Shown here piece after piece: positions 1 to 64,000 of a DNA stretch of 64,000 nt. The notes under the pieces are model-generated. The model did no database searches and was not told the DNA's origin. It saw nothing but the letters and a program-made list of their open reading frames with translations. Both the position numbers and the translations under genes were made by a program. The stretch's first letter is position 1. Each line of letters starts with the position of its first letter. The stretch is from Ectocarpus siliculosus (lineage: Eukaryota; Sar; Phaeophyceae; Ectocarpales; Ectocarpaceae): NCBI GenBank assembly GCA_000310025.1, contig FN649752.1, positions 1,177,654-1,241,653 on the forward strand. Direction: 5' to 3'.

Positions 1-3000
1 CGCTTTCGTGCCTTGCGTGCAATTCGGCTCGTCGGCATTCCCCCATAAAGAGCCGATTTTGATGATACGACTGACGAAAGTACAAAGGGGAATTTTTTCT
101 GGCCTGTTACTTTTCCGCCGTTCGCTCGTTGTTTTTTTCTTGTGTGTTCGATCGGGATACGAACGCAGTCCACGAAACTCGATGTTGCCTGTCCGGTATA
201 CCATGCGCATCTCAGTAACTAACCGCGTAGGTTGAGCCATGATGAGGCTTATTGCACGATGAAATACTGAGGATGGTGTGGCATTCCGTTGTCGTCTCAC
301 TTTGAGGAATGGTGATCCGCAGGGCACTGCGGTCACACCAATTTGATTGATGATGTTCGGAATTATTTCCTGGTGTCTACAGTTTCACCGGGATATTTTG
401 CCTGAAATCAGGGAGGGCTGATGAATGACGCCTTTTTTCGTGATAGATGGCTACCAGCGTCTCTCATATTAGCAGGTACCAGCAGGCTGGTTGATGAACT
501 GTTTATGATTGATATGCTGCTTCGATCGTCCTCTGATGTGTAGGCTGAGAGGGGGCACCCTCCCCTAACATGTGGTTGATTGCCCTTTTTTTATGATCTT
601 TCATTGATGTACAGACCGAGGGGGGCACCTCTCACTGTCATGTGATAGACAATGGTGATCGGGGTTGGTTGTAGACGCGCCCCGTTGCTAACAGCAGCTG
701 GATACAGCAGTAGGGATCCTGTTGCTGGGAGGGAGTTACTTGTGAAGGAGTAGCGAAAAATGTCTAGGTCCAGTGTCTCTCGAAGCGGGGTACCGTTGTG
801 GTTGAGATACTGCTTGATCTTCCTCTTGGTTGATCGCCCTCTATAAAAATGTCATTTAGCGATGTAGCGTTAGGTTTTACGTTTTTCCGCTGCAATTTGG
901 CATTGGTGCTTGTGGCCTTAGGCGCGCCGCGGTGCTGACAGCAACTCGATACAGTAGGGATCCTGTTGGCTGGGAGGGGACTACTTGAAAAGGGGTAGTA
1001 CAAATGCCTGACAGTTGTAGACGTGTAGGTTTGCAACTTTGTGACTGCTGTGTTGATTGTGTTGACAGTTCAATCAGCAGGATGACCCGTGGGGGCGGAG
1101 GGTTTTGATCCGGTGGCCGGGTTTCCCTTCGTTTGTTTTATTTTTGTTTCCTTTTGGAGTTTTCTATGAGTACCCTGAGCGCTTTGGTTTTGAGAGCATT
1201 CGTTATGATGTACAGAATCAGGGAGGGTGTTCGTGAGGTGGATTATGCCATCCTTACGAAGGCTACTGCGGTAGTACTCATGTGTGGTTTTGAGCTATGC
1301 AGGTGCGCAAGTGCGTGACCGTCCATCGGTCATTTGGATCTTCGGGGTATCTCCGGTAGTAGGATCTTTGGCAAGTTGTCGCGCATTCCTTGCTGTCATG
1401 TATTCCGAGTTCCGAATGCGTCTTGCGACTGTTGCTCGCGTGCCTCGGTGTTTGTGATGCACCTGAGTGCCCACTCTCTTCCGTTGCTTGTGTCTACGAG
1501 GACGACCAATAAAACGACTTTACCATCTCTTCACATTGTCAAACGGGACAGCCGTGCTCATCCAGCAGCACTCGGCTTGGGGCCAATCAACATGATCAAG
1601 AAGAGGAATTTTGACACTGTTAGCTCTGGCGCAGCAAGGGATGGATGGTCCAGTAGCGTAAGGCTAGGCTTATCCTCCCTTCTTTTTCGCTACGTGTCGT
1701 AGTTGGCCGTGGGCCGGGAGTGCGGGGTTGCTCTTAGTGATGGTGTCAACAAGCAGAAAACCAAGTTCCAATTTCCTAAGTATGCCGACGGCAATACGAA
1801 CCACATGATTTATCTCGCAACCCATGAATACGAATCCCATTGTACTTGGAGCACGAGTGCGTGTGCCCAGTTGGAATGGTAAGTGTGGAAAGTTCAGGTC
1901 ACCAGAGGGCCTAGACTCCAGCACGCTTCCAAAACATCGTCTGTCGAGCAGACGCAGGCAGTGGCATGTTAAAACATAAGTGATCTTGACACCGGTCACC
2001 ACACGGCAACCACACATCCAACCTCTGCAGACTCAGCGACAGTTGGGGGATAACACGCGACGCCCAAGCGTCGAAGGTCGTAGGTGCTTCTTCGCAGAAG
2101 AAGGGCCTGCTACCGCCGAGACATATCTCCGGAGGCCATGTGGATACATCCACCACAGGACAAACTACTGCGGCAGTAGCGCCCAGCAGAGGCTTAACCC
2201 TACTACACAGGACACCAACCCTAGACCAATGCTAAGCGAACCAAATCTACCGCAACGAAACCCTCGGCTACACACAAGACAATATGGATGAGATGCCAAA
2301 AAATCACAACGTGAGTTCATCCTCACGGTTCTACACACGTAGGTCCAACATCAGACGTGCCCTTGCGACAATTTACGTGGAAGCAAAAATCGCACATGAG
2401 ACTCCGTGGACGCAAAAATGTACTTCGTACTTCAGTGTAAACCAAAAACAAATCAAAACAATTCAAGCAACACGCAGATCTTGATTGCAGAATAAAGGGT
2501 AGTTCTGCCCTTGGTATCGAGAGTAGTCGACTTTGGTAGGAACTACAAAAAAAAAGTACTCCCTAGGGTGAGCAGGAACGAGCAAAAACCTTCACACGGA
2601 GATGCGTGCCGCTTTCGCGCCTGGCGCTCACTCCCGATTGCTGTCGGAAGGCAAGGCACAATCTAAAGATAGGCACGACGAAATAATCGACCAAGCACGC
2701 ATATTATACACCTACAAGGTACAAACACGAAAGAATCGAAATTTCCAGCTTACGTGTCCACCACAACGTGGGGGGGGACACACCTATCTATTTGACCATG
2801 ACGACTGGCTAAATGGGATAAACAATAAACGACTTGTGTGTGGGGGGGGGGGGGTTCCTACCCCTACACGCGGACACACATCAGGCCGAAAACAAGGTAT
2901 AACATAAAAGGGGAAAGGGTTCTACTGCAAAAAAAAAGAAAAGAAAGACAGCACGGAAAAACGTAACAATGACAACAGTCCCACGCCCACACCGTCTTGT

Positions 3001-3180
3001 GTACTTGTGCATTGCGGTGGACCACCGTCATAGAGAATAGAAATAATAAACACTAACGTGGTTCGCAAACTGGACGAAAAACCTAAAGTTACAGCTTGAT
3101 TTGAACCTACGAAAGCGAAGACAAACACAACCAAACGCCAGACACGAAAGGCCCGCAGGTCACACTCCGAGTTCACAATA
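1..3180. other. Stretch without a recognisable gene
   Basis: I see no exon with a recognisable motif here. Open frames are short and lie on both strands. The stretch holds an imperfect duplication at about 661-1005, G-rich runs at 2770-2860, and A-rich tracts around 2930. It lies downstream of the 3' end of the minus-strand RGA-repeat gene, so part of it could be that gene's 3' UTR; I cannot place a polyadenylation site. Confidence 0.5.
661..1005. repeat. Imperfect direct duplication, about 100 bp
   Basis: The stretch at about 661-770 (cgcgcc, then tgctaacagcag, gatacag, tagggatcctgttg, ctgggaggga, ctact/gttact) recurs at about 905-1005 with scattered changes. Both copies keep the TAGGGATCCTGTTG core and the GGGAGGG stretch. 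It does not match any coding feature. Confidence 0.55.
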
Positions 3181-6100
3181 TTATGTTCCAGCATCCCGGC
3201 TGCTGCCTCCCCTGGAACGCTTGGCAGCTGTCCTGCCAAACCCAGCAACCCCTCCAGTGCTTGTTTGGGCTCCGCTAGCCCCGCCCACCCTTTTCCGACC
3301 TTGAAGGGTCTGGTTAACCCTAATCGCCGATGACTGCGTCGGTGCCATCGCCCCTTGCCCCGATGCCCGGGCCCCGCCGTCTCCAACGGATCCGGCAGAG
3401 GCGCCTCCTCTCTCCGCAGGCCGATTGCCTGCTCCCCTCTCCGCAGGCCGATTGCCTGCTCCCCTCTCCGCAGGCCGATTGTCTGCTCCCCTCTCCGCAG
3501 AGAGGAAGCCAGGAAGTTCGGCTTGGCCCCCAGCGGTGGTTGAAGGTGGTGGAGCCGTTCGCGGCGCGCCCGCTGCACCGTGTATCCACCCGCTCGACCC
3601 CCCTCCACCGTCGAGTCCCGTGCCGCTAGACTGGGGTGGCCAGGGTCCTACAGGGCCTGGGTACATCGCCGAATGGAACCCAGCCACACCGAACTGAGGT
3701 GCGGGTTGCTGCATTCCATTGCTGCGCCCGACCAGTTCGAGGAGCTTGTCGAGCTTCCCGTTTTGGTCCTCAACCTTGGCCTCCATACGGTCCAAGCGCG
3801 CGGATGCAGCGTCTCCCCCTGCGCCCCCAGCTGCCAGCCGGGCTGCCCGCTCCTCCCGTTCTTCCCGTAGCCGCTGTTCCTCCCGTTCGTCGCGCCTGAA
3901 CAGGAAGTCAAAACCAGCGGCTATCTGCTCGCCGACGGAAGCGTTCGCTGCTTCCGGATTGCCCCGGAACACCTGCTTCCTTGCCGACCCGTTGGCGCCA
4001 TCCCGGTACTGGCGCCCTAGCTTGCCCCCGGACAACATCTGCGCTTCCTGGTCATCTGCGGCTGCAAGGTCTACCTCTTCCTCCCAGTCGCCTTCCTCTG
4101 GCAGGAGATCGACCGTCAGCTCTCCAGCAGCAGCTGCCTCCAACGCGCCTCGGCGGGGCGCGAAGAATTCGGCTGTCTCCCAGTCCTCTTCACCGCCGGG
4201 GCGCCGGTGATTCGACGCCCCCCTGTAACCCCTCCCACCCGGCCTACCGCCCGTGCTGCTCATACCACCACGTCCACCCCCGCTGGCGCCACCGGCGCCA
4301 CGGGCACCGGCGCCACGGCCCCCGGCGCTGGCGCCACCGGCGCCACGGGCACCGGCGCCACGGGCACCGGCGCCACGGGCACCGGCGCCACGTGCACCGG
4401 CGCTGGCGCCACCGGCGCCACGGGCACCGGCGCCACGTGCACCGGCGCCACGTGCACCAGCGCCACGTGCACCAGCGCCACGTGCACCAGCGCCACGCGC
4501 ACCGGCGCCACGACCACCAGCGGCACGGCCACCGCCGCGACGGCCACCGCCGCCACGGCCACCGCCGCCACGGCCACCTCTCAGGGAGAAAATATCGTCG
4601 GTGTTGCTGTTGCGCGTCGACCCGGCCCACTCAGCGTGCTCTTTCGCCACCTTGCCCTTGCTCATGCTCTGCTCCTTAGCGTACAGGTCGTACTGCACAG
4701 CGAGAGCTGTGTGGTGTTCCTGGTGGTGCGTTTGCAAGGGGTTAGGAGCGTGCGGGCAAGGTTAGAGCGCTGTCCATCGCGACGGCTGGCGGTTTCCACG
4801 CACTCATGCATTTTACGATATCCACTTTCAGCTATTTTTTTTACTTTGAATGTCGAGCTAAACCTTGCGGACCAAGAGCAGCAACTGGCGCAAGAGAACA
4901 GCCTATGTCAGTCCCGTACTTACCCCTCTTGCCCTGGGCATCTTAACTCGTCCAGTATAGCCTAGCCCTGGGGCATTACCGCCAAGACAACAAAAAAACA
5001 ACACGCCAACGTAGTAATCCAATACATATCGAACAACTACACACACAGTGTCGCGATCGCGTAACACCATCCAAACATTTGGATTCTATTCCTAACAATA
5101 ACAAATATTTGCAAGCCACAACAGATACTAGAATGACAACGTGGATTAACGGCAGAAAAACACGATCTAACACACACAGAGTACGGTACACACACGGTAC
5201 ACACAGAGTACGGTACGCGGGGAGAACAACACGTTACTTTATCCAAAACAAACCGAGTAACGACTGCAGACGACGTTGGGGCGGGATCAAAGGACAAGGG
5301 TGTAGGGTCAAGATCCTACGAGGGGGGAGAGACACACCACCGAAAACAACAAGCAAGGCCGGAAACACAGGCCCACTGTTCGTACCCCAATCCTACACGC
5401 CAACTCACCAACGAGCTCTTCATCGCCTCCTCGCTGGGCTCCTCGGGGTCCACTGTCCCTTCTCCCGTTTTCTTGGGTGCATCCCGTTGCTCTTTCTCGA
5501 TCTTCTTCTTCGCGTCGCGTACGAGGCGCTGACAGGTGTCCACGAGCTTGTCCATGGCAACGGTATCCTGTTCCGACGAGGGAGGGAGAGATGGAGCGAG
5601 TGGGGGCCGGAGGGATAAGTACAGGCATTGGTGACACAATCCTAGAGGCACGCACATGCAAACTAAATAAAATATGTGTCTCGGGCACACAGCACTAGGC
5701 ACGAAGTGAGGAGGAGAGCTCGTGGGCAACGGAAGCAGTACAGCAGTACGTCGGCTAACCCTACTGCTGTTGCAACCATCAACCTTTGGCGGGAGAGCCA
5801 GAGCCTAACCGAAACCCATGCCTAGGCAGGAACAACATTGCGCGACCGCGTCCGGACGCTAATGAGCGCTGGGACACGACACACTAGCATCCAGGAACGA
5901 CACGTCATCCCCTATCTCGTTCAACGCGGGTGGATGCACGACGAACATATGGTAACGTACAACAGTTTCGCGACTCGAATCGCTGCACTTCCTTCCTTAG
6001 GTTTTAGCTCCTTACGTCTTCTTTCATGCGCTGTCCATTGTCACTAAAACGAAAACAGTTGGGGTGAGCTGTGTAGAAAGGAAGCTCTAGAGTTGATGTG

Positions 6101-8197
6101 TGAAACTTGCTGAAACGGAACGGGTGGGCATGTGTCATGAAGCAGTGGTGCTTCGTTTTGTTGTTGTTCTGGTTCGAATTGTTGTTGTTGTTGTGTTTCT
6201 CACTTTGTCGTCAGCCCCCAAAAAATGGGGAGCCCGTGGTCTCAGAAAAACCCGGCACCCACGACCCAACGAAATAAAAATAAGAAAAAGAAAGACCAGC
6301 TACAGCAGCAGCAGTACCGTATCAAGAGCGAGAAAGAGCCTCGAGAGGACCGATCAAAAATAAAGTAAAAGAACAACGCTTCCCACACCCGCCTACAACG
6401 CCGGAGGGTTCCGTGCCGGATTCCCGCCGACCAGGCACTCCCAGGTGCACCGCACTCTCAGGGAGTGCAGCAGGACGGGGGTGGGTGGGGGGGGTGTACT
6501 CATAGTCGTGCATGCCGTCGTCGTTAGACCATTGACCTCGCATCCCTACAAAGCCGGGACAGAGCACGCCGGGTTCTCACCGGACCAGGCTCTCACATCA
6601 CCAAGCGCGAAGCGCCGTGAGGTATTTGGCGAGTCGCATGAAGGGTGAGCTGCATCCTGCTAAGGGTGTTCGGCATCTTGTGCTTACTTCCTTGCGTACG
6701 GATGACAGCTACGTATTGCTTAATTTATTTTCTGGTGCTTTCACTTCCAGAGACAGTTGTAGGCACTGTGTAACTGCCTCGAGGATGCTTGACCATTTTA
6801 ACACAACGTGTTGCGATCATCCCCCATGTGCGGAGTGAGGTTTATCCACCCCGCACAACATGATCTACTCGACCACCATTGTGGTTACCGCACAAAATAA
6901 AAACCAGCAGGACGGGGGGGGGGCGAAAACAAAATAAACTAGTCCCAACAAAATATATCAAAGGACAACGTACCGCACCAAGTACTACACACCAGAGCAT
7001 GGGAGTAATGGAGAAAACAGAACAACGAGGCAGATGAGAAGGCAGGCCAACAAAATACAAATATTGTAGAAAGAGGGAAAATCGAGGTGCCCAACCAAGA
7101 GCGGAGATTAGGCAGGGAGTGCAGGAAAGAATGATGCTCGTGTCCTTTAGTGGAAGACGCCTCCCGAACTGAACTCACCCGTCCACGCTGGTAGTCGACC
7201 GTAACCACGGTATCTTCGGCGTCCTCCGTGACCGTGACCTCTGTTGGGATCAGCATCCGCTTCGCGATATCCAACCAGACACGAGCCCTGGCCTTGGTCT
7301 CCCGAGTCCCCTCCGGTGTGTACTCCTGAACGAGTTGCATCAGTAACTGCTTCTCTCCAATCCTACACATGGGCCTCACAGCCGTCTGGTTGCCCGTAGC
7401 ACCTAAGCAATACGCCAACATAAACACACACAATGAACAGAGAGGAAAAGGCAAGGTATCTGGCGTGTCAGATAATTACATACACCCCTTTTGCACTTTT
7501 TTTACGTTGAAGGCCATGCAATCAACAGCAGGCGTGTTCTTTATTTACAAGAACACGGTCCTCCCACGAGGACGGTGCCCGAGCTACATCTTGCAACAGG
7601 ACAGGAACAGGGCAACGAATGTACGCGCATGTAGACTCCAACCTATAGCATGGAATCAGCAGTAGTCTAGCAAGGCGACCGCCACACCTGCAGGACTCAC
7701 CGCCACAAGCAACCACGTGGTCACGCTTTCGGGAAATTCGCCCGTCACTGCTGTACACTGCTGCTAGAAAACTTGTACAAAAATAACTGCCACACGCGCC
7801 GTCTGCTCAGGTTGTTGGCCTGTTCACCGCCCAACCGGGGCGTGCTGCGCCTTCAGCCCAACATAAACACTACCAATACTTTAGTCGTTCCGTCAAGCTC
7901 ACCTGCTTTTTGCCCCGAGGCGGTGTCGCCAGATCCCTGGTCATCACCGTCGCCTTGTGGACTCAACACTACGCTGTCGTCGTTCCGAAGGGTGGTGTCA
8001 AGGCCAGCTAGGTCGACGACCGGCGCGTCCGGGCTCCCAGCGAGGGTCGACAGGCTGTAGCGCCCTCTCCCAGGAGACGGGGCGTATCCCTCGTCTTCGT
8101 CCCGCCAGGGTGCCCTCGTGTGGCGCTGAGGCGACATGTAGCGGGCGCCTCTAATCGCAGCAGCAGCAGCGCTGCCCTCTTCTTCCGCATAAGACAT
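3181..8197 (-). CDS. Four-exon gene for an RGA/RGG-repeat, coiled-coil protein
   Basis: Predicted exons on the minus strand are 7903-8197 (ATG at 8197, acidic and Ser/Gly-rich, donor GTGAGC), about 7179-7362 (helical, with LLMQLVQEY and VWLDIAKRM; donor GTGAGT), 5409-5567 (basic helix MDKLVDTCQRLVRDAKKK; donor GTGAGT) and 3181-4668. Exons 2-3 and 3-4 join in phase 0. The exon 1-2 junction is uncertain because the obvious acceptor at 7362 gives the wrong phase, while one near 7354 keeps the frame. The last exon starts near MSKGKVAKEH and runs through a long array of Gly-Ala-Arg and Arg-Gly-Gly units. An acidic stretch and a charged coiled coil (RRDEREEQRLREEREERAA) follow, then four AERGA.NRP repeats and a basic tail. 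RGG/RGA arrays in other proteins often bind RNA. Exons 2-3 look weakly like a Myb/SANT-type helical domain, but that is a guess. Function unknown. If the last exon is a separate gene, its ATG would be at 4665. Confidence 0.6.
4262..4580. repeat. GC-rich coding minisatellite (RGA/RGG codons)
   Basis: Short units built on ggcgccacgggcaccggc and variants repeat for about 300 bp. They encode the Gly-Ala-Arg array of the minus-strand gene. The period stays a multiple of three and every other frame is also open, which explains the many overlapping open frames on both strands. Confidence 0.85.
6486..6897 (+). repeat. Dispersed repeat family, copy a
   Basis: About 410 bp starting after a G-run with TACTCATAGTCGTGCATGCC and ending near TCGACCACCATTGTGGTTACC. 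The same sequence occurs reversed at 35988-36540 and in this orientation at 54083-54640. Here it lies in the intron between exons 2 and 3 of the RGA-repeat gene. I see no coding capacity, no clear terminal inverted repeat and no target duplication. Confidence 0.8.
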
Positions 8198-10708
8198 TTC
8201 CACTGCCCGGTGTGGTACGACCCAGCGCCAACCCCAAGCCCGGGGTGGGCGAGATGCACCTACGGTGGCCGGCCAAGTACGTGTGCCCTCCCTAACGCCT
8301 CTACTGCTGTCCTCCCTTGGAGGGCGGGGTGCCCAGAGAATTCCCCAACCAACCGGTGGTCAACTTTCGAACGGGCTACGGCGGTCAACGGGCCGCCGCG
8401 AGGTCGCGGAGATGTCGCCAAGCCGCGTACAGGACCACGTAGGAGAACTCAGTAGCCGAGGTGGATGCGTTCGCTGCTTATGACGCTGCTGTTCGGCGAT
8501 GCTAGTAGAGGAATGTGTCTGTGTCCCGACATGAGGGGGGAAGCGTCAATCCTTTCGCGCGCTTTCGTGTTTTGACGCGATTCTGAAAAAAAAACACCAC
8601 CAAAGATCGACTTCAAAAAGGCGGCGGAATTACGTTCATGCCGAAATTCCACGAGACGTCAATATTTCACGTCATAATACGCTTCATGTCGAAATTCGAA
8701 CGCCATGTGGAATCCCTCTAATAATAGGATGAAAACACAAACAACACAGCCCGAAGGTAACAGTCCTTCTCCGCTCGGACGTTTGGGCTAGGGTTAGGGT
8801 TAGGGTTCGATTCTATGCTGGATTGCTGTCAGTCTCTTGTCCGCACATAGAAGTCTGGTGGGTGCATCTCTTATGAGCACCCCCTTGCGTGTATGCATCG
8901 GAGTATCATGTTTTGCCATATTTTATCATCCGACCCTTGCCCGTCCCGAAGAGTCCTCACCAACGCGTTCATGATGTTTCATGAAACAGGTATCACGGGC
9001 GTCCATGAAATGGCTCATCAACGACCACGACCGACCGCTCGCGGATTGTGGCCGCTCACTCATCATCGTCCAACGGCCGTAGTGTTCTTGGACACTCGCG
9101 CGTCCACGAAACACCCGCGATCGTTCAATCTGGGCACACTGACTGTCATTGGAAAATTCGCTGGAATTTCTCAAGTCGATACCAGATGATATGGCATCGT
9201 ACGCGCCTTCGATGCTGCACACGACCGCCCACACCACACCAGACCACAACACAACACACAGCGCGAACATCACCACCAGCTATCCTCCACCAACAGCCTC
9301 GACGCACACCAGCCATGTGAGATATTACGAGATTGACCACAGCAGTACGTACAAGTAGCACGTGGCACCAGCAGCGACACTCTCCGATAACAATACGTGC
9401 TGTCTACCGTCGGGTTAAGCGTGAACTGTGGGGTCGAGCAAAGTCACGCAGTGTTACGCAAGTTGCGCCGGACGCCGGAGAGGTACATGTATGTTCGAGG
9501 CCGGCAACTCTGTGCTCGGCGAAGTTTGTATGGTGTGACGTGGAATGGAAGCGCTCGTGGATGAGCATATTCACTAGTCTAGGTAGGGCAGTAGTCTAGT
9601 TAGAGAGTAATTTTGTCGACAACGGCGGGTGTAAAAAAAAACAAGCTACCACTAGACTACTGTAGACTATCTATGCGTTTCGGCGTTTCGCCCATGTACA
9701 TTGTATCTATTGCAATAGACAGTAAATCGTAACGCAAACAACGATCTATCTGTGCAAAAATAGCCTCTGACGCAGGAAGCGATTCCGTTGTGTATCCGCC
9801 CCGCCTGTACTACTTGTTGTGCTAAGGGTGTCATCAACATCAACGAAGACAATTAATTGTTGCGAACAATGCAAGATACTGTATGTAGGTGTGACGAGAT
9901 GTGACGATCTCCGACACGGGTTCAGTGTGAAGTCCGACCACTGTGTGCAGGTTGGATCCAAGGGTCCAAATACCATAATAACCTAGGTAGGGATAGGGAG
10001 GGGTATTGAGCCGTTGGTGAAGATTCATTACCTCGTAACAGTAGTCTATGTGCGGTGCTGTGCGATGTTTAAAAGGTTGGTGAAAGCACACGGCTCTGCT
10101 CTCCACTACAATACTGCTGTTAACACCTTGTACACACGCGGCAACGGGCAAATTAAGGAATAGTAAAAACACACACAGAAAGACTACCCATTCGAGATAT
10201 ACCCACAGTCGAACGGGATGTTCTTCGCATGCGGTCCATTTGTTTCCGTTTACGGCAGTTCCATGTTTATACAGCAACATGCGCCAAGTTCTCTTCGTAT
10301 GTTATTCAAAGCTCTTCACTTCATCACACTCACTCATACTCCGCACTCCTGAATCAACTACGAAGTACATATTTATTTTTCCTTAATATTTTGCCAGTCG
10401 TTGATGGGATGTGCCAGTCGTTGGTGGGGTGGTGGATTCCTCTTCAGTGCCCTATCGCTGTTCCGCAGCAGCCGCCCGGTTCTCGGCGGCAAGGCCATCT
10501 GAGAAACGGTGCTAGCGTACCGCATTGCTGTACATGCGGTCCATCTTGTTCCGCTGATTATGCCATTCACAGGTTCGGGGTAATTTACATAGACCGGTAC
10601 ATATTCACCACAAAGTCCCGCCGCGCTACGCCCGCGTATTTGCTTCCTCAGACCACCACGAGCGAGCGCGTACGCTACGACCAATTACAGCACGCCCGGC
10701 GTGTGATC
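8198..10708. other. Intergenic stretch with a short telomere-like tract
   Basis: No exon is recognisable between the two divergent genes. A short (TTAGGG)3 tract lies at about 8788-8806. Weak open frames around 8926-9276 and 9840-10280 (-) show no family motif. Sequence at about 10150-10220, upstream of the first LNR gene, recurs at 30044-30118, downstream of exon 1 of the second copy, so the two duplicated blocks have been rearranged. The promoter of the first LNR gene should lie at the right end, but I cannot point to elements. Confidence 0.45.
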
Positions 10709-13700
10709 ATGATGATGAAGACTTCTTCGAACCGCTGGCTGGGTCTCCTCGGTGCTGCGGTCATCATGTGGTCGTCTGCTAGTAGTGTTGTCGCAACCAC
10801 CAGCGACCAGTTTGACGCCTGCGATGCGGCGCAAGACATCGGAAACGGGCGCTGTAACATGGGCAACAACATCGAAGAATGCGGTACGTCTTGACACTTG
10901 TGATGAATACACAGGATGGAGTGGCGACTCAGGCCTCTCATACCGCACGGTTCTTCGCCACAAGCAGCAGGCGCCAAAAAAAGGCATCGTGCGGTCGGTG
11001 GGGCATAATCACCTCCACCGATAGAGCGAGCATATATATGCACACGCCGGCTGCCATACACCACACTAATGGTGTAGCGCGTAAGGCTGCTGGGAATGTT
11101 GCTGTTGCCAAGGACTGACCATATCTTGCGGCATCATCGTAGACATCCCTTTACCCCGAACGAGTCATGAATCGATTGGGAATAGATTCCATGCGCAATA
11201 CAATACGAAGCAGGGAAGGTCAGCATGCATCACAGCAACAGAGTTTTTTTGTGGTGCATTGTGCATGCTGCTGAAGCTGTGCCTGATCGCCGCTTCTCTC
11301 AAGTATTACAACGTATTATGTTGAAAATATTATCATTCAGCAAGATACCCCGAGAAGATGCGAAAAAGACGTACACATTATGTACATACCCCCGAGAGAT
11401 GCGAAACGCGAAACAGACGTCAATAATAAATGCATCGCAGAAAGCCCCGCCGAGCAGCAAACTTGTTATTGCTGAAGAATTCAACAGCACAGAAGGTGTG
11501 CTGTTTACGTACGGTGTGTTGTTGCTGCTGCTATCATACACAGCAGAATACGACAGCAGCAGCCACGGATAAAATATGTAGCAGCTGTAGATACAGTATT
11601 AGTCTAGCCTGCTTGCTTCTGCATTGGTTGTGTGTGAGTCTGAGAGACGAGAAGGAAACGGGTAGGCGCTGTTGATTCATGCATGAGAGTTCTGACGCAG
11701 CGCGTACATGTTTCTTGTGTGCGATCCCTCACACATGCTGTACCCTGCCGAGAAAATGTTTTGTACATAGCTTATTTGCCCGAGAAACATGTGCAGTCAA
11801 TTACACAGTGCGGAATATGTCCATTTTTTTCGAGGAAATGGACATATTCCGTGCAACAAACAAACCGTTTCAAGATCGATTCTGTTGTTTGGTTGGGATT
11901 CGTTCTTTGAAATCACCGGGTGCTACAACTGTAAGAGGGCAATGAAAAAATAGGAGTCCAAAGTTTCCGCTCAAGTTGGGTCTCCCACATTCTCTACAGT
12001 TTTGCTAAAACGCCCATGAGCACTTTGTTGCTCATGGTTGACCCGTGGGCGGACGGCCAATGAGAGCCCTTCAACCGGAACCAGTGTACTCCTAACCAAT
12101 AGACTATCTGCTTTGAAACGGGCATTGTTGCGGCCAATGACCCTAACGCTACCCCTAACCCCAACCCCGAACCCACACGATATGTGCTAGGTTGGCGCTG
12201 GCGGCCAAGTTCCATAGCCTACTAGGTTGATATGCAGGTGGTTAAGTTCTAGGTTGATATGCTGGTGGCGAAGTTGTACGTTAAAGTGCCCACGGTGGGA
12301 ACTTCATGGGCACTTCATGGGCAGTCCATGGGCGGTTTAGGCCTATTATTAACGACAAAAAAAAACACGGAAAATTTCACGGAAGCGTGCTTTCTTGCAA
12401 ATATATGGAGGCGTTTTTTCCCCGAGCATTTTTTTGGGGGGGGCTTGCTGCTTTCACGGATCCGGGGAATTTGACACAAGGGTCGGGCAGGGTCGGGCAG
12501 GCGCACCGCCAGCGCTGTAACATCACTGAGAACGCTCGCAAGACCTGCTAGACTCACGTCCAGGTCTGTTGTGGAGACGGACAAGCGGCAGAAGCCGCGT
12601 TCAGTCCGTTCTTGGTCCAAAACGAGACATTGCGTGGTGTTCTCGTCTTCAACTGCTGCTGTTGTTGGTGCCGGAGAATTTTTTTCAATCACACATAGCA
12701 AACACGGAAACAGTAGAACGAGTACAGCAGCACCACCAAGACCTCCAACGCGCTGATTCCTTCGGTTCGGCTGTCTATATGATACTCACTCCCGCACCGT
12801 GCTGCTTCGTGGGTATTGGGGGCTTTGATGCTGTTCAAAAAGGTGTGTGAGAGACGTGTGCCACCTCACCAAAATGCCGTTGGAAAAAACGCGGCGAGAT
12901 GATCGGTTTTTTTTTTGTCGGACACAGCAACATCATCAATCCACGGCACCACGCAGCAGTAGAGCAACAGGGCCTCCGACACGCTAGCTCTTTCGGATTG
13001 GCCATCTATATGATGCTGGCCGTCAGCCCCGCTGCCGCCCTATGATTGTTGGGCTCGTATATCTTTGGGCACGTGGTGGTCAAAGAAGGGAGTCGCAACC
13101 GTGAAAAATGAGCCGGCAAACTGAAGAAATCGGAAGCAACACCCAGGTTGCGACACTCTGCCTTGCGCCTGTTGTTGCTGAAAACTGAAAATAGTAGAAT
13201 GCCGGGTGGACGGGATCTTTTTAAGTGTGCTGTCCTTTGTGTCGGGTGCTTATCATTGCGCTTTTCCGCTGCTCTATGGTGAGCAAAACCAAGTCCACCT
13301 GTTGTGTGCCGAGCAAAACGTGTATTCAGGGAAGAAAACGTACTTTTTGCGATGAAATCACGAATAATAGAACAAGCGAAAAATAATCAGGTTTTCTTTT
13401 ACCGTTCCGTGAAAAAATGCGTGAATTTTCCGTTGCGTTAATATTGTAATAAGCCATACTTAGCAAAACTGTCTGTAGTGCGGGAGATTGCGCAAGTTGA
13501 TCTGAGGTATCTCTGCAGTTTGTACCGAGACCAACCGCGGCACTCCCGAAGGTTGAGATATACAACGATGCAACCAATAGAAGCAGTGACGATGTGCTCT
13601 TGCGTCGCCCCCGGGAGGCAAGCGCACCTACCTCCGGGGAGCCTTGTAAAAGGTATACCTTTGACTTTGTCCCTCACTCGCCGTCCCCAAGGCTTCGATG

Positions 13701-16700
13701 GCGGCGATTGCTGCGAGTGCACCTGCGAGGACGGAGAATATACCTGCGGCCAGTACTATGGTTACGCCTGCATTGACCCCGACGCCACGTGCGTGGACGA
13801 CGACGCTGTCACGGTTGACATGATGGAGAACTGCTACGACCCGTCGCGCATTGGAAACGGCGCCTGTGACAGCCTACTAAACAATGAAGACTGCGGTAAG
13901 TCTATGTCAAGTAGTTGCGATTGACCGTTTGCCCAACCCCCACATACTTTCGGGTGACCTGTGTTACCCACGATGGGCGTCATGCTGTCGCTACACGGCA
14001 CGTGCTGGGGTGTCCACCTAATGAAATGAGGTGGTACGATCCATGAGAGGCGTAGGCTCGTGTCTTTACTCTCCCATGAGCCCCAGCCTCTGTTCTCCCA
14101 CGTTGGTAGTGTAAAGCCATTCCGATCTCTCCTGGAGCTCAGCAGTTTGTGACTGTTGTCGATACCTACATGAAGGTTCTTTGTCCATCTGCCAAGAAAA
14201 CGTCTACAGTGTGCGCTTCTCCCCGTTCTCATCAAGCGAACGGGGTGACAAAGGTACATACGCACCCGTTGAAATACGCGTTTTCTGGCCTCACTGTGTC
14301 CTGAAAAAATACCCTCAATCAGTCGACCCTGGCAAGTTGTCCGAAAGCTTGGGGGTAAACTTCGACCATGATCCCTAAAACAATATTGTTGTTCCGTCCC
14401 TGCTCCCCAGCTTATGATGGTGGAGATTGCTGCGAGTGCACGTGTGACCCTTCTAGGTACCCATGGTACGATTCGGGTGTGGGTTGCCAGACCGGCATGT
14501 ATGGCGGCTTCGCCTGCATTGACCCGGATGCACCGTGCGTGGACGACGACATCGTCACCGCCGAGATGATGGACCTGTGCTCCACCGGCCAGATCGGGAA
14601 TGGGTACTGCGACGACAGCAACAACAGCCCAGAATGCGGTATGATCTGTAACGCGCCGCGTGTCAATTATATTTTGCACGGTGTTTCGCCTACTTATTCA
14701 TGCTTCTTTGATTTTCTGGTTGGGCGTGTATTCCTGTACCCTAGGATTTTGGGAATTTGCGCACATACGTGCTAAGCGGCAACGATATCACCAACATTCG
14801 AGAATATGCATATTCTTCGTGTTGGTGGGTAGTCTAGATGGGGTCCCGAACATGTCGAGGGGAGTCTCCCACGCCGTCCCATGAATGGACGCCACTTTCC
14901 TACGGAAGCTATACGATGTTTCAAAGTGGGTAGTTCCATGGAAGTAAACCTTTGGTTCCATGGAAGTTCGTCCAACTTCCTCCATGAAAGTTGCTCAACT
15001 TCGGTGTATATTGAAAATGACTTCCACGAAAGTGTGGCGCTCATCAAGGGTTGTTACCTCCATGAGAAGGAAGTCGCTTATTGGAAGTCCACACTTCCAG
15101 ACTTCTATCTGAAGCAACCTCAACTTTCATGAAAGCATCCATGAAAGTGATATTGCGACTTGCATGGAGGACGTGAATATTCACTACTTCCATGGAAGTC
15201 GAAATACCACCTTCAAAGATGTGCGACGAAAATTCCAGTGTTGTGGGGAGGTCGCTGTATCTTGTGCACAGTCAATCGACGCGAGATGTATAAAGTACGT
15301 CAACCCTTGGGCAACGTATTTTCAACACCAGTCGGGGTGTTGTATTGATTTTGACGCGGCAGCCAGCGAGGCGGAGAAAATGTGCAGCCAAGGCGACTGG
15401 ATCAGTCGCCAATGCCACATCCTTTTCGGTGACTGTTGTTGCACACTGCACCACAAGTCTTGTCTGTACTTCCAATGTTTTGAGAAAAATCTATAAACAT
15501 GGAAGACAGAACGCCCACCCTCCCGAGACGGGACTCCCGTGCATCGAGTTGGTAGAATTCTGTAGAGAGGGGGTTTACAATGTCGGCCGGGAGTAAACCA
15601 CCCGTTGAGAAAACACTACCGAACTCCCCGTATATATGTTTTTCTTCCTTTTTCTCGTTTTCCTTTATTTCCTGCCCGCTCAGCGTACGATGGTGGCGAT
15701 TGCTGCGAGTGCACCTGTGAGTCGCACGACGATGGCTACGAGTACTACTGCGAACCCGGAAGTTTCGCGTGCATCGACCCTGAAGCGGAGTGCGTGGACG
15801 ACGACGACAACACTGCGGAGCAGTACGAGCACTGCGGCTGGGTAACGCGCATTGGGGATGGCATGTGTGATGACGAAAACAACAAGGAAGAATGCGGCAA
15901 GTACTTTTTTCCCAGTAATCCACTACCAATGTGACGGATGGTCGTACGTTGCACCTTTTTTTTGTCGAAACTCAGTTTGCTTGAGTCGAAAAAACCGGCG
16001 TGTTTATTGAACGGGTTTTAGGGTGTTTATTGAATACAACAGCAGATTGTTGTGGACGAATCGATACCTGCCGGTGTTCTTCGCGAAGTAAAATCTACAG
16101 GTAGGTGTCGCGTTCTGCAAAAGTCGGCGAACCGATCGTTGACGGTTGTCGCCGATCTACATAGGTGGGAATACATGACTTTCATCCGCGTTGGAAACTC
16201 GCCCACCCAGGTATTGCTAGACTGTTGGCGTAAAAATGACATTCGCCCTCTTGCGTTTATCGGTGATTTTCATACGCTCAACCTCTGTCTTCCGTGCGCC
16301 CTCTCACCATGATAGAGCAATACCCATCGCACAATACTGCAGCGTCCGATGCCGGCGATACTGCACCATTATGGACGTGACTCGAGATCCTCTATCGTCC
16401 GTTATTCTCTCTCAATCATCGATCTTTCGATCAACACACCGCGGTTTTATTCATTGTGTATGGTGTGAATTTCCATGCCCCATATATATATGCACAACTG
16501 AAGCATCTCTGGTCTTTCATCACCTGATCTCTTTGTTCAAACTTATGATTCATTGAAATGGTCCCGACAGCCCGAGGAAAACCGGGAATATCATGGATGT
16601 GGGTTTCGTTGAAAAAATGACAATTCAACCCTCACAGTGTCGTCTCCCTTCCCCTCCCCAATACCCAAATTCACAGGCTTCGACGGCGGCGATTGCTGCG

Positions 16701-16858
16701 ATTGCACTTGCGTAGTTCCTTCTTCGGCTTGGTCTGACTATGCATGCCAAGAGGTCTACAACATCAACAGCTTTGACTGCCTCGACACGAGCGCCTCGTG
16801 CTACGGGGAGGAACATCTGTCGTATGAGCTCAGCTTTTCCTGGGACGACAACGAGTAA
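10709..16858 (+). CDS. Secreted LNR (Notch-repeat-like) cysteine-rich protein, copy 1
   Basis: Five exons: 10709-10883, 13692-13895, 14411-14638, 15684-15896 and 16677-16858, giving about 333 residues. All introns sit in phase 1 right after the codons for Glu-Cys, so whole exons can be added or lost without breaking the frame. Exon 1 encodes a signal peptide (MMMKTSSNRWLGLLG then a hydrophobic stretch to ATTSDQF). Four modules then cross exon boundaries. Each is C...IGNG.C...NN..EC at the end of one exon, joined to (F/Y)DGGDCC.CTC at the start of the next, followed by a C(I/L)D...CVDDD stretch. This resembles the LNR/Notch repeat (C..C...C..DGGDC), which binds calcium in known proteins, but one cysteine of the canonical six is missing. 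There is no transmembrane segment; the chain ends in an acidic SYELSFSWDDNE tail. Intron 4 has a GC donor (GCAAGT). The likely role is extracellular or cell-wall; the ligand is unknown. Confidence 0.85.
11978..13490 (+). mobile_element. TIR element with 8-bp target duplication, copy 1 (degenerate)
   Basis: The left end GGGTCTCCCACATTC..ACAGTTTTGCTAAAA and the inverted right end CAATCTCCCGCACTAC..ACAGTTTTGCTAAG define terminal inverted repeats of about 37 bp. They are flanked by CTCAAGTT (11970-11977) and CGCAAGTT (13491-13498), an 8-bp target duplication with one change. It sits in intron 1 of LNR copy 1, in the same place as the element at 32133-33002. The interior near 12000-12340 keeps some ATGGGC motifs. 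No transposase is visible. An 8-bp duplication suggests hAT-type mobilisation, which is inference. Confidence 0.6.
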
Positions 16859-16924
16859 ACGCTGCCAACCCGTCGACCTCGCCTCTCTACACCCTCAGCA
16901 TACATAGGTGCTATTTTTCGGTGT

Positions 16925-17010
16925 ACTGTGTACTCCGGTCGCCCTGGTGGTCGATATTCTCGCAGCCTTTTAGTGAGGTCAGGGGTTCGAATCCCGGTGC
17001 AAGCGAGTTT
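16925..17010 (+). other. tRNA-like sequence with a perfect B box
   Basis: GGTTCGAATCC at 16984-16994 matches the internal RNA polymerase III B box exactly, and TGGTGGTCGA about 40 bp upstream is a weak A box. The T stem pairs only partly and no acceptor stem is seen, so this is not a functional tRNA. A decayed copy follows the second LNR gene at about 37960-38025. It could be the head of a tRNA-derived SINE. Confidence 0.35.
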
Positions 17011-17378
17011 TTCTCTCGCTTCCTGGCCTTTCGGTTCCTGGGCTGATGGAAAGCGTTATTTTGTTCGTGTGTCCATAGAAGGAAGAGAGCGCTCCACTCT
17101 TCTCCCATTATAAATCGAAGGGAAAGCACCGCAGGAGGGGTGGGTAGGGGACCTCGGGGAGAGGAGTCCTGCTGTGTTACCACGGGCTGGAGTGCACGGC
17201 ACACATGCTGTAAGCGCTGAATTTTGCAGCGTTGAAAAAACAAAAGTCTAGTTGTAACAGGCTGGAGCTGCCGGCTCGATAGACGCTGGTGCTCGCCTCT
17301 GATGTACGCCGAGTGCCGTTTTAACACGTACGTATTATCTGGTCCCAACCCATGCCTCGAGACCCCTGTTGGGGTCTG

Positions 17379-17626
17379 AGATGCGGCCATGTGTGCATGA
17401 AGCAGCCGCCATATGGTAGAGGCGGCAGTAAGAAGGGGGAGTTCTGCTCTCAACACGCCCTCAATGGGGGAAGGGCAATGTTTGTAGGAAAAGGTGCGGC
17501 CATCCAGGGTGCGTCAAACAGCCATACGATAGAAAAGATGGCACCAAGAAGGCTGGGGTTTGCTCGAACCACGCCAAGCAAAACATGATCAATGTGCAGA
17601 GTGCGCAACACCAGCGGTCGCATTGA
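17379..17626 (+). pseudogene. EsV-1-7 motif remnant, copy 1 (frameshifted)
   Basis: Two adjacent EsV-1-7 cysteine motifs can be read. The first (17379 to about 17470) has RCGH.C, QPPYG..GSKKGEFC and QHA. The second (17486-17626) has KRCGHPGC, GTKKAGVC, NHA and MINV before a stop at 17624. The EsV-1-7 domain (C-x4-C-x16-C-x2-H) is known from the brown algal regulator IMM and from an Ectocarpus virus gene. The first motif lacks one codon between its first two cysteines compared with the copy at 38399. The two motifs are out of frame with each other by one base in the G-rich stretch around 17466-17475. I read it as a broken host gene fragment, but a sequencing error in the G-run is possible. Confidence 0.7.
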
Positions 17627-20198
17627 GAGGTGTTTCTGGACGTGTGGTCGGTACATACCATGCTTCAGGGCTGTTGTGCGGTTTGGGATGCAGTATGGGT
17701 GAACACGCCAGGTACTGGATACATGGTTGGTTTGGCGCACGGCATCCTCAAACATTTTTCACAATGTGCACGGTTGTCCAGGTGATCAACCGAGTTACCC
17801 ACTAAACAATACACGTGCCTGGCGCATGCATGTATGATGGAGGCGTGATGATGTATTTCACCTTGAGTAGTTTCGTCGGCGTGGTCACGACAAGGGGAAG
17901 AGGCGGGGGTCACACATGGTGTACTACTGTACTTCATTGTTTGGACTAGAAAGGTGGAGAGGGATCCTCTCGGGTTTCGAGTCGGGGCCGGAATGACGGG
18001 TTCAAACGATGTGGTGACACGCCCAGCTCCATGCTACGGAGAGCGAACTGTACATATAGGTCGATCAATCCATCCATCCACCCTGGGACCTCACAGACGG
18101 GGGAATGATATGAGCAATCGTGGCTTTATTCATTGCAGGGCGTGAGTTCGCTTGGCCGGCCGGCAGACCATCACGTGTTGAATGGATATGGGTGTGAGTG
18201 AGTTGTAGAGCGTGCGTGGAGCAAACAGGGACCGCCGGTCTTCTACCCCTGCCTGTTGGGTTTAAAGACAGCTTCCATTGCAAGCACCTATATTTGGCAG
18301 AATACCTCGGTGCACCGAGCGTGGAACCGTCCAGGAGGTCTAAACTAGAGGTTCACCAGGATTCCAGCTGGCGAGTTAGAAAATAGGCCCATTTTCCGAC
18401 TGGATCGGCTGATATTTTCTAGGATAAAAAGGGGGGGGGTTACATCCCCATCCGTGCTAAAAATCGAGAGGAACTGCAACGTCTGCTGCCAAAATACAGG
18501 CCAGTATTGTCAGGTAATGGACAAACCCTCTGCTGGAATAAAAATTCAGGGCGTTCTGCGTCCTCTTGGCCGCACACGGGCCGACTACGTCAACCCTGCC
18601 GCATTGCTAATGGTGTTCTAGCCTTTGGCCGAAAAGAGGCGTTTTTGTGCCTGCCGCATGTGTGACCAGTCAAGACGCACACCAGAGAGAGTCTTTAGGC
18701 CGACGACAACCACAAACTGCAGCCAAAGGCGTGTGGTCATACACGTACCCTCTGTCGCGTCCCAGAAACAGTGCGTATCGTGAATTTTTGACTCACACGG
18801 CCTGCACACGTTCACCGAAGTGTGAATCGATGTTAACTTCTTGTAGTTTTTTCTTGTTCCGCCCCGTGTTTGCTCCGTGTGACACCCACTACCAGTAAAA
18901 AGGAACGCCAGAGGGGGTCTTTAGGCGAATGACATCCACAAACTGCAGCCAACGGCGGTGGTCATCATGTTATATATACAAGGGCTCCGGACTTCGGGCG
19001 CAGAGGTGCCCTCGTCCTCAGTAGTAGGCTTAAAGGGAAGGTGTGAAGGCTGTGCACAGCATACCAAGGGCATGAAGCCGCAGGGTGACCGAATGAACGG
19101 TGTGAAGATGTTCGCGTTGTATTCGAGAAATGAGCCGTTCCCGGTGTAACATGAAGCCAAAAGAGTCGCGTGTACGTCCGTGATATTTTGTCTAGCTTCG
19201 CCCAGTGCGGACGAAAAGGAGATGTAAGCTACGGTTGCCTCCCTATTCTTGCGCCGGTAAGAACGTAGTAACACCCTCAGGCAACGTTCTCTAAGTGGCT
19301 TTGCGGTGGCCAATATCCTCCCCAAAGGGGCCAAAGAAAGAACGAACACTGCAACTGTTCGACGGTATTGCCGGTAGTTGATGGTGCTGGTGTGTTGCCG
19401 CCTAGCTCTCATATCCAAACTTCTTCAGTGTCGCGCCTTTCTCTAATATCCCCCTCTAATGTTCTGGAGTTATTATTCTAACTTTTTCAGTGTCGTCCCG
19501 CTCGAATGATCATATTCTAACTTCTCCAGTCTAATCTCGCGCCCTTCTCTAATGTCCCCCTCTAATGATGCCGATATACGGTATCCCTCACAATGTGAAA
19601 GGAGCCGAACACCTACAACATTCAGACAAAGTAAGAACAAACACCGCACGCAGGCGTTGCCGCTAGTTGACCGTGAAAGAGTTGACGCCTCCCGCCTCGG
19701 GTCATCGTTGCCCCTTACGGCCCTGGTGGTTATTGCCGATTACCACTGCGGAAGGTATGGTTTCGTTCGCAGCCTTGTACGCAGGTCTCGAGCTTCATAA
19801 TATTGAAGTGTGACGGTAATGGCCGTGATGATGTCGGTGATGGAGCAGGCGGTAGGGTGCCTGCGCTGGCGGCAGAATGCAATTATTGGGGAGATGGATG
19901 TAAGAGCGTGTACGTGTCATAACCGTATAATGTAAATTTAGAGCAGAAGAAAGAGGTTGTTGGGGAGGAGGTAATGTGGAGGCATTAATAAAGTGGATGT
20001 TTATCCGAGCATCTAAAATTCGTTTAGCTGCGATGATTTCTTCGACACGGAATAGTTCTCATAATGTTGTTGGAGGTCGAATATGCCGTGGTAAGCACGT
20101 CCATGCAAGGTGAGCATTGAAGGGGCTGGCGGTTCAGTCCATGTCCTTTTTTAAATACAGCCTGCGCCTAATGCAGTAAATCCGAAAAGCCCGTTGTA
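17627..20198. other. Gene-poor stretch with short local duplications
   Basis: No exon is recognised. A segment at about 18680-18740 (gtctttaggcc, acaaactgcagccaa) recurs at about 18910-18970. A cluster of short repeats at 19415-19570 reuses the words TCTAAC(T/A)TC, TTCAGTGTCG and CCCCCTCTAATG. Related TCTAACTTC words occur again at 22320-22500. Confidence 0.45.
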
Positions 20199-20241
20199 TC
20201 GTGATATCACACCGTTTCATGGAATAATTGGTGGAAGTTAG

Positions 20242-20931
20242 TCAGAAGTTAACGAATTTAGTAGTTTCAAACAGCGCTATAAGATGGTGGGGGATAGATT
20301 GGAGAGGATGGATACACGACTTGCCTTTGTTACAACAATTAAATCCCTTTTCTTCTTTCCAAAGTTGAGCATTGCAGTGAGAACATGTGATATTTTGTGG
20401 ATCATCCAAATCCGTGTGTTTTAGCTCAAAAGGTGCCGAGGGGAAGTCGAATGATTGCGAGTCAATGTCTTGCACTCCAAGGCAGATTTGGTTATTAGCA
20501 TCACCGTGATGGCTGTCTAGACTGGGTGCCGGTAACCTTGGTGCACGATTCCTCATTTGGCTAAAATGTTGACGTATCATATCGAGTTCAGGGTCTGAGT
20601 CGTGTGGTGTGTTTTTGTTTGCATTGCGACGTCTACGTTCCGCTAAGATTTCAGCTTGCGCGTTATCCGGACAGGTTTGTCGTGTTCGAGTTTCAGGCGT
20701 CGTTCGGGGTTGGGTGAGCAATCTTCGCTGGGTATTTCGACGAGCTGAAGGTGTTCGTCGATTTGGAGTTGTTTGTACGTTCCTCGAGGGAGTGTTACTC
20801 TCGCTGGGTGTGGAACTTTGGTGTGGATTGTGACGTGCAGTATGTGATCGTGTTTGGCGATTTAGAGATACGGCTGCTGAACGAGTTACCCAATGAATTG
20901 GCGTCAGCCGACATCGATGATTGTCAGACAT
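20242..20931 (-). pseudogene. Helitron helicase-like N-terminal fragment
   Basis: The open frame of about 229 residues begins in a Ser/Thr/Arg-rich region. It ends with CSHCNAQLWKEEKGFNCC followed by NKGKSCIHPL and a PHHLIALF helix. This C-x2-C, W..E, CC..GK pattern is typical of the zinc-finger segment ahead of the Rep domain in Helitron-encoded proteins (family knowledge). The frame stops in the 53-bp inverted repeat, so the HUH Rep and helicase domains are absent. No upstream start is secure. It is a truncated remnant. Confidence 0.65.
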
Positions 20932-21047
20932 GGGGTGACATCTTTACTCTATTGATAGTTGGCGAAAGCCAGTTGCAGGTGGCAACAATGTGCCTTGAAT
21001 TTCTTGAGACGTTTACTTTTTGCTGAAATGGAAACACGCGTCTTACT

Positions 21048-22217
21048 TTAGAGGTCGGCGTGGGTAGTTCCCAGGTCGCGGTGCTCGTCGGTCTTGTTGA
21101 GGATCTCGTTGATGGCCTGGTCCCACAGGCGGCGGGCGCACTGGTAGTGCAGCGGCGGGGAGTCTCAATCCTTGATGATCAGGTCGTCCTCGACGATCTC
21201 GCCCGTGCACCCGTCGGCCAGGTCTTCCTCGTTAGTCGCTGCGTCGGGACACCTTTGCAGTGGATATCGGATGGGTGACAGGGAAAAATATAAGGAAAAA
21301 AATTCGCATGGTTTTACATTATAAAAAAATGATATTTTTGTTGATGACGTCGACGGTTGAACTCGGTGTACTGAAAGGGGAAAATATAAGGCACATTTGT
21401 CACATGGTCTCCCCATACTAAAAAATGTTATTTTTTTTATGACGTCGACCGGTGAACACGGTGCACTTTTGTGACAGATGGGTAACTAATTTACAGCAAC
21501 AGTCGGATGCATCCGCGCACCCATATCTGGGTGACTACGCACACACACGACTGGTCACTACACAATCACGTTCCAACGTAAACGGGTGTACACATGATTT
21601 ACCCCGATAAGGCTGGCGGGGGCGACGGTGACGTGCATGAACTTCTTGCCGTCCGAAGACTTGGTACCAGCGCAAAGACGCCACACCGCGTGGATAATAT
21701 TCCACTCTGACAATAACAGCAAGCAAAGAGGGCATTGTTGTGGAGAGATTTAGCGGTTGCGGTTGCGATGCAGTTTCATGCCAGGCCTTCATGCAACACC
21801 TGAACAACATTCAGGCACACATCAGGTGGAAATTACTCGATACAATCAAAGAGAGAACTTTCTTTTACCTTTGTAGCCGCGGCTGTTGACCTGGTCGGTT
21901 GGGATCCCGAGCGAAGGAGTACCTCCCACCGGGGCGAGGCAGAGCTGGCACGGCTTGGGGTACGTTGTCGACGGGGTGAGGGTGGTGCAGGATACGCTAC
22001 AACTGTCCGCGTCGCGGTTGTTGGTACGGTCGCAAGGGGCAAACTTGCCTATACCGTCGCGCTTGTTTATGAGCTTGAGGTGACCGCCGTCGCAGTCGGA
22101 CCCGGGGCAAGGCCAGTTGGGGTCGCCCTGTTGTACAGGGCGGCGGTACACTCCACTACGACTCGCTGACTGGGTGGACTTACGCTTTGCTGGCGAGCTA
22201 CGCGAGAGGGCGTTCAT
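21048..22217 (-). pseudogene. Three-exon cysteine-rich protein gene with in-frame TGA
   Basis: Exon 1 (21869-22217, ATG at 22217, donor GTAAAA) encodes a basic start and a Cys-rich stretch with WPCPGSDCDGGHLKL, KFAPCDRT and PCQLC. Exon 2 runs from 21706 to about 21603, or slightly further to a GTACAC donor that keeps the frame. It encodes NIIHAVWRLCAGTKSSDG and FMHVTVAPASLIG. Exon 3 starts after CAAAG near 21252, reads CPDAATNEEDLADG, is interrupted by TGA at 21165-21167, then continues in the same frame (DSPPLHYQCARRLWDQ, INEILNK) to a TAA at 21048. The good coding sequence after TGA suggests a recent nonsense change or an error. The CPG..C pattern recalls small zinc ribbons, but I do not recognise the family. 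A tandem duplication lies in intron 2 (about 21280-21480). Confidence 0.5.
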
Positions 22218-22551
22218 GTTGTGTTGCAGCTGAAGGTCGACGCGGGAATGAGAGGAGAGGATGTCGAAATGAGAGTGACCGGGATGTGCACTCTTTCATT
22301 CACTCTGCATCGACTAACTCCAGCAGATATTCTAACTTCTGACACACCTCCAGCAGTTATCCCATGAAATGTGCACTCTTTCATTCACTCTGCATAGATT
22401 AACTTCTGACTAAACTTCCAACAATTATTCTAACTTCCAACTATTGTAACTCCCAGCAACTATTCCACACAAACCCAGAACGTTTACTGTGCGCAGACTA
22501 ACTTCTGACTAACTTCCACCAATTATTCCATGAAACGGTGTGATATCACGA

Positions 22552-25500
22552 AAAGTTTATCTCTGTATATATATATATATACATACGATGTAGCGCAGTC
22601 TACAGCAGCACCTTCAATACAACAACAGCAGTACAACAACAGCAGTGTTCACAGTATTACAGAAGACATATGCCTACAACCTTGCAGCACTTGCACGGCC
22701 CCACTTGCAGCAATCGATGATGCCGTGAGATTTGCGTGCATGTTCGAGCTCAAAACAGAGCAAGTTAAGTCTAAAGTCGTGGCGTACCACAACAACAACG
22801 ATCAATCTACATTTATTTGTCAAATCTTCCTTGCTACATACAGCTGCAGAAATTAGGAACAACAAAAACACATACAGAAAGCTGCAGAATATGTGCAACT
22901 TGGAGTGTGTGTGTGGCATACACGTAGTACGTACGTAACCATCCGTGCGGTGACAATACACGATGCACATACTCCAGTTCGCGTTGCTTCCGCTAGAGAA
23001 GAAGGCGACAGGATGCATGCATGCACTACTGTACCTACAACGCATACCATATAGTACGGACAGTCTGTCGATATCTATCTACAGATGAGACCATGCGGCA
23101 AAAAAAAGTCTGTGCTAGGTACTGCATGTTGCCTGTACTTCAAGTATGTGTCATGATTTATGAGTTGACGTTCTCCGAAATCTCATCCAATGAGTCCCTT
23201 GATGTCCCTGGCGTAGACGCGCCCGGATGCACGATATTTACCCGTACTTCACGGTGCTGTAACTCGGCTCGCCCTTGGAGTCTAGAGCTCGCGACAGGGG
23301 CGCTGTGGTCTCGAGAGTGGCACGCCCACGTCGGCGAAGACGGCCGAAAAATTGTTTGAACCCCATTTAAAAACAATTAAAACCGATTTACCGCACCGCA
23401 ACGTCTAGCTCAATGACTGAAATAGTGGTTGCGTGCATTCACCGTGCTGTAACTTTACTCGCCTTTGGAGTTTCGAGCTCGCGACAAGGGCGATGCGATC
23501 CAGAGACTGGCCCGCTGCAGCGGGCAACAACCGGCGGGAAAAAAGTCTCAAGGCGACCGCGAACTGATGCACCGCAAAAAAACGTCTTGCTTTTAGAGTG
23601 CAACAATGGTTGAACTCTTGCGTCTCAGGCCTCCGACATAATTGTAGTTAAGTCTATTCTCACAAGATGGTCGTCGTTTCGTGATACATTTGTTGTTATC
23701 AGGCCATTTCTTACGGTTCTTTTATGGAGCTGTCTTTTTCTTTTTTCCTTCTCAAAAAAACACAACTGGCCACAGAACCCCGTCTTACGGTGTCTTTTGG
23801 GAAAAAGCACCAACAAAAAAAGACAACCCGTTTTGGACAGCCCATCCTGTCTTTTTCTGGGGCAGTTTTGGCTAAGTAGGGGCTGTCTTTTTCTGTGATC
23901 TTTTTTTGGCCACAACCGCATGACTCCCACCTACAAACTTGAATCTCTCCACTGTTGATCCCCGCAAACCCTAACGGTGGTCACACGAGGTGTGCCATGT
24001 TGCTGGTACAGGGTCGGTAGCACCGGCGGTAGCCATTGTTTCTTCATTCGGCTGGACCACGTGGACGACCCGATTTTGTGTGCCGAAAATAAATGGCAAA
24101 CAAGCCGAGAGGGCCTGGACGCAGCAGCGGTGGGTCATTTTTCGTGTACTGTCAACTTTGCGAACCCAACTTCTGAGCGCCCTACCGCCTCCTGGTCTGT
24201 ACAAGCCATCACACAAGACGCCATACGCACAGCTCGTGACGCATACCTTCCTCATCGCTGTTGGTTGAGTGGGTGGCGAGGAAGTACCGCTACACCAAAG
24301 TTGCGACACACGGGCAAAGGAGCAAAAAGAGCTGCTTGAAGGTGCGGCGGGTCATTTTTACCGCTTGTCCGCTACTCTTGCGCTCACAATCTCTGCGCGC
24401 CCTATACCCTCCTGGTCTGTATCAGCCACCACACAAGACGGACCATTCACACAGCTTGTGGCGCATACCTTTGTCGTCGCTGTTGCTTTAATGGGTGGCG
24501 AGGGAGTACCGGTAAACCAAAGTTGCGACACGGGCAAAAGAGAAAAAAAACTGGTTGCTGGAGTTGGCTGGAGCAGTGGGCATTTTTTCAGCGTGCTGTT
24601 GACTCTCGCCACCTCAGTTTCCGTGCCTCCTATCGCCCCGTGGTCTCTACCAGCCGCCACACAAGATGGACCATACCCACAGTTCGCGAGGGATAGCTTT
24701 ACAGTTGCTGCTGCTTCACTCTGTGCGGATATATCGCCTAAAAACCAAAGCGGTGGAAGCGTTGTGTAGAAGTATATGACAACGGCCGTTGCAGGGTCTC
24801 GTTTTTTCTGTCGATGACTCCGAAGAGAAAAAAGACCGACCAGCACCATAAGAAGGGGGTCATCTTTTTTGTAGATCCCTTCTTGGGTCGTCCCTTCGGG
24901 CGGAAAAAATATCTAAAAAAAAGACACCGTAAGGAATGGCCTTATAATAATATTTTATAGTATGGGAAACAAAAAAAAAGATGGCTCGATTTTTGTATTT
25001 CTACAGCAGTATGGACCAGACGCCGACTGTACATAGAAGTCGTACGAGTGTCGACTTAGTTGTGCTGTCACAGCATCGTCCACGCACTTCTGCCAGTGCT
25101 GGTTTGTTGATTGGAGTCTTGTAGGTCGAGATACAGCAGTGGGATTCTCGGGGTGTGGAGGCAATACTGTAAAGTGGAACAGAGCAAAAAATTGCATGCA
25201 CAGCTCGATTACAACTACATGTAGTATCCCGCTCAACTTTTCATTTTTGGCGGCATGTGGTTGCATATTTCTTTGCCACTGCCGAAAAAGACCGCTGGAT
25301 CTTTACGCAGTCCATCTTTCGCATTTACACCGAACGACGCAGGACGGGTCTACCTTCATCATTGTTGTTGTTGTTGTTGTCTTCCCAATAAAAACCGTTC
25401 CGATCTCTCCCTACCCAGTACCTTCATATGTCCGTACTGATCCAACACTTGACGCGGTCGATTCCCGTGGTCACAGCCTAACTTACCCTAAAAAGGTACG

Positions 25501-25757
25501 CTCAAACAAACTGGCCCCGAGGGGTCCGCGAGTCAATAGAAATCAACGACAGATATTCTGGAGTCCTCCGCTCCCTCTGCGCGCTATGCGAGGTAACAAC
25601 TGAGACTAGGAGTCAGCATCATGGGCCAGAGAGAAAGAGGTACACCCCCTTGGTTCAATCTTGGTGCTTCACACGCAAGCAGAGACAAGGCCATCTGACC
25701 CAGAAAAAGAGAGAAAAAAGAGCGACAAAGAGATAAAAGAGAAGAAGAGACTCCATC
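22552..25757. other. Gene-poor stretch with simple and tandem repeats
   Basis: It contains a (TA)n tract near 22566-22582 and (CAG/CAA)n stretches near 22605-22650. A local duplication with GTGCTGTAACT and GAGCTCGCGACA occurs at about 23250 and 23443. It also holds the 24.0-24.8 kb tandem repeat and a (GTT)n tract near 25362-25380. No exon is recognised. Confidence 0.45.
24000..24770. repeat. Three diverged tandem units of about 220-230 bp
   Basis: CCTGGTCTGTACAAGCCATC at 24191 recurs as CCTGGTCTGTATCAGCCACC at 24411 and CCGTGGTCTCTACCAGCCGC near 24639. In each unit an ACACAAGA(C/T)G block and a GGGTGGCGAG..GTACCG block follow. Both strands stay open over parts of the array, so an ancestral coding repeat is possible, but neither reading has a family motif. 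Confidence 0.6.
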
Positions 25758-25758
25758 G

Positions 25759-27475
25759 TTATGTACATAATGTACTTCGTATACCTCGATTTTTCAGCTT
25801 TTCGATTCCTACGTCTGCGGGTTGTGTGGGAGACAGGTCACATGACATGTCTACCGTTCTGGTAAGCGGTGATGCCCGTCGGCCTGCTTTGCGTGTTCGT
25901 GGCGGGATCTCGTCAATTCGTGTAGGAAACGGTGGTTGTGTCGACATTTCGAGGGCGCTGGCCCTGGAGTGTGGGGACAACCTACTATCCGATCGTGCAG
26001 GTGGGCGAGATTTGGCTACGTCGAGGTTTGTGGATCTACCAGACGGGGTCGTGTGGTTGGTCCACCTATACCTTGCTGCGCGACCGCTGCTGCTCAACTT
26101 GAGTTAAGTATTGCGCTGGAGCTGCTGTGTGGGGGTAAAGTGTGCGTGATGCGTGAGAGACGGTTGTCGTCGTAGTGCCGACCCTTGGACCTTTGCTGGT
26201 AGGGTGGGAGTTCGAGGACAGGTCGTGTCTGACGCGTCAGGCGCGGTGAACGAAGTGAGAAGCGTCGATCGTGCCTCGTCTGGTACACGTGCCTCGTGGG
26301 GCTGTGTGCGAGACGGTTGATGCGCCGCCGCTGACGCGTTCAAGGATGCTAGCGGCAGTGGAGACGTTGGCTGCAGCGCGTCTGACACTGAATACCCCTG
26401 GGGGCGTGTGAGAGGCGAGGCGAGCCCCGTGTCCGAATCGCCGACTTCTACGCGTTGTCGGAGAGATCTCCCTGTGTCCGACGCACGTACGTCTGCGGGT
26501 TGTGTGGGAGGCAGGTGACGTGACATGTCTACCATTCTGGTAAGCGGTGATGCTCGTTGGCCTGCTTCGCGTGTTCGTGGCGGGATCTCGTCAATTCGTG
26601 TAGGAAACGGTGGTTGTGTCGACATTTCGAGGGCGCTGGCCCTGGAGTGTGGGGACAACCTACTATTCGATCGTGCAGGTGGGCGAGATTCGGCTACGTC
26701 GAGGTTTGTGGATCTACCAGACGGGGTCGTGTGGTTGGTCCACCTATACCTTGCTGCGCGACCGCTGCTGCTCAACTTGAGTTGTGTATTGCGCTGGAGC
26801 TGCTGTGTAGGGGTAAAGTGTGCGTGATGCGTAAGAGACGGTTGTCGTCGTAGTGCCGACCCTTGGACCTTTGCTGGTAGGGTGGGAATTCGAGGACAGG
26901 TCGTGTCTGACGCGTCAGGCGCGGTGAACGAAGTGAGAAGCGTCGATCGTGCCTCGTCTGGTACACGTGCCTCGTGGGGCTGTGTGCGAGACGGTTGATG
27001 CGCCGCCGCTGACGCGTTCAAGGATGCTAGCGGCAGTGGAGACGTTGGCTGCAGCGCGTCTGACACTGAATACCCCTGGGGGCGTGTGAGAGGCGAGGCG
27101 AGCCCCGTGTCCGAATCGCCGACTTCTACGCGTTGTCGGAGAGACGAAAGTCTCCCTGTGTCCGACGCACATACGTCTGCGGGTTGTGTGGGAGGCAGGT
27201 GACGTGACATGTCTACCATTCTGGTAAGCGGTGATGCCCGTCGGCCTGCTTCGCGTGTTCGTGGCGAGATCTCGTCAATTCGTGTAGGAAACGGTGGTTG
27301 TGTCGACATTTCGAGGGCGCTGGCCCTGGAGTGTGGGGACAACCTATATTCGATCGTGCAGGTGGGCGAGATTTGGCTACGTCGAGGTTTGTGGATCTAC
27401 CAGGCGGGGTCGTGTGGTTGGTCCACCTATACCTTGCTGCGCGACCGCTGCTGCTCATCTTGAGTTGCTCACCGT
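25759..27475. repeat. Tandem repeat, units of 678 and 684 bp
   Basis: The landmark GAGGGCGCTGGCCCTGG occurs at 25951, 26629 and 27313, giving spacings of 678 and 684 bp. The extra six bases are ACGAAAGT-like sequence at about 27145. Copies are nearly identical. Both unit lengths are multiples of three. Confidence 0.9.
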
Positions 27476-27527
27476 GAAACAGGGCCGGCGAAACCGACCC
27501 CGGCATGGGCGCGTCCCGAGGCCCCAC
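25759..27527 (-). pseudogene. Repeat-encoded Ser/Thr/Arg/Pro-rich frame
   Basis: A minus-strand frame runs through the tandem units. The longest intact part is 26104-27342 (412 codons), with recurring SPHSRASALEMSTQPPFPTR and LPAKVQGSALRRQPS. In the lowest-coordinate unit a CAA codon has become TAA (stop at 26104), after which the same frame continues to about 25759. In the highest-coordinate unit a one-base deletion near 27345 shifts the frame, and the neighbouring frame continues to 27527. One ancestral frame therefore crossed all units. Composition is low-complexity and no domain is recognised. Both strands are open, so a chance frame in a GC-rich repeat remains possible. Confidence 0.4.
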
Positions 27528-27539
27528 AGACCTGGAGAT

Positions 27540-28497
27540 GTCGGGGAACCAGGTGCCAGCGTGTCCTGACTCCCCTCCCGCACCTACTGTCGGCCCTGCC
27601 GTATGGCAGAGCTCAACCTGTCAGAAACCTCCCCTCCCCCCACCGCCCCTCCCTCCGGCGCCGCGCGCCTGGTTCCCTCCTCCACCGCCCCTGCCACCGT
27701 TGACCGTCATGCTGAAGTTGCCCACACTGGGCTGACGGAGCTGCGGCGGCTGCTGCTGCTGCTGCGGGGACCTGCAGCGGCGGGGGTGGCCCCGCGGTCG
27801 CCGGGGCGGGCGGCGCGGCGCTGGGGGCCACCACCGGTGCGTTGGCGGGAGGAATGCCGCCGGCGGGTTGTTGCTGCTGCTGTGGCTGCTGCTGCTGCTG
27901 CTGTGGCTGCTGCTGCAGCTGCTGCAGCTGCTGCTGCAGGATCTGTCCCTACTGCACCACCTATTGGTGTAAGGGCGCCATTTGAGCTTGGTGGGCGTTC
28001 ATGAACTGGGTGAGCATGGCCTGGATACCGCCGAGTGGGTTCGCGCCGGCACCCTCCTCTGGTCCGTTGTTTGCAGGGGGGGCGCCACCGCCGTTGTGCT
28101 CGGGTGCCGGGAGAGCGGCTGCGGCAGCGTTTACAGCGGCGGCAGCGTCTGCGGCGGCGGCGTTGGCTGCGGCGGCGTTGGCTGCGGCGCCGTCGAGTGC
28201 GGGTGCGGCTTCGGCCGCGGCTGCGTCTGCTGCTATCTTTGCCTGGACCGCATTTTGCACTGATGGATCCATGCGAAAATCAATCAAGGCCCTAACTTCC
28301 GCGCTCCTTCCTCTCGCTTCCTCAACTATTTGTTTGACTGCACTACAAGCGTTCTCTTCCCCGAGACACGGGCGCACAAGAAGACTGAAGACTTGGACGC
28401 AGGGGACGCTCAGCGCCCGTCCCCTTCTTTCTTTCGAATTCAGCAAACGCCTTCCACAAACAACGCTTTCCTTCTGAACGCTACATTTCATGTACAC
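27540..28497 (-). pseudogene. Decayed Ala/Gln/RGG-rich coding region
   Basis: The minus-strand frame up to 27961 has a helical start (SAVKQIVEEARGRSAEVRAL, then MDPSVQNAVQAKIAADAAAA), a long Ala/Asn array, and GGIQAMLTQFMNAHQAQM. Two TAG codons follow near 27962-27975, just before a Gln-rich run (QQQLQQLQQQPQQQQQQP). The frame then continues into Pro/Ala-rich sequence, and a shifted frame reads GGRGGGGGNQARGAGGRGGG. The pattern suggests one low-complexity protein that has lost its frame, or an intron using a TAG acceptor in this interval. It directly abuts the tandem-repeat frame on the same strand. Function unknown. Confidence 0.4.
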
Positions 28498-29113
28498 TTC
28501 GAGAATTTTCCTAAAAACGATCGGTGCGTGTTTTTAATATTAGCATCGACCGCGCCAACCGGCTGACCACTGAAAATACGTCAGTCCTTACAATAGTGCT
28601 GTGGAAAACACAAAACACTTCTATCTACCATGAACTGGGATACCGTGAGGGGGCAGCATGGGGGGGGCTAAACTATCCTTCGGATCAAAGACAGAAACGG
28701 CAGGCGTGTGTGTGCACAGTAACGCCGTTGGTTGTCTATCCACCCGACCGCCTGTATTTTTTGTGTTCGGCTGTCATCGAAATCAACGATGGCAAACAGA
28801 GTGATGGCACCCGCTTGGTGTGCCCCCTTTGGTGTTGTACTCCTGTTGTGCTATGCGATGTGGTAATAATTGTGCAGTATATCTTGTGGCGAGGCACAGC
28901 TGCGGCTGCATGTCATAATCGAGCAATCGAGCTCCCTGCTGCTGCCAACTGCAAGCTGTGTTCCAGAAGAAAATGTTGTCGGGGTAATTCAGACCCCCCC
29001 GAATTTCGAGCGAGCCGAATTTCACCAAGTTCCGCCGTCGTACGCCTGCGGATGCTTCCACAAACGAGCGTGCGCCCACACTACCACTCACAGAAAAAAA
29101 CCGGTGTGTGATC

Positions 29114-32100
29114 ATGATGAAGACTTCCTCGAACCGCTGGCTGGGTCTCCTCGGTGCTACGATCATCATGTGGTCGTCTGTTAGTAGCGTTGTCGCAACC
29201 ACCAGTGACCAGTTTGACGCCTGCGAGGCGGCGCAAGACATCGGAAACGGGCGCTGTGACCTGGGCAACGACATCGAAGAATGCGGTACGTCTCGGCACT
29301 TGTAGAGGATGGAGGCCGACAAACTTTTTTTGGTGCCCACCATGCTCCTCTGATACCGCACGGTTCTTTGCCACCACCAGCAAGCGCCGAAAAGGTGTGC
29401 TATCGTGCAGTCGATGGGGCATAACGACCTCCACCGATAGAACGAGCATATTTATTTGCACACACCGGCTGCCACACACCACAAGCGCGTGGAGGCTGCT
29501 GGGAATGTTCTGTTGCAAAGGACTGACCATCTCTCGCGGCATGATCGTACACATCTCTCCCCCGAAGGAGTCATGAATCGATGAGGAAAATATTCCATGC
29601 GCAAAACGAAGCAAAGGGGAGGTCAGCATGCATCACAGCAATAGAGGTTTTTGTGGTGCGTTGTGCAGTGCCGCTGAAGCCCCTGATCGCCGCTTCTCTC
29701 ACGAAAGTAAAATTGACAGCAAGATACCCCGCGAGGATGCGAAACAGACGTACGTTCATTAGACCACAGCAGTGTAACATGTATGTGTGTGTATGCATAT
29801 GCCTTGCGTAAGCAGCAGAAGAGCCCGCCGAGCATCAAACGTACTGAGGGGAGGCCATCATGCATCACAGCAACAGAAGCTTGTATGCGGTGCGTCGTGC
29901 ACTGTGCCGCTGAAGTTGTGTCTGATCGCCACGTCGCTGTTCTAATGAGAATTTGTTTTGATGGCAAGACACGGGCCTCTACAGTAGTGGTCCGAACCAG
30001 TTCCAACAAAATTCACGCGGGAGATGCGAAACGCGAAACAGACGTAAATATTAAGGAATAATAAAAACACCCACAGAAAGACTACCCATTCGAGATATAC
30101 CCACAGTCGAACGGGATGTGGTGGAGTCTTTTCAGTGAGTGAAGGGAAACCGGCTGGGTACTGGACTTATTTCGAGTCTTTTAAAGTCTATACACTGATG
30201 ATTTATACCAGTGATGCCAGCTGGTGCTAAGTACAACATCTGTATAGATAGGTAACTTACATTTTACAATACATCCCCTGTAGTTCTCTACTGGGTCAAC
30301 GACAAAATATCGGGGAGAAACCCTCCGTTGTGTCGTAAATTGTAAAATGTAACCTTCACAGGGGACACGGCGCAGTGTCTATTGACAGCTTGCTGGTTTA
30401 TTAGACATATTAGGAATAATATTGTAAAAATCATGGAAGGTGGAACGAAGTCCACAGCAGCAGTACATCACCAGCCCTACATCACTCGTAAATATGCGAA
30501 ATGTATGGTATGCATAGCAGAAAGCCCGCCGACCAGCAACAAACTAAACGTGCTATTGCTGAAGAACTCAATAGCACTGAAGGTGTACGGTGTGTTGTTG
30601 CTGCTGCTATCATACGCAGCAGAATACGACAGCTGCAGCAACGGATAAAACTATATGTAGTCTAGAACCTGTGTGCGTCAGAGAGCAAAGAGGAACGGGT
30701 AGGCGCTGCTGATTCATTCATGAGAGTTCGCAGCGCGTACATTGTTGCTCGTTTGCGATCCCGCACATGTTGTATACCTTACCGAGAAAGTTAAGTTTTG
30801 TGAAGCATCTATTTCCAAACGCAAGACCGGTTGGAAACGTGAAATCAAAATGTGCAGCCGCCTAAGTGTAATTTCTCATCCTCAAACAAACTGTTTTTTG
30901 TCCGGAAGCAGGAATTACACTTGTTTGACAAAAACGGTCTATATGAAACCGTCTTAGGCTGACTCTTATGGCTCCCCATAGATAGTTGGCCCGACGGATT
31001 TTTTTGGACGGGCATACCCCCCCCCCCTGATTTCGACCAAAAGACAGACCTCTCACCACATCACCACAGAGTTCTCCCTCCATGATTGTCGGGTCGTCAC
31101 CAGAACTTGAAGGCTGTACGCACCACACCTGTAGGCGTCTTTGAAGCTAGTGGTGACTGCTGTGGGGTCTTTGTGTGCTGAGAAATGTCAATCCATGTGA
31201 GCAAAAGTAAGCTAAACTATCGTATAGAATCCTCGACGGATTCTCCAAACGGAATCTTACTTTTGCTCACATGGATTGACATTTCTTAGCACACGCAGAC
31301 CTCACAGCAGTTTCCATTAGCNNNNNNNNNNNNNNNNNNNNNNNNNNNNNNNNNNNNNNNNNNNNNNNNNNNNNNNNNNNNNNNNNNNNNNNNNNNNNNN
31401 NNNNNNNNNNNNNNNNNNNNNAAATCGGGGGGGGGGGGGTATGCCCGTCCAAAAAATCCGTCGGGCCAACTATGGGGAGCGCCATAAGAGTCAGCCTTAG
31501 CCCGCGAAAAGAAATGTGCAGTAAGGGGTGCCCGTAAAAAGTATCCCGCACACACCAAGGTACCCCCTCACCACCCCCCCCGGGCGCGCCGAAAAAAGAA
31601 AAAAAGTTTTCCGCTTTTTTCTTCTCATGGGGATTTGTGCCCATTTCACGCTATAAATAGCTACAATGGGGGACACATCGTGTTCTACTAGTGACAACGT
31701 TGTACGCATTGAGTGGGTTAGGTGCGCTCTTGATGTGATACGTACCCGTTTTGTGTGATCATGGGTCCGGAGCTCGCAGGAGAGGATCCTAGCTCGCGCA
31801 TACGGTACTCCAAAGAAAAATGGGTTCCCCACCGCGGGCCCCCTTTGCTTTACATGGGAATTAAGAGTACCGTTACCCCGCCCCCCCCCCGAAAACCTCC
31901 CAAGTAAGAAAAGGGGTACGTAGGTGTCGGATTATTTTTTTTTCGGGCGCCCGTGCAGCTTTCAATAGTACGGAATGTGTCCCCCTTTTTTCGAGGAAAT
32001 GGACATACTCCGATAACAAACAACCCGTTTTCGGGTCAATTCTGTTGTTGTTTGGTTGGGATCGAAATTACCGGGTGCTACAACTGTAAAGAGGGCAATG

Positions 32101-35100
32101 AAAAAATATACGTAAAAGTTTTCGTACAAGTTGGGCCTCCCACACTTTCAATAGTTTTGCTAACAACGCCCATGGGCACTGTGTTGCCCATGGTTGACCC
32201 ATGGTTAACCCATGGGCATGCCCATGGGTGACCCGTGGACAGCCCATTGGCGGCCCATTGTTAAGGAGGACCCGGTTCGCAGGGTATCCGTCGATTGACT
32301 TTTACCAGAATCGGTACATTATACACCTTCGCATATGGCGTCAGCGGCAGGATACTGATTCGAATCTCCTTGGGTGCACATTTTTCTCCTGACTTGGACA
32401 TTTTCCCATGGACACAAAAGTGTGTCAGTCCTGAAGGCACCTCTTGGAGTCGATCCTACAAAGAACCTTGTGACACTTCCATCGAATTACCCGTCCTAGC
32501 CACAAGAGGTTCCCAGTTGAGGATAAATTATGTCGGCGCAGAGTGTTAGAGGACCCGATTCACAGGGTATCCGTCGATTGACTTTTACCAGAATGGGTAC
32601 ACCTTCGCACCATGGCACCCATGGGAAGCCCATGGGCGGCCGATGAGAGCCCTTCAACCGGAACCATTGTATTCCTTACCCAATGGATTATCTGCTTTGA
32701 AACCGGCATTATTGAGGCCAGTGACCCTTACGCTAACCCTAACCCCAAGCCCAAGCCCACACGATATGTGCTAGGTTGGCGCTGGTGGCTAAGTTCTAGG
32801 TTGATACGCCGGTGGCGAAGTTCTAGGTTCAAGTGCCCACGGTGGGCACTTCATGGGCGGCCCATGGGCGGCCCATCAAGTACCCATGGGCGGCCCATCA
32901 AGTACCCATGGGCGGCCCATCAAGTACCCATGGGCGGCCCATGGGTGACCGATGGGTGTCCCATGGGCGGTTTAGCAAAACTGTCAGTAGTGCGGGAGAT
33001 TGCGCAAGTTGATGCGAGGCTCTCTGCAGTTTGTACCGAAACCAACCGCAGCACCACCGAAGGTTGAGATATACAACGATGCAACCAATGAAAGCAGTGA
33101 CCGTGTGCTTTTGCGTCGCCCCCGGGAGGCAGGCGCACCTACCTCCCGGGGGGGCCTTGTAATATGTATACCCTTTGACTTTGTCCCTCGCTCGCCGTCC
33201 CCAAGGCTTCGATGGCGGCGATTGCTGCGAGTGCACCTGCGAGGACGGAGAATATACCTGCGGCCAGTACTATGGTTACGCCTGCATTGACCCCGACGCC
33301 GCGTGCGTGGACGACGACGCTGTCACGGTTGACATGATGGAGAACTGCTACGACCCGTCGCGCATTGGAAACGGCGTCTGTGACAGCCTACTAAACAATG
33401 AAGAATGCGGTAAGTCTATTAAGTAGTTGCGATGAACCGTTTGCCACACTCGCACATACTTTCGGTTGACCTGTGTCCTCCATGATGGATGTCATGCTGT
33501 CGCTACACGGAACGTGCTGGGGTGTCCACCTAATGAAATGAGGTGGTACGATCCATGAGAGGCGTAGGCTCGTGTCTTTACTCTCCCATGAGCCCCAGCC
33601 TCTGTTCTCCCACGTTGGTAGTGTAAGTTCGTTCCGATCTCTCCTGGAGCTCATTAGTTTGTGACTGTTGTCGATACGTACATAAAGCTTCGTTGTCCAT
33701 CTGCCGTACAGTGTGCGCTTCTCCCCCATCTCATGAAGCGAACGGGGTGATAAAGGTTCATATGACACGTTGAAATACGCGTTTTCTGGCCTCACTGTAT
33801 CCTGAAAAAATACCCTCAATCAGTTGACCCTGGCAAGTTGTCCGAAAGCTTGGGGGTAAACTTCGATCATGATCCTTAAAAAAATATGTTTGTTCGATCC
33901 CCGCTCCCCAGCTTATGATGGTGGAGATTGCTGCGAGTGCACGTGTGACCCTTCTAGGTACCCATGGTACGATTCCGGTGTGGGTTGCCAGACTGGCATG
34001 TATGGCGGCTTCGCCTGCATTGACCCGGATGCACCGTGCGTGGACGACGACATCGTCACCGCCGAGATGATGGACCTGTGCTCCACCGGCCAGATCGGGA
34101 ATGGGTACTGCGACGACAGCAACAACAGCCCAGAATGCGGTATGATCTGTAACGCGCCGCGTGTCAATTATATTTTGCACGGTATTTCGCCTACAAGGGA
34201 GAGACCGGTGCCTTATCCATGCTTCTTTGATTTTCTGGTTGGGCGTGTGTTCCTGTACGCTAGGTTTTTGGGAATTTGCGCACATAAGTACTAGGTGGCA
34301 ACGACAGCACCAACATTCCAGATTGTGCATATTCTTCGTGTTGGTGGGTAGTCTAGATGGGATCCCGAACATATTGAAGGGAGTCTCCCACGCCATCCCA
34401 TGAATGGACGCCACTTTCCTACGGAAGCTATTCGATGCTTCAAAGTTGGTACTTCCGTGGAAGTAAACCATTGCTTCCATGGAAATCCGTCCAAGTTGAA
34501 ACTGAAAGTGCCTTCCACGAAAGGATGGCGCTCATCAAGGCATGACAAGTCGTGTATTGGAAGTCCACACTCCAGAGTTTTATCTGAAGCAACCTCAACT
34601 TTCATGAAAGCATCCATGGGAGCGATATTTCGACTTCCATGGAGGAAGTGGATATTCGCTACTTCTATGGCCGTCGAAATACCACCTCCATGGAAGTGCG
34701 ACAAAACATTCCAGTGTTGTGGGGAGATCGCTGAATCTTTTGTACAGTCAATCTACGCGAGTGTGTAGAATACGTCAACCCTTGGGGCAGTATTATTTTA
34801 CGGGAACCTGCAAGAACAGCAGGGGCATTGTATTGAAAATTACAATCTCCCACTACTGACAGTTTTGCTAAACCGCCCATTCGTCGCCCATGGGTCACCC
34901 ATGGGCGGCCCATGACGTTCCCATGAAGTGCCCACTGTGGGCACTTGAACCTAGAACTTCGCCACCGGCATATCAACCTACATGCAGAACTTAGCCACCT
35001 GCACATCAACCTAAAACGTAGCCACCAGCGCCAACCTGGCACGAATCGTGTGGACTTGGAGATAGGGTTAGGGTTAACGATAGGGTTTAGCCGCTATAAT

Positions 35101-37878
35101 GCCGGTTCCAAAGCAGATAATCTATTGTTAAGCAGTACATTGGTTCCGGTTGAAGGGCTCTCATTGACCGGCCGTGGGCTTCCCATGGGTTGCCATGGGC
35201 ATACCCATGGGTCAACCATGGGCACCACGTGGTGCCCATGGGCGACTCATGGGTGAGACCCATGGGCTGTCGATGGGTGTCCCATGGGCGTTTAGCAAAA
35301 CTGTAGAAAGTGTGGCAGACCCGAAAATTATGACGCGGCAGCCATCGAGGCGGAGAGAATGTGCAGGCAAGGCGAATGGATCAGTCGTCAATGCCACATC
35401 CTTTCGGTGACTTGTCTGTACTTCCAATTGGTATTGAGAGAAATCTAAAAACATCAAAGGAAGAACACCTCCCCACCCGAGACGGAACTCCCGTGGATTT
35501 GTGTAGGTCGATTTATTGACAGAGCGGGTTTACAATGTCGGCCGGGAGTAAACCACCTGTTGTCGAGAAAACACTACCAAACCCCCCGTATATATGTTTT
35601 TCTTTCTTTTTCTCGTTTTTCGTTATTGCCTGCTCGCTCAGCGTACGATGGTGGCGATTGCTGCGAGTGCACCTGTGAGTCGCACGACGATGGCTACGAG
35701 TACTACTGCGAACCCGGAAGTTTCGCCTGCATCGACCCTGAGGCGGAGTGCGTGGACGACGACGACAACACCGCGGAGCAGTACGAGCACTGCGGCTGGG
35801 TAACGCGCATCGGGGATGGCATGTGTGATGACGAAAACAACAAGGAGGAATGCGGTAAGGAATTTTTTCCCGTCAATGTCGCTGACGGTCGTACATTGCA
35901 ACTTGTTTGTGCCGGTGCTCAGCTTGCTTGAGTCGTAAAATCCCATGTATGGTGAACAAGGGGCCCTCCATGTGGAAACCGTGGAACACCCCCCTCGGTG
36001 TTTGCCATCGGGATTGGGTTTTCGTCGCTTGGCAACGACGTTGTAAAACAAGCCAATTCACTTCGTGAACTCGGCAACCAGGTTACCGTTTTTTTTTTTT
36101 TCCCTCTGTTTCTTTTTTGGCGGTAACCATAATGGTGGTCGAGTAGATCATGTTGTGCGGGGTGGAGAACCCTCGCTCCACGCAAGGGGGATGATCGCAC
36201 CACGTTGTGTTAAAATGGTCAAGCATCCTCGAGGCAGTTACACAGTGCTTACAACTGTCTCTGGAAGTGAAAGCACCAGAAAATAAATAAGTCAATAGTC
36301 TACGCAGCTGTCATCCGTACGCAAGGAAGTAAGCACAAGATGCCGAACACCCTTAGCAGGATGCAGCTCACCCTTCATGCGACTCGCCGAATACCTCACG
36401 GCGCTTCGCGCTTGGTGATGTGAGAGCCTGGTCCGGTGAGAACCCGGCGTGCTCCGTCCCGGCTTTGTAGGGATGCGAGGTCAATGGTCTAACGACTACG
36501 GCATGCACGACTATGAGTACACCCCTCCCCCCCGGGCCAAGATTGACATGCAGGATAGCCACATTGGGCGGCTCACTTGCAGCCGTCTACTGTATAGGAT
36601 TTAGTGTGACGGCTTTCGTGCCGCGTTCTAAAACCCATACTATAATTCTCTTTTATTTTATAGGCTTTAGTATCGCCTATACCATACAATAGACCTCCCC
36701 CTCCTCGCGACCGAGATTGACAAGTAGCTTAGAGGGGGTGGGTGGGATCCCGGGAGGGTGGGATCCCGGGTTGGTGGGATCCCGCGCGCGAAAACAAAAA
36801 AAGCTCGGGACCCGGGATTTGGTCTAAATGTCCTCACCAAAATGTCGAAACCCCGGGGATTAGTTCTAAATATCCCCCCGGGGACATGTAAGGCCTAACC
36901 CCCCCCCCCCCCCCCGCGACCACGAACACGTACCTTAGGTGGTCCGACCTTTCCAGGTGCAGGGCCCCTTGTGGTGAACGAGTTTTTTTGTGGGTATTGA
37001 TAGAATACAACAGCAGATTGTTGTGGACGAATCGATACCTGCCGGTATTCTTCGCGTAGTAAGATCTACAGGTGTGTGTCGCGTTCTGTAAAAGTCGGCA
37101 ATCCTCTCGTTGACGGTCGTCGCCCATCTAAGTGGTCGTATGATACAAGTACATGAATTTCATCCGCGTTAGAAACTAGCCCATCCGGGTACTGCTAGAC
37201 TGCTGGCGCAAAATGACGTTCGCGCTCTTACTTATCGGTGATTTTCATACGCTCAACCTCTGTCTGTGTGCCGTGCGCCCTCTCACCATGATAGAGCAAT
37301 ACCCATCGCCCCATACTTCAGCGTTAGATGCCGGCGATTCTGCACCATTATGGACGTGACTCGAGCTCCTCTATCGTCCCTCATTCTCTCTCAGACATCG
37401 ATCTTCGATCAACCACATTACCTCGGTACCATTCATTGCGTGTGGTGTAAAATTTCATGTCTCATGCATATATAAATGCACCGCCGGAATACCTCTGGTC
37501 GTTCATCACCAGATCACCAGTGCTCTTCGTTCTAACTTATAATGCCCAACTAAATGTTTCATTCAAATGGTCCCGACAGTTCGAGGAAAATCGGGTGCAT
37601 CATGTTCTGGAAAAGTGATAATTTAATCCTCACAGTGTCATCTCCCTTCCCCCTCCCAACAAAACAAACTCGCAGGCTTCGACGGCGGCGATTGCTGCGA
37701 TTGCACTTGCGTAGTCTCAGCTTCGGCTTGGTCTGACTATGCGTGCCAAGAGGTCTACAACATCAACAGCTTCGACTGCCTCGACACGAGCGCCTCGTGC
37801 TACGGGGACGAAGATCTCACGCCCGGTGTTGGATCAATGTCGTATGAGCTCAGCTTTTTCTGGGACGACTACCAGTAG
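29114..37878 (+). CDS. Secreted LNR (Notch-repeat-like) cysteine-rich protein, copy 2
   Basis: Five exons: 29114-29285, 33206-33409, 33912-34139, 35642-35854 and 37676-37878, total 1020 nt or 339 residues. Exon sizes and phases equal those of the first copy except exon 1 (one ATG fewer) and exon 5 (21 nt longer, adding DLTPGVGS-like residues). It has the same signal peptide and four modules of the IGNG.C...NN..EC | DGGDCC.CTC type. Intron 4 here has a normal GT donor (GTAAGG), unlike the GC donor in copy 1. Introns are larger because of a 540-bp palindromic element (intron 1), TIR elements (introns 1 and 3) and a dispersed repeat (intron 4). The frame is open throughout, so it is probably functional. 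It is likely an extracellular partner or redundant duplicate of copy 1. Confidence 0.85.
30957..31496. mobile_element. Palindromic element with long inverted arms and TTA duplication
   Basis: The left arm starts GGCTGACTCTTATGG and the right arm ends CCATAAGAGTCAGCC. Outer arms match for about 75 bp, including GGCCCGACGGATTTTTTTGG and a C-run. An inner inverted repeat pairs 31157-31211 with 31256-31311 almost perfectly around a 44-base loop. TTA lies on both sides (30954-30956 and 31497-31499). A 3-bp TTA/TWA duplication with a GG-starting terminus is typical of PIF/Harbinger elements and their MITEs (family knowledge). There is no coding sequence. The 100-N gap lies in the right arm. Confidence 0.65.
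31322..31421. other. Assembly gap, 100 N
   Basis: Exactly 100 unknown bases, probably a placeholder of arbitrary length. It falls inside the right arm of the palindromic element. Comparison with the left arm suggests roughly 110 bases are missing. Confidence 0.95.
32133..33002 (+). mobile_element. TIR element with CCCATGGG-rich interior, copy 2
   Basis: The left end is GGGCCTCCCACACTTTC..TAGTTTTGCTAA and the right end is the inverse of CAATCTCCCGCACTACTG. Flanks are TACAAGTT (32125-32132) and CGCAAGTT (33003-33010), remnants of the 8-bp duplication seen better in copy 1. The termini hold dense arrays of CCCATGGGC, ATGGGCGGCCCATGG and CCATGGGTGACC words. Such subterminal arrays are often transposase-binding sites (inference). 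It lies in intron 1 of LNR copy 2, the same site as copy 1, so it predates the gene duplication. Confidence 0.65.
34843..35322 (-). mobile_element. TIR element with CCCATGGG-rich interior, copy 3
   Basis: It is inverted relative to the other copies: it starts CAATCTCCCACTACTGACAG and ends with the inverse of GGGTCTGCCACACTTTC. It is flanked by a perfect 8-bp duplication GAAAATTA at 34835-34842 and 35323-35330. The LNR copy 1 intron has no element at the matching place (about 15345), so this insertion came after the duplication. The interior has both subterminal CCCATGGG arrays. No transposase. Confidence 0.75.
35988..36540 (-). repeat. Dispersed repeat family, copy b
   Basis: Reverse orientation of the family at 6486 and 54083. 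Like the 54-kb copy it extends past a poly-A/T tract into the GTTGCCAAGCGACGAAAACC segment. It lies in intron 4 of LNR copy 2 and is absent from the matching intron of copy 1. Confidence 0.8.
36736..36920. repeat. GGTGGGATCCCGGG tandem words and C-run
   Basis: Three close copies of GGTGGGATCCCG(G/C)G occur at about 36738-36787, then GGGACCCGGG, CCCCGGGGA words and a run of about 17 C at about 36898. Each word is a near palindrome. Intronic, no coding reading. Confidence 0.6.
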
Positions 37879-38398
37879 CGCTGCCGACCCGTCGATCTTC
37901 GTATCTCTACACCCATAGCATAAATGTCGCTGCGACGTTCCGGTGTGCTTGGACTCCGGTCGCCCCGGTAGTCCAGATGGTGTTCACGCGCTTCTTGTGG
38001 CCAGGTCAGTGTTTCGAATACCGGTGTAAGCGAGCTTTTCTTGCAAATGAGTTTTTCTCTCGCTTCATTCTGGTCTTGGTGGACGGCGCTTTTTCGTTTG
38101 TGTGTACACAGAGGCAAGAGAGTGCTGCACTCTTTCACAAAATGAAGGCAAGCACCACAGGAGGGGCGGGTAGGATTCTCAGGGAGAAGAACCCTTCTGT
38201 GTGACCACGGGTTGGAGTACGCGGCAGAAACGCTTTGAGAGCTGATTTGAAGTTTTGACACGAAAACCATGTAGTGTCACAGTCTGGAGTTGCCGGCTCG
38301 ATAGACGCTCCAGTGTTCGCCTCTGTCGTATTCCGAGTGCCGTTTGAACACGTAATACCCGCTCACAACCCAAACCTCTGAACCTCTGTTGGGGTGCG

Positions 38399-38488
38399 AG
38401 ATGCGGCCATCCGGTGTGCATGAATCACCCGTCATATGGTGAGACCGGCAGCAAGGAGGTCGAGTTCTGCTCTCCACAGCATGGTTGA
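38399..38488 (+). pseudogene. EsV-1-7 motif remnant, copy 2
   Basis: One motif reads RCGHPVC, then NHPSYG.TGSKEVEFC and P.H, followed at once by TGA at 38486. The spacing C-x4-C is intact and the second half of the unit is lost. It matches the 17379 remnant in sequence and in position downstream of an LNR gene, so it came with the segmental duplication. It could instead be a terminal exon of a small gene; upstream exons are not visible. Confidence 0.6.
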
Positions 38489-39573
38489 CGTGAATCGTGA
38501 TGGAAAACGACAGGGGTCACAGCTCACGGTGTAGCTTAGAATACGCCACGGACTCTTAAGACTCTCCTTGTCGAGATGATGGAATGACGGCAGCTGCAGT
38601 GCAACGAAACGTTGAAACCAAGCAATTTGGGAGCGTTACACAAAAACTAAGTCACATTGCAGGCAGGGGTGGAGAGAGAAAAAAAAAACACATCGCATTG
38701 TGTCATCAAGGCGGAAGATCCAGAGCCTCTCTACTCTTGTACTGTAGCTTCTCTTCTTGCACAACTCGTCTCGAATATTGCTTTCCGCATCCACCACATG
38801 ATGAACAGTCTCCTACAGCTCTGCAGCAGGTATGCGCCCTTTGTCTGGGCTTGCTGTACGAGCTATCATACTGTGTGCACACAGGTAAGAGAGAGTTGGC
38901 AGAGAAGGGCGGTGTGGCAGACAGACGGGGGTACGAGAGCGCGAAAAGTACACGGGATAAAACAAGAGGATAGGCTAGCCTATACTTCTATGTCGCGCGG
39001 TCGTACTCCTGTAACAGAGTGACCGGGTGTCGGGGATACGTGACATATCCTCAAAGCACACTTTCATCCCACAGCACGGCTCAGTATAGCACCACGGGGA
39101 GCTGTAGGGAGAGATGCCAGATGGGACCTCTGCTGGAATGTCGTGACAAAATATTGTGTGATGTGGTCGCACAAGATAGTTTTCTCTGGACTCATACTTG
39201 TACATCGTTTTCTGGTGCCACCACATACAGTACTGGTCATCCTGCAAATCCCTTCACAAGAAATTGGTTCGGACAACTGGCAGTATACCCCTTGAAGACT
39301 TGGTGAACAGAAGGTCATGAGTTCGACGCCCCGTCAGAACACCTATTTTTTTTTCTATACGGTACAGTATTTCAAAAAAAAAATCTTCTCTTGGTTTTTG
39401 CCCCCCCAACGTGCTCGTTTTTGCCACCCTGAATCTTTGGCCCCTATAAACATCAAAGAACTGCTAAACAGACTTCGAAATGTGGTTGTACATGTAGCTC
39501 CAGTAGCCAAAAATACTCATGAAAAAAGGAAATTAGTAAACATTTTTTGTTGGCGCGTACGCGAGAAAAAAAT
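38489..39573. other. Stretch without a recognised gene
   Basis: Between the end of the duplicated block and the tyrosine-recombinase element I see only short frames without motifs and A-rich tracts. Confidence 0.45.
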
Positions 39574-39836
39574 AGGAAGGTTTGTTCGTCGAAGCAGATA
39601 GAATAAACTGGTGTTTATTTTGTAACAGTCGAATTAGAATTTGGCTTCATTTTCTACCGGAAACCCAGGGTCACGGTGTTTGGAATTATTAGTCTATAGT
39701 TGGGGGTGTCATTCCGTGATCGAGTCCACGCAGGGGCTGTAGCAAAGTCGGGTAACGGGTGACAGCTACAGAGCGCGTGAAGCAACGGAAGGACAGCAGC
39801 AGGCGCCTAACGCAGTAGCGGCGGCAGTTTAGAAAA
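39574..39836 (+). repeat. Split direct repeat A1
   Basis: Starts AGGAAGGTTTGTTCGTCG and ends GGCGGCAGTTTAGAAAA. It is almost identical to 45519-45781; differences include ggtaacgggtg versus ggtaacgtgtg. It marks the left end of the element. Confidence 0.9.
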
Positions 39837-40989
39837 GGGCGGGACGGGACACGGCGCAAGCATTGGGGAAGTGACCAGCACGCGACTCTCCATATAAAGG
39901 TGTGTACTCGTGTCCAACATCCATCGTGTCGGCCGTGTTCCTATTCGCGTCCCGCTACTCTTGTGACCTCACCGCTGCGTGCATTTAGCACGAGGGGGGA
40001 GGGTGCAGTAAGATAAGCGGCGGCAAGCCAACGCAGTCTCGCTCGCCGCGCCGCTCAGATAGGTCCCTTCCCAAACATGGGATGCGGTTCATCCCAACCG
40101 AGACGTACTCTCGCTGAAGAAAAAAAATGCGGTTCGTCCCAACCAGACGTACTCTCTCTGAAGAAAAAATTCAACGGCAAAAAGAAAGAGCGGGGCCTGT
40201 TGTATGGTCGCACGCTGACTTGTCGCGGTTGATAGCAGCCATTGTACTGCACGGGGTGGAGGAACCCTGCGGCATCGGACATAACCAATCGACCCGCGGC
40301 AGTAGGGCATGATGCTGTCACGATTATGCACATGAGGCAGGTGCCTTGTTTTCTGTTTCCCCCGGCTTACTAGGGACTACTTGCCGGTACAATCTTGTCT
40401 GTGCCGCGCACAGAGGGGCATATAGCTGAAGGAATCGACGATAATATGCCCACTCACGTAAGCAATCGTCTCCACGGATGGTATTGACAAGTCCCCACTG
40501 ATGGTATCGACAAGTCCCATGGCATACAAAGCGGCCGCATACGTAATCGGAAAGTGCATTCAACAGCATTCACGGGAACGGATAAAAGCAAAAACACATG
40601 CATGCGAGAGAAAGACTCAAAGAAAAAGACTGAAAAACAATGAAGACGAGAAAAAAAAAACGAGACAGCGAACTACGTGCTGTATGCATAAGGAAAAAGA
40701 AGATGAGAAAAAAATAGGGGGGGGAGGTGGATGTGACACGCGAGGTTCGAACTCGCGAGGAACGTCAGGTAGCGGTCCATGTGAGTGCATCACGGTCTCG
40801 AGGGGCATCACGTCAAATTTATTGCCGCCGTGACACAAACCTTCTATAAGAATACGTCACGTCCATCGACGATTAAGCGACCAAAAACGCCCGGACAGCA
40901 ATTGATGCATGCCAAAAACTCGTCAACCTGCCGTAGGATTGTCTATGCGGAAGTGATCTCAATGAAAATAAAAAAAACAAGGACACGCA

Positions 40990-42725
40990 CCAGCACGGGA
41001 CGCGCCAATAGTGGAAGCACTCGTCCGTGCTGTTGGCGAGTGGAAGTTAACCGATCTCAACGCAACGAAACACGAAGTCATACATGTATCAGCACGGGAT
41101 GCGCCAATGAGTGGAAGCACCCGCGCTGTTGGCGGGTAGAGTTAACCGAATTCAACGCAGCGGTAGAAAAATACCACAAATCATGCATCAGTACGGGACG
41201 CGCCAATGAGTGGAAGCACCCGTGCTGCATATGTGATGTCAGCCTCAGCACGGGACGCGCCAATGAGTGGAAGCACTCGTGCGGTTGGTGAGTAGAGTTA
41301 ACCGATCTCAAAAAGAAAGAACAAAACGCCGTACATGTATCAGCACGGGACGCGCCAATGAGTGGAAGCACCCGCGCTGTTGGCGAGTAGAGTTAACCGA
41401 ATTCAACGCAGCGGTAGAAAAATACCACAAATCATGCATCAGTACGGGACGCGCCAATGAGTGGAAGCACCCGTGCTGCATATGTGATGTCAGCCTCAGC
41501 ACGGGACGCGCCAATGAGTGGAAGCACTCGTGCTGTTGGCGAGTAGAGTTAACCGATCTCAAAAAGAAAGAACAAAACGCCGTACATGTATCAGCACGGG
41601 ACGCGCCAATGAGTGGAAGCACCCGCGCTGTTGGCGAGTAGAGTTAACCGAATTCAACGCAGCGGTAGGAAATACCACAAATCATGCATCAGTACGGGAC
41701 GCGCCAATGAGTGGAAGCACCCGTGCTGCATATGTGTTGTCAGCCTCAGCACGGGACGCGCCAACGAGTGGAAGCACTCGTGCTGTTGGCGAGTAGAGTT
41801 AACCGATCTCAAAAAGAAAGAACAAAACGCCGTACACGTATCAGCACGGGACGCACCAATGAGTGGAAGCACCCGCGCTGTTGGCGAGTAGAGTTAACCG
41901 AATTCAACGCAGCGGTAGGAAATACCACAAATCATGCATCAGTACGGGACGCGCCAATGAGTGGAAGCACCCGTGCTGTATATGTGTTGTCAGTTTCAGC
42001 ACGGGACGCGCCAACGAGTGGAAGCACTCGTGCTGTTGGCGAGTAGAGTTAACCGATCTCAAAAAGAAAGAACAAAACGCCGTACACGTATTAGCACGGG
42101 ACGCGCCAATGAGTGGACGCACCCGTGCTGTTGGCGAGTAGAGTTAACCGAATTCAACGCATCGAAAACGAAGTCGTACACGTATCAGTACGGGACGCGC
42201 CAATGAGTGGAAGCACCCGTGCTGCATATGTGTTGTCAGTTTCAGCAAGGGACGCGCCAATGAGTGCTGTTGGCGAGTAGAGTTAACCGATCTCAAAAAG
42301 AAAGAACAAAAACGCCGTACACGTATCAGTACGGGACGCGCCAATGAGTGGGCGCACCCGTGCTGTTGGGCGAGTAGAATTAACCGATCTCCACGCATCG
42401 AAAACGAAGTCATACACGTATCAGTACGGGACGCGCCAATGAGTGGAAGCACCCGTGCTCATATGTGTTGTCAGTTTCAGCAAGGGACGCGCCAATGAGT
42501 GGAAGCACCCGCGCTGCGTACAAGTATCATCAGTGCGGGTCGCGCCAATGAGTGGAAGCACCCGTGCTGCATATGTGTTGTCAGTTTCAGCGAGGGACGC
42601 GCCAATGAGTGGAAGCACCCGCGCTGTTGGCAAGTGGAGTTCACCGTATCCAACGCATCGGAAAAAAAAAAAAAAACACGTATCAGCACGGGACGCGCCA
42701 ATGAGTGGAAGCACCCGTGCCGATG
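40990..42725. repeat. Minisatellite of about 22 hairpin-forming cores, higher-order period about 250 bp
   Basis: The core CAGCACGGGACGCGCCAATG followed by AGTGGAAGCACCCGTGCTG recurs about 22 times. The outer nine bases CAGCACGGG and CCCGTGCTG are complementary, so each core can form a stem with a loop of about 21 bases. Cores are separated by alternating spacers, giving a higher-order unit of about 250 bp (for example starts near 41267, 41518 and 41767). The many overlapping frames here are repeat artefacts. The array lies in the 5' half of the tyrosine-recombinase element. Confidence 0.85.
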
Positions 42726-43043
42726 GCGAACCGGGGTTCACCGAATCCAAGAAAATATATATATAAAAAAAAAAAAAAGAGAAACCATCGCTAGTGTTCC
42801 AAAGAGAGAAATATTCGGGATTGGTCGACGTCCGGTGACCGTAGCGTCAGCAGCAATAATCACTCCATTCAATCCACAGGCGTCGAGAATGAACTAACGC
42901 GAGCTCGCGATATAACAACGCGTCGTTCTGGGCCCGACGAAAACCCACGTCAGATAGTTTCGCCCGAAGATAGGATTTGTAGACCATTCTAACTGCAGAT
43001 CCAGGCGCGCGATCGACTACGCCCACGATGAAGAGGAAAAGAA

Positions 43044-43991
43044 GTGTTCCCGCAACGCCGCCCTGACGCTCGCCCGCCGCCTGCCGCCGGTCCGCTGCTT
43101 ATACGACTCCAACCGCGACCAGATGCCGACACGGGCCTCCACGCGGAGCGGCAGGGCAGCGGCTGGGCAAGCAGGGCGAGGTCGGGCGGCGACACCTTCG
43201 ACACCACGCACGAGAGGTCTACCGCGCGATCGGTGGCGAGCTCGACGGCTCGCCCCTCGACGCGCAGCGGATCACGTACTCCCGCGAGGCGTCGAGCGGT
43301 ATCCTCCTCGCGAGCGCCAGGGACAGGCACCCGCGGCGACCCCCCCGCTGATGAGACTGAGCTCGCTTCTCTCCGCGGGCTGGTGGACGGCCTGAGGGAG
43401 GAGCTGCAGCGGAAGCGCGATGAGGCTGCCGGTGATCGCCAGCAGCTTCAAGCAACGATCGACGACCTGATCGCCACCCAAGCAGCAGGACCTGGCCTTC
43501 CGGGGGGGGGTGCAACTTGTGGGCACAACCGCCCCACCATCGGCCTCTCGGGCCCCCGCTACACCCAGCGCCGAGGCGGCTAAGGCTACGGCAAAGGATA
43601 GAGCGCGGATGTGGGGGGACCTCCGCCGGGTAAAAGCGTGGCTCATCCTGGGGCGGCCCCCGGCAGTTTCAAAACTGTCGCAGATGGAGTGGCAATCCTT
43701 GCTTCGCAAAGGCGTCCTGGTGACAGAGAAAGTGGCGGCATCGCTCGACACGCTCGTGGTTACTGCTTCGCCTTCAACTCGTCGTCCGGTTGCCATGATC
43801 GTAACTGCCCACACATCCACGCCCAGAACCCTTCCCACGCTAGGCGGGGAGCGTCCGAAACTCCGGCAACCGGCGCGCGCGGCGTTGGCCACGGCAACGG
43901 GGGAGGGCGCGGAGGAGAGGCGCGCGCCGCTGGCGAGGGCGGCGCGAGACCCAAGGCCGCTGGCTTCTTCACCCACGGGAAAGACAAATAG
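43044..43991 (+). pseudogene. Gag-like region with coiled coil and CCCH zinc finger (frameshifted)
   Basis: The first part (43044-43583) is basic and Ser/Arg/Pro-rich, then has a coiled coil (ELASLRGLVDGLREELQRKR, followed by LQATIDDLIATQ). A G-run at 43502-43510 seems to shift the frame: the +1 frame continues with KDRARMWGDLRRVKAWLI and MEWQSLLRKG. The original frame returns by about 43720 and encodes YCFAFNSSSGCHDRNCPHIH, a C-x8-C-x4-C-x3-H finger like those in Gag proteins of DIRS/Ngaro elements, and a Gly/Arg-rich tail to TAG at 43989. The likely role is nucleic-acid binding or particle formation. At least two frame changes are needed, so this copy is probably broken or has sequence errors. 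Confidence 0.6.
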
Positions 43992-45239
43992 GGGTGCGGG
44001 CTCTCCCGCGTAGCGGGGGGGCCTACCTCGGATGGCAGCGCACCTGCGGCTAAATCGAACGGCAGCACGCCGGTCTACACGAGGTTGGCTCCAGGGCTAT
44101 CAGCAGGTTCAGGACCTGGGACAGGCAGGACGGGACTTTGTTACCGACGTCTTGGCATGCAGCTCGTCGAGCACTCAGTTGCGTCTTCGTCTAGAAGGAC
44201 TTACACGTCAGGCTTCAACTCTTGGTGCACGTTTCGCAGGCTGACGGAGAAGCCCAAGTTCCTAGGGCAACGTGCCGGGGACCTTCATGTGTGGGAGTTG
44301 ATAGACTTCGTAGCCTGGTGTTTCGAGTCTGAGGGTAATCTAGCGAGTACAATATCCGGAAAACTCACGGCTGTACAACATTTTCATAGGCTGGAAGCTT
44401 CTGTCGAGCTAGACTTGTCGTCTCCGATGTTGAAATGTGCGCTAAGGGGGATTGCGAGGAACCACGTGGCTGTGGGGACGGTACGCCGTGTGCGCCTGCC
44501 TGTGTCTTGGCGTATGCTGCTGGACGGGGAAAGCGCAAGCCAGAACTGGGGGGAAGGGGGCAGAGTGATGTGGCTGTGTCTGTGCTTGTCCTATCTCTTT
44601 ATCACACGGTCTGATGAGGTGTTCGCGAATGATGCGGGCAGGGTGCATGAGGCACACTGTCTTACGAGGGCGGACGTAGCATTGTTTGCTGGCGAGACGC
44701 AATTAGTCTTTAGTCACTATCGTAGAGCAGACCGTGTCGAAATGAGGTTTAGAGGGCACAAGGCCGATCAAGAGCAGAAAGGAAACATACGGGTTCGTAC
44801 GCGAGACGAAGTCACCGGACCGCAGTCAGGTGTGAGAGCACGCGGTGGCGCGGTGGCTCTTGTGGTGGAGCTGTTATCGTGTCATGCGACGTTCCCTGAC
44901 TCCGCACCGTTGGCTTCGTACCGTAGTGGAAGAGCAGTGAGAGTAGTGAGGTATACTGCTGCCCTCCGTGCACTCAGAGAAGTGGTAGCGAGGTCGGGGC
45001 GTAACCCCCAGGAGTACGCGTTGCAATCGTTGCGAATTGGAGGCGCGACGGCTCTTGCATCGGGCGGAGACATCGCAGAACGAGTGATTCAGAGAGAAGG
45101 GAAGTGGAGGTCGGATGCATACAAGCCGTACGCGCGAAACAATGTAGAGGATTCGCGGCGAGTGTCACGGAAACTTACAGACGGCAGTAGGATCGTATCG
45201 AGACAGCCGGGGGAGGGGACCGTCTGGGGGAACGGATAG
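43992..45239 (+). CDS. Tyrosine recombinase (transposon integrase)
   Basis: The frame is open from the Gag TAG to TGA at 45239 and lies in the Gag-finger frame. The first internal ATG begins MQLVEHSVASSSRRTY near 44157; no ATG lies between the TAG and that point, so readthrough or another start mechanism may be used. The N-terminal part resembles the core-binding domain (SSRRTYTSGFNSW). Counting from codon 44085, the catalytic domain shows Arg175 (FITRSDEV), a FRGHKADQ segment with a candidate lysine, QSLRIGGATALA with Arg317 but Gln314 where His is usual, Trp341 (GKWRSDAY), and Tyr346 or Tyr349 as nucleophile. The family cuts and joins DNA through a 3'-phosphotyrosine link and would insert a circular DNA copy. 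The protein looks intact except for the His to Gln change, which some families tolerate. Confidence 0.8.
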   Translation, partial: GCGLSRVAGGPTSDGSAPAAKSNGSTPVYTRLAPGLSAGSGPGTGRTGLCYRRLGMQLVEHSVASSSRRTYTSGFNSWCTFRRLTEKPKFLGQRAGDLHVWELIDFVAWCFESEGNLASTISGKLTAVQHFHRLEASVELDLSSPMLKCALRGIARNHVAVGTVRRVRLPVSWRMLLDGESASQNWGEGGRVMWLCLCLSYLFITRSDEVFANDAGRVHEAHCLTRADVALFAGETQLVFSHYRRADRVEMRFRGHKADQEQKGNIRVRTRDEVTGPQSGVRARGGAVALVVELLSCHATFPDSAPLASYRSGRAVRVVRYTAALRALREVVARSGRNPQEYALQSLRIGGATALASGGDIAERVIQREGKWRSDAYKPYARNNVEDSRRVSRKLTDGSRIVSRQPGEGTVWGNG

Positions 45240-45280
45240 TTGACTTATTCGGTAGTCGTCCAGAAACTGACCTCGATGTG

Positions 45281-45519
45281 GGTGTTGTAGAATGGTGTGT
45301 ACCATTTGAGGACTTGGTCAGTTTTGGGACTCCTGCGTTTGCAGTCGTAGTCCCCCGGCTAGTATTTGTGGGGAGAGAGATGGATTTGTAAGAGTTGACG
45401 CCGGCCTTTGCAGCTAACGCGGCCGGAGAGACGATGAGCGTTTCGTGCGTCTCTCTCCCCAACACGTAGCCTAGAAACCGAAGAAATAATGAAGCAATTC
45501 GAAAGAAAACAAAATAAAA
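45281..45519 (+). repeat. Split direct repeat B1
   Basis: Starts GGTGTTGTAGAATGGTGTG and ends AAACAAAATAAAA. It abuts A2 directly and begins just after the recombinase frame ends. Confidence 0.9.
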
Positions 45520-45781
45520 GGAAGGTTTGTTCGTCGAAGCAGATAGAATAAACTGGTGTTTATTTTGTAACAGTCGAATTAGAATTTGGCTTCATTTTCT
45601 ACCGGAAACCCAGGGTCACGGTGTTTGGAATTATTAGTCTATAGTTGGGGGTGTCATTCCGTGATCGAGTCCACGCAGGGGCTGTAGCAAAGTCGGGTAA
45701 CGTGTGACAGCTACAGAGCGCGTGAAGCAACGGAAGGACAGCAGCAGCCGCCTAACGCAGTAGCGGCGGCAGTTTAGAAAA
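45519..45781 (+). repeat. Split direct repeat A2
   Basis: Second copy of repeat A, lying between B1 and B2. A 68-bp spacer (45782-45849) separates it from B2. Confidence 0.9.
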
Positions 45782-45849
45782 TCCCGCCCTCCCATCCCTT
45801 TTCTTTCGAAGGTGGGGGCATAAGTTCGGGAATATTCGGTATCTAGTCA

Positions 45850-46088
45850 GGTGTTGTAGAATGGTGTGTACCATTTGAGGACTTGGTCAGTTTTGGGACT
45901 CCTGCGTTTGCAGTCGTAGTCCCCCGGCTAGTATTTGTGGGGAGAGAGATGGATTTGTAAGAGTTGACGCCGGCCTTTGCAGCTAACGCGGCCGGAGAGA
46001 CGATGAGCGTTTCGTGCGTCTCTCTCCCCAACACGTAGCCTAGAAACCGAAGAAATAATGAAGCAATTCGAAAGAAAACAAAATAAAA
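45850..46088 (+). repeat. Split direct repeat B2
   Basis: Second copy of repeat B and right end of the element. It is nearly identical to B1, which suggests recent activity or gene conversion. Confidence 0.9.
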
Positions 46089-46664
46089 CACCTCTTTTTC
46101 CTTACTGACCATTTTCTCGGGAGTTCTGAAGTGAAGTTAATATTTTCGCGGGAGGGGATGAAACCTGATCATCCCTTGTCTTTATAAGTTTTCCTTGGCC
46201 GCCTATCCTATCCGAGCATGATAGAAAAATAATCATGCAAGGATTCGACTTCCAAGTGCCGCAAATAACAAACAGATCATATATTTGGCCCATCCCAACC
46301 GATCTTATATTACGGTCCAGAGGGAGTACAATTTCCCATTGCTCCCCCAAGCTATTTCAACTGTAGTACTCGGTACTACCGTACACAGACATGCTTCTCC
46401 TCTCGACCATTTCAACTACATAGTACCAGGTACTACCATACACAGACATGTTACTGCTCTCGACGTTTCACTTCTCGATACACCTACACGAGTATTGTCT
46501 CCCCACACCATTTTCGCGGGCGGCAGCACCAACAACAAACACGCGACAGCCTCGATATACTCAAAATCCCGTGTACCGGGAGAGGAGAGGTGTTGCCTGG
46601 CCTGTCCCAGTGCCATATTTTCCCCCCGACACTATTTCCGTTCATCGTGTATTGGATGACTCGA
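46089..46664. other. Spacer with a 60-bp direct duplication
   Basis: Between the recombinase element and the last recognised exon of the dynein-like gene. GTACTACCGTACACAGACATG and its near copy GTACTACCATACACAGACATG mark two units of about 60 bp at about 46369-46470. A short minus-strand frame near 46484-46714 (NSVGGKIWHWDRPG) could be a further C-terminal exon of the dynein-like gene, but I cannot support it. Confidence 0.4.
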
Positions 46665-47151
46665 CTACAACTTGTGGCCGTCGTTCGTTGGCTGGGTTGC
46701 TGTACGAATGTCAAGTGGAACTCGTTGGGCCACCTCTGTTTTTCTCCGGCTCGCCATTATTTTGATTTCTCCCACCAGCCTCGCTTCGCGGGCATGCGTA
46801 GCTTCCGGGTCCAGCACGCCGGCAACGAGGTCGACCACGGGAGCGTTGGAAAGCCCTGTCGCTACAGCGCTCGCGCGAGCTGCTGCATCTACCACGCGAT
46901 CAACTTGTTTTCTTCGTCTGCGAGTTGAGGCAACAATCTCTCCATCCGCGGTATCTTGCTTCGGCCATGAATTGGGAGGAGCGTTGTTCCGATTTCCTGC
47001 CAAAGCTTTTGGGTACAGCGGGGATGGTGCTGTGGGGAGCGCTGCGCCGCCACATGCACCAGCTTGTTGCAGAACAATGAGGCTTGCAGCAAGATGCATA
47101 TTCACGGCCGCACCGTCTACGCCCTGCCCGTTGGCCTCCACTTCCATGTAC
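46665..47151 (-). CDS. Dynein-like C-terminal exon
   Basis: It follows acceptor CGCTGCAG at 47152. VNMHLAASLIVLQQAG corresponds to FGLH.NA.IT......LL in dyneins. RKQVDRVVDAAARASAVATG and PVVDLVAGVLDPEATHAREA parallel the W+.DL..R+..+..W and FWL.GFFFPQ.FLT segments. It ends at TAG (46665), short of the usual final C-terminal domain, so a truncated tail or a further exon is possible. Confidence 0.5.
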
Positions 47152-50100
47152 CTGCAGCGAGTGGCGGCGACGACGGTAAGATGCTGGAAGACGGATTGTT
47201 GATGTCCTCGCCAAACGTACTACACTAGGCGTTCGAAAACCATGGCGTTTTCAAGCGCGAATTCTTGTATTATTGGCGACAAAACACGTATTCGAATAAC
47301 GTCCACAAATGTAGAGCTAGAGGAGCGGTATGGTGACCGCAAGCTACCATCGTAGGTACATACATTGTAGTGTTGCAGCGATAGTGGTGGAAGGAGTCGA
47401 TATAAGCGGGCGACGCGCGGAAACTCGCGTACCATGTTGTTGATTGCCTATCTCACTGAGCGACATATCGCACAAGGAATAAATGTGCACGTGAAGGATC
47501 TCGTGACCTGGACTGTAAATCTGCAGTGGTTTGGATCTACCTGCACCATCACATATGACACACCAGTATATTCACCTTGTTAAACGTTCACTGATCAATT
47601 CAACTTCAGGTTCAGGTTCAGAGAGGGCACCAGAACCCGAAGCGACGCCGAGAAGTTCCTTGACGATCTCAGTTCGACAAGAAACCATCGCCAGGTCCCT
47701 ACCGGATACTGAACTCCCCGTTGCCGATGTCGCTTCTGCTGTCTCTATGCACGCAGAAGCTGGACGCCACCAAATCACGGTGCTTTCACCCATAACGAAA
47801 CTTCGTTGGTCGTCTCGTGCTCGTCTCTCGGAGGAGGCGGTGGACAAAAGGATGACGCGGAAGCTCTTGTGTGGTACGGGTAACGGGCGTCTGCGGTGTG
47901 GGTCAAGAAAACCATTGGAAGACCGTAACGTCATGCGGCGGTGGATGGCGTGTTCTTGGTTTCAACTTTTGTTACGGATGCCAGGCAATAGTTCTTTCGA
48001 TCATCACATCCTAAACGCACGGCTTCGTTGAGATCAAGCAAGCCATTCAAAATACGTCGAATGTTGCTTCATTGTGACACGTGAAAGGTGTGAGAAATCA
48101 AACAACATTTGGTTTTTTTCCGATACACGCTCAACAGTACTACTGTACGTTAGTCGAAAGATGTCTCCTCACCGGAGCGCTGCGGCAACAACGGGTTGCA
48201 CCCTGGCACTCATGGAGCCCCCTTCCCCGCCCGACAGCGCCTTCAGTAGAGGGAAGTCTGGGCACATTTTGAACGAAACCTCGTTGCTGCTTCGTGGTAC
48301 CCCCGGCCTCACTAACGACCTTGTCATGGCACTCCCTTGCCGCTCTCCCGCCCGCACCGCACCAGCACCCCGCGATTCCCCTTCCAGACCATGGTGAGGA
48401 AATGAACCGTCTTTGCGATCACCGAGATTTGTTCTGGGGCTGGTGCTCGTCCTCCTCATCTTCACCAACGCTTGTTGTTCCCGCTGAACCTTTTCTTGCT
48501 CCTCGGCCGCAGCGATCGAGGCATTTCTCACCGCCGAGTGGCGGCGAATACCATCCACGATCAATGCAAGACTTTCAGCTGCCCCCCCAAAGTCTTTCAT
48601 GACGACCCATCCTCCTTCGGTGGACGCTTTCAGGCAGACGTCCCACGCCGATTGTGTCTAGCCATGTTTTGCACGTCCCGGGGCATGATACAACTCATTA
48701 GGGTTGGTACCACTGGGTAGGCAGCCGATTTAGGAGCTTTTGCCCGCAGTAGGAGGTGTTAATGCAATGGCTAAGTGCACGAAAGTTAGGGTGACTCAAC
48801 CGGCTCCAGGTCGGTGATAGAACAGAAGACACGGCCAGGAAAGCATGGGTGGGACCATAGGCCGGAGCTGGAGGCTTCACCCAAAATCCAATACTTGCAT
48901 TAAATGATCCTTGGCCAAGAGAAACATTACAACATTGTCTTCGCACTTGCGGGGGTAGAGAGCTAAGGGCAAGACTACAAAAGAGGAAAGTAAGCATCAT
49001 GAGTGCCGTGTTTAGTCGGGAAAAAGATGTTTCCTCGAAACCGAGCTACCGCGTTTGATTTTTACAGCGCACATCGAGGAAACAATAGCTTCTGGAAAAA
49101 ATAAAGTCCTGCGCACGCCTGTGCAACGCGAAGTTTTGTCTTTCCCCGTTCCCAGGGAATATCGAGATTTCTCAACCACCGTTAGGGTTGGAGCAAGGCT
49201 GAGAGCTAATGGGACAAAGAGCTTCGTCGCACCATGTTTGCAGTTGAAAGACCACCGTTGATGGCAACCGCAGCGGGATTGCCCCTCCCCCGCGCCCTAG
49301 AGTGCCCTGTTTGCTGCCCCCGCGCCTGTCCCACGAGAACTCCCCGCGATAGGAGCGCATGTGCTGGTTTGGACGCGTCGTGGACAGTTACGGTGGTTCC
49401 TGCCTCTTTCGCGGCGCATTCGATATTAGAAAGCACGCTGACGAAGTGACGGCTGACAGCTTCTGTAATATCGCCACCTGCCGGGACCATTACCTGCCAC
49501 GCGGGTGTGTTTACGGACAGAAGGATCACAACCAAACACACGTTTAGAGAGGAAATTGCTTTACGTTTCAAATGAGAGAGGCCGGCAAATGCGCACAGCA
49601 ATAGGGAACAGTTGGCACGACACACGCGGCTTTCGTGCTTGCCCCCACTGAAACAGGCAGTGTTGGGCATTTTCTTCTTCAAAGAAATGAAACGGGCAGC
49701 TGCAGATTGGTATCTGCGACAGTCCAGGAAACCAAAACCTTTTGCTGAGCAGCTCGTCAAGAGCGACTCACTCATCAGCAGTTTTACGCACCACGACAGG
49801 GGCCCATGGACGTGAGTTTACGAGCACTTGCTGGATCCGACCCCGCTGAGAAATGCAGAGAGCACATTCGCGTTTGAGCTCCCGCCACAGGCTAGATCTC
49901 TGCAGGTTGTCCCTACCACCCTCCGCCAATATACAGGCCGCCGCACACTGGGCTGCGAGTGGTCCATCGGGTGCTAGTGCTAGCAGCAGCACGATTCCGA
50001 TCAATGGAGACTCATTCCATCTCTGTGGCCATAATCCAAGCTCTTCCGGTAGAACCTCTAGAGCCTGGCGCCGCTTCTTTTTTCCCTGAAGCATTGCCGA

Positions 50101-53100
50101 GAAGGCTACCACGCGGACGCCAGGGCTACTGTCAATATTTCCCTTCCGGCGAGAGGCGTTGAGGTTTTCCCACCGCTCCATTGTTTCTTTGTTGCTATTG
50201 ACAACAGGGGTCGAACCAGGACACACGTTTGGGTTTGTCCGAATGTGAGAAAGTGGACAAAACGAGTACGTGACAACAGGATGAGGCAAGTAGAAAGGAG
50301 CGCAGGATACATGGCACAGCTCCTTCCTGTGATTTCTATGCGGGAGAAGATCCACGAGGCTCCGTGTGGACTATATAGTTCGAACGTGTTGCGGATGTCG
50401 ACTTGGGGAATCACGTACATGAAAAAATGCGACAGGATCACCCATGCTCGTTGAAGGGGACCAAAACGCGGGCATTACACACATTCCCTCTCGCACCTCA
50501 AGTTTCCTGTTGCAGAAAACACCTTGGCTACTGTCACTGAGTCCTCTACGGTGGATGTTGACTGTGGAGGACTGCAGATGGAAGACCGCTCGGGCGAAGC
50601 CCCGAGCCCGGCGGGCGTGGCGGATCCATCTTGATCAACCGTCTGAGGGGAGCTGGCAACCGGTGACGAGACTGCCTCAGAGGTCATCTGCTGTTGTATC
50701 ATTGGGTTCTTGGCGGTTTTGTCTTCTGGATGTGTCGCCATCGATGCCATGTCATCTTCCACGACGGTCGTCGTTGATACCGATGCTGTCGACTGTTCGG
50801 CCACTACGAGGGCAACGGTATTCTTGGCGTCCGTCGATGTTTCCAGGGGAGCGGGGACGGGCTTCTCTTCCTTGTGCCAGTCGCTGTCGTCTCTTTGAGG
50901 CCGGAATGTTTCCGCGACAAACGTGATAAATTTTGATTCTTCGTCTTCGCCGGTGTCGAAATCCTCGTGGGTGCTGACGTTCAACAAATCTGGCGTCGTC
51001 CCCGCCGTTGCTGGCGTGCCTACGTTCTCGGTATGACTAAAACGAAGGCTCCCATCGCTGTCCGCATCTACACCATTCGCAGCAGCGGAAGAGGGCAGCT
51101 TCTTGGCGGAGGCCACCCCTCTTAACCTCGATGTGGAGATGCCGAAGAGACTGCTGGCACGGGCGGTGAATTCCTTACCAGTCTCCGCCGACGGAATATC
51201 ATCGCTCTGCTCACTTCCGACAGCGATGCCAAGCCCATCTGCAAGGCCAAGTTTGATCTTCATCCGCTCGCGTGAATCTCGACGGACTTTACTGTGAGGG
51301 GCACCCGCCCCGGGTGCTTCCCGGTGCTTGAGTTCGCCAGAAAAAGCGGCATCGGTTTCGGAACAAATGTCATCATTTGCGGTTTCCGAAATTGGACCCC
51401 TCTTTGCCTTTTCCTCGTCTATCGCTTCGTCAATCCCAATCTCCCCACTAGCGCTGCTGTTGCTGCCACTGTCACTGTCGCCGCCGTTATTGTCGGTAGA
51501 AGTCGAAGAACTAGACGAATTCGCGTCACCCACACTGTGTTTCGACTCAAACACTGGAGGGGGGTGTGACAACAAGAAGCGGAGCCAGCCTATGGACGCG
51601 TTGTTTCCGCAGCCTTCCCGCACTGAGCTCAGGGAGCGACACACCTCGCTGATCCATTCCGACCACTTACTGGCCTCGCACAACACAAAACCCGGCAGGC
51701 GGGCAAAGACGCTGTTCATGGTGGCCTCTAGAAGCACAAGACGGCGCAGCACGCCATCGCCGCTGAACGCCTTGGCTTGCGCCGCCTGGGTGGCATTCAT
51801 CTTGGATCGATCGCTCACGGCCGCCGTCCACAGGCTTGAAAGGGAAAAGCAGAAAGAGTCGAAGTTTCCGGAACCACGCTCATCGGGGCCATCGACACCA
51901 TCCTCGATCCCGAAAGGGGTACCTTGATTCCTTTTGTATGAAGCAGCCGCCGCGGCACCTCGATCTCGAGCCCAGTCAGAGGTGTCAAACCCTAAATCCC
52001 ACTGCTGAGGTGACAGGGTAATTCCATGGTGGATGGTTTCATCGCCGTCGCTTTCTTCGTCATCGCCGGTTTCGCGAATACACTCGTGCAAATGATCGTC
52101 ATTCACCATTGTCACTTTCGGTACCTCACTATCGTGGTGCTCACGCCACGAATTGACAACGGCTTGAACCCTATATAATCCCTGGGTGGCAGACTCGACC
52201 TGGCCAGCACCCAGTGCATGGACTTCCAGATGGCAGGGGTCTCCGTCGGGGCTACGGTTTGACTCAAGTGCGATGCCCGCATGATTGTCACCGGCTCCGG
52301 CCTTTTCTGCTGCCGTAACCATTTTGAAAAGCTTCGCAAGTGATATTCGGCTGAAATGTCCACTCGATTCTTCGCTCCCCCGGTGTCGATCAGCAACGAG
52401 CGTACCGAAAGCATCCCACCATCCTTTTGCTGGGAAGTCGTCAGGGTTGTTGACGGCCAAGGCTGCCAGCGGAACGATCCACGTGCAGTCGCTTGGGACT
52501 CTTGTAATCATACTTCGCGTCAGACTGCCCACAACGACGCGCTCCAAGTCTCCCTCGCGGTCCTGATTTGGCGGCCTCATCGTGCCGGCGGCTCTGCGGA
52601 TGGCGCTGTGTACCAGAGCTCTAACTCCGGGGAAGACCGGGCTGTAGAAGACAGGGTCTGATCCGCAGGCGTGAAGAACATCTCCACTTCGGGCAAGAAA
52701 CTGAAGGGCGGATGAAGTCAGGCGGTATGCTACCTGTTCGTCCTTGCGGGCGGCCTCCGCATGCTGCGCTTGTGAGGCTCGCTCGCACCGTGACACCGTG
52801 TCGGGTCCCTTTTCGAGTGTGCTCTTGTATGCGAATAGCGTCTCGATCAGGTTGTTGAGGACCCTGTTCTGGTCGCGTTCGACGTCGTCGCTCACTCCAC
52901 TCGGCGGTTCTCCACCCGATGGAACAGTGGGGTCAGGGGTTCGGCGTGGCACGTCTGGAGTGAAGCACGGCGGTCTGGCCGCGAGAAGTGTAATCACGGC
53001 CTCATGAGTAGCGCTGAGCTGGCACGAGTAAGCAAGAGCCTCCTTTTGGACAATCGAAAAGGCCGCTCTCGATGTTCTCACCTGACGTTCATCTGATCCC

Positions 53101-56100
53101 CTCGCCTCGAGAGCGGGTGGAAGCGCTCGCACCATCTCGTCCTGAAGCCTACCACCCATCGTCTTCGACATCTCGAGCCCCGGCTGGCATCTCAGTCCCA
53201 TGCCGCCTGTCACGAATGGGGGAATTGTGGCGTCCTCACTCTCCTTGGATCCGCTGTTGCTCGACTCGTTGTCATCGGAAGGGGCGGATAACCCCGATAT
53301 GCCCTCTCCTGCAGCAAGTCCCTGACTTGTCCCGTCCGAGGAAGATTCACAACCCTTAGTGTCCAACGAACAGCCGCCGCCATCGTCTCCAGCCGCCAAG
53401 CCCACAGAGTCTACGCCTCCGAATCGAATCAGTTGAACACCAGAGAGGGCCTCCGGCGAGTCTTCCAAGAACACCATCGATGTCACGTCGTCAGAGGATT
53501 TTAAGGGCTGGGGGTTTGCAAAGTCGAGAGATCTCGCGAAAAGAATCAGTCGAAACCCCATTTTTACCACGAATGTGGTGGAGGACTGCGGCTCTTCACC
53601 GACCGTTACAGAACCAAAACACTCGCTACTTCCACCGCCGTTACCGAACGCGTTGGACTCTGGCTTGCCGTCTTGCTTCCTCCTTGGTGGCTTTTTGTGT
53701 CCCGCTGCTTCGACTGGAAGCACGTTGGACCCGAGGAACAACGCCAAATCGATGTGAACCCCTCCCTCCGTGGAGCAAACCGGTAGGATTTCCCCCTTCG
53801 CCGCGCACGCTGCAATGATGTCCATGCTGACCATAGAGGCGGGCAAGAGAGCTTCCAGTCGAGAGTTTCCTGGGTAGACGCGCCGAAGCCATCTGTACAT
53901 GCCACGTGGATATTTCATTGCGAACGTGGTGGACCCGAAGCTGATTTCGAGGGATGACCTCCCATGTTGTTGTGCGATATAGAGATAGGTCGAGGATTCA
54001 ACAGAGAGGCAGAACTGTTTCCAAAGCATCTAGAAGGAGGACAAAGGAGGTGAAGAAGCAAACGGTTCGCCTCCCATGACCTTCGGGGGGGGGGGGGGGG
54101 GGTACTCATAGTCGTGCATGCCGTAGTCCTTTGACCATTGACCTCGCATCCCTACAAAGCCGGGACGGAGCACGCCGGGTTCTCACCGGACCAGGGTCTC
54201 ACATCACCAAGCGCGAAGCGCCGTGAGGTATTTGGCGAGTCGCATGAAGGGTGAGCTGCCATCCTGCTAAGGGTATTCGGCATCTTGTGCTTACTTCCTT
54301 GCGTACGGATGACAGCTACGTATAACTTAATTTATTTTCTGGTGCTTTCACTTCCAGAGACAGTTGTAAGCACTGTGTAACTGCCTCTAGGAAGCTTGAC
54401 CATTTTAACACAACGTGGTGCGATCATCCCCCGTTGCGCGGAGTGAGGGTTCTCGACCCCGCACAACATGATCTACTCGACCACCATTATGGTTACCGCC
54501 AAAAAAAAAACCGAGGTAAAAAAAAAAAAAAACGGTAACCTGGTTGCCGAGTTCACGAAGTGAATTGGCTTGTTTTACAACGTCGTTGCCAAGCGACGAA
54601 AACCCAATCCCGATGGCAAACACCGAGTGGGGGGCTTGTTTTACAACGTCGTTGCCAAGCGACGAAAACCCAAACCCCGATGGCAAACACCGGGGGGGGG
54701 CGGCTTGTTTTACAACGTCGTTGCCAAGCGACGAAAACCCAACCCCGATGACAAACACCGGGGTGGGGGGGGGGGTGATACGTATGGCGATGCGGCGTAA
54801 GCAAGGCGGTGTCGGTCGCATTCTGCGAAAGTGATGAATTTGAGCCCATACGTTAAACCATGCCGGTTGCAAGTTCTAGACACAAGGTTTCGGAACCTGT
54901 CACAATCTCTCGATGCCGTCAAGATTTGGCTTACCATCCTGGCTGTTGTGGTTGATCCAAACACTCATATTTCTGGGAACTTCGAGGCCATCATCGTAGT
55001 TGAAAAGCATACACCCGTTACCTGAGAGCGATGCCTTCTGGATCCAAAATAAGGGGCCACTTGGGCGTGCTCAGGGTCAATATTGCGGCGTCCATGAAGG
55101 CCGGGTGAAACGGCAGAGAGGAGGGGGTGACAGCACCCGCACACTTTCCGGGACTGGCGTCGGAATCATCGCCCCCTCCCCCACGACCGCCGTCGGATTC
55201 ATCGCCAGACTCCTCACCACAGTCGTCTGCGACATCGACATCGGGAGGATACGTCCAGCTTTGCAGTTGCGTCACGTTGGTCAACACGCCCGATGCGAAA
55301 TTTCCAACGCGATACCGTTCCAAGCTGAGAGCACTTGTGACGGAGAGCGCACTCTCGCCAGTCTTTGGTTTCGGAACATCGTCGATGTTTGACTCCTGGT
55401 TCGGAACAGGTGTTGATGCCGCTGCTGGCTCTTCGTCCTTCGATGCCTCCGCCCACGGACGGCTGGTGGGTATGCCGCATCTTCGGGCCGCGTCCCTTGC
55501 TCTGTCTAAGGCGATAGCCCGCAGGGTGTGTGGGAGATGGGCTCCAAGGCAGGCCATGTTGGCGAAGCAGAGGGCATCTCCCGCGAAAAGCTCGGCGGTT
55601 GTCGCCAAATCATGGAGTTCCTGTGTCATTGGTCGGTACACTCCGTCAACGTTGCAACCTTTGCCAAACACTTATGGCTAGTACATGGTTCTTGTGTTGA
55701 TAACTCTACATAACGTGCCCAAGGTGACCTGCACAGCAACGTATAGAAATATCTCAATAGGCTTGTTTTCTACTCGGTACAAAGTACGCGAGAGCCCGCC
55801 CAAGACGAGGTTTGCTGCACCGTATAGTCGCCGATCAAGTAGACGGGAGACAGAGTCTGGTCCGTATGATGAGGCACCACATTTTCAGTCTGCGGCAATT
55901 ACATAGTTCGTCGGCCGAAGAATTAACCTGGTCCGCCTTGCTCGATGCTAGGAACTATCGCGGCAACCTGTGGGTGGAGACGAAACGCAACGCCGCGGAC
56001 AACGTAAGACAACGATAGTTTTGACAGCTCCAGGCACGATGATACCTGTCGGCACGTAGAGGCGAAATCCTCGATAGCCCCGCTCATGATTCCAAGTTCT

Positions 56101-59100
56101 TTGTACAGGTCACTCCGATGATTTATTGTCCGCTGCCGTATGGACAAGCGCGCTTTGAACGTTGCGCGCAGCGCAAGCTCTTCGTCCAGGGGGGCCACCT
56201 GCATGTTCCGATCAAGGAGCGACACCGCGCTCAAAATATTTTTGGAAACATCATTCAAGGCGTTGGAAGTAACTCTCAAGGCGCAGGCTTCACGCTGTTG
56301 TTCTGTTACGGCCGACAGTCCTCAGCACGTTTATGACAGACGGTGCCCAGGGTACTTTGTTGGTTCCCGCCAACGCACCGCTGCCAAAGGACATACCATG
56401 GGCGCACGACATGACTGGATGGAAATGTATACCTTTCACAATACTGAGACGGTATTTCATATCGCTGGAGCACGTGATCTTCGGAGTCCAGGTGACGTAT
56501 TTCCGATGAAGGGCAAACGGCTAATGGCTGCACGAGTCAAATTTCGCCCAAATGGTAAGGTGTGCAACCGATTAACACATCTCTCAAAAAGACAACCGCC
56601 TTTTGAGGTTCCGCTTGCCGTTCCCTGTGCTTACCTCATCGGTGTTTCCAATTTGTATGCGTTCCTCCTCTTGGTGGGTTGCCTTGGCGTCTGCTTGGAT
56701 TTCGGCACGACTTTGCGTTGACGATCATGGCCCAGGCAAGGGGGGGGGCAGTCGCCGAGGTAACACTCAACTTTCGGCGCGAGAATGTTTCGGTGGACAG
56801 GAAAAGGCCGTCCCTCTTACCGTAAGCTCCAACCAAGTCACTACGAGTGGCATGGTGGAACATATTCCGAAGGACGGATCCAACAGTACAGTAGTACGGT
56901 GAATCCATAGGAAGAGACGGAGGTACGAGGGGAAAGCGCTTGGCGGTTAACAGGGGCTCTATGAATTGTCACCGGCGCGTTTTGTGTGGTTGGCTTCCGT
57001 TCATGTTGAATGGCCGAACAAAAGACAAACCGTCCGTGGCAGGGGATGAATTTGACGATGAAAACGTCCTCCACGCACTATTGTACTAACCATTAACGGC
57101 CGAGACAGCCTCACACAATCCTCTTCTTCCTGTTGACGGCGTTTGAAGCCACATAATGTGATGCGAAACATTTGTCTCACGTTTTTGCTGCTGTGCACAA
57201 AGCATCGAACAGGACCACCGTCGCTTGCACCCAAGCCGCCAGCAACCCGCACGCCCTGGATTCCAGTTTAAGGGCAAGAATCGGAATCTTCTTCGCGTAG
57301 TGGATCGCCGAACTTGCTGGGCAGCCGTCACCCGATCCATCGGCACTGCCACCATCCCTGCTGCCACTTTGCCGACCGGCTACACCCTTAGAGACTCCAT
57401 CGGGAACCTTCGTCTTGGACATGTCAACCGTTGATCGCTCAGCCATCTGTTCGATGACAAGCTTAACGGCTCTCTGACCAGTCTCGCTCTCAGGGTCGAA
57501 ACTGGACCCAACGCGTCGTGGTAACGTTGGCAGAGAGAGTGACCATGGCGGTGGCAGAGGTGAAAAGGACAGCGGCCAAGTGGCACGAATGATTGGTGTG
57601 CGTTCTGAATAAAAAATTCCGTTAGTTGTACTTCAACACCCCTTTTGTTCAAGTTTGATGGTTTGGGAAGAAATTCGTTGGTATTCACCTGCTCAACCGT
57701 TCGGCGATCGTTGGATCAAGGAGAAGCGCTCGAATGATTTTCATGGACGGGGAAGCCTTAAGGCGGACCCACTCCCCCACGACCTGAGGATAGCCGCTCA
57801 TGTTGCCCAGCATCACGGCAACGGTTTCCTGCCAAGCGCACGAACGTCATGGGTCTTTTCATTTCCGCAACAAGAACAAGTTCCTCCGAGGACTAAACAA
57901 TTTGCGCCAGAAAAGGGGTTTGGCGGGTTGGTGACTGTCGCAACACCGCGAATGTGATATCTCAACAAATTTTTACCGTAGGTTTTTCTGGTGTTCGAAC
58001 CCTACCTACAGGTGGAAGCAGCTGGAGCGACTGTCTCCCACAGTTGGCGTTTTTCTTTTTTTTCCAAGGGCTGAACCAGGCAACCCTCATGAAATCCATG
58101 CCTATCTATATTGAATTGACCGCAAGTCAACGAACTTTGCATGATTGGTCTCACCATGATGAATGGAAGCTCTTGGTGCAAGCCTTTCTGCTTCCGCTGC
58201 TGCGTGGCTTCGGCCACATGGGAGCTAACCCCGGCGGCTGAGTTGAACATGCTGGACCCCAGGCAGAGCGTACACAAGAACTCCATCTGGAAGCAATCGA
58301 TATCGATATCAAGCCGGGAGTGGGGTTTGCAGGCCGCAAGGTGTGCAGCGACAACCCCGCGGTGCGGACACGGACGTGAGGTGGAGCAAGACTGTCATTT
58401 CGGTAATCGCAGCAACGATCCGACATAGCAGAAAAATCACTGTGGATGGCTAGCAGTCAGGGATGTCAGTTTCGGGACATCCCCTCTCAGTTGTCGTGCA
58501 GTTTTTTCGACATGGCCCTCGCGTAAGACAACATGTCGTTCCCGAAACATCCCACGTTGTCGCTCCCAATGACCCCACCACCATATTGGCGCATCCCCCG
58601 CTCCACACGCAACACGTTTCTGTCACGGGGTTCTTTGTTGACAGTTTTCGGCTCATGTATTTGCCGGTGTAATGCTCACGTCTTCTTCTTGGAGGGTGGA
58701 CAGTAAATCTCTAGACACCTCGTACGCCGACATAATTGGCTCCAGCGCCTTCTCCACCTCCTCCATGCGCAATAATTGCGCCTGGCGCTGCTCCCGGGTA
58801 CTCTTGGTTTGCTCATTCCAGAACTCTTGCACCTTCGTTGCATCATGCCAAATTCGTTGCGTTGAAGGGTTACAATAAAGTGGACGTCGCTGGTATGGGC
58901 TGCATTGATTTCGTTGGGAGATTTGCTCACGCTGGGGGTAGGATTGCGTCTTCGAACGATTTATGTTCCGCGTACGTATACCGTTGATATTTTCTCTACC
59001 ACAAGAGTCAGCCCACACTCACCTTGGTCTTTTCTTGCTGGACGTGCCGCACTTGTTCGTTGTTTTGACTTAGGGCGTCGAGGACGTCCTTTGCCCGGTT

Positions 59101-62100
59101 CTTTAGCTGGATCTAAGCCCATTCATGTTCGAGCCGCGCACCCATTTTTTCGGGTGTGGGGGAAGGGTTGGATACCATCGTTTAGGTTGTGGCGCGCGAA
59201 CCGTGAGGAGAGAGGGTTGGCTTACGGGTTGGATATCGACTAAACTTGGAGGCGTTCAAGACTCCCCCAGCAACTTGGTTAAATGTGAGAGGCCCACGGA
59301 ATCCGAATCCTTCTCCTTGATCCCCACAACAGGAATTCAGTTCAAGAACTAAACAAACGCACATCACTTCGATAAGATTACCCCGAACGGATAGACTACG
59401 TTCATCAATCTTAAGCTCGGTTTGCCCGAATGTTGTATGAAAATATCCAACAAAACCTTGGAACCAAATGAACAACCGACAGCCCATTGGACTGCCTTCA
59501 CGTCCTGCACCCGAAATAATTGATTGGCTTCGATGAACGGGAGCTCAATTTCCCACCAAGAGAAAAGTGGTGACACCTACTTCAACCAAGACGATAGAAA
59601 GTGACAACAGGTAACAAAGCACCTTTTCCGCTTCTCGGCGCGCCTTGTGCACTCCCCAATGTTCGGCCGCGGCCAGCGCTCTGTTCAGTACCTGTGCCCT
59701 CTCCACAAGCCTAGATGTTTAGGAGCGCCAATTGGTCAGTTGGCACGCACGTTGGTGCGTTGATGGATTGGCGATGGGGCGATGGAGGACCGTGGAGTTC
59801 GTTTCATAACATGTTTTTGAAAGGGTCAACTTAGCACGGAATGGGATGGAATTAACGAGTTCTCACCCGCAGACAAATATTCCCGTCAGAGAGCTGAAAT
59901 GAACGCCGCACAGAAAGCTACCGCCAACAACAGGTATCGGACGGACAAACAGTGCGCCTAGTGACGGCTACGTATCCGTTGTGTGCCACGTTTCCTGCAT
60001 CTTCGACAGTAGAAAGGATAGCGAAACAAAATATGCACCACGGGATTCCGTTGTGGTTCGGACCGCCGAAATTTCATCCAATCAGGGCAAACGGAACCAG
60101 CACCGGGGAATTAACACCCACGGGAGGGAAAAATACGCGCTCTCAAGGTCATTTTGAAGCCGAATTTCTCCACGCGAATGAAATTCAGCTTGCGGAATAC
60201 CAACTCTTCACGTGCTTCACTTTTTACCTGCGGCAACCTAACCGACACAGGTGCTTGAACAGCAGCAAGACCTCATCGATAGAAGCCGGTCGCGGTCCGC
60301 GGCCTTCCTCGGCCATCGCACGGAAACATTGAGCTTTCACCGAACCCCAACGTCCTTGGTCTTGACCGGCACGCGAAGAACCGTCCATCTCAACATTGAC
60401 ACCACCAACACGGGCGTCGTCGCTTCTTGTGCCGCCATCACAGTCAACGCCATCACAGCTGCCGCCCGCACACTCCTCGACGGCTCGAAAGACAACGACA
60501 CACGCGGATGGGTCCGCCGATGCCATCCATGCGTCGAACAAGCGCTCGGCCTCGTCGGCCGCTGCGAATTGATCATTTTCGATCAGCTCGGCAACCGATC
60601 CTACGTCTCCCCCTTCGGTGGTCCCCGCGGCGGGGGTTGTTGGTGGGTCTTTGAACGCCGGTACGGTACTCTGGAAGCGGCCGAACGCCAGCAATCCTAC
60701 GAGGTTTGCGTGAGTGGCACCAGACCACAGGCAGACTCGACCCTTGCCGTCGAAACCGGAATTTGGTCCACTGAACCGTTCTCTTCTTGCCAGTTCATCC
60801 GTCCCAGATGCTGCTCGATCGCGAACCGTGGATTTGTATAAACGGGAGCCATGTTTAGTCAATGAAACCTTTTTTCGATAGGATGATTCGACGTATGTTC
60901 TATACATGGTTCGATAAGTTTCCAGTGTGAAGGCCTCAGTGATACAAGGGAAATCACCAGGTCATTCACAGAATCGAAAACTTATCGGTAACGCCCGAAG
61001 GAACAAGCTTGGAGATCCACCGATCGAGCTTACCTGGAGCAGGAGATTTAGAGAGGTCGGCGCCGAGACTCCTAGCGGCTACCATTTGCATCGATCGGTC
61101 AGACCACGACTCCAAACGCATGGATGGGCAAGTCGATAGGGCCGGGAATGACGGGCCCAAAGCGATGACCTCCTCGTCATCAAGACACAGCGCCACAGTG
61201 AGGCATTGACGGATGTGGGACACTATTCGGCGGTACACAAAGTCGGTTCCGCCTCGGGTCCAGCAGGACCATCTCGATATCTGCTTCCGGAACCCGGGTG
61301 TGATGCGGGGGAAATGTTACCGCTGTCGTTCGAGACAAATAGCGCAAAGAATGTTCGGTGGAGTCTCGAAAGGATTTCTGTAGCGCCAGCGTTGTTGGGG
61401 GTCGTGAACAGACTACAGGAGAGCCAAGCCGGTTTGGAGGATGTCAACAAACATGCCGCCAGTCCCCGTCCGCCCCTTTGGATCCCACGTAGACGTCAAT
61501 CACAGCCAACAACGAATAGGTCGCATGCCTACCTTAGGTTGAGCGGAATTAGAGCGCCCAGGTTCGTCATCGCCAACCCCTCCCGTAGACAATGCCTCTT
61601 CCGCTGCCGAAGCGCCCGACGTTGATCGTTTTGCCCTACCGCCGTCTGTGGCGGCCCCCTGTCCGTTGGAGCTGTTTTTCATGTTACAGCTTCCGCTGGG
61701 GTTGCGTGCTTCGTGTTTCTCCTCGGCTTCAGCTAGCTCGAGGAGTTCCGCGTCGGAAAAAAGTCTCCGAACGTCGCCTCCCTCGACGAGGTCCATCAGA
61801 GCTCGCAGGGGCCAGTCCCCGTTGCCTGCTCCCCATAGGTTCGCGGCACCTGCGGAGTCCGAAGAAGTTGTTGTGCGTCTTCAGCTTTCGCATTCCGACA
61901 ACGTGAGGAAACAGAGCCTCGTGTCGTTCGGGGCACCAGCTTCAGTTGGCGGATATTTGCAATATGCTGTAGGTCCGTGCGCTTATAAACCAGGAATCCT
62001 TCGCGAGCTAGACTATGCGAGGAACGGAAGATTATTGATCGCGTTAAATGGTGAAATGTGTCGTGAGAAACAGTTCTCGTGTTTCGACCGTCGAACTAGG

Positions 62101-64000
62101 GTGGCGCTTGGAACTGCATGAACAAGGAACAGAGGTCCATAGGTCCTCTGGGGTACCCTCTTCCAGGCTTTCTCAGCTTCTTGACGGCTCTAACTCGTCA
62201 TCCGCGTACTCAGCGATACCGCGTTCCCTTGCCTTTCACGAGAAGTACCGTTTTCGTAGGAACCAGCGGGCCCGCCCCAGTTGAAGGGCTGTGGGCTGAC
62301 GAAAGGCCCGCTTTTTCGTCTCTTGACGTGGCGCTAAAACTAGTAGAAGTAGTTAGCGTGGTGGCATCATTTCGACTGCTCGTGCTGTACGCATGAGCTG
62401 CATCGGGACTCTGGCGGCAGCCCGGATTCAACCACAGATCGTCTCCGACGTCTCCTGACCGTTCAAGGTGGGGGCCTTGCGACGTCTTCCCGATACACGT
62501 AAGCACTGCCTTTCGAAGCGTTGCATTGAAGGTACGCGAAGAAGCCTCTCTGGGTGGGCCTGCTCCGTTGACAATTTCGGTCTGAAAACATCCCATAGGA
62601 GATGTTAAAGGACAAAAGGCGGGTACGAGGGGTACGGTGACAAGGCTTTCGTGTGTCGGAATCCAGAGGGTGAGCACGGGACACGCCTACACTGGTGTCC
62701 CATTTCTTCTCGCCTGGCTCTACGGCATATCGCGCATGAGGTGATTACCGTAGCTCGATTGTCGCATCGTGACCACACGCAAAGATCAACGGCGACCGCG
62801 GGGAGGCGGTTGCTTGGCTACTGCACCATCGAAATACGCCCCGATGACGAGGTGGCAGATAAAGTAGCAGACACCCCTTCAGAAAACAAGGTGATGCAAT
62901 CATGTGGAGGTAGAACGGAACGCAAGTCCAATATACCGTGGCCACAAGAAACAGTACCTTGGCACACATCCGCCCAATCCCGGCGTCCATCACGACCATC
63001 CCTGTCCCTTCCAGAGCAGAGGCGAGCCGGAACGCGGACTCTGGCCCTCCCTCTCGAGACATGCCTCGGCTTTCCAGACGCAACACCAAGAGAGGGTTCC
63101 ACGGAATAGACAGCTGACGCAGGCACTGGTTGTGCACCGTTGTAAACATAGTGCAACGTTCGAGGGATAATAGGTGGAAATTAGGTCGGAATGACGAGAA
63201 GGGTTATTTACAAATGTCTTTCTTCGCCTCAGAGGTTGGCTGATGGATGAGCAAACGTAATACACCTCGTGTTGGTTCGTCTTCAAGGTCTAGTCTCGTC
63301 CAGAAGTGGTGTTCCCAAGCAATACGTATGTGGGTCGCAATGTTCACTATTGGTTTTGAGACTTTTAAAAAGGCGCTTTTCACACCCGTTAGCCAGCATT
63401 GCTTTGGACCGCCTACTGAAAACCTTACGCCGGGGAGAATAAATTATACTTCAGGTTGTTCCTCAGTTCTTTCATTCGGGTTTTTCCTCAGGAGAACGGC
63501 CTCATCCAAGCAGTGGTGGGTCCGTCTTTCTCACTGGTGCGTCTCTCTCGATCAGTTTTGTATGCCCGGCTGTTCAGGTGTATGTACTAGCCTCGTGCGT
63601 TGGATGCAGGGGACGCAAATATGGACCACGCGTTTCCCGACAAACTTCCACCCCCCGAGTTGTTCACGTGACGCCAATGCAGCAAGGCATCATCGACGTC
63701 ATCGATAACGACTCAAGAACCGCTCCCTCACCTTGCAGATGTTCGTAACGTCCTGAGGAGTAACGATCGGTTTCGAGTCGGGCCTCGCCGGCCAAGGTAC
63801 CTTGAGCAGCTCAACCGCTCGTGCGAAGTACTTCGTGATTGCGCCAAAGGAAAAAACATCCTGGATGGACGAATAGTGCACCATGCCATGGACTTCAGAC
63901 GTCGTAACAAAGATTATGAAACTTCGCCGTTGGTTTGAGACGCTGTTGCTTTCGTTTGTCGTCTTCATACTGAACCCGCCCCGGTGTCCTGCGCAGCACC
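46665..64000 (-). CDS. Divergent dynein heavy chain-like gene (multi-exon, 5' end outside window)
   Basis: Minus-strand exons follow dynein heavy chain order from right to left. A pre-AAA4 segment lies at about 63.73-63.97 kb, the AAA4 nucleotide-site region at 62958-63113, and a GEVP-loop-like segment (VEGGDVRRLFSDAELLEL) at about 61.53-61.85 kb. The AAA4 end is at about 61.0-61.24 kb, stalk and tip pieces at about 59.7-55.9 kb, AAA5 at 55022-55671, and post-AAA5/AAA6 at 50475-53892. C-terminal pieces follow at about 49.8-50.2, 47.6-47.9 and 46.67-47.15 kb. Splice sites are mostly standard (GTAACG, GTGAGG, GTACTG, GTGAGC). Dynein heavy chains are AAA+ microtubule motors; here AAA4 lacks a Walker A motif, AAA1-3 are outside the window, and low-complexity insertions are large. 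A non-motor relative such as DNHD1 is possible. The gene would act in flagella or cytoplasmic transport. Exact exon ends in the stalk are not settled. Confidence 0.7.
47570..47910 (-). CDS. Dynein-like exon: FRLWLT-type segment
   Basis: HKSFRVILLSTASSE corresponds to HP.FRLWLT..P in the dynein C-terminal region. The following part is Ser/Ala/Glu-rich. An upstream exon at about 48.45-48.60 kb (FGGAAESLALIVDGIRRHS) may supply the preceding WM..LE helix. Exon ends are uncertain. Confidence 0.45.
49772..50240 (-). CDS. Dynein-like exon: start of C-terminal region
   Basis: LPEELGLWPQRWNESPLIGI and LLLALAPDGPLAAQC parallel the dynein stretch W...LLLLRALRPDR...A. RPWAPVVVRKTAD sits where dyneins have PLIF+LSPG.DP. 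It ends at a strong donor (GATGA/GTGAGT, 49771). The right limit is approximate. Confidence 0.5.
50475..53892 (-). CDS. Dynein-like large exon: after AAA5 through AAA6
   Basis: It begins after acceptor TGTACAG at 53893. MDIIAACAAKGEILPV matches the LE.AI..G.P+LL helix after AAA5, and FRLILFARSLDFANPQPL matches FRL+LTTKL.NPHY.P. VLHACGSDPVFYSPVFPGVR matches the LA.IDPMYQYSL.WF segment, and WIVPLAALAVN with GWWDAFG matches the FSFLL helix region. About half of the exon is Ser/Asp/Glu-rich, low-complexity sequence absent from ordinary dyneins. The frame ends at 50475; a donor just before (AACTTGAG/GTGCGA) may splice to the exon near 50.2 kb. Confidence 0.65.
54083..54640 (+). repeat. Dispersed repeat family, copy c
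   Basis: It starts after a G-run of about 16 with TACTCATAGTCGTGCATGCC and runs through TGGTTACCGCC and two A-runs into GGTAACCTGGTTGCCGAG. It lies in the dynein-like gene intron 53893-55021, in antisense orientation to that gene. Confidence 0.85.
54567..54770 (+). repeat. Minisatellite, three units of about 65 bp
   Basis: GGCTTGTTTTACAACGTCGT, followed by TGCCAAGCGACGAAAACCC and GATGGCAAACACCG, repeats three times, each unit ending in a G-run. A single unit is present next to copy b of the dispersed repeat at about 36000-36060, so the tandem array grew from that family's end. Confidence 0.85.
55022..55671 (-). CDS. Dynein-like exon: AAA5
   Basis: AELFAGDALCFANMACLGAH corresponds to the L.GD+L...+AYLG.F segment of AAA5, followed by the RCGIP turn. 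After an acidic Gly-rich insertion, KWPLILDPEGIALR matches the hallmark RWPLMIDPQGQA. Donor CTCAG/GTAACG (55021) splices in phase to the exon at 53892, giving ALRWLRRV, which mirrors QANKWI in dyneins. The right limit is approximate. Confidence 0.7.
58680..58870 (-). CDS. Dynein-like exon: stalk helix
   Basis: VQEFWNEQTKSTREQRQAQL and LRMEEVEKALEPIMSAYEVS form a charged helix in the stalk/microtubule-binding interval. It ends at donor EED/GTGAGC (58679). Other stalk pieces seem to lie at about 59.60-59.71 kb (ERAQVLNRALAAAEHWGVHK), about 59.5 kb (EANQLFRVQDVKAVQWAVGC) and about 58.2 kb (GVSSHVAEATQQR). Confidence 0.5.
60990..61250 (-). CDS. Dynein-like exon: C-terminal end of AAA4
   Basis: FVYRRIVSHIRQCLTVALCL, then SFPALSTCPSMRLESWSDRS and MQMVAARSL match the dynein AAA4 signature F+.RVR..LHVVLC, FP.LV.C..IDWF..WP and AL..VA..FL. 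This is the clearest single match to the family in the window. Exon limits are approximate. Confidence 0.65.
61533..61850 (-). CDS. Dynein-like exon: AAA4 loop after Walker B region
   Basis: It encodes WGAGNGDWPLRALMDLVEGG and DVRRLFSDAELLELAEAE, corresponding to the INNLL..GEVP.L+..DE segment of dynein AAA4. A Ser/Gly/Asn-rich insertion then runs to donor CCTAAG/GTAGGC at 61532. The right limit is approximate. Confidence 0.55.
62210..62581 (-). CDS. Dynein-like exon: AAA4 middle part
   Basis: It starts after a good acceptor (GTTTTCAG) with TEIVNGAGPPREASSRTFNA and LRKAVLTCIGK, matching the F..DLK..+..AG..GK helix of AAA4. A Ser/Thr-rich insertion and a hydrophobic KTVLLVKG strand follow. 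The left limit is approximate. Confidence 0.45.
   Translation of the reverse strand, partial: TEIVNGAGPPREASSRTFNATLRKAVLTCIGKTSQGPHLERSGDVGDDLWLNPGCRQSPDAAHAYSTSSRNDATTLTTSTSFSATSRDEKAGLSSAHSPSTGAGPLVPTKTVLLVKGKGTRYR
62958..63113 (-). CDS. Dynein-like exon: AAA4 site without Walker A
   Basis: The 156-nt exon (acceptor GCGTCAG, donor AAG/GTACTG) encodes IPWNPLLVLRLESRGMSREG followed by SAFRLASALEGTGMVVMDAG. It lines up with the AAA4 P-loop segment of dynein (LLVGVGGSGRQSLTRLA). The hydrophobic strand and the RLA helix are kept, but the glycine-rich G..G.GK(S/T) loop is replaced. Nucleotide binding at this site is therefore unlikely. Confidence 0.6.
63732..63968 (-). CDS. Dynein-like exon before AAA4
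   Basis: It encodes SFIIFVTTSEVHGMVHYSSI, QDVFSFGAITKYFARAVELL and PIVTPQDVTNICK before a strong donor (CTGCAAG/GTGAGG at 63731). In dyneins the stretch before AAA4 reads like Y.EV.DF..L...LE.AL..YN followed by MNLVLF..A..H..RI, and this exon follows that pattern with weak identity. The right limit is uncertain. Confidence 0.55.

Follow-up and report, generated by a model that had tools for sequence, protein, structure and literature searches.

The window (the 64,000-nucleotide stretch of Ectocarpus siliculosus contig FN649752.1 analyzed here) holds an element with split direct repeats, for which an earlier note had proposed an A1...B1-A2-B2 layout, confirmed here by a repeat search and by sequence comparison (Table 1). 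One pair of direct repeats (39566-39836 and 45511-45781) measures 271 nt at 99% identity and the other (45281-45519 and 45850-46088) 239 nt at 100%; B1 adjoins A2 directly, and a spacer of 68 bp separates A2 from B2. By sequence, A starts with GGAAGG (at 39575 and 45520) and B ends with AAATAAA. A second copy, L002, aligns to 39568-46087 across 6,527 bp at 99.6%, and identical end bases were read in 18 left and 34 right flanks of other copies (two right flanks, L024 and L060, come from a single locus, and some right flanks follow a lone B). The left flanks are A-rich, with an A at position -1 before A1 in all 18, and no target site duplication was seen by eye in the 15 copies with both flanks read. 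Many copies have these boundaries in common, which excludes chance or unrelated segmental duplication as the source of the repeats.

A repeat array makes up much of the 5' part of the element and is followed by a Gag remnant that is 96.5 to 97.4% identical to the Gag region of a longer relative, L009. The remnant contains a cysteine-histidine motif that, judging by eye, we take to be a CCCH-type zinc finger. Gag and the tyrosine recombinase (YR) are not some 90 bp apart, as had been thought, since a 415-aa frame (43992-45236) starts right after the Gag TAG in the same reading frame. The catalytic residues (R, HxxR, W, and Y) were assigned by position in this joined frame and are kept in most of the full-length YR rows aligned; in the window copy and in L001 the catalytic His is replaced by Gln. 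The frame had no match in Pfam at E ≤ 1, and a search of solved structures gave no YR among its matches. An hhalign comparison with P1 Cre placed HxxR, W, and Y in register, with an E value of 0.0035 but a probability of only 9%. The Rfam search, the tRNA scan, and the viral contig search gave nothing useful.

Table 1. Features of the element, in window positions
Feature	Position	Strand	Basis
A1, left split direct repeat	39575..39836	+	repeats, flanks of other copies
5' array, 20 copies of a 39-nt motif (≤3 mismatches), complementary motif ends	41090..42722	+	motif count
Gag remnant	42951..43988	+	alignment to L009 Gag region
C-x8-C-x4-C-x3-H motif in Gag	43764..43820	+	resembles L009 and L007 Gag frames
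TAG between Gag frame and following frame	43989..43991	+	frame listing
Exon 1 end, first 38 codons + 1 base of RT-RH frame, to proposed splice donor	43992..44106	+	L009 comparison
Recombinase frame across the join, 415 aa and a stop, with an ATG at MQLVEH	43992..45239	+	translation
Junction J3, CAG/GT, 2,054 bp missing relative to L009	44106..44107	+	L009 comparison
3' end of RT-RH frame (RNase H tail remnant), overlaps YR frame	44107..44241	+	comparison with L009
B1	45281..45519	+	repeat comparison
A2	45520..45781	+	repeat comparison
B2, right end of element	45850..46088	+	repeat comparison, flanks

RT-bearing relatives and the missing segment

The element lacks a recognizable reverse transcriptase (RT), as the earlier note had claimed. 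Between 39000 and 47000, 23 frames of 100 aa or more were listed, and by eye not one of them resembled RT; a search with the RT of L007 gave no match within the window among the 58 of 487 candidates scored (the middle of another copy, L003, reads N and is uninformative on RT). The proposed search for full-length relatives with RT found them in the same genome, with the same ends and with Gag and YR 96.5 to 98% identical. Three of them, L009 to L011, match the window element on both sides of its gaps (97.8 to 98.1% in the YR part) and all begin at the same A; the same B2 closes L009 and L010, and the L011 stretch examined stops before it. In these three and in L007 the order is Gag, RT-RNase H (RT-RH), and YR.

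This agrees with the Ngaro organization as given in the parts seen of the sources PMC8547959 and PMC12477816 (A1-[ORFs]-B1A2B2, with Gag, RT-RNase H, and YR), from which the window element differs in having no RT-RH; the same portions mention four Ngaro types in Cafeteria (PMC8547959) and 15 Ngaro families in Ectocarpus (PMC12477816). On sequence comparison, the window element thus appears to derive from a Ngaro-type tyrosine-recombinase retrotransposon by loss of RT, and to be a non-autonomous derivative rather than an autonomous member, because it lacks the RT-RH that its relatives have. Of the two readings offered before, a derivative using RT in trans therefore gains support from these relatives and from the high copy number of the RT-less form, although the movement in trans itself is only presumed, while an undescribed class of element does not: the shared ends and the 96.5 to 98% identity argue against a new class and equally against a single chance deletion.

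In profile searches of the RT-bearing relatives, RVT_1 (Pfam) matched the putative RT of four of five (best E, 0.005), scoring 15 bits in L009 and L007, below the curated cut-off of 29.6, and a search of the PDB gave no match at E ≤ 1. We read by eye what are presumably YVDD and RNase H-like motifs in the RT-bearing relatives. Ngaro elements, YR retrotransposons of the DIRS order, have no methyltransferase and make no target site duplication; PAT-type DIRS elements combine a methyltransferase with split direct repeats. In L009 the frame continues for just 68 aa beyond the RNase H-like LADG motif, and methyltransferase families gave no match at E ≤ 0.1 in the relatives, in a setting where the sensitivity of Pfam is low. 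A TAG lies immediately 5' of the RT frame in all six RT-bearing elements scored. The overlapping Gag/RT-RH/YR layout does not seem to be universal, because in L039, of a distant RT group, the YR frame follows the RT frame without overlap.

Relative to L009, the segment missing at J3 corresponds to RT-RH (2,054 bp), and its first bases are GT and its last AG. With a slash marking the junction, J3 reads CTATCAGCAG/GTTCAGG, the donor in L009 CAGCAG/GTGTGG, and the acceptor GACTGGCAG/GTTCAGG; the join sets YR in frame behind Gag-TAG. The J3 pattern (≤2 mismatches) occurs at 109 genomic places, with none for the reversed control, which excludes one chance deletion confined to this copy. Of 24 junction places inspected, 23 were element copies and entered the tree; the other (L026, C1:1116900), a 1-mismatch match, aligned to neither YR nor Gag and was dropped, so that 109 is slightly too high. 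The intact donor pattern was found at eight places, seven of them exact (control, one), and all seven exact places adjoin RT matches. RT-less copies, many near identical to one another, far outnumber the related copies that retain RT.

Recurrence of the junction and origins of the RT-less copies

The join predicted for the L007 family, whose YR is 63% identical (aa) to that of the window family, was found at one genomic place, L033, with one mismatch (control, zero). In this single copy the missing RT-RH is bounded by the homologous donor and acceptor (GT...AG), which have only three bases (AGG) in common; a 496-aa Gag frame is followed by an in-frame stop and by a YR frame of 422 aa. The RT frame of L007 contains 4,161 repeat pairs of at least 3 bp at a spacing of 1,500 to 2,300 bp, which makes a chance choice of the pair used in L033 unlikely. 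For three other families, searches with the predicted joins found no spliced copies; the sole match in one of them (C10:2932022) was unrelated coding sequence.

A phase-matched donor and acceptor are kept in 6/6 RT-bearing elements scored (five families), leaving out L006 (partial), L037 (broken frames), and L039 (different layout). Of the 6 to 16 GTs within 200 nt of the RT start, the best-scoring one was in phase 1 in every element, the matching acceptor being chosen by us as homologous to J3, with other AGs nearby in the same phase in several elements; the donor-acceptor span was 2,054 to 2,069 nt. Shuffles with the observed score as threshold gave p values of 0.018 to 0.096 per element and a Fisher value of 6.9e-4 over five families, the splice scores coming from a generic matrix. 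No clear polypyrimidine tract was seen. In five of the six elements, L009 being the exception and L038 placed by eye, YR has its first Met only beyond the core motif, which suggests that its expression depends on the join.

Splicing is indicated by the GT-AG form of the junction and by its reappearance in a second family. One alternative, in which splicing plays no role, is that J3 was made once or twice by DNA deletion or by an RT template jump between GCAGGT repeats and was then amplified in trans. The 6 bp common to both sides of J3 in the window family would fit this, as would the 61 repeat pairs of at least 6 bp at similar spacing in the RT frame of L009. Deletions of another kind have also affected the element: relative to L009, 511 bp are gone from its Gag remnant at J1 (43755) and 84 bp at J2 (~43880), and both junctions show 1-bp overlaps as read by eye. 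Since neither these nor the Gag gap of L004-type copies is GT-AG, deletion processes other than GT-AG removal appear to act as well. Against this explanation of J3, however, stand the loss of RT in L033 at homologous sites with three shared bases, the agreement of donor and acceptor phase, and the multiple origins of RT-less copies described below, and we consider it unlikely.

The RT-less copies arose more than once. Their 23 rows do not form one clade (monophyly rejected, AU p = 1.6e-4), and monophyly of the RT-bearing rows was also rejected (p = 4.7e-5). Copies of the window type and of the L004 type have different Gag gaps and the same J3, which could have spread by gene conversion. A single ancestral J3 event in the window family, passed on by descent or conversion, with the RT-bearing copies having regained RT by recombination, would suit copies within one genome whose YR parts are 91.6 to 100% identical, and L020, which has the J2 of the window type. 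Both rejections of monophyly speak against it, as does the L033 event in a family too diverged for conversion, and it seems quite improbable.

The YR of RT-less copies evolves near-neutrally, with 27 nonsynonymous and 8 synonymous changes within the 12 window-type rows. Pairwise dN/dS values, all from small counts, were 0.12 to 0.24 when L009 was compared with each of four RT-less rows and with L010 (five comparisons), and 0.58 for the RT-bearing pair L009/L029. Pairs of RT-less rows, among which L032 is interrupted by a stop, gave 0.66, 0.79, and 2.64. Counts for the RT of L009 and L010 (38 synonymous and 89 nonsynonymous) were set aside, as part of L010 is read in another frame. That the RT-less copies are independent Crypton-like DNA transposons, moved by their own YR with no need of RT, is very hard to credit: YR is the only large frame left and near-identical copies abound, but the end bases are those of RT-bearing copies, the catalytic His is lost in two copies, YR changes nearly neutrally, and DNA transposition would not entail the loss of an exact GT-AG segment.

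A candidate RT-RNase H intron and comparable systems

We therefore return to splicing, and consider it very likely that RT-RH lies in a spliceable intron and that the spliced RNA codes for YR and at times undergoes retrotransposition in trans. A family of this Ngaro type would encode Gag, then RT-RH after a TAG, with the YR frame overlapping the end of RT-RH; the RT-RH segment (~2.05 kb) would run from a donor that follows the TAG by ~115 nt to an acceptor within the W-Q codon near the end of RH. Unspliced RNA would give Gag and RT-RH, whereas removal of the segment, presumably by the spliceosome, would fuse YR in frame with the 5' end of the RT frame, behind Gag-TAG, and allow expression of YR. 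Both RNAs would retain A1 and B1-A2-B2, so that RT from RT-bearing copies could reverse transcribe the spliced one, with YR carrying out integration. Such an event may lie at the origin of the window element, which would then have lost two stretches of Gag and spread as a non-autonomous family, its copies probably mobilized in trans.

It is rather likely, beyond this, that in several Ngaro families RT-RNase H is a conserved retained intron, that splicing is the normal switch between recombinase and polymerase, and that each round of expression yields an RT-less parasite RNA, such parasites having repeatedly taken over copy number. If true, this would answer how these families express a YR that overlaps RT, often with no usable start codon, and would explain the repeated rise of RT-less copies.

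Within one open-licence library, the titles and starts of abstracts listed gave no report of a spliced Ngaro RT intron. The string "splic" is absent from PMC8547959 and occurs five times in PMC12477816, without reference to Ngaro in the places shown; both "intron" and "splic" are absent from PMC3266345 and PMC9210276, and "spliced" stands once in PMC4157794. Parallels exist in other retrotransposons. Human L1 is a LINE and is not known to have a YR or split repeats. Its spliced integrated retrotransposed elements (SpIREs), according to the parts seen of PMC5860796, are likewise genomic copies of retrotransposed spliced RNA, one class relying on a protein provided in trans, and the window element shows the corresponding loss of an exact GT...AG segment relative to a longer element. 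SpIRE splices fall within the 5'UTR or run from the 5'UTR to ORF1, whereas here the whole RT-RH is removed. In the Arabidopsis Ty1/Copia element EVD (PMC8892269, in part), spliced (shGAG) or unspliced RNA similarly sets the proteins made, POL occurring in the unspliced form only; the role of EVD splicing is to produce Gag, and it goes together with early polyadenylation, unlike here, where the proposed second exon carries the integrating enzyme and the RNA would retain the 3' repeats. SIRE (PMC6681497, in part) resembles our element as a truncated non-autonomous form of a YR retrotransposon, VIPER, that keeps end pieces, but consists of short 5' and 3' pieces only, with no splice junction described in that portion. 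SpIREs are generally dead ends in the account of PMC5860796, as far as seen, while the putatively spliced form here outnumbers its donors and would be a non-LINE case of spliced retrocopies that became abundant.

Repeat layout, copy number and RT-bearing relatives

The split direct repeats of the window element are arranged A1...B1-A2-B2 as the earlier note described, and the end bases of A and B are identical in other copies. Searching the 189.5-Mb genome with the tyrosine recombinase (YR) protein gave at least 107 matches (107 scored of 730 candidates), and with A and B at least 40 each (40 scored of 336 and of 355 candidates, respectively), every one 99-100% identical; all these copy counts are lower bounds. 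Extra A repeats at two other places, spaced 569 and 452 bp, suggest tandem or solo A-B tails. In the window family, L008, L012, L014, L015, L028 and L031 stop at a single B with no A2-B2, as does L033, an RT-less copy in the diverged L007 family, perhaps through B1/B2 recombination or as another integration product.

Reverse transcriptase-RNase H (RT-RH) adjoins YR in two diverged relatives, L006 (70% YR identity) and L007 (63%). A genome search with the L007 RT frame gave at least 62 matches, several of them adjoining YR copies 93-98% identical to that of the window, and four RT-match loci were fetched (L009 to L012). Relatives with RT-RH between Gag and YR, which the earlier note proposed to look for, are present (L009, L010, and L011); their A1 and B1-A2 lie at the same positions as in the window copy, and for L009 and L010 the same sequence reading extended to B2. 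Their Gag and YR are 96.5-98% identical to those of the window; alignments taking in the repeat-rich 5' part give 82-91%. Their Gag region is a frame of 564 aa in L009, two pieces in L010, and 542 aa in L011, followed by frames for RT-RH (690-768 aa) and YR (392 aa); the YR frame overlaps the RT-RH end in L009 and L010, and in L011 the RT-RH frame stops 55 bases short of YR. One stop separates Gag and RT, both in the same frame, in L010, L011, L007, L035, and L036, while in L009 the Gag frame continues past the TAG in a different frame. L012 keeps RT sequence, has a Gag gap of its own and ends after one B. The 1,341-aa open frame of L003 is meaningless, since the middle of that copy reads N.

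The architecture of the RT-bearing relatives is as described for Ngaro in excerpts of PMC8547959 and PMC4157794, and an excerpt of PMC12477816 reports 15 Ngaro families in Ectocarpus. The RVT_1 profile weakly matches four of five RT-bearing relatives (best E 0.005). The window YR has no Pfam match at E ≤ 1; an alignment to Cre puts HxxR, W, and Y in register, at low probability, and a PF00589 match (E 0.16) lies downstream of an RT in a more distant group.

The junction at the missing RT

Compared with L009, the window copy lacks 511 bp (J1) and 84 bp (J2) of Gag and 2,054 bp of RT-RH (J3). The sequence at J3 is CAGCAG|GTGTGG...GACTGGCAG|GTTCAGG in the longer copies but CAGCAG|GTTCAGG in the window copy, the missing segment starting with GT and ending with AG, so that from its sequence J3 looks spliced; J1 and J2 are not GT-AG. 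The join puts YR in phase with the first 38 RT codons in a single 415-aa frame directly after the TAG. Because of a 6-bp overlap, J3 is ambiguous by itself. The junction pattern (≤2 mismatches) was found at 109 genome places (reversed control, 0), and 23 of the 24 inspected were in YR-bearing copies; the other was not. The intact donor pattern occurred at eight places (control, 1), seven of them exact and all seven with RT matches beside them, a count blind to RT-bearing copies with an altered donor.

A second such junction came from the L007 family, whose donor (CAGCAAG|GTGGGA) and acceptor (CGCTGGCAG|GAACAA) correspond in position to those of the window family and are likewise in phase 1. 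The predicted join (≤3 mismatches) was found at one genome place, L033 (control, 0), whose match to L007 runs as far as the donor and resumes at the acceptor, with about 2,060 bp missing, only AGG common to both sides, and frames for Gag (496 aa) and YR (422 aa).

Conservation was scored in six RT-bearing elements of five families: L009, L007, L034, the closely related L035 and L036, and L038. In all six, a TAG lies immediately 5' of the RT frame. Of the GTs within the opening 200 nt of RT, the one that scores highest with a generic donor matrix falls in phase 1 in every element, as does an AG 2,054-2,069 nt away, within the W-Q region at the RH end, which we picked as the J3 homologue. Shuffle tests of the splice-site score, with the observed score as threshold, gave p of 0.018-0.096 for each element and 6.9e-4 combined over the five families. 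In five of six, the YR frame reaches its first Met past the core motif region; in L038 the position was set by eye, the motif expression having no match there. Genome searches for the joins predicted in the L034, L035/L036, and L038 families found no spliced copies (one match was unrelated sequence), and in L039, of a distant RT group, the YR frame does not overlap RT; both count against conservation.

Spliced retrocopies are known for L1 as SpIREs (excerpt of PMC5860796), and alternative splicing determines Gag versus Gag-Pol in the Copia element EVD (excerpt of PMC8892269). A non-exhaustive literature search found no report of spliced retrocopies or a splicing switch in Ngaro.

Origins and decay of the RT-less copies

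RT-less copies had several origins and then decayed. A 31-row tree (seven RT-bearing rows, 23 RT-less rows, and L006) did not unite the RT-less rows; forcing their union was rejected (p 1.6e-4), as was forcing that of the RT-bearing rows (p 4.7e-5), and the minimum number of state changes was two. Gag gaps also differ: the window-type subfamily has J1 and J2, L020 has J2 without J1, and the L004-type subfamily another gap. The points where that gap and J2 (window 43880) end lie no more than about 8 nt apart (reference 1515 and 1523), and neither gap is GT-AG. L004, L005, L008, and L013 to L018, an RT-less subfamily, have one base fewer just 5' of the junction; in the first three, Gag end to YR is one open frame without the TAG.

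Point changes in YR are few and were counted as though the rows were independent. They numbered 8 synonymous and 27 nonsynonymous within the window type (12 rows; neutral expectation 2.68 to 1, p 0.70) versus 13 and 6 between it and RT-bearing copies (p 2.1e-4 against neutral), and the two sets differ (p 0.0015). The RT-bearing YR (six rows) had 24 and 26 (p 0.002), and the L004 type (nine rows) 24 and 46 (p 0.18). The catalytic His of HxxR is Gln in the window copy and L001. This pattern of change and the His loss would be consistent with copies moved by others.

Integration sites and other repeats

In 15 copies with both flanks, inspection by eye showed no target duplication. The left flanks are rich in A, with A as last base in 18/18 and at -3 in 16/18, and resemble the circle junction AAAATAAAA|GGAAGG, a pattern that would fit circular DNA being integrated by YR at A-rich sites.

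Coordinates of repeats and related features
Feature	Location	Description
Extra A repeats	G000 (genome containing the window) C12:1582108/1582677
Extra A repeats	G000 C10:2008833/2009285
Single B end	L033 3696-3893
Middle reading N	L003 about 4795-7679
5' leader array	window 41090-42722	20 copies of 39-nt motif
5' leader array	L007 7677-9387	14 copies of 122-bp unit
Matching blocks	window 13658-16818 and 33172-37817	several, 90-98%, 19.5-21 kb apart
Direct repeats	window 6479-6825 / 54085-54432	95-96% identical, 47.6 kb apart

The 5' leader contains a long tandem array in both the window family and the L007 family; any role in packaging or as a leader would be a guess. One copy of the 39-nt motif folds unusually well (z -3.0), but not a second stretch of that array, truncated by one base (z -0.4), and the fold was unremarkable in both L007 stretches folded. 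Elsewhere in the window, the matching blocks look as if they were two copies of another repeat.
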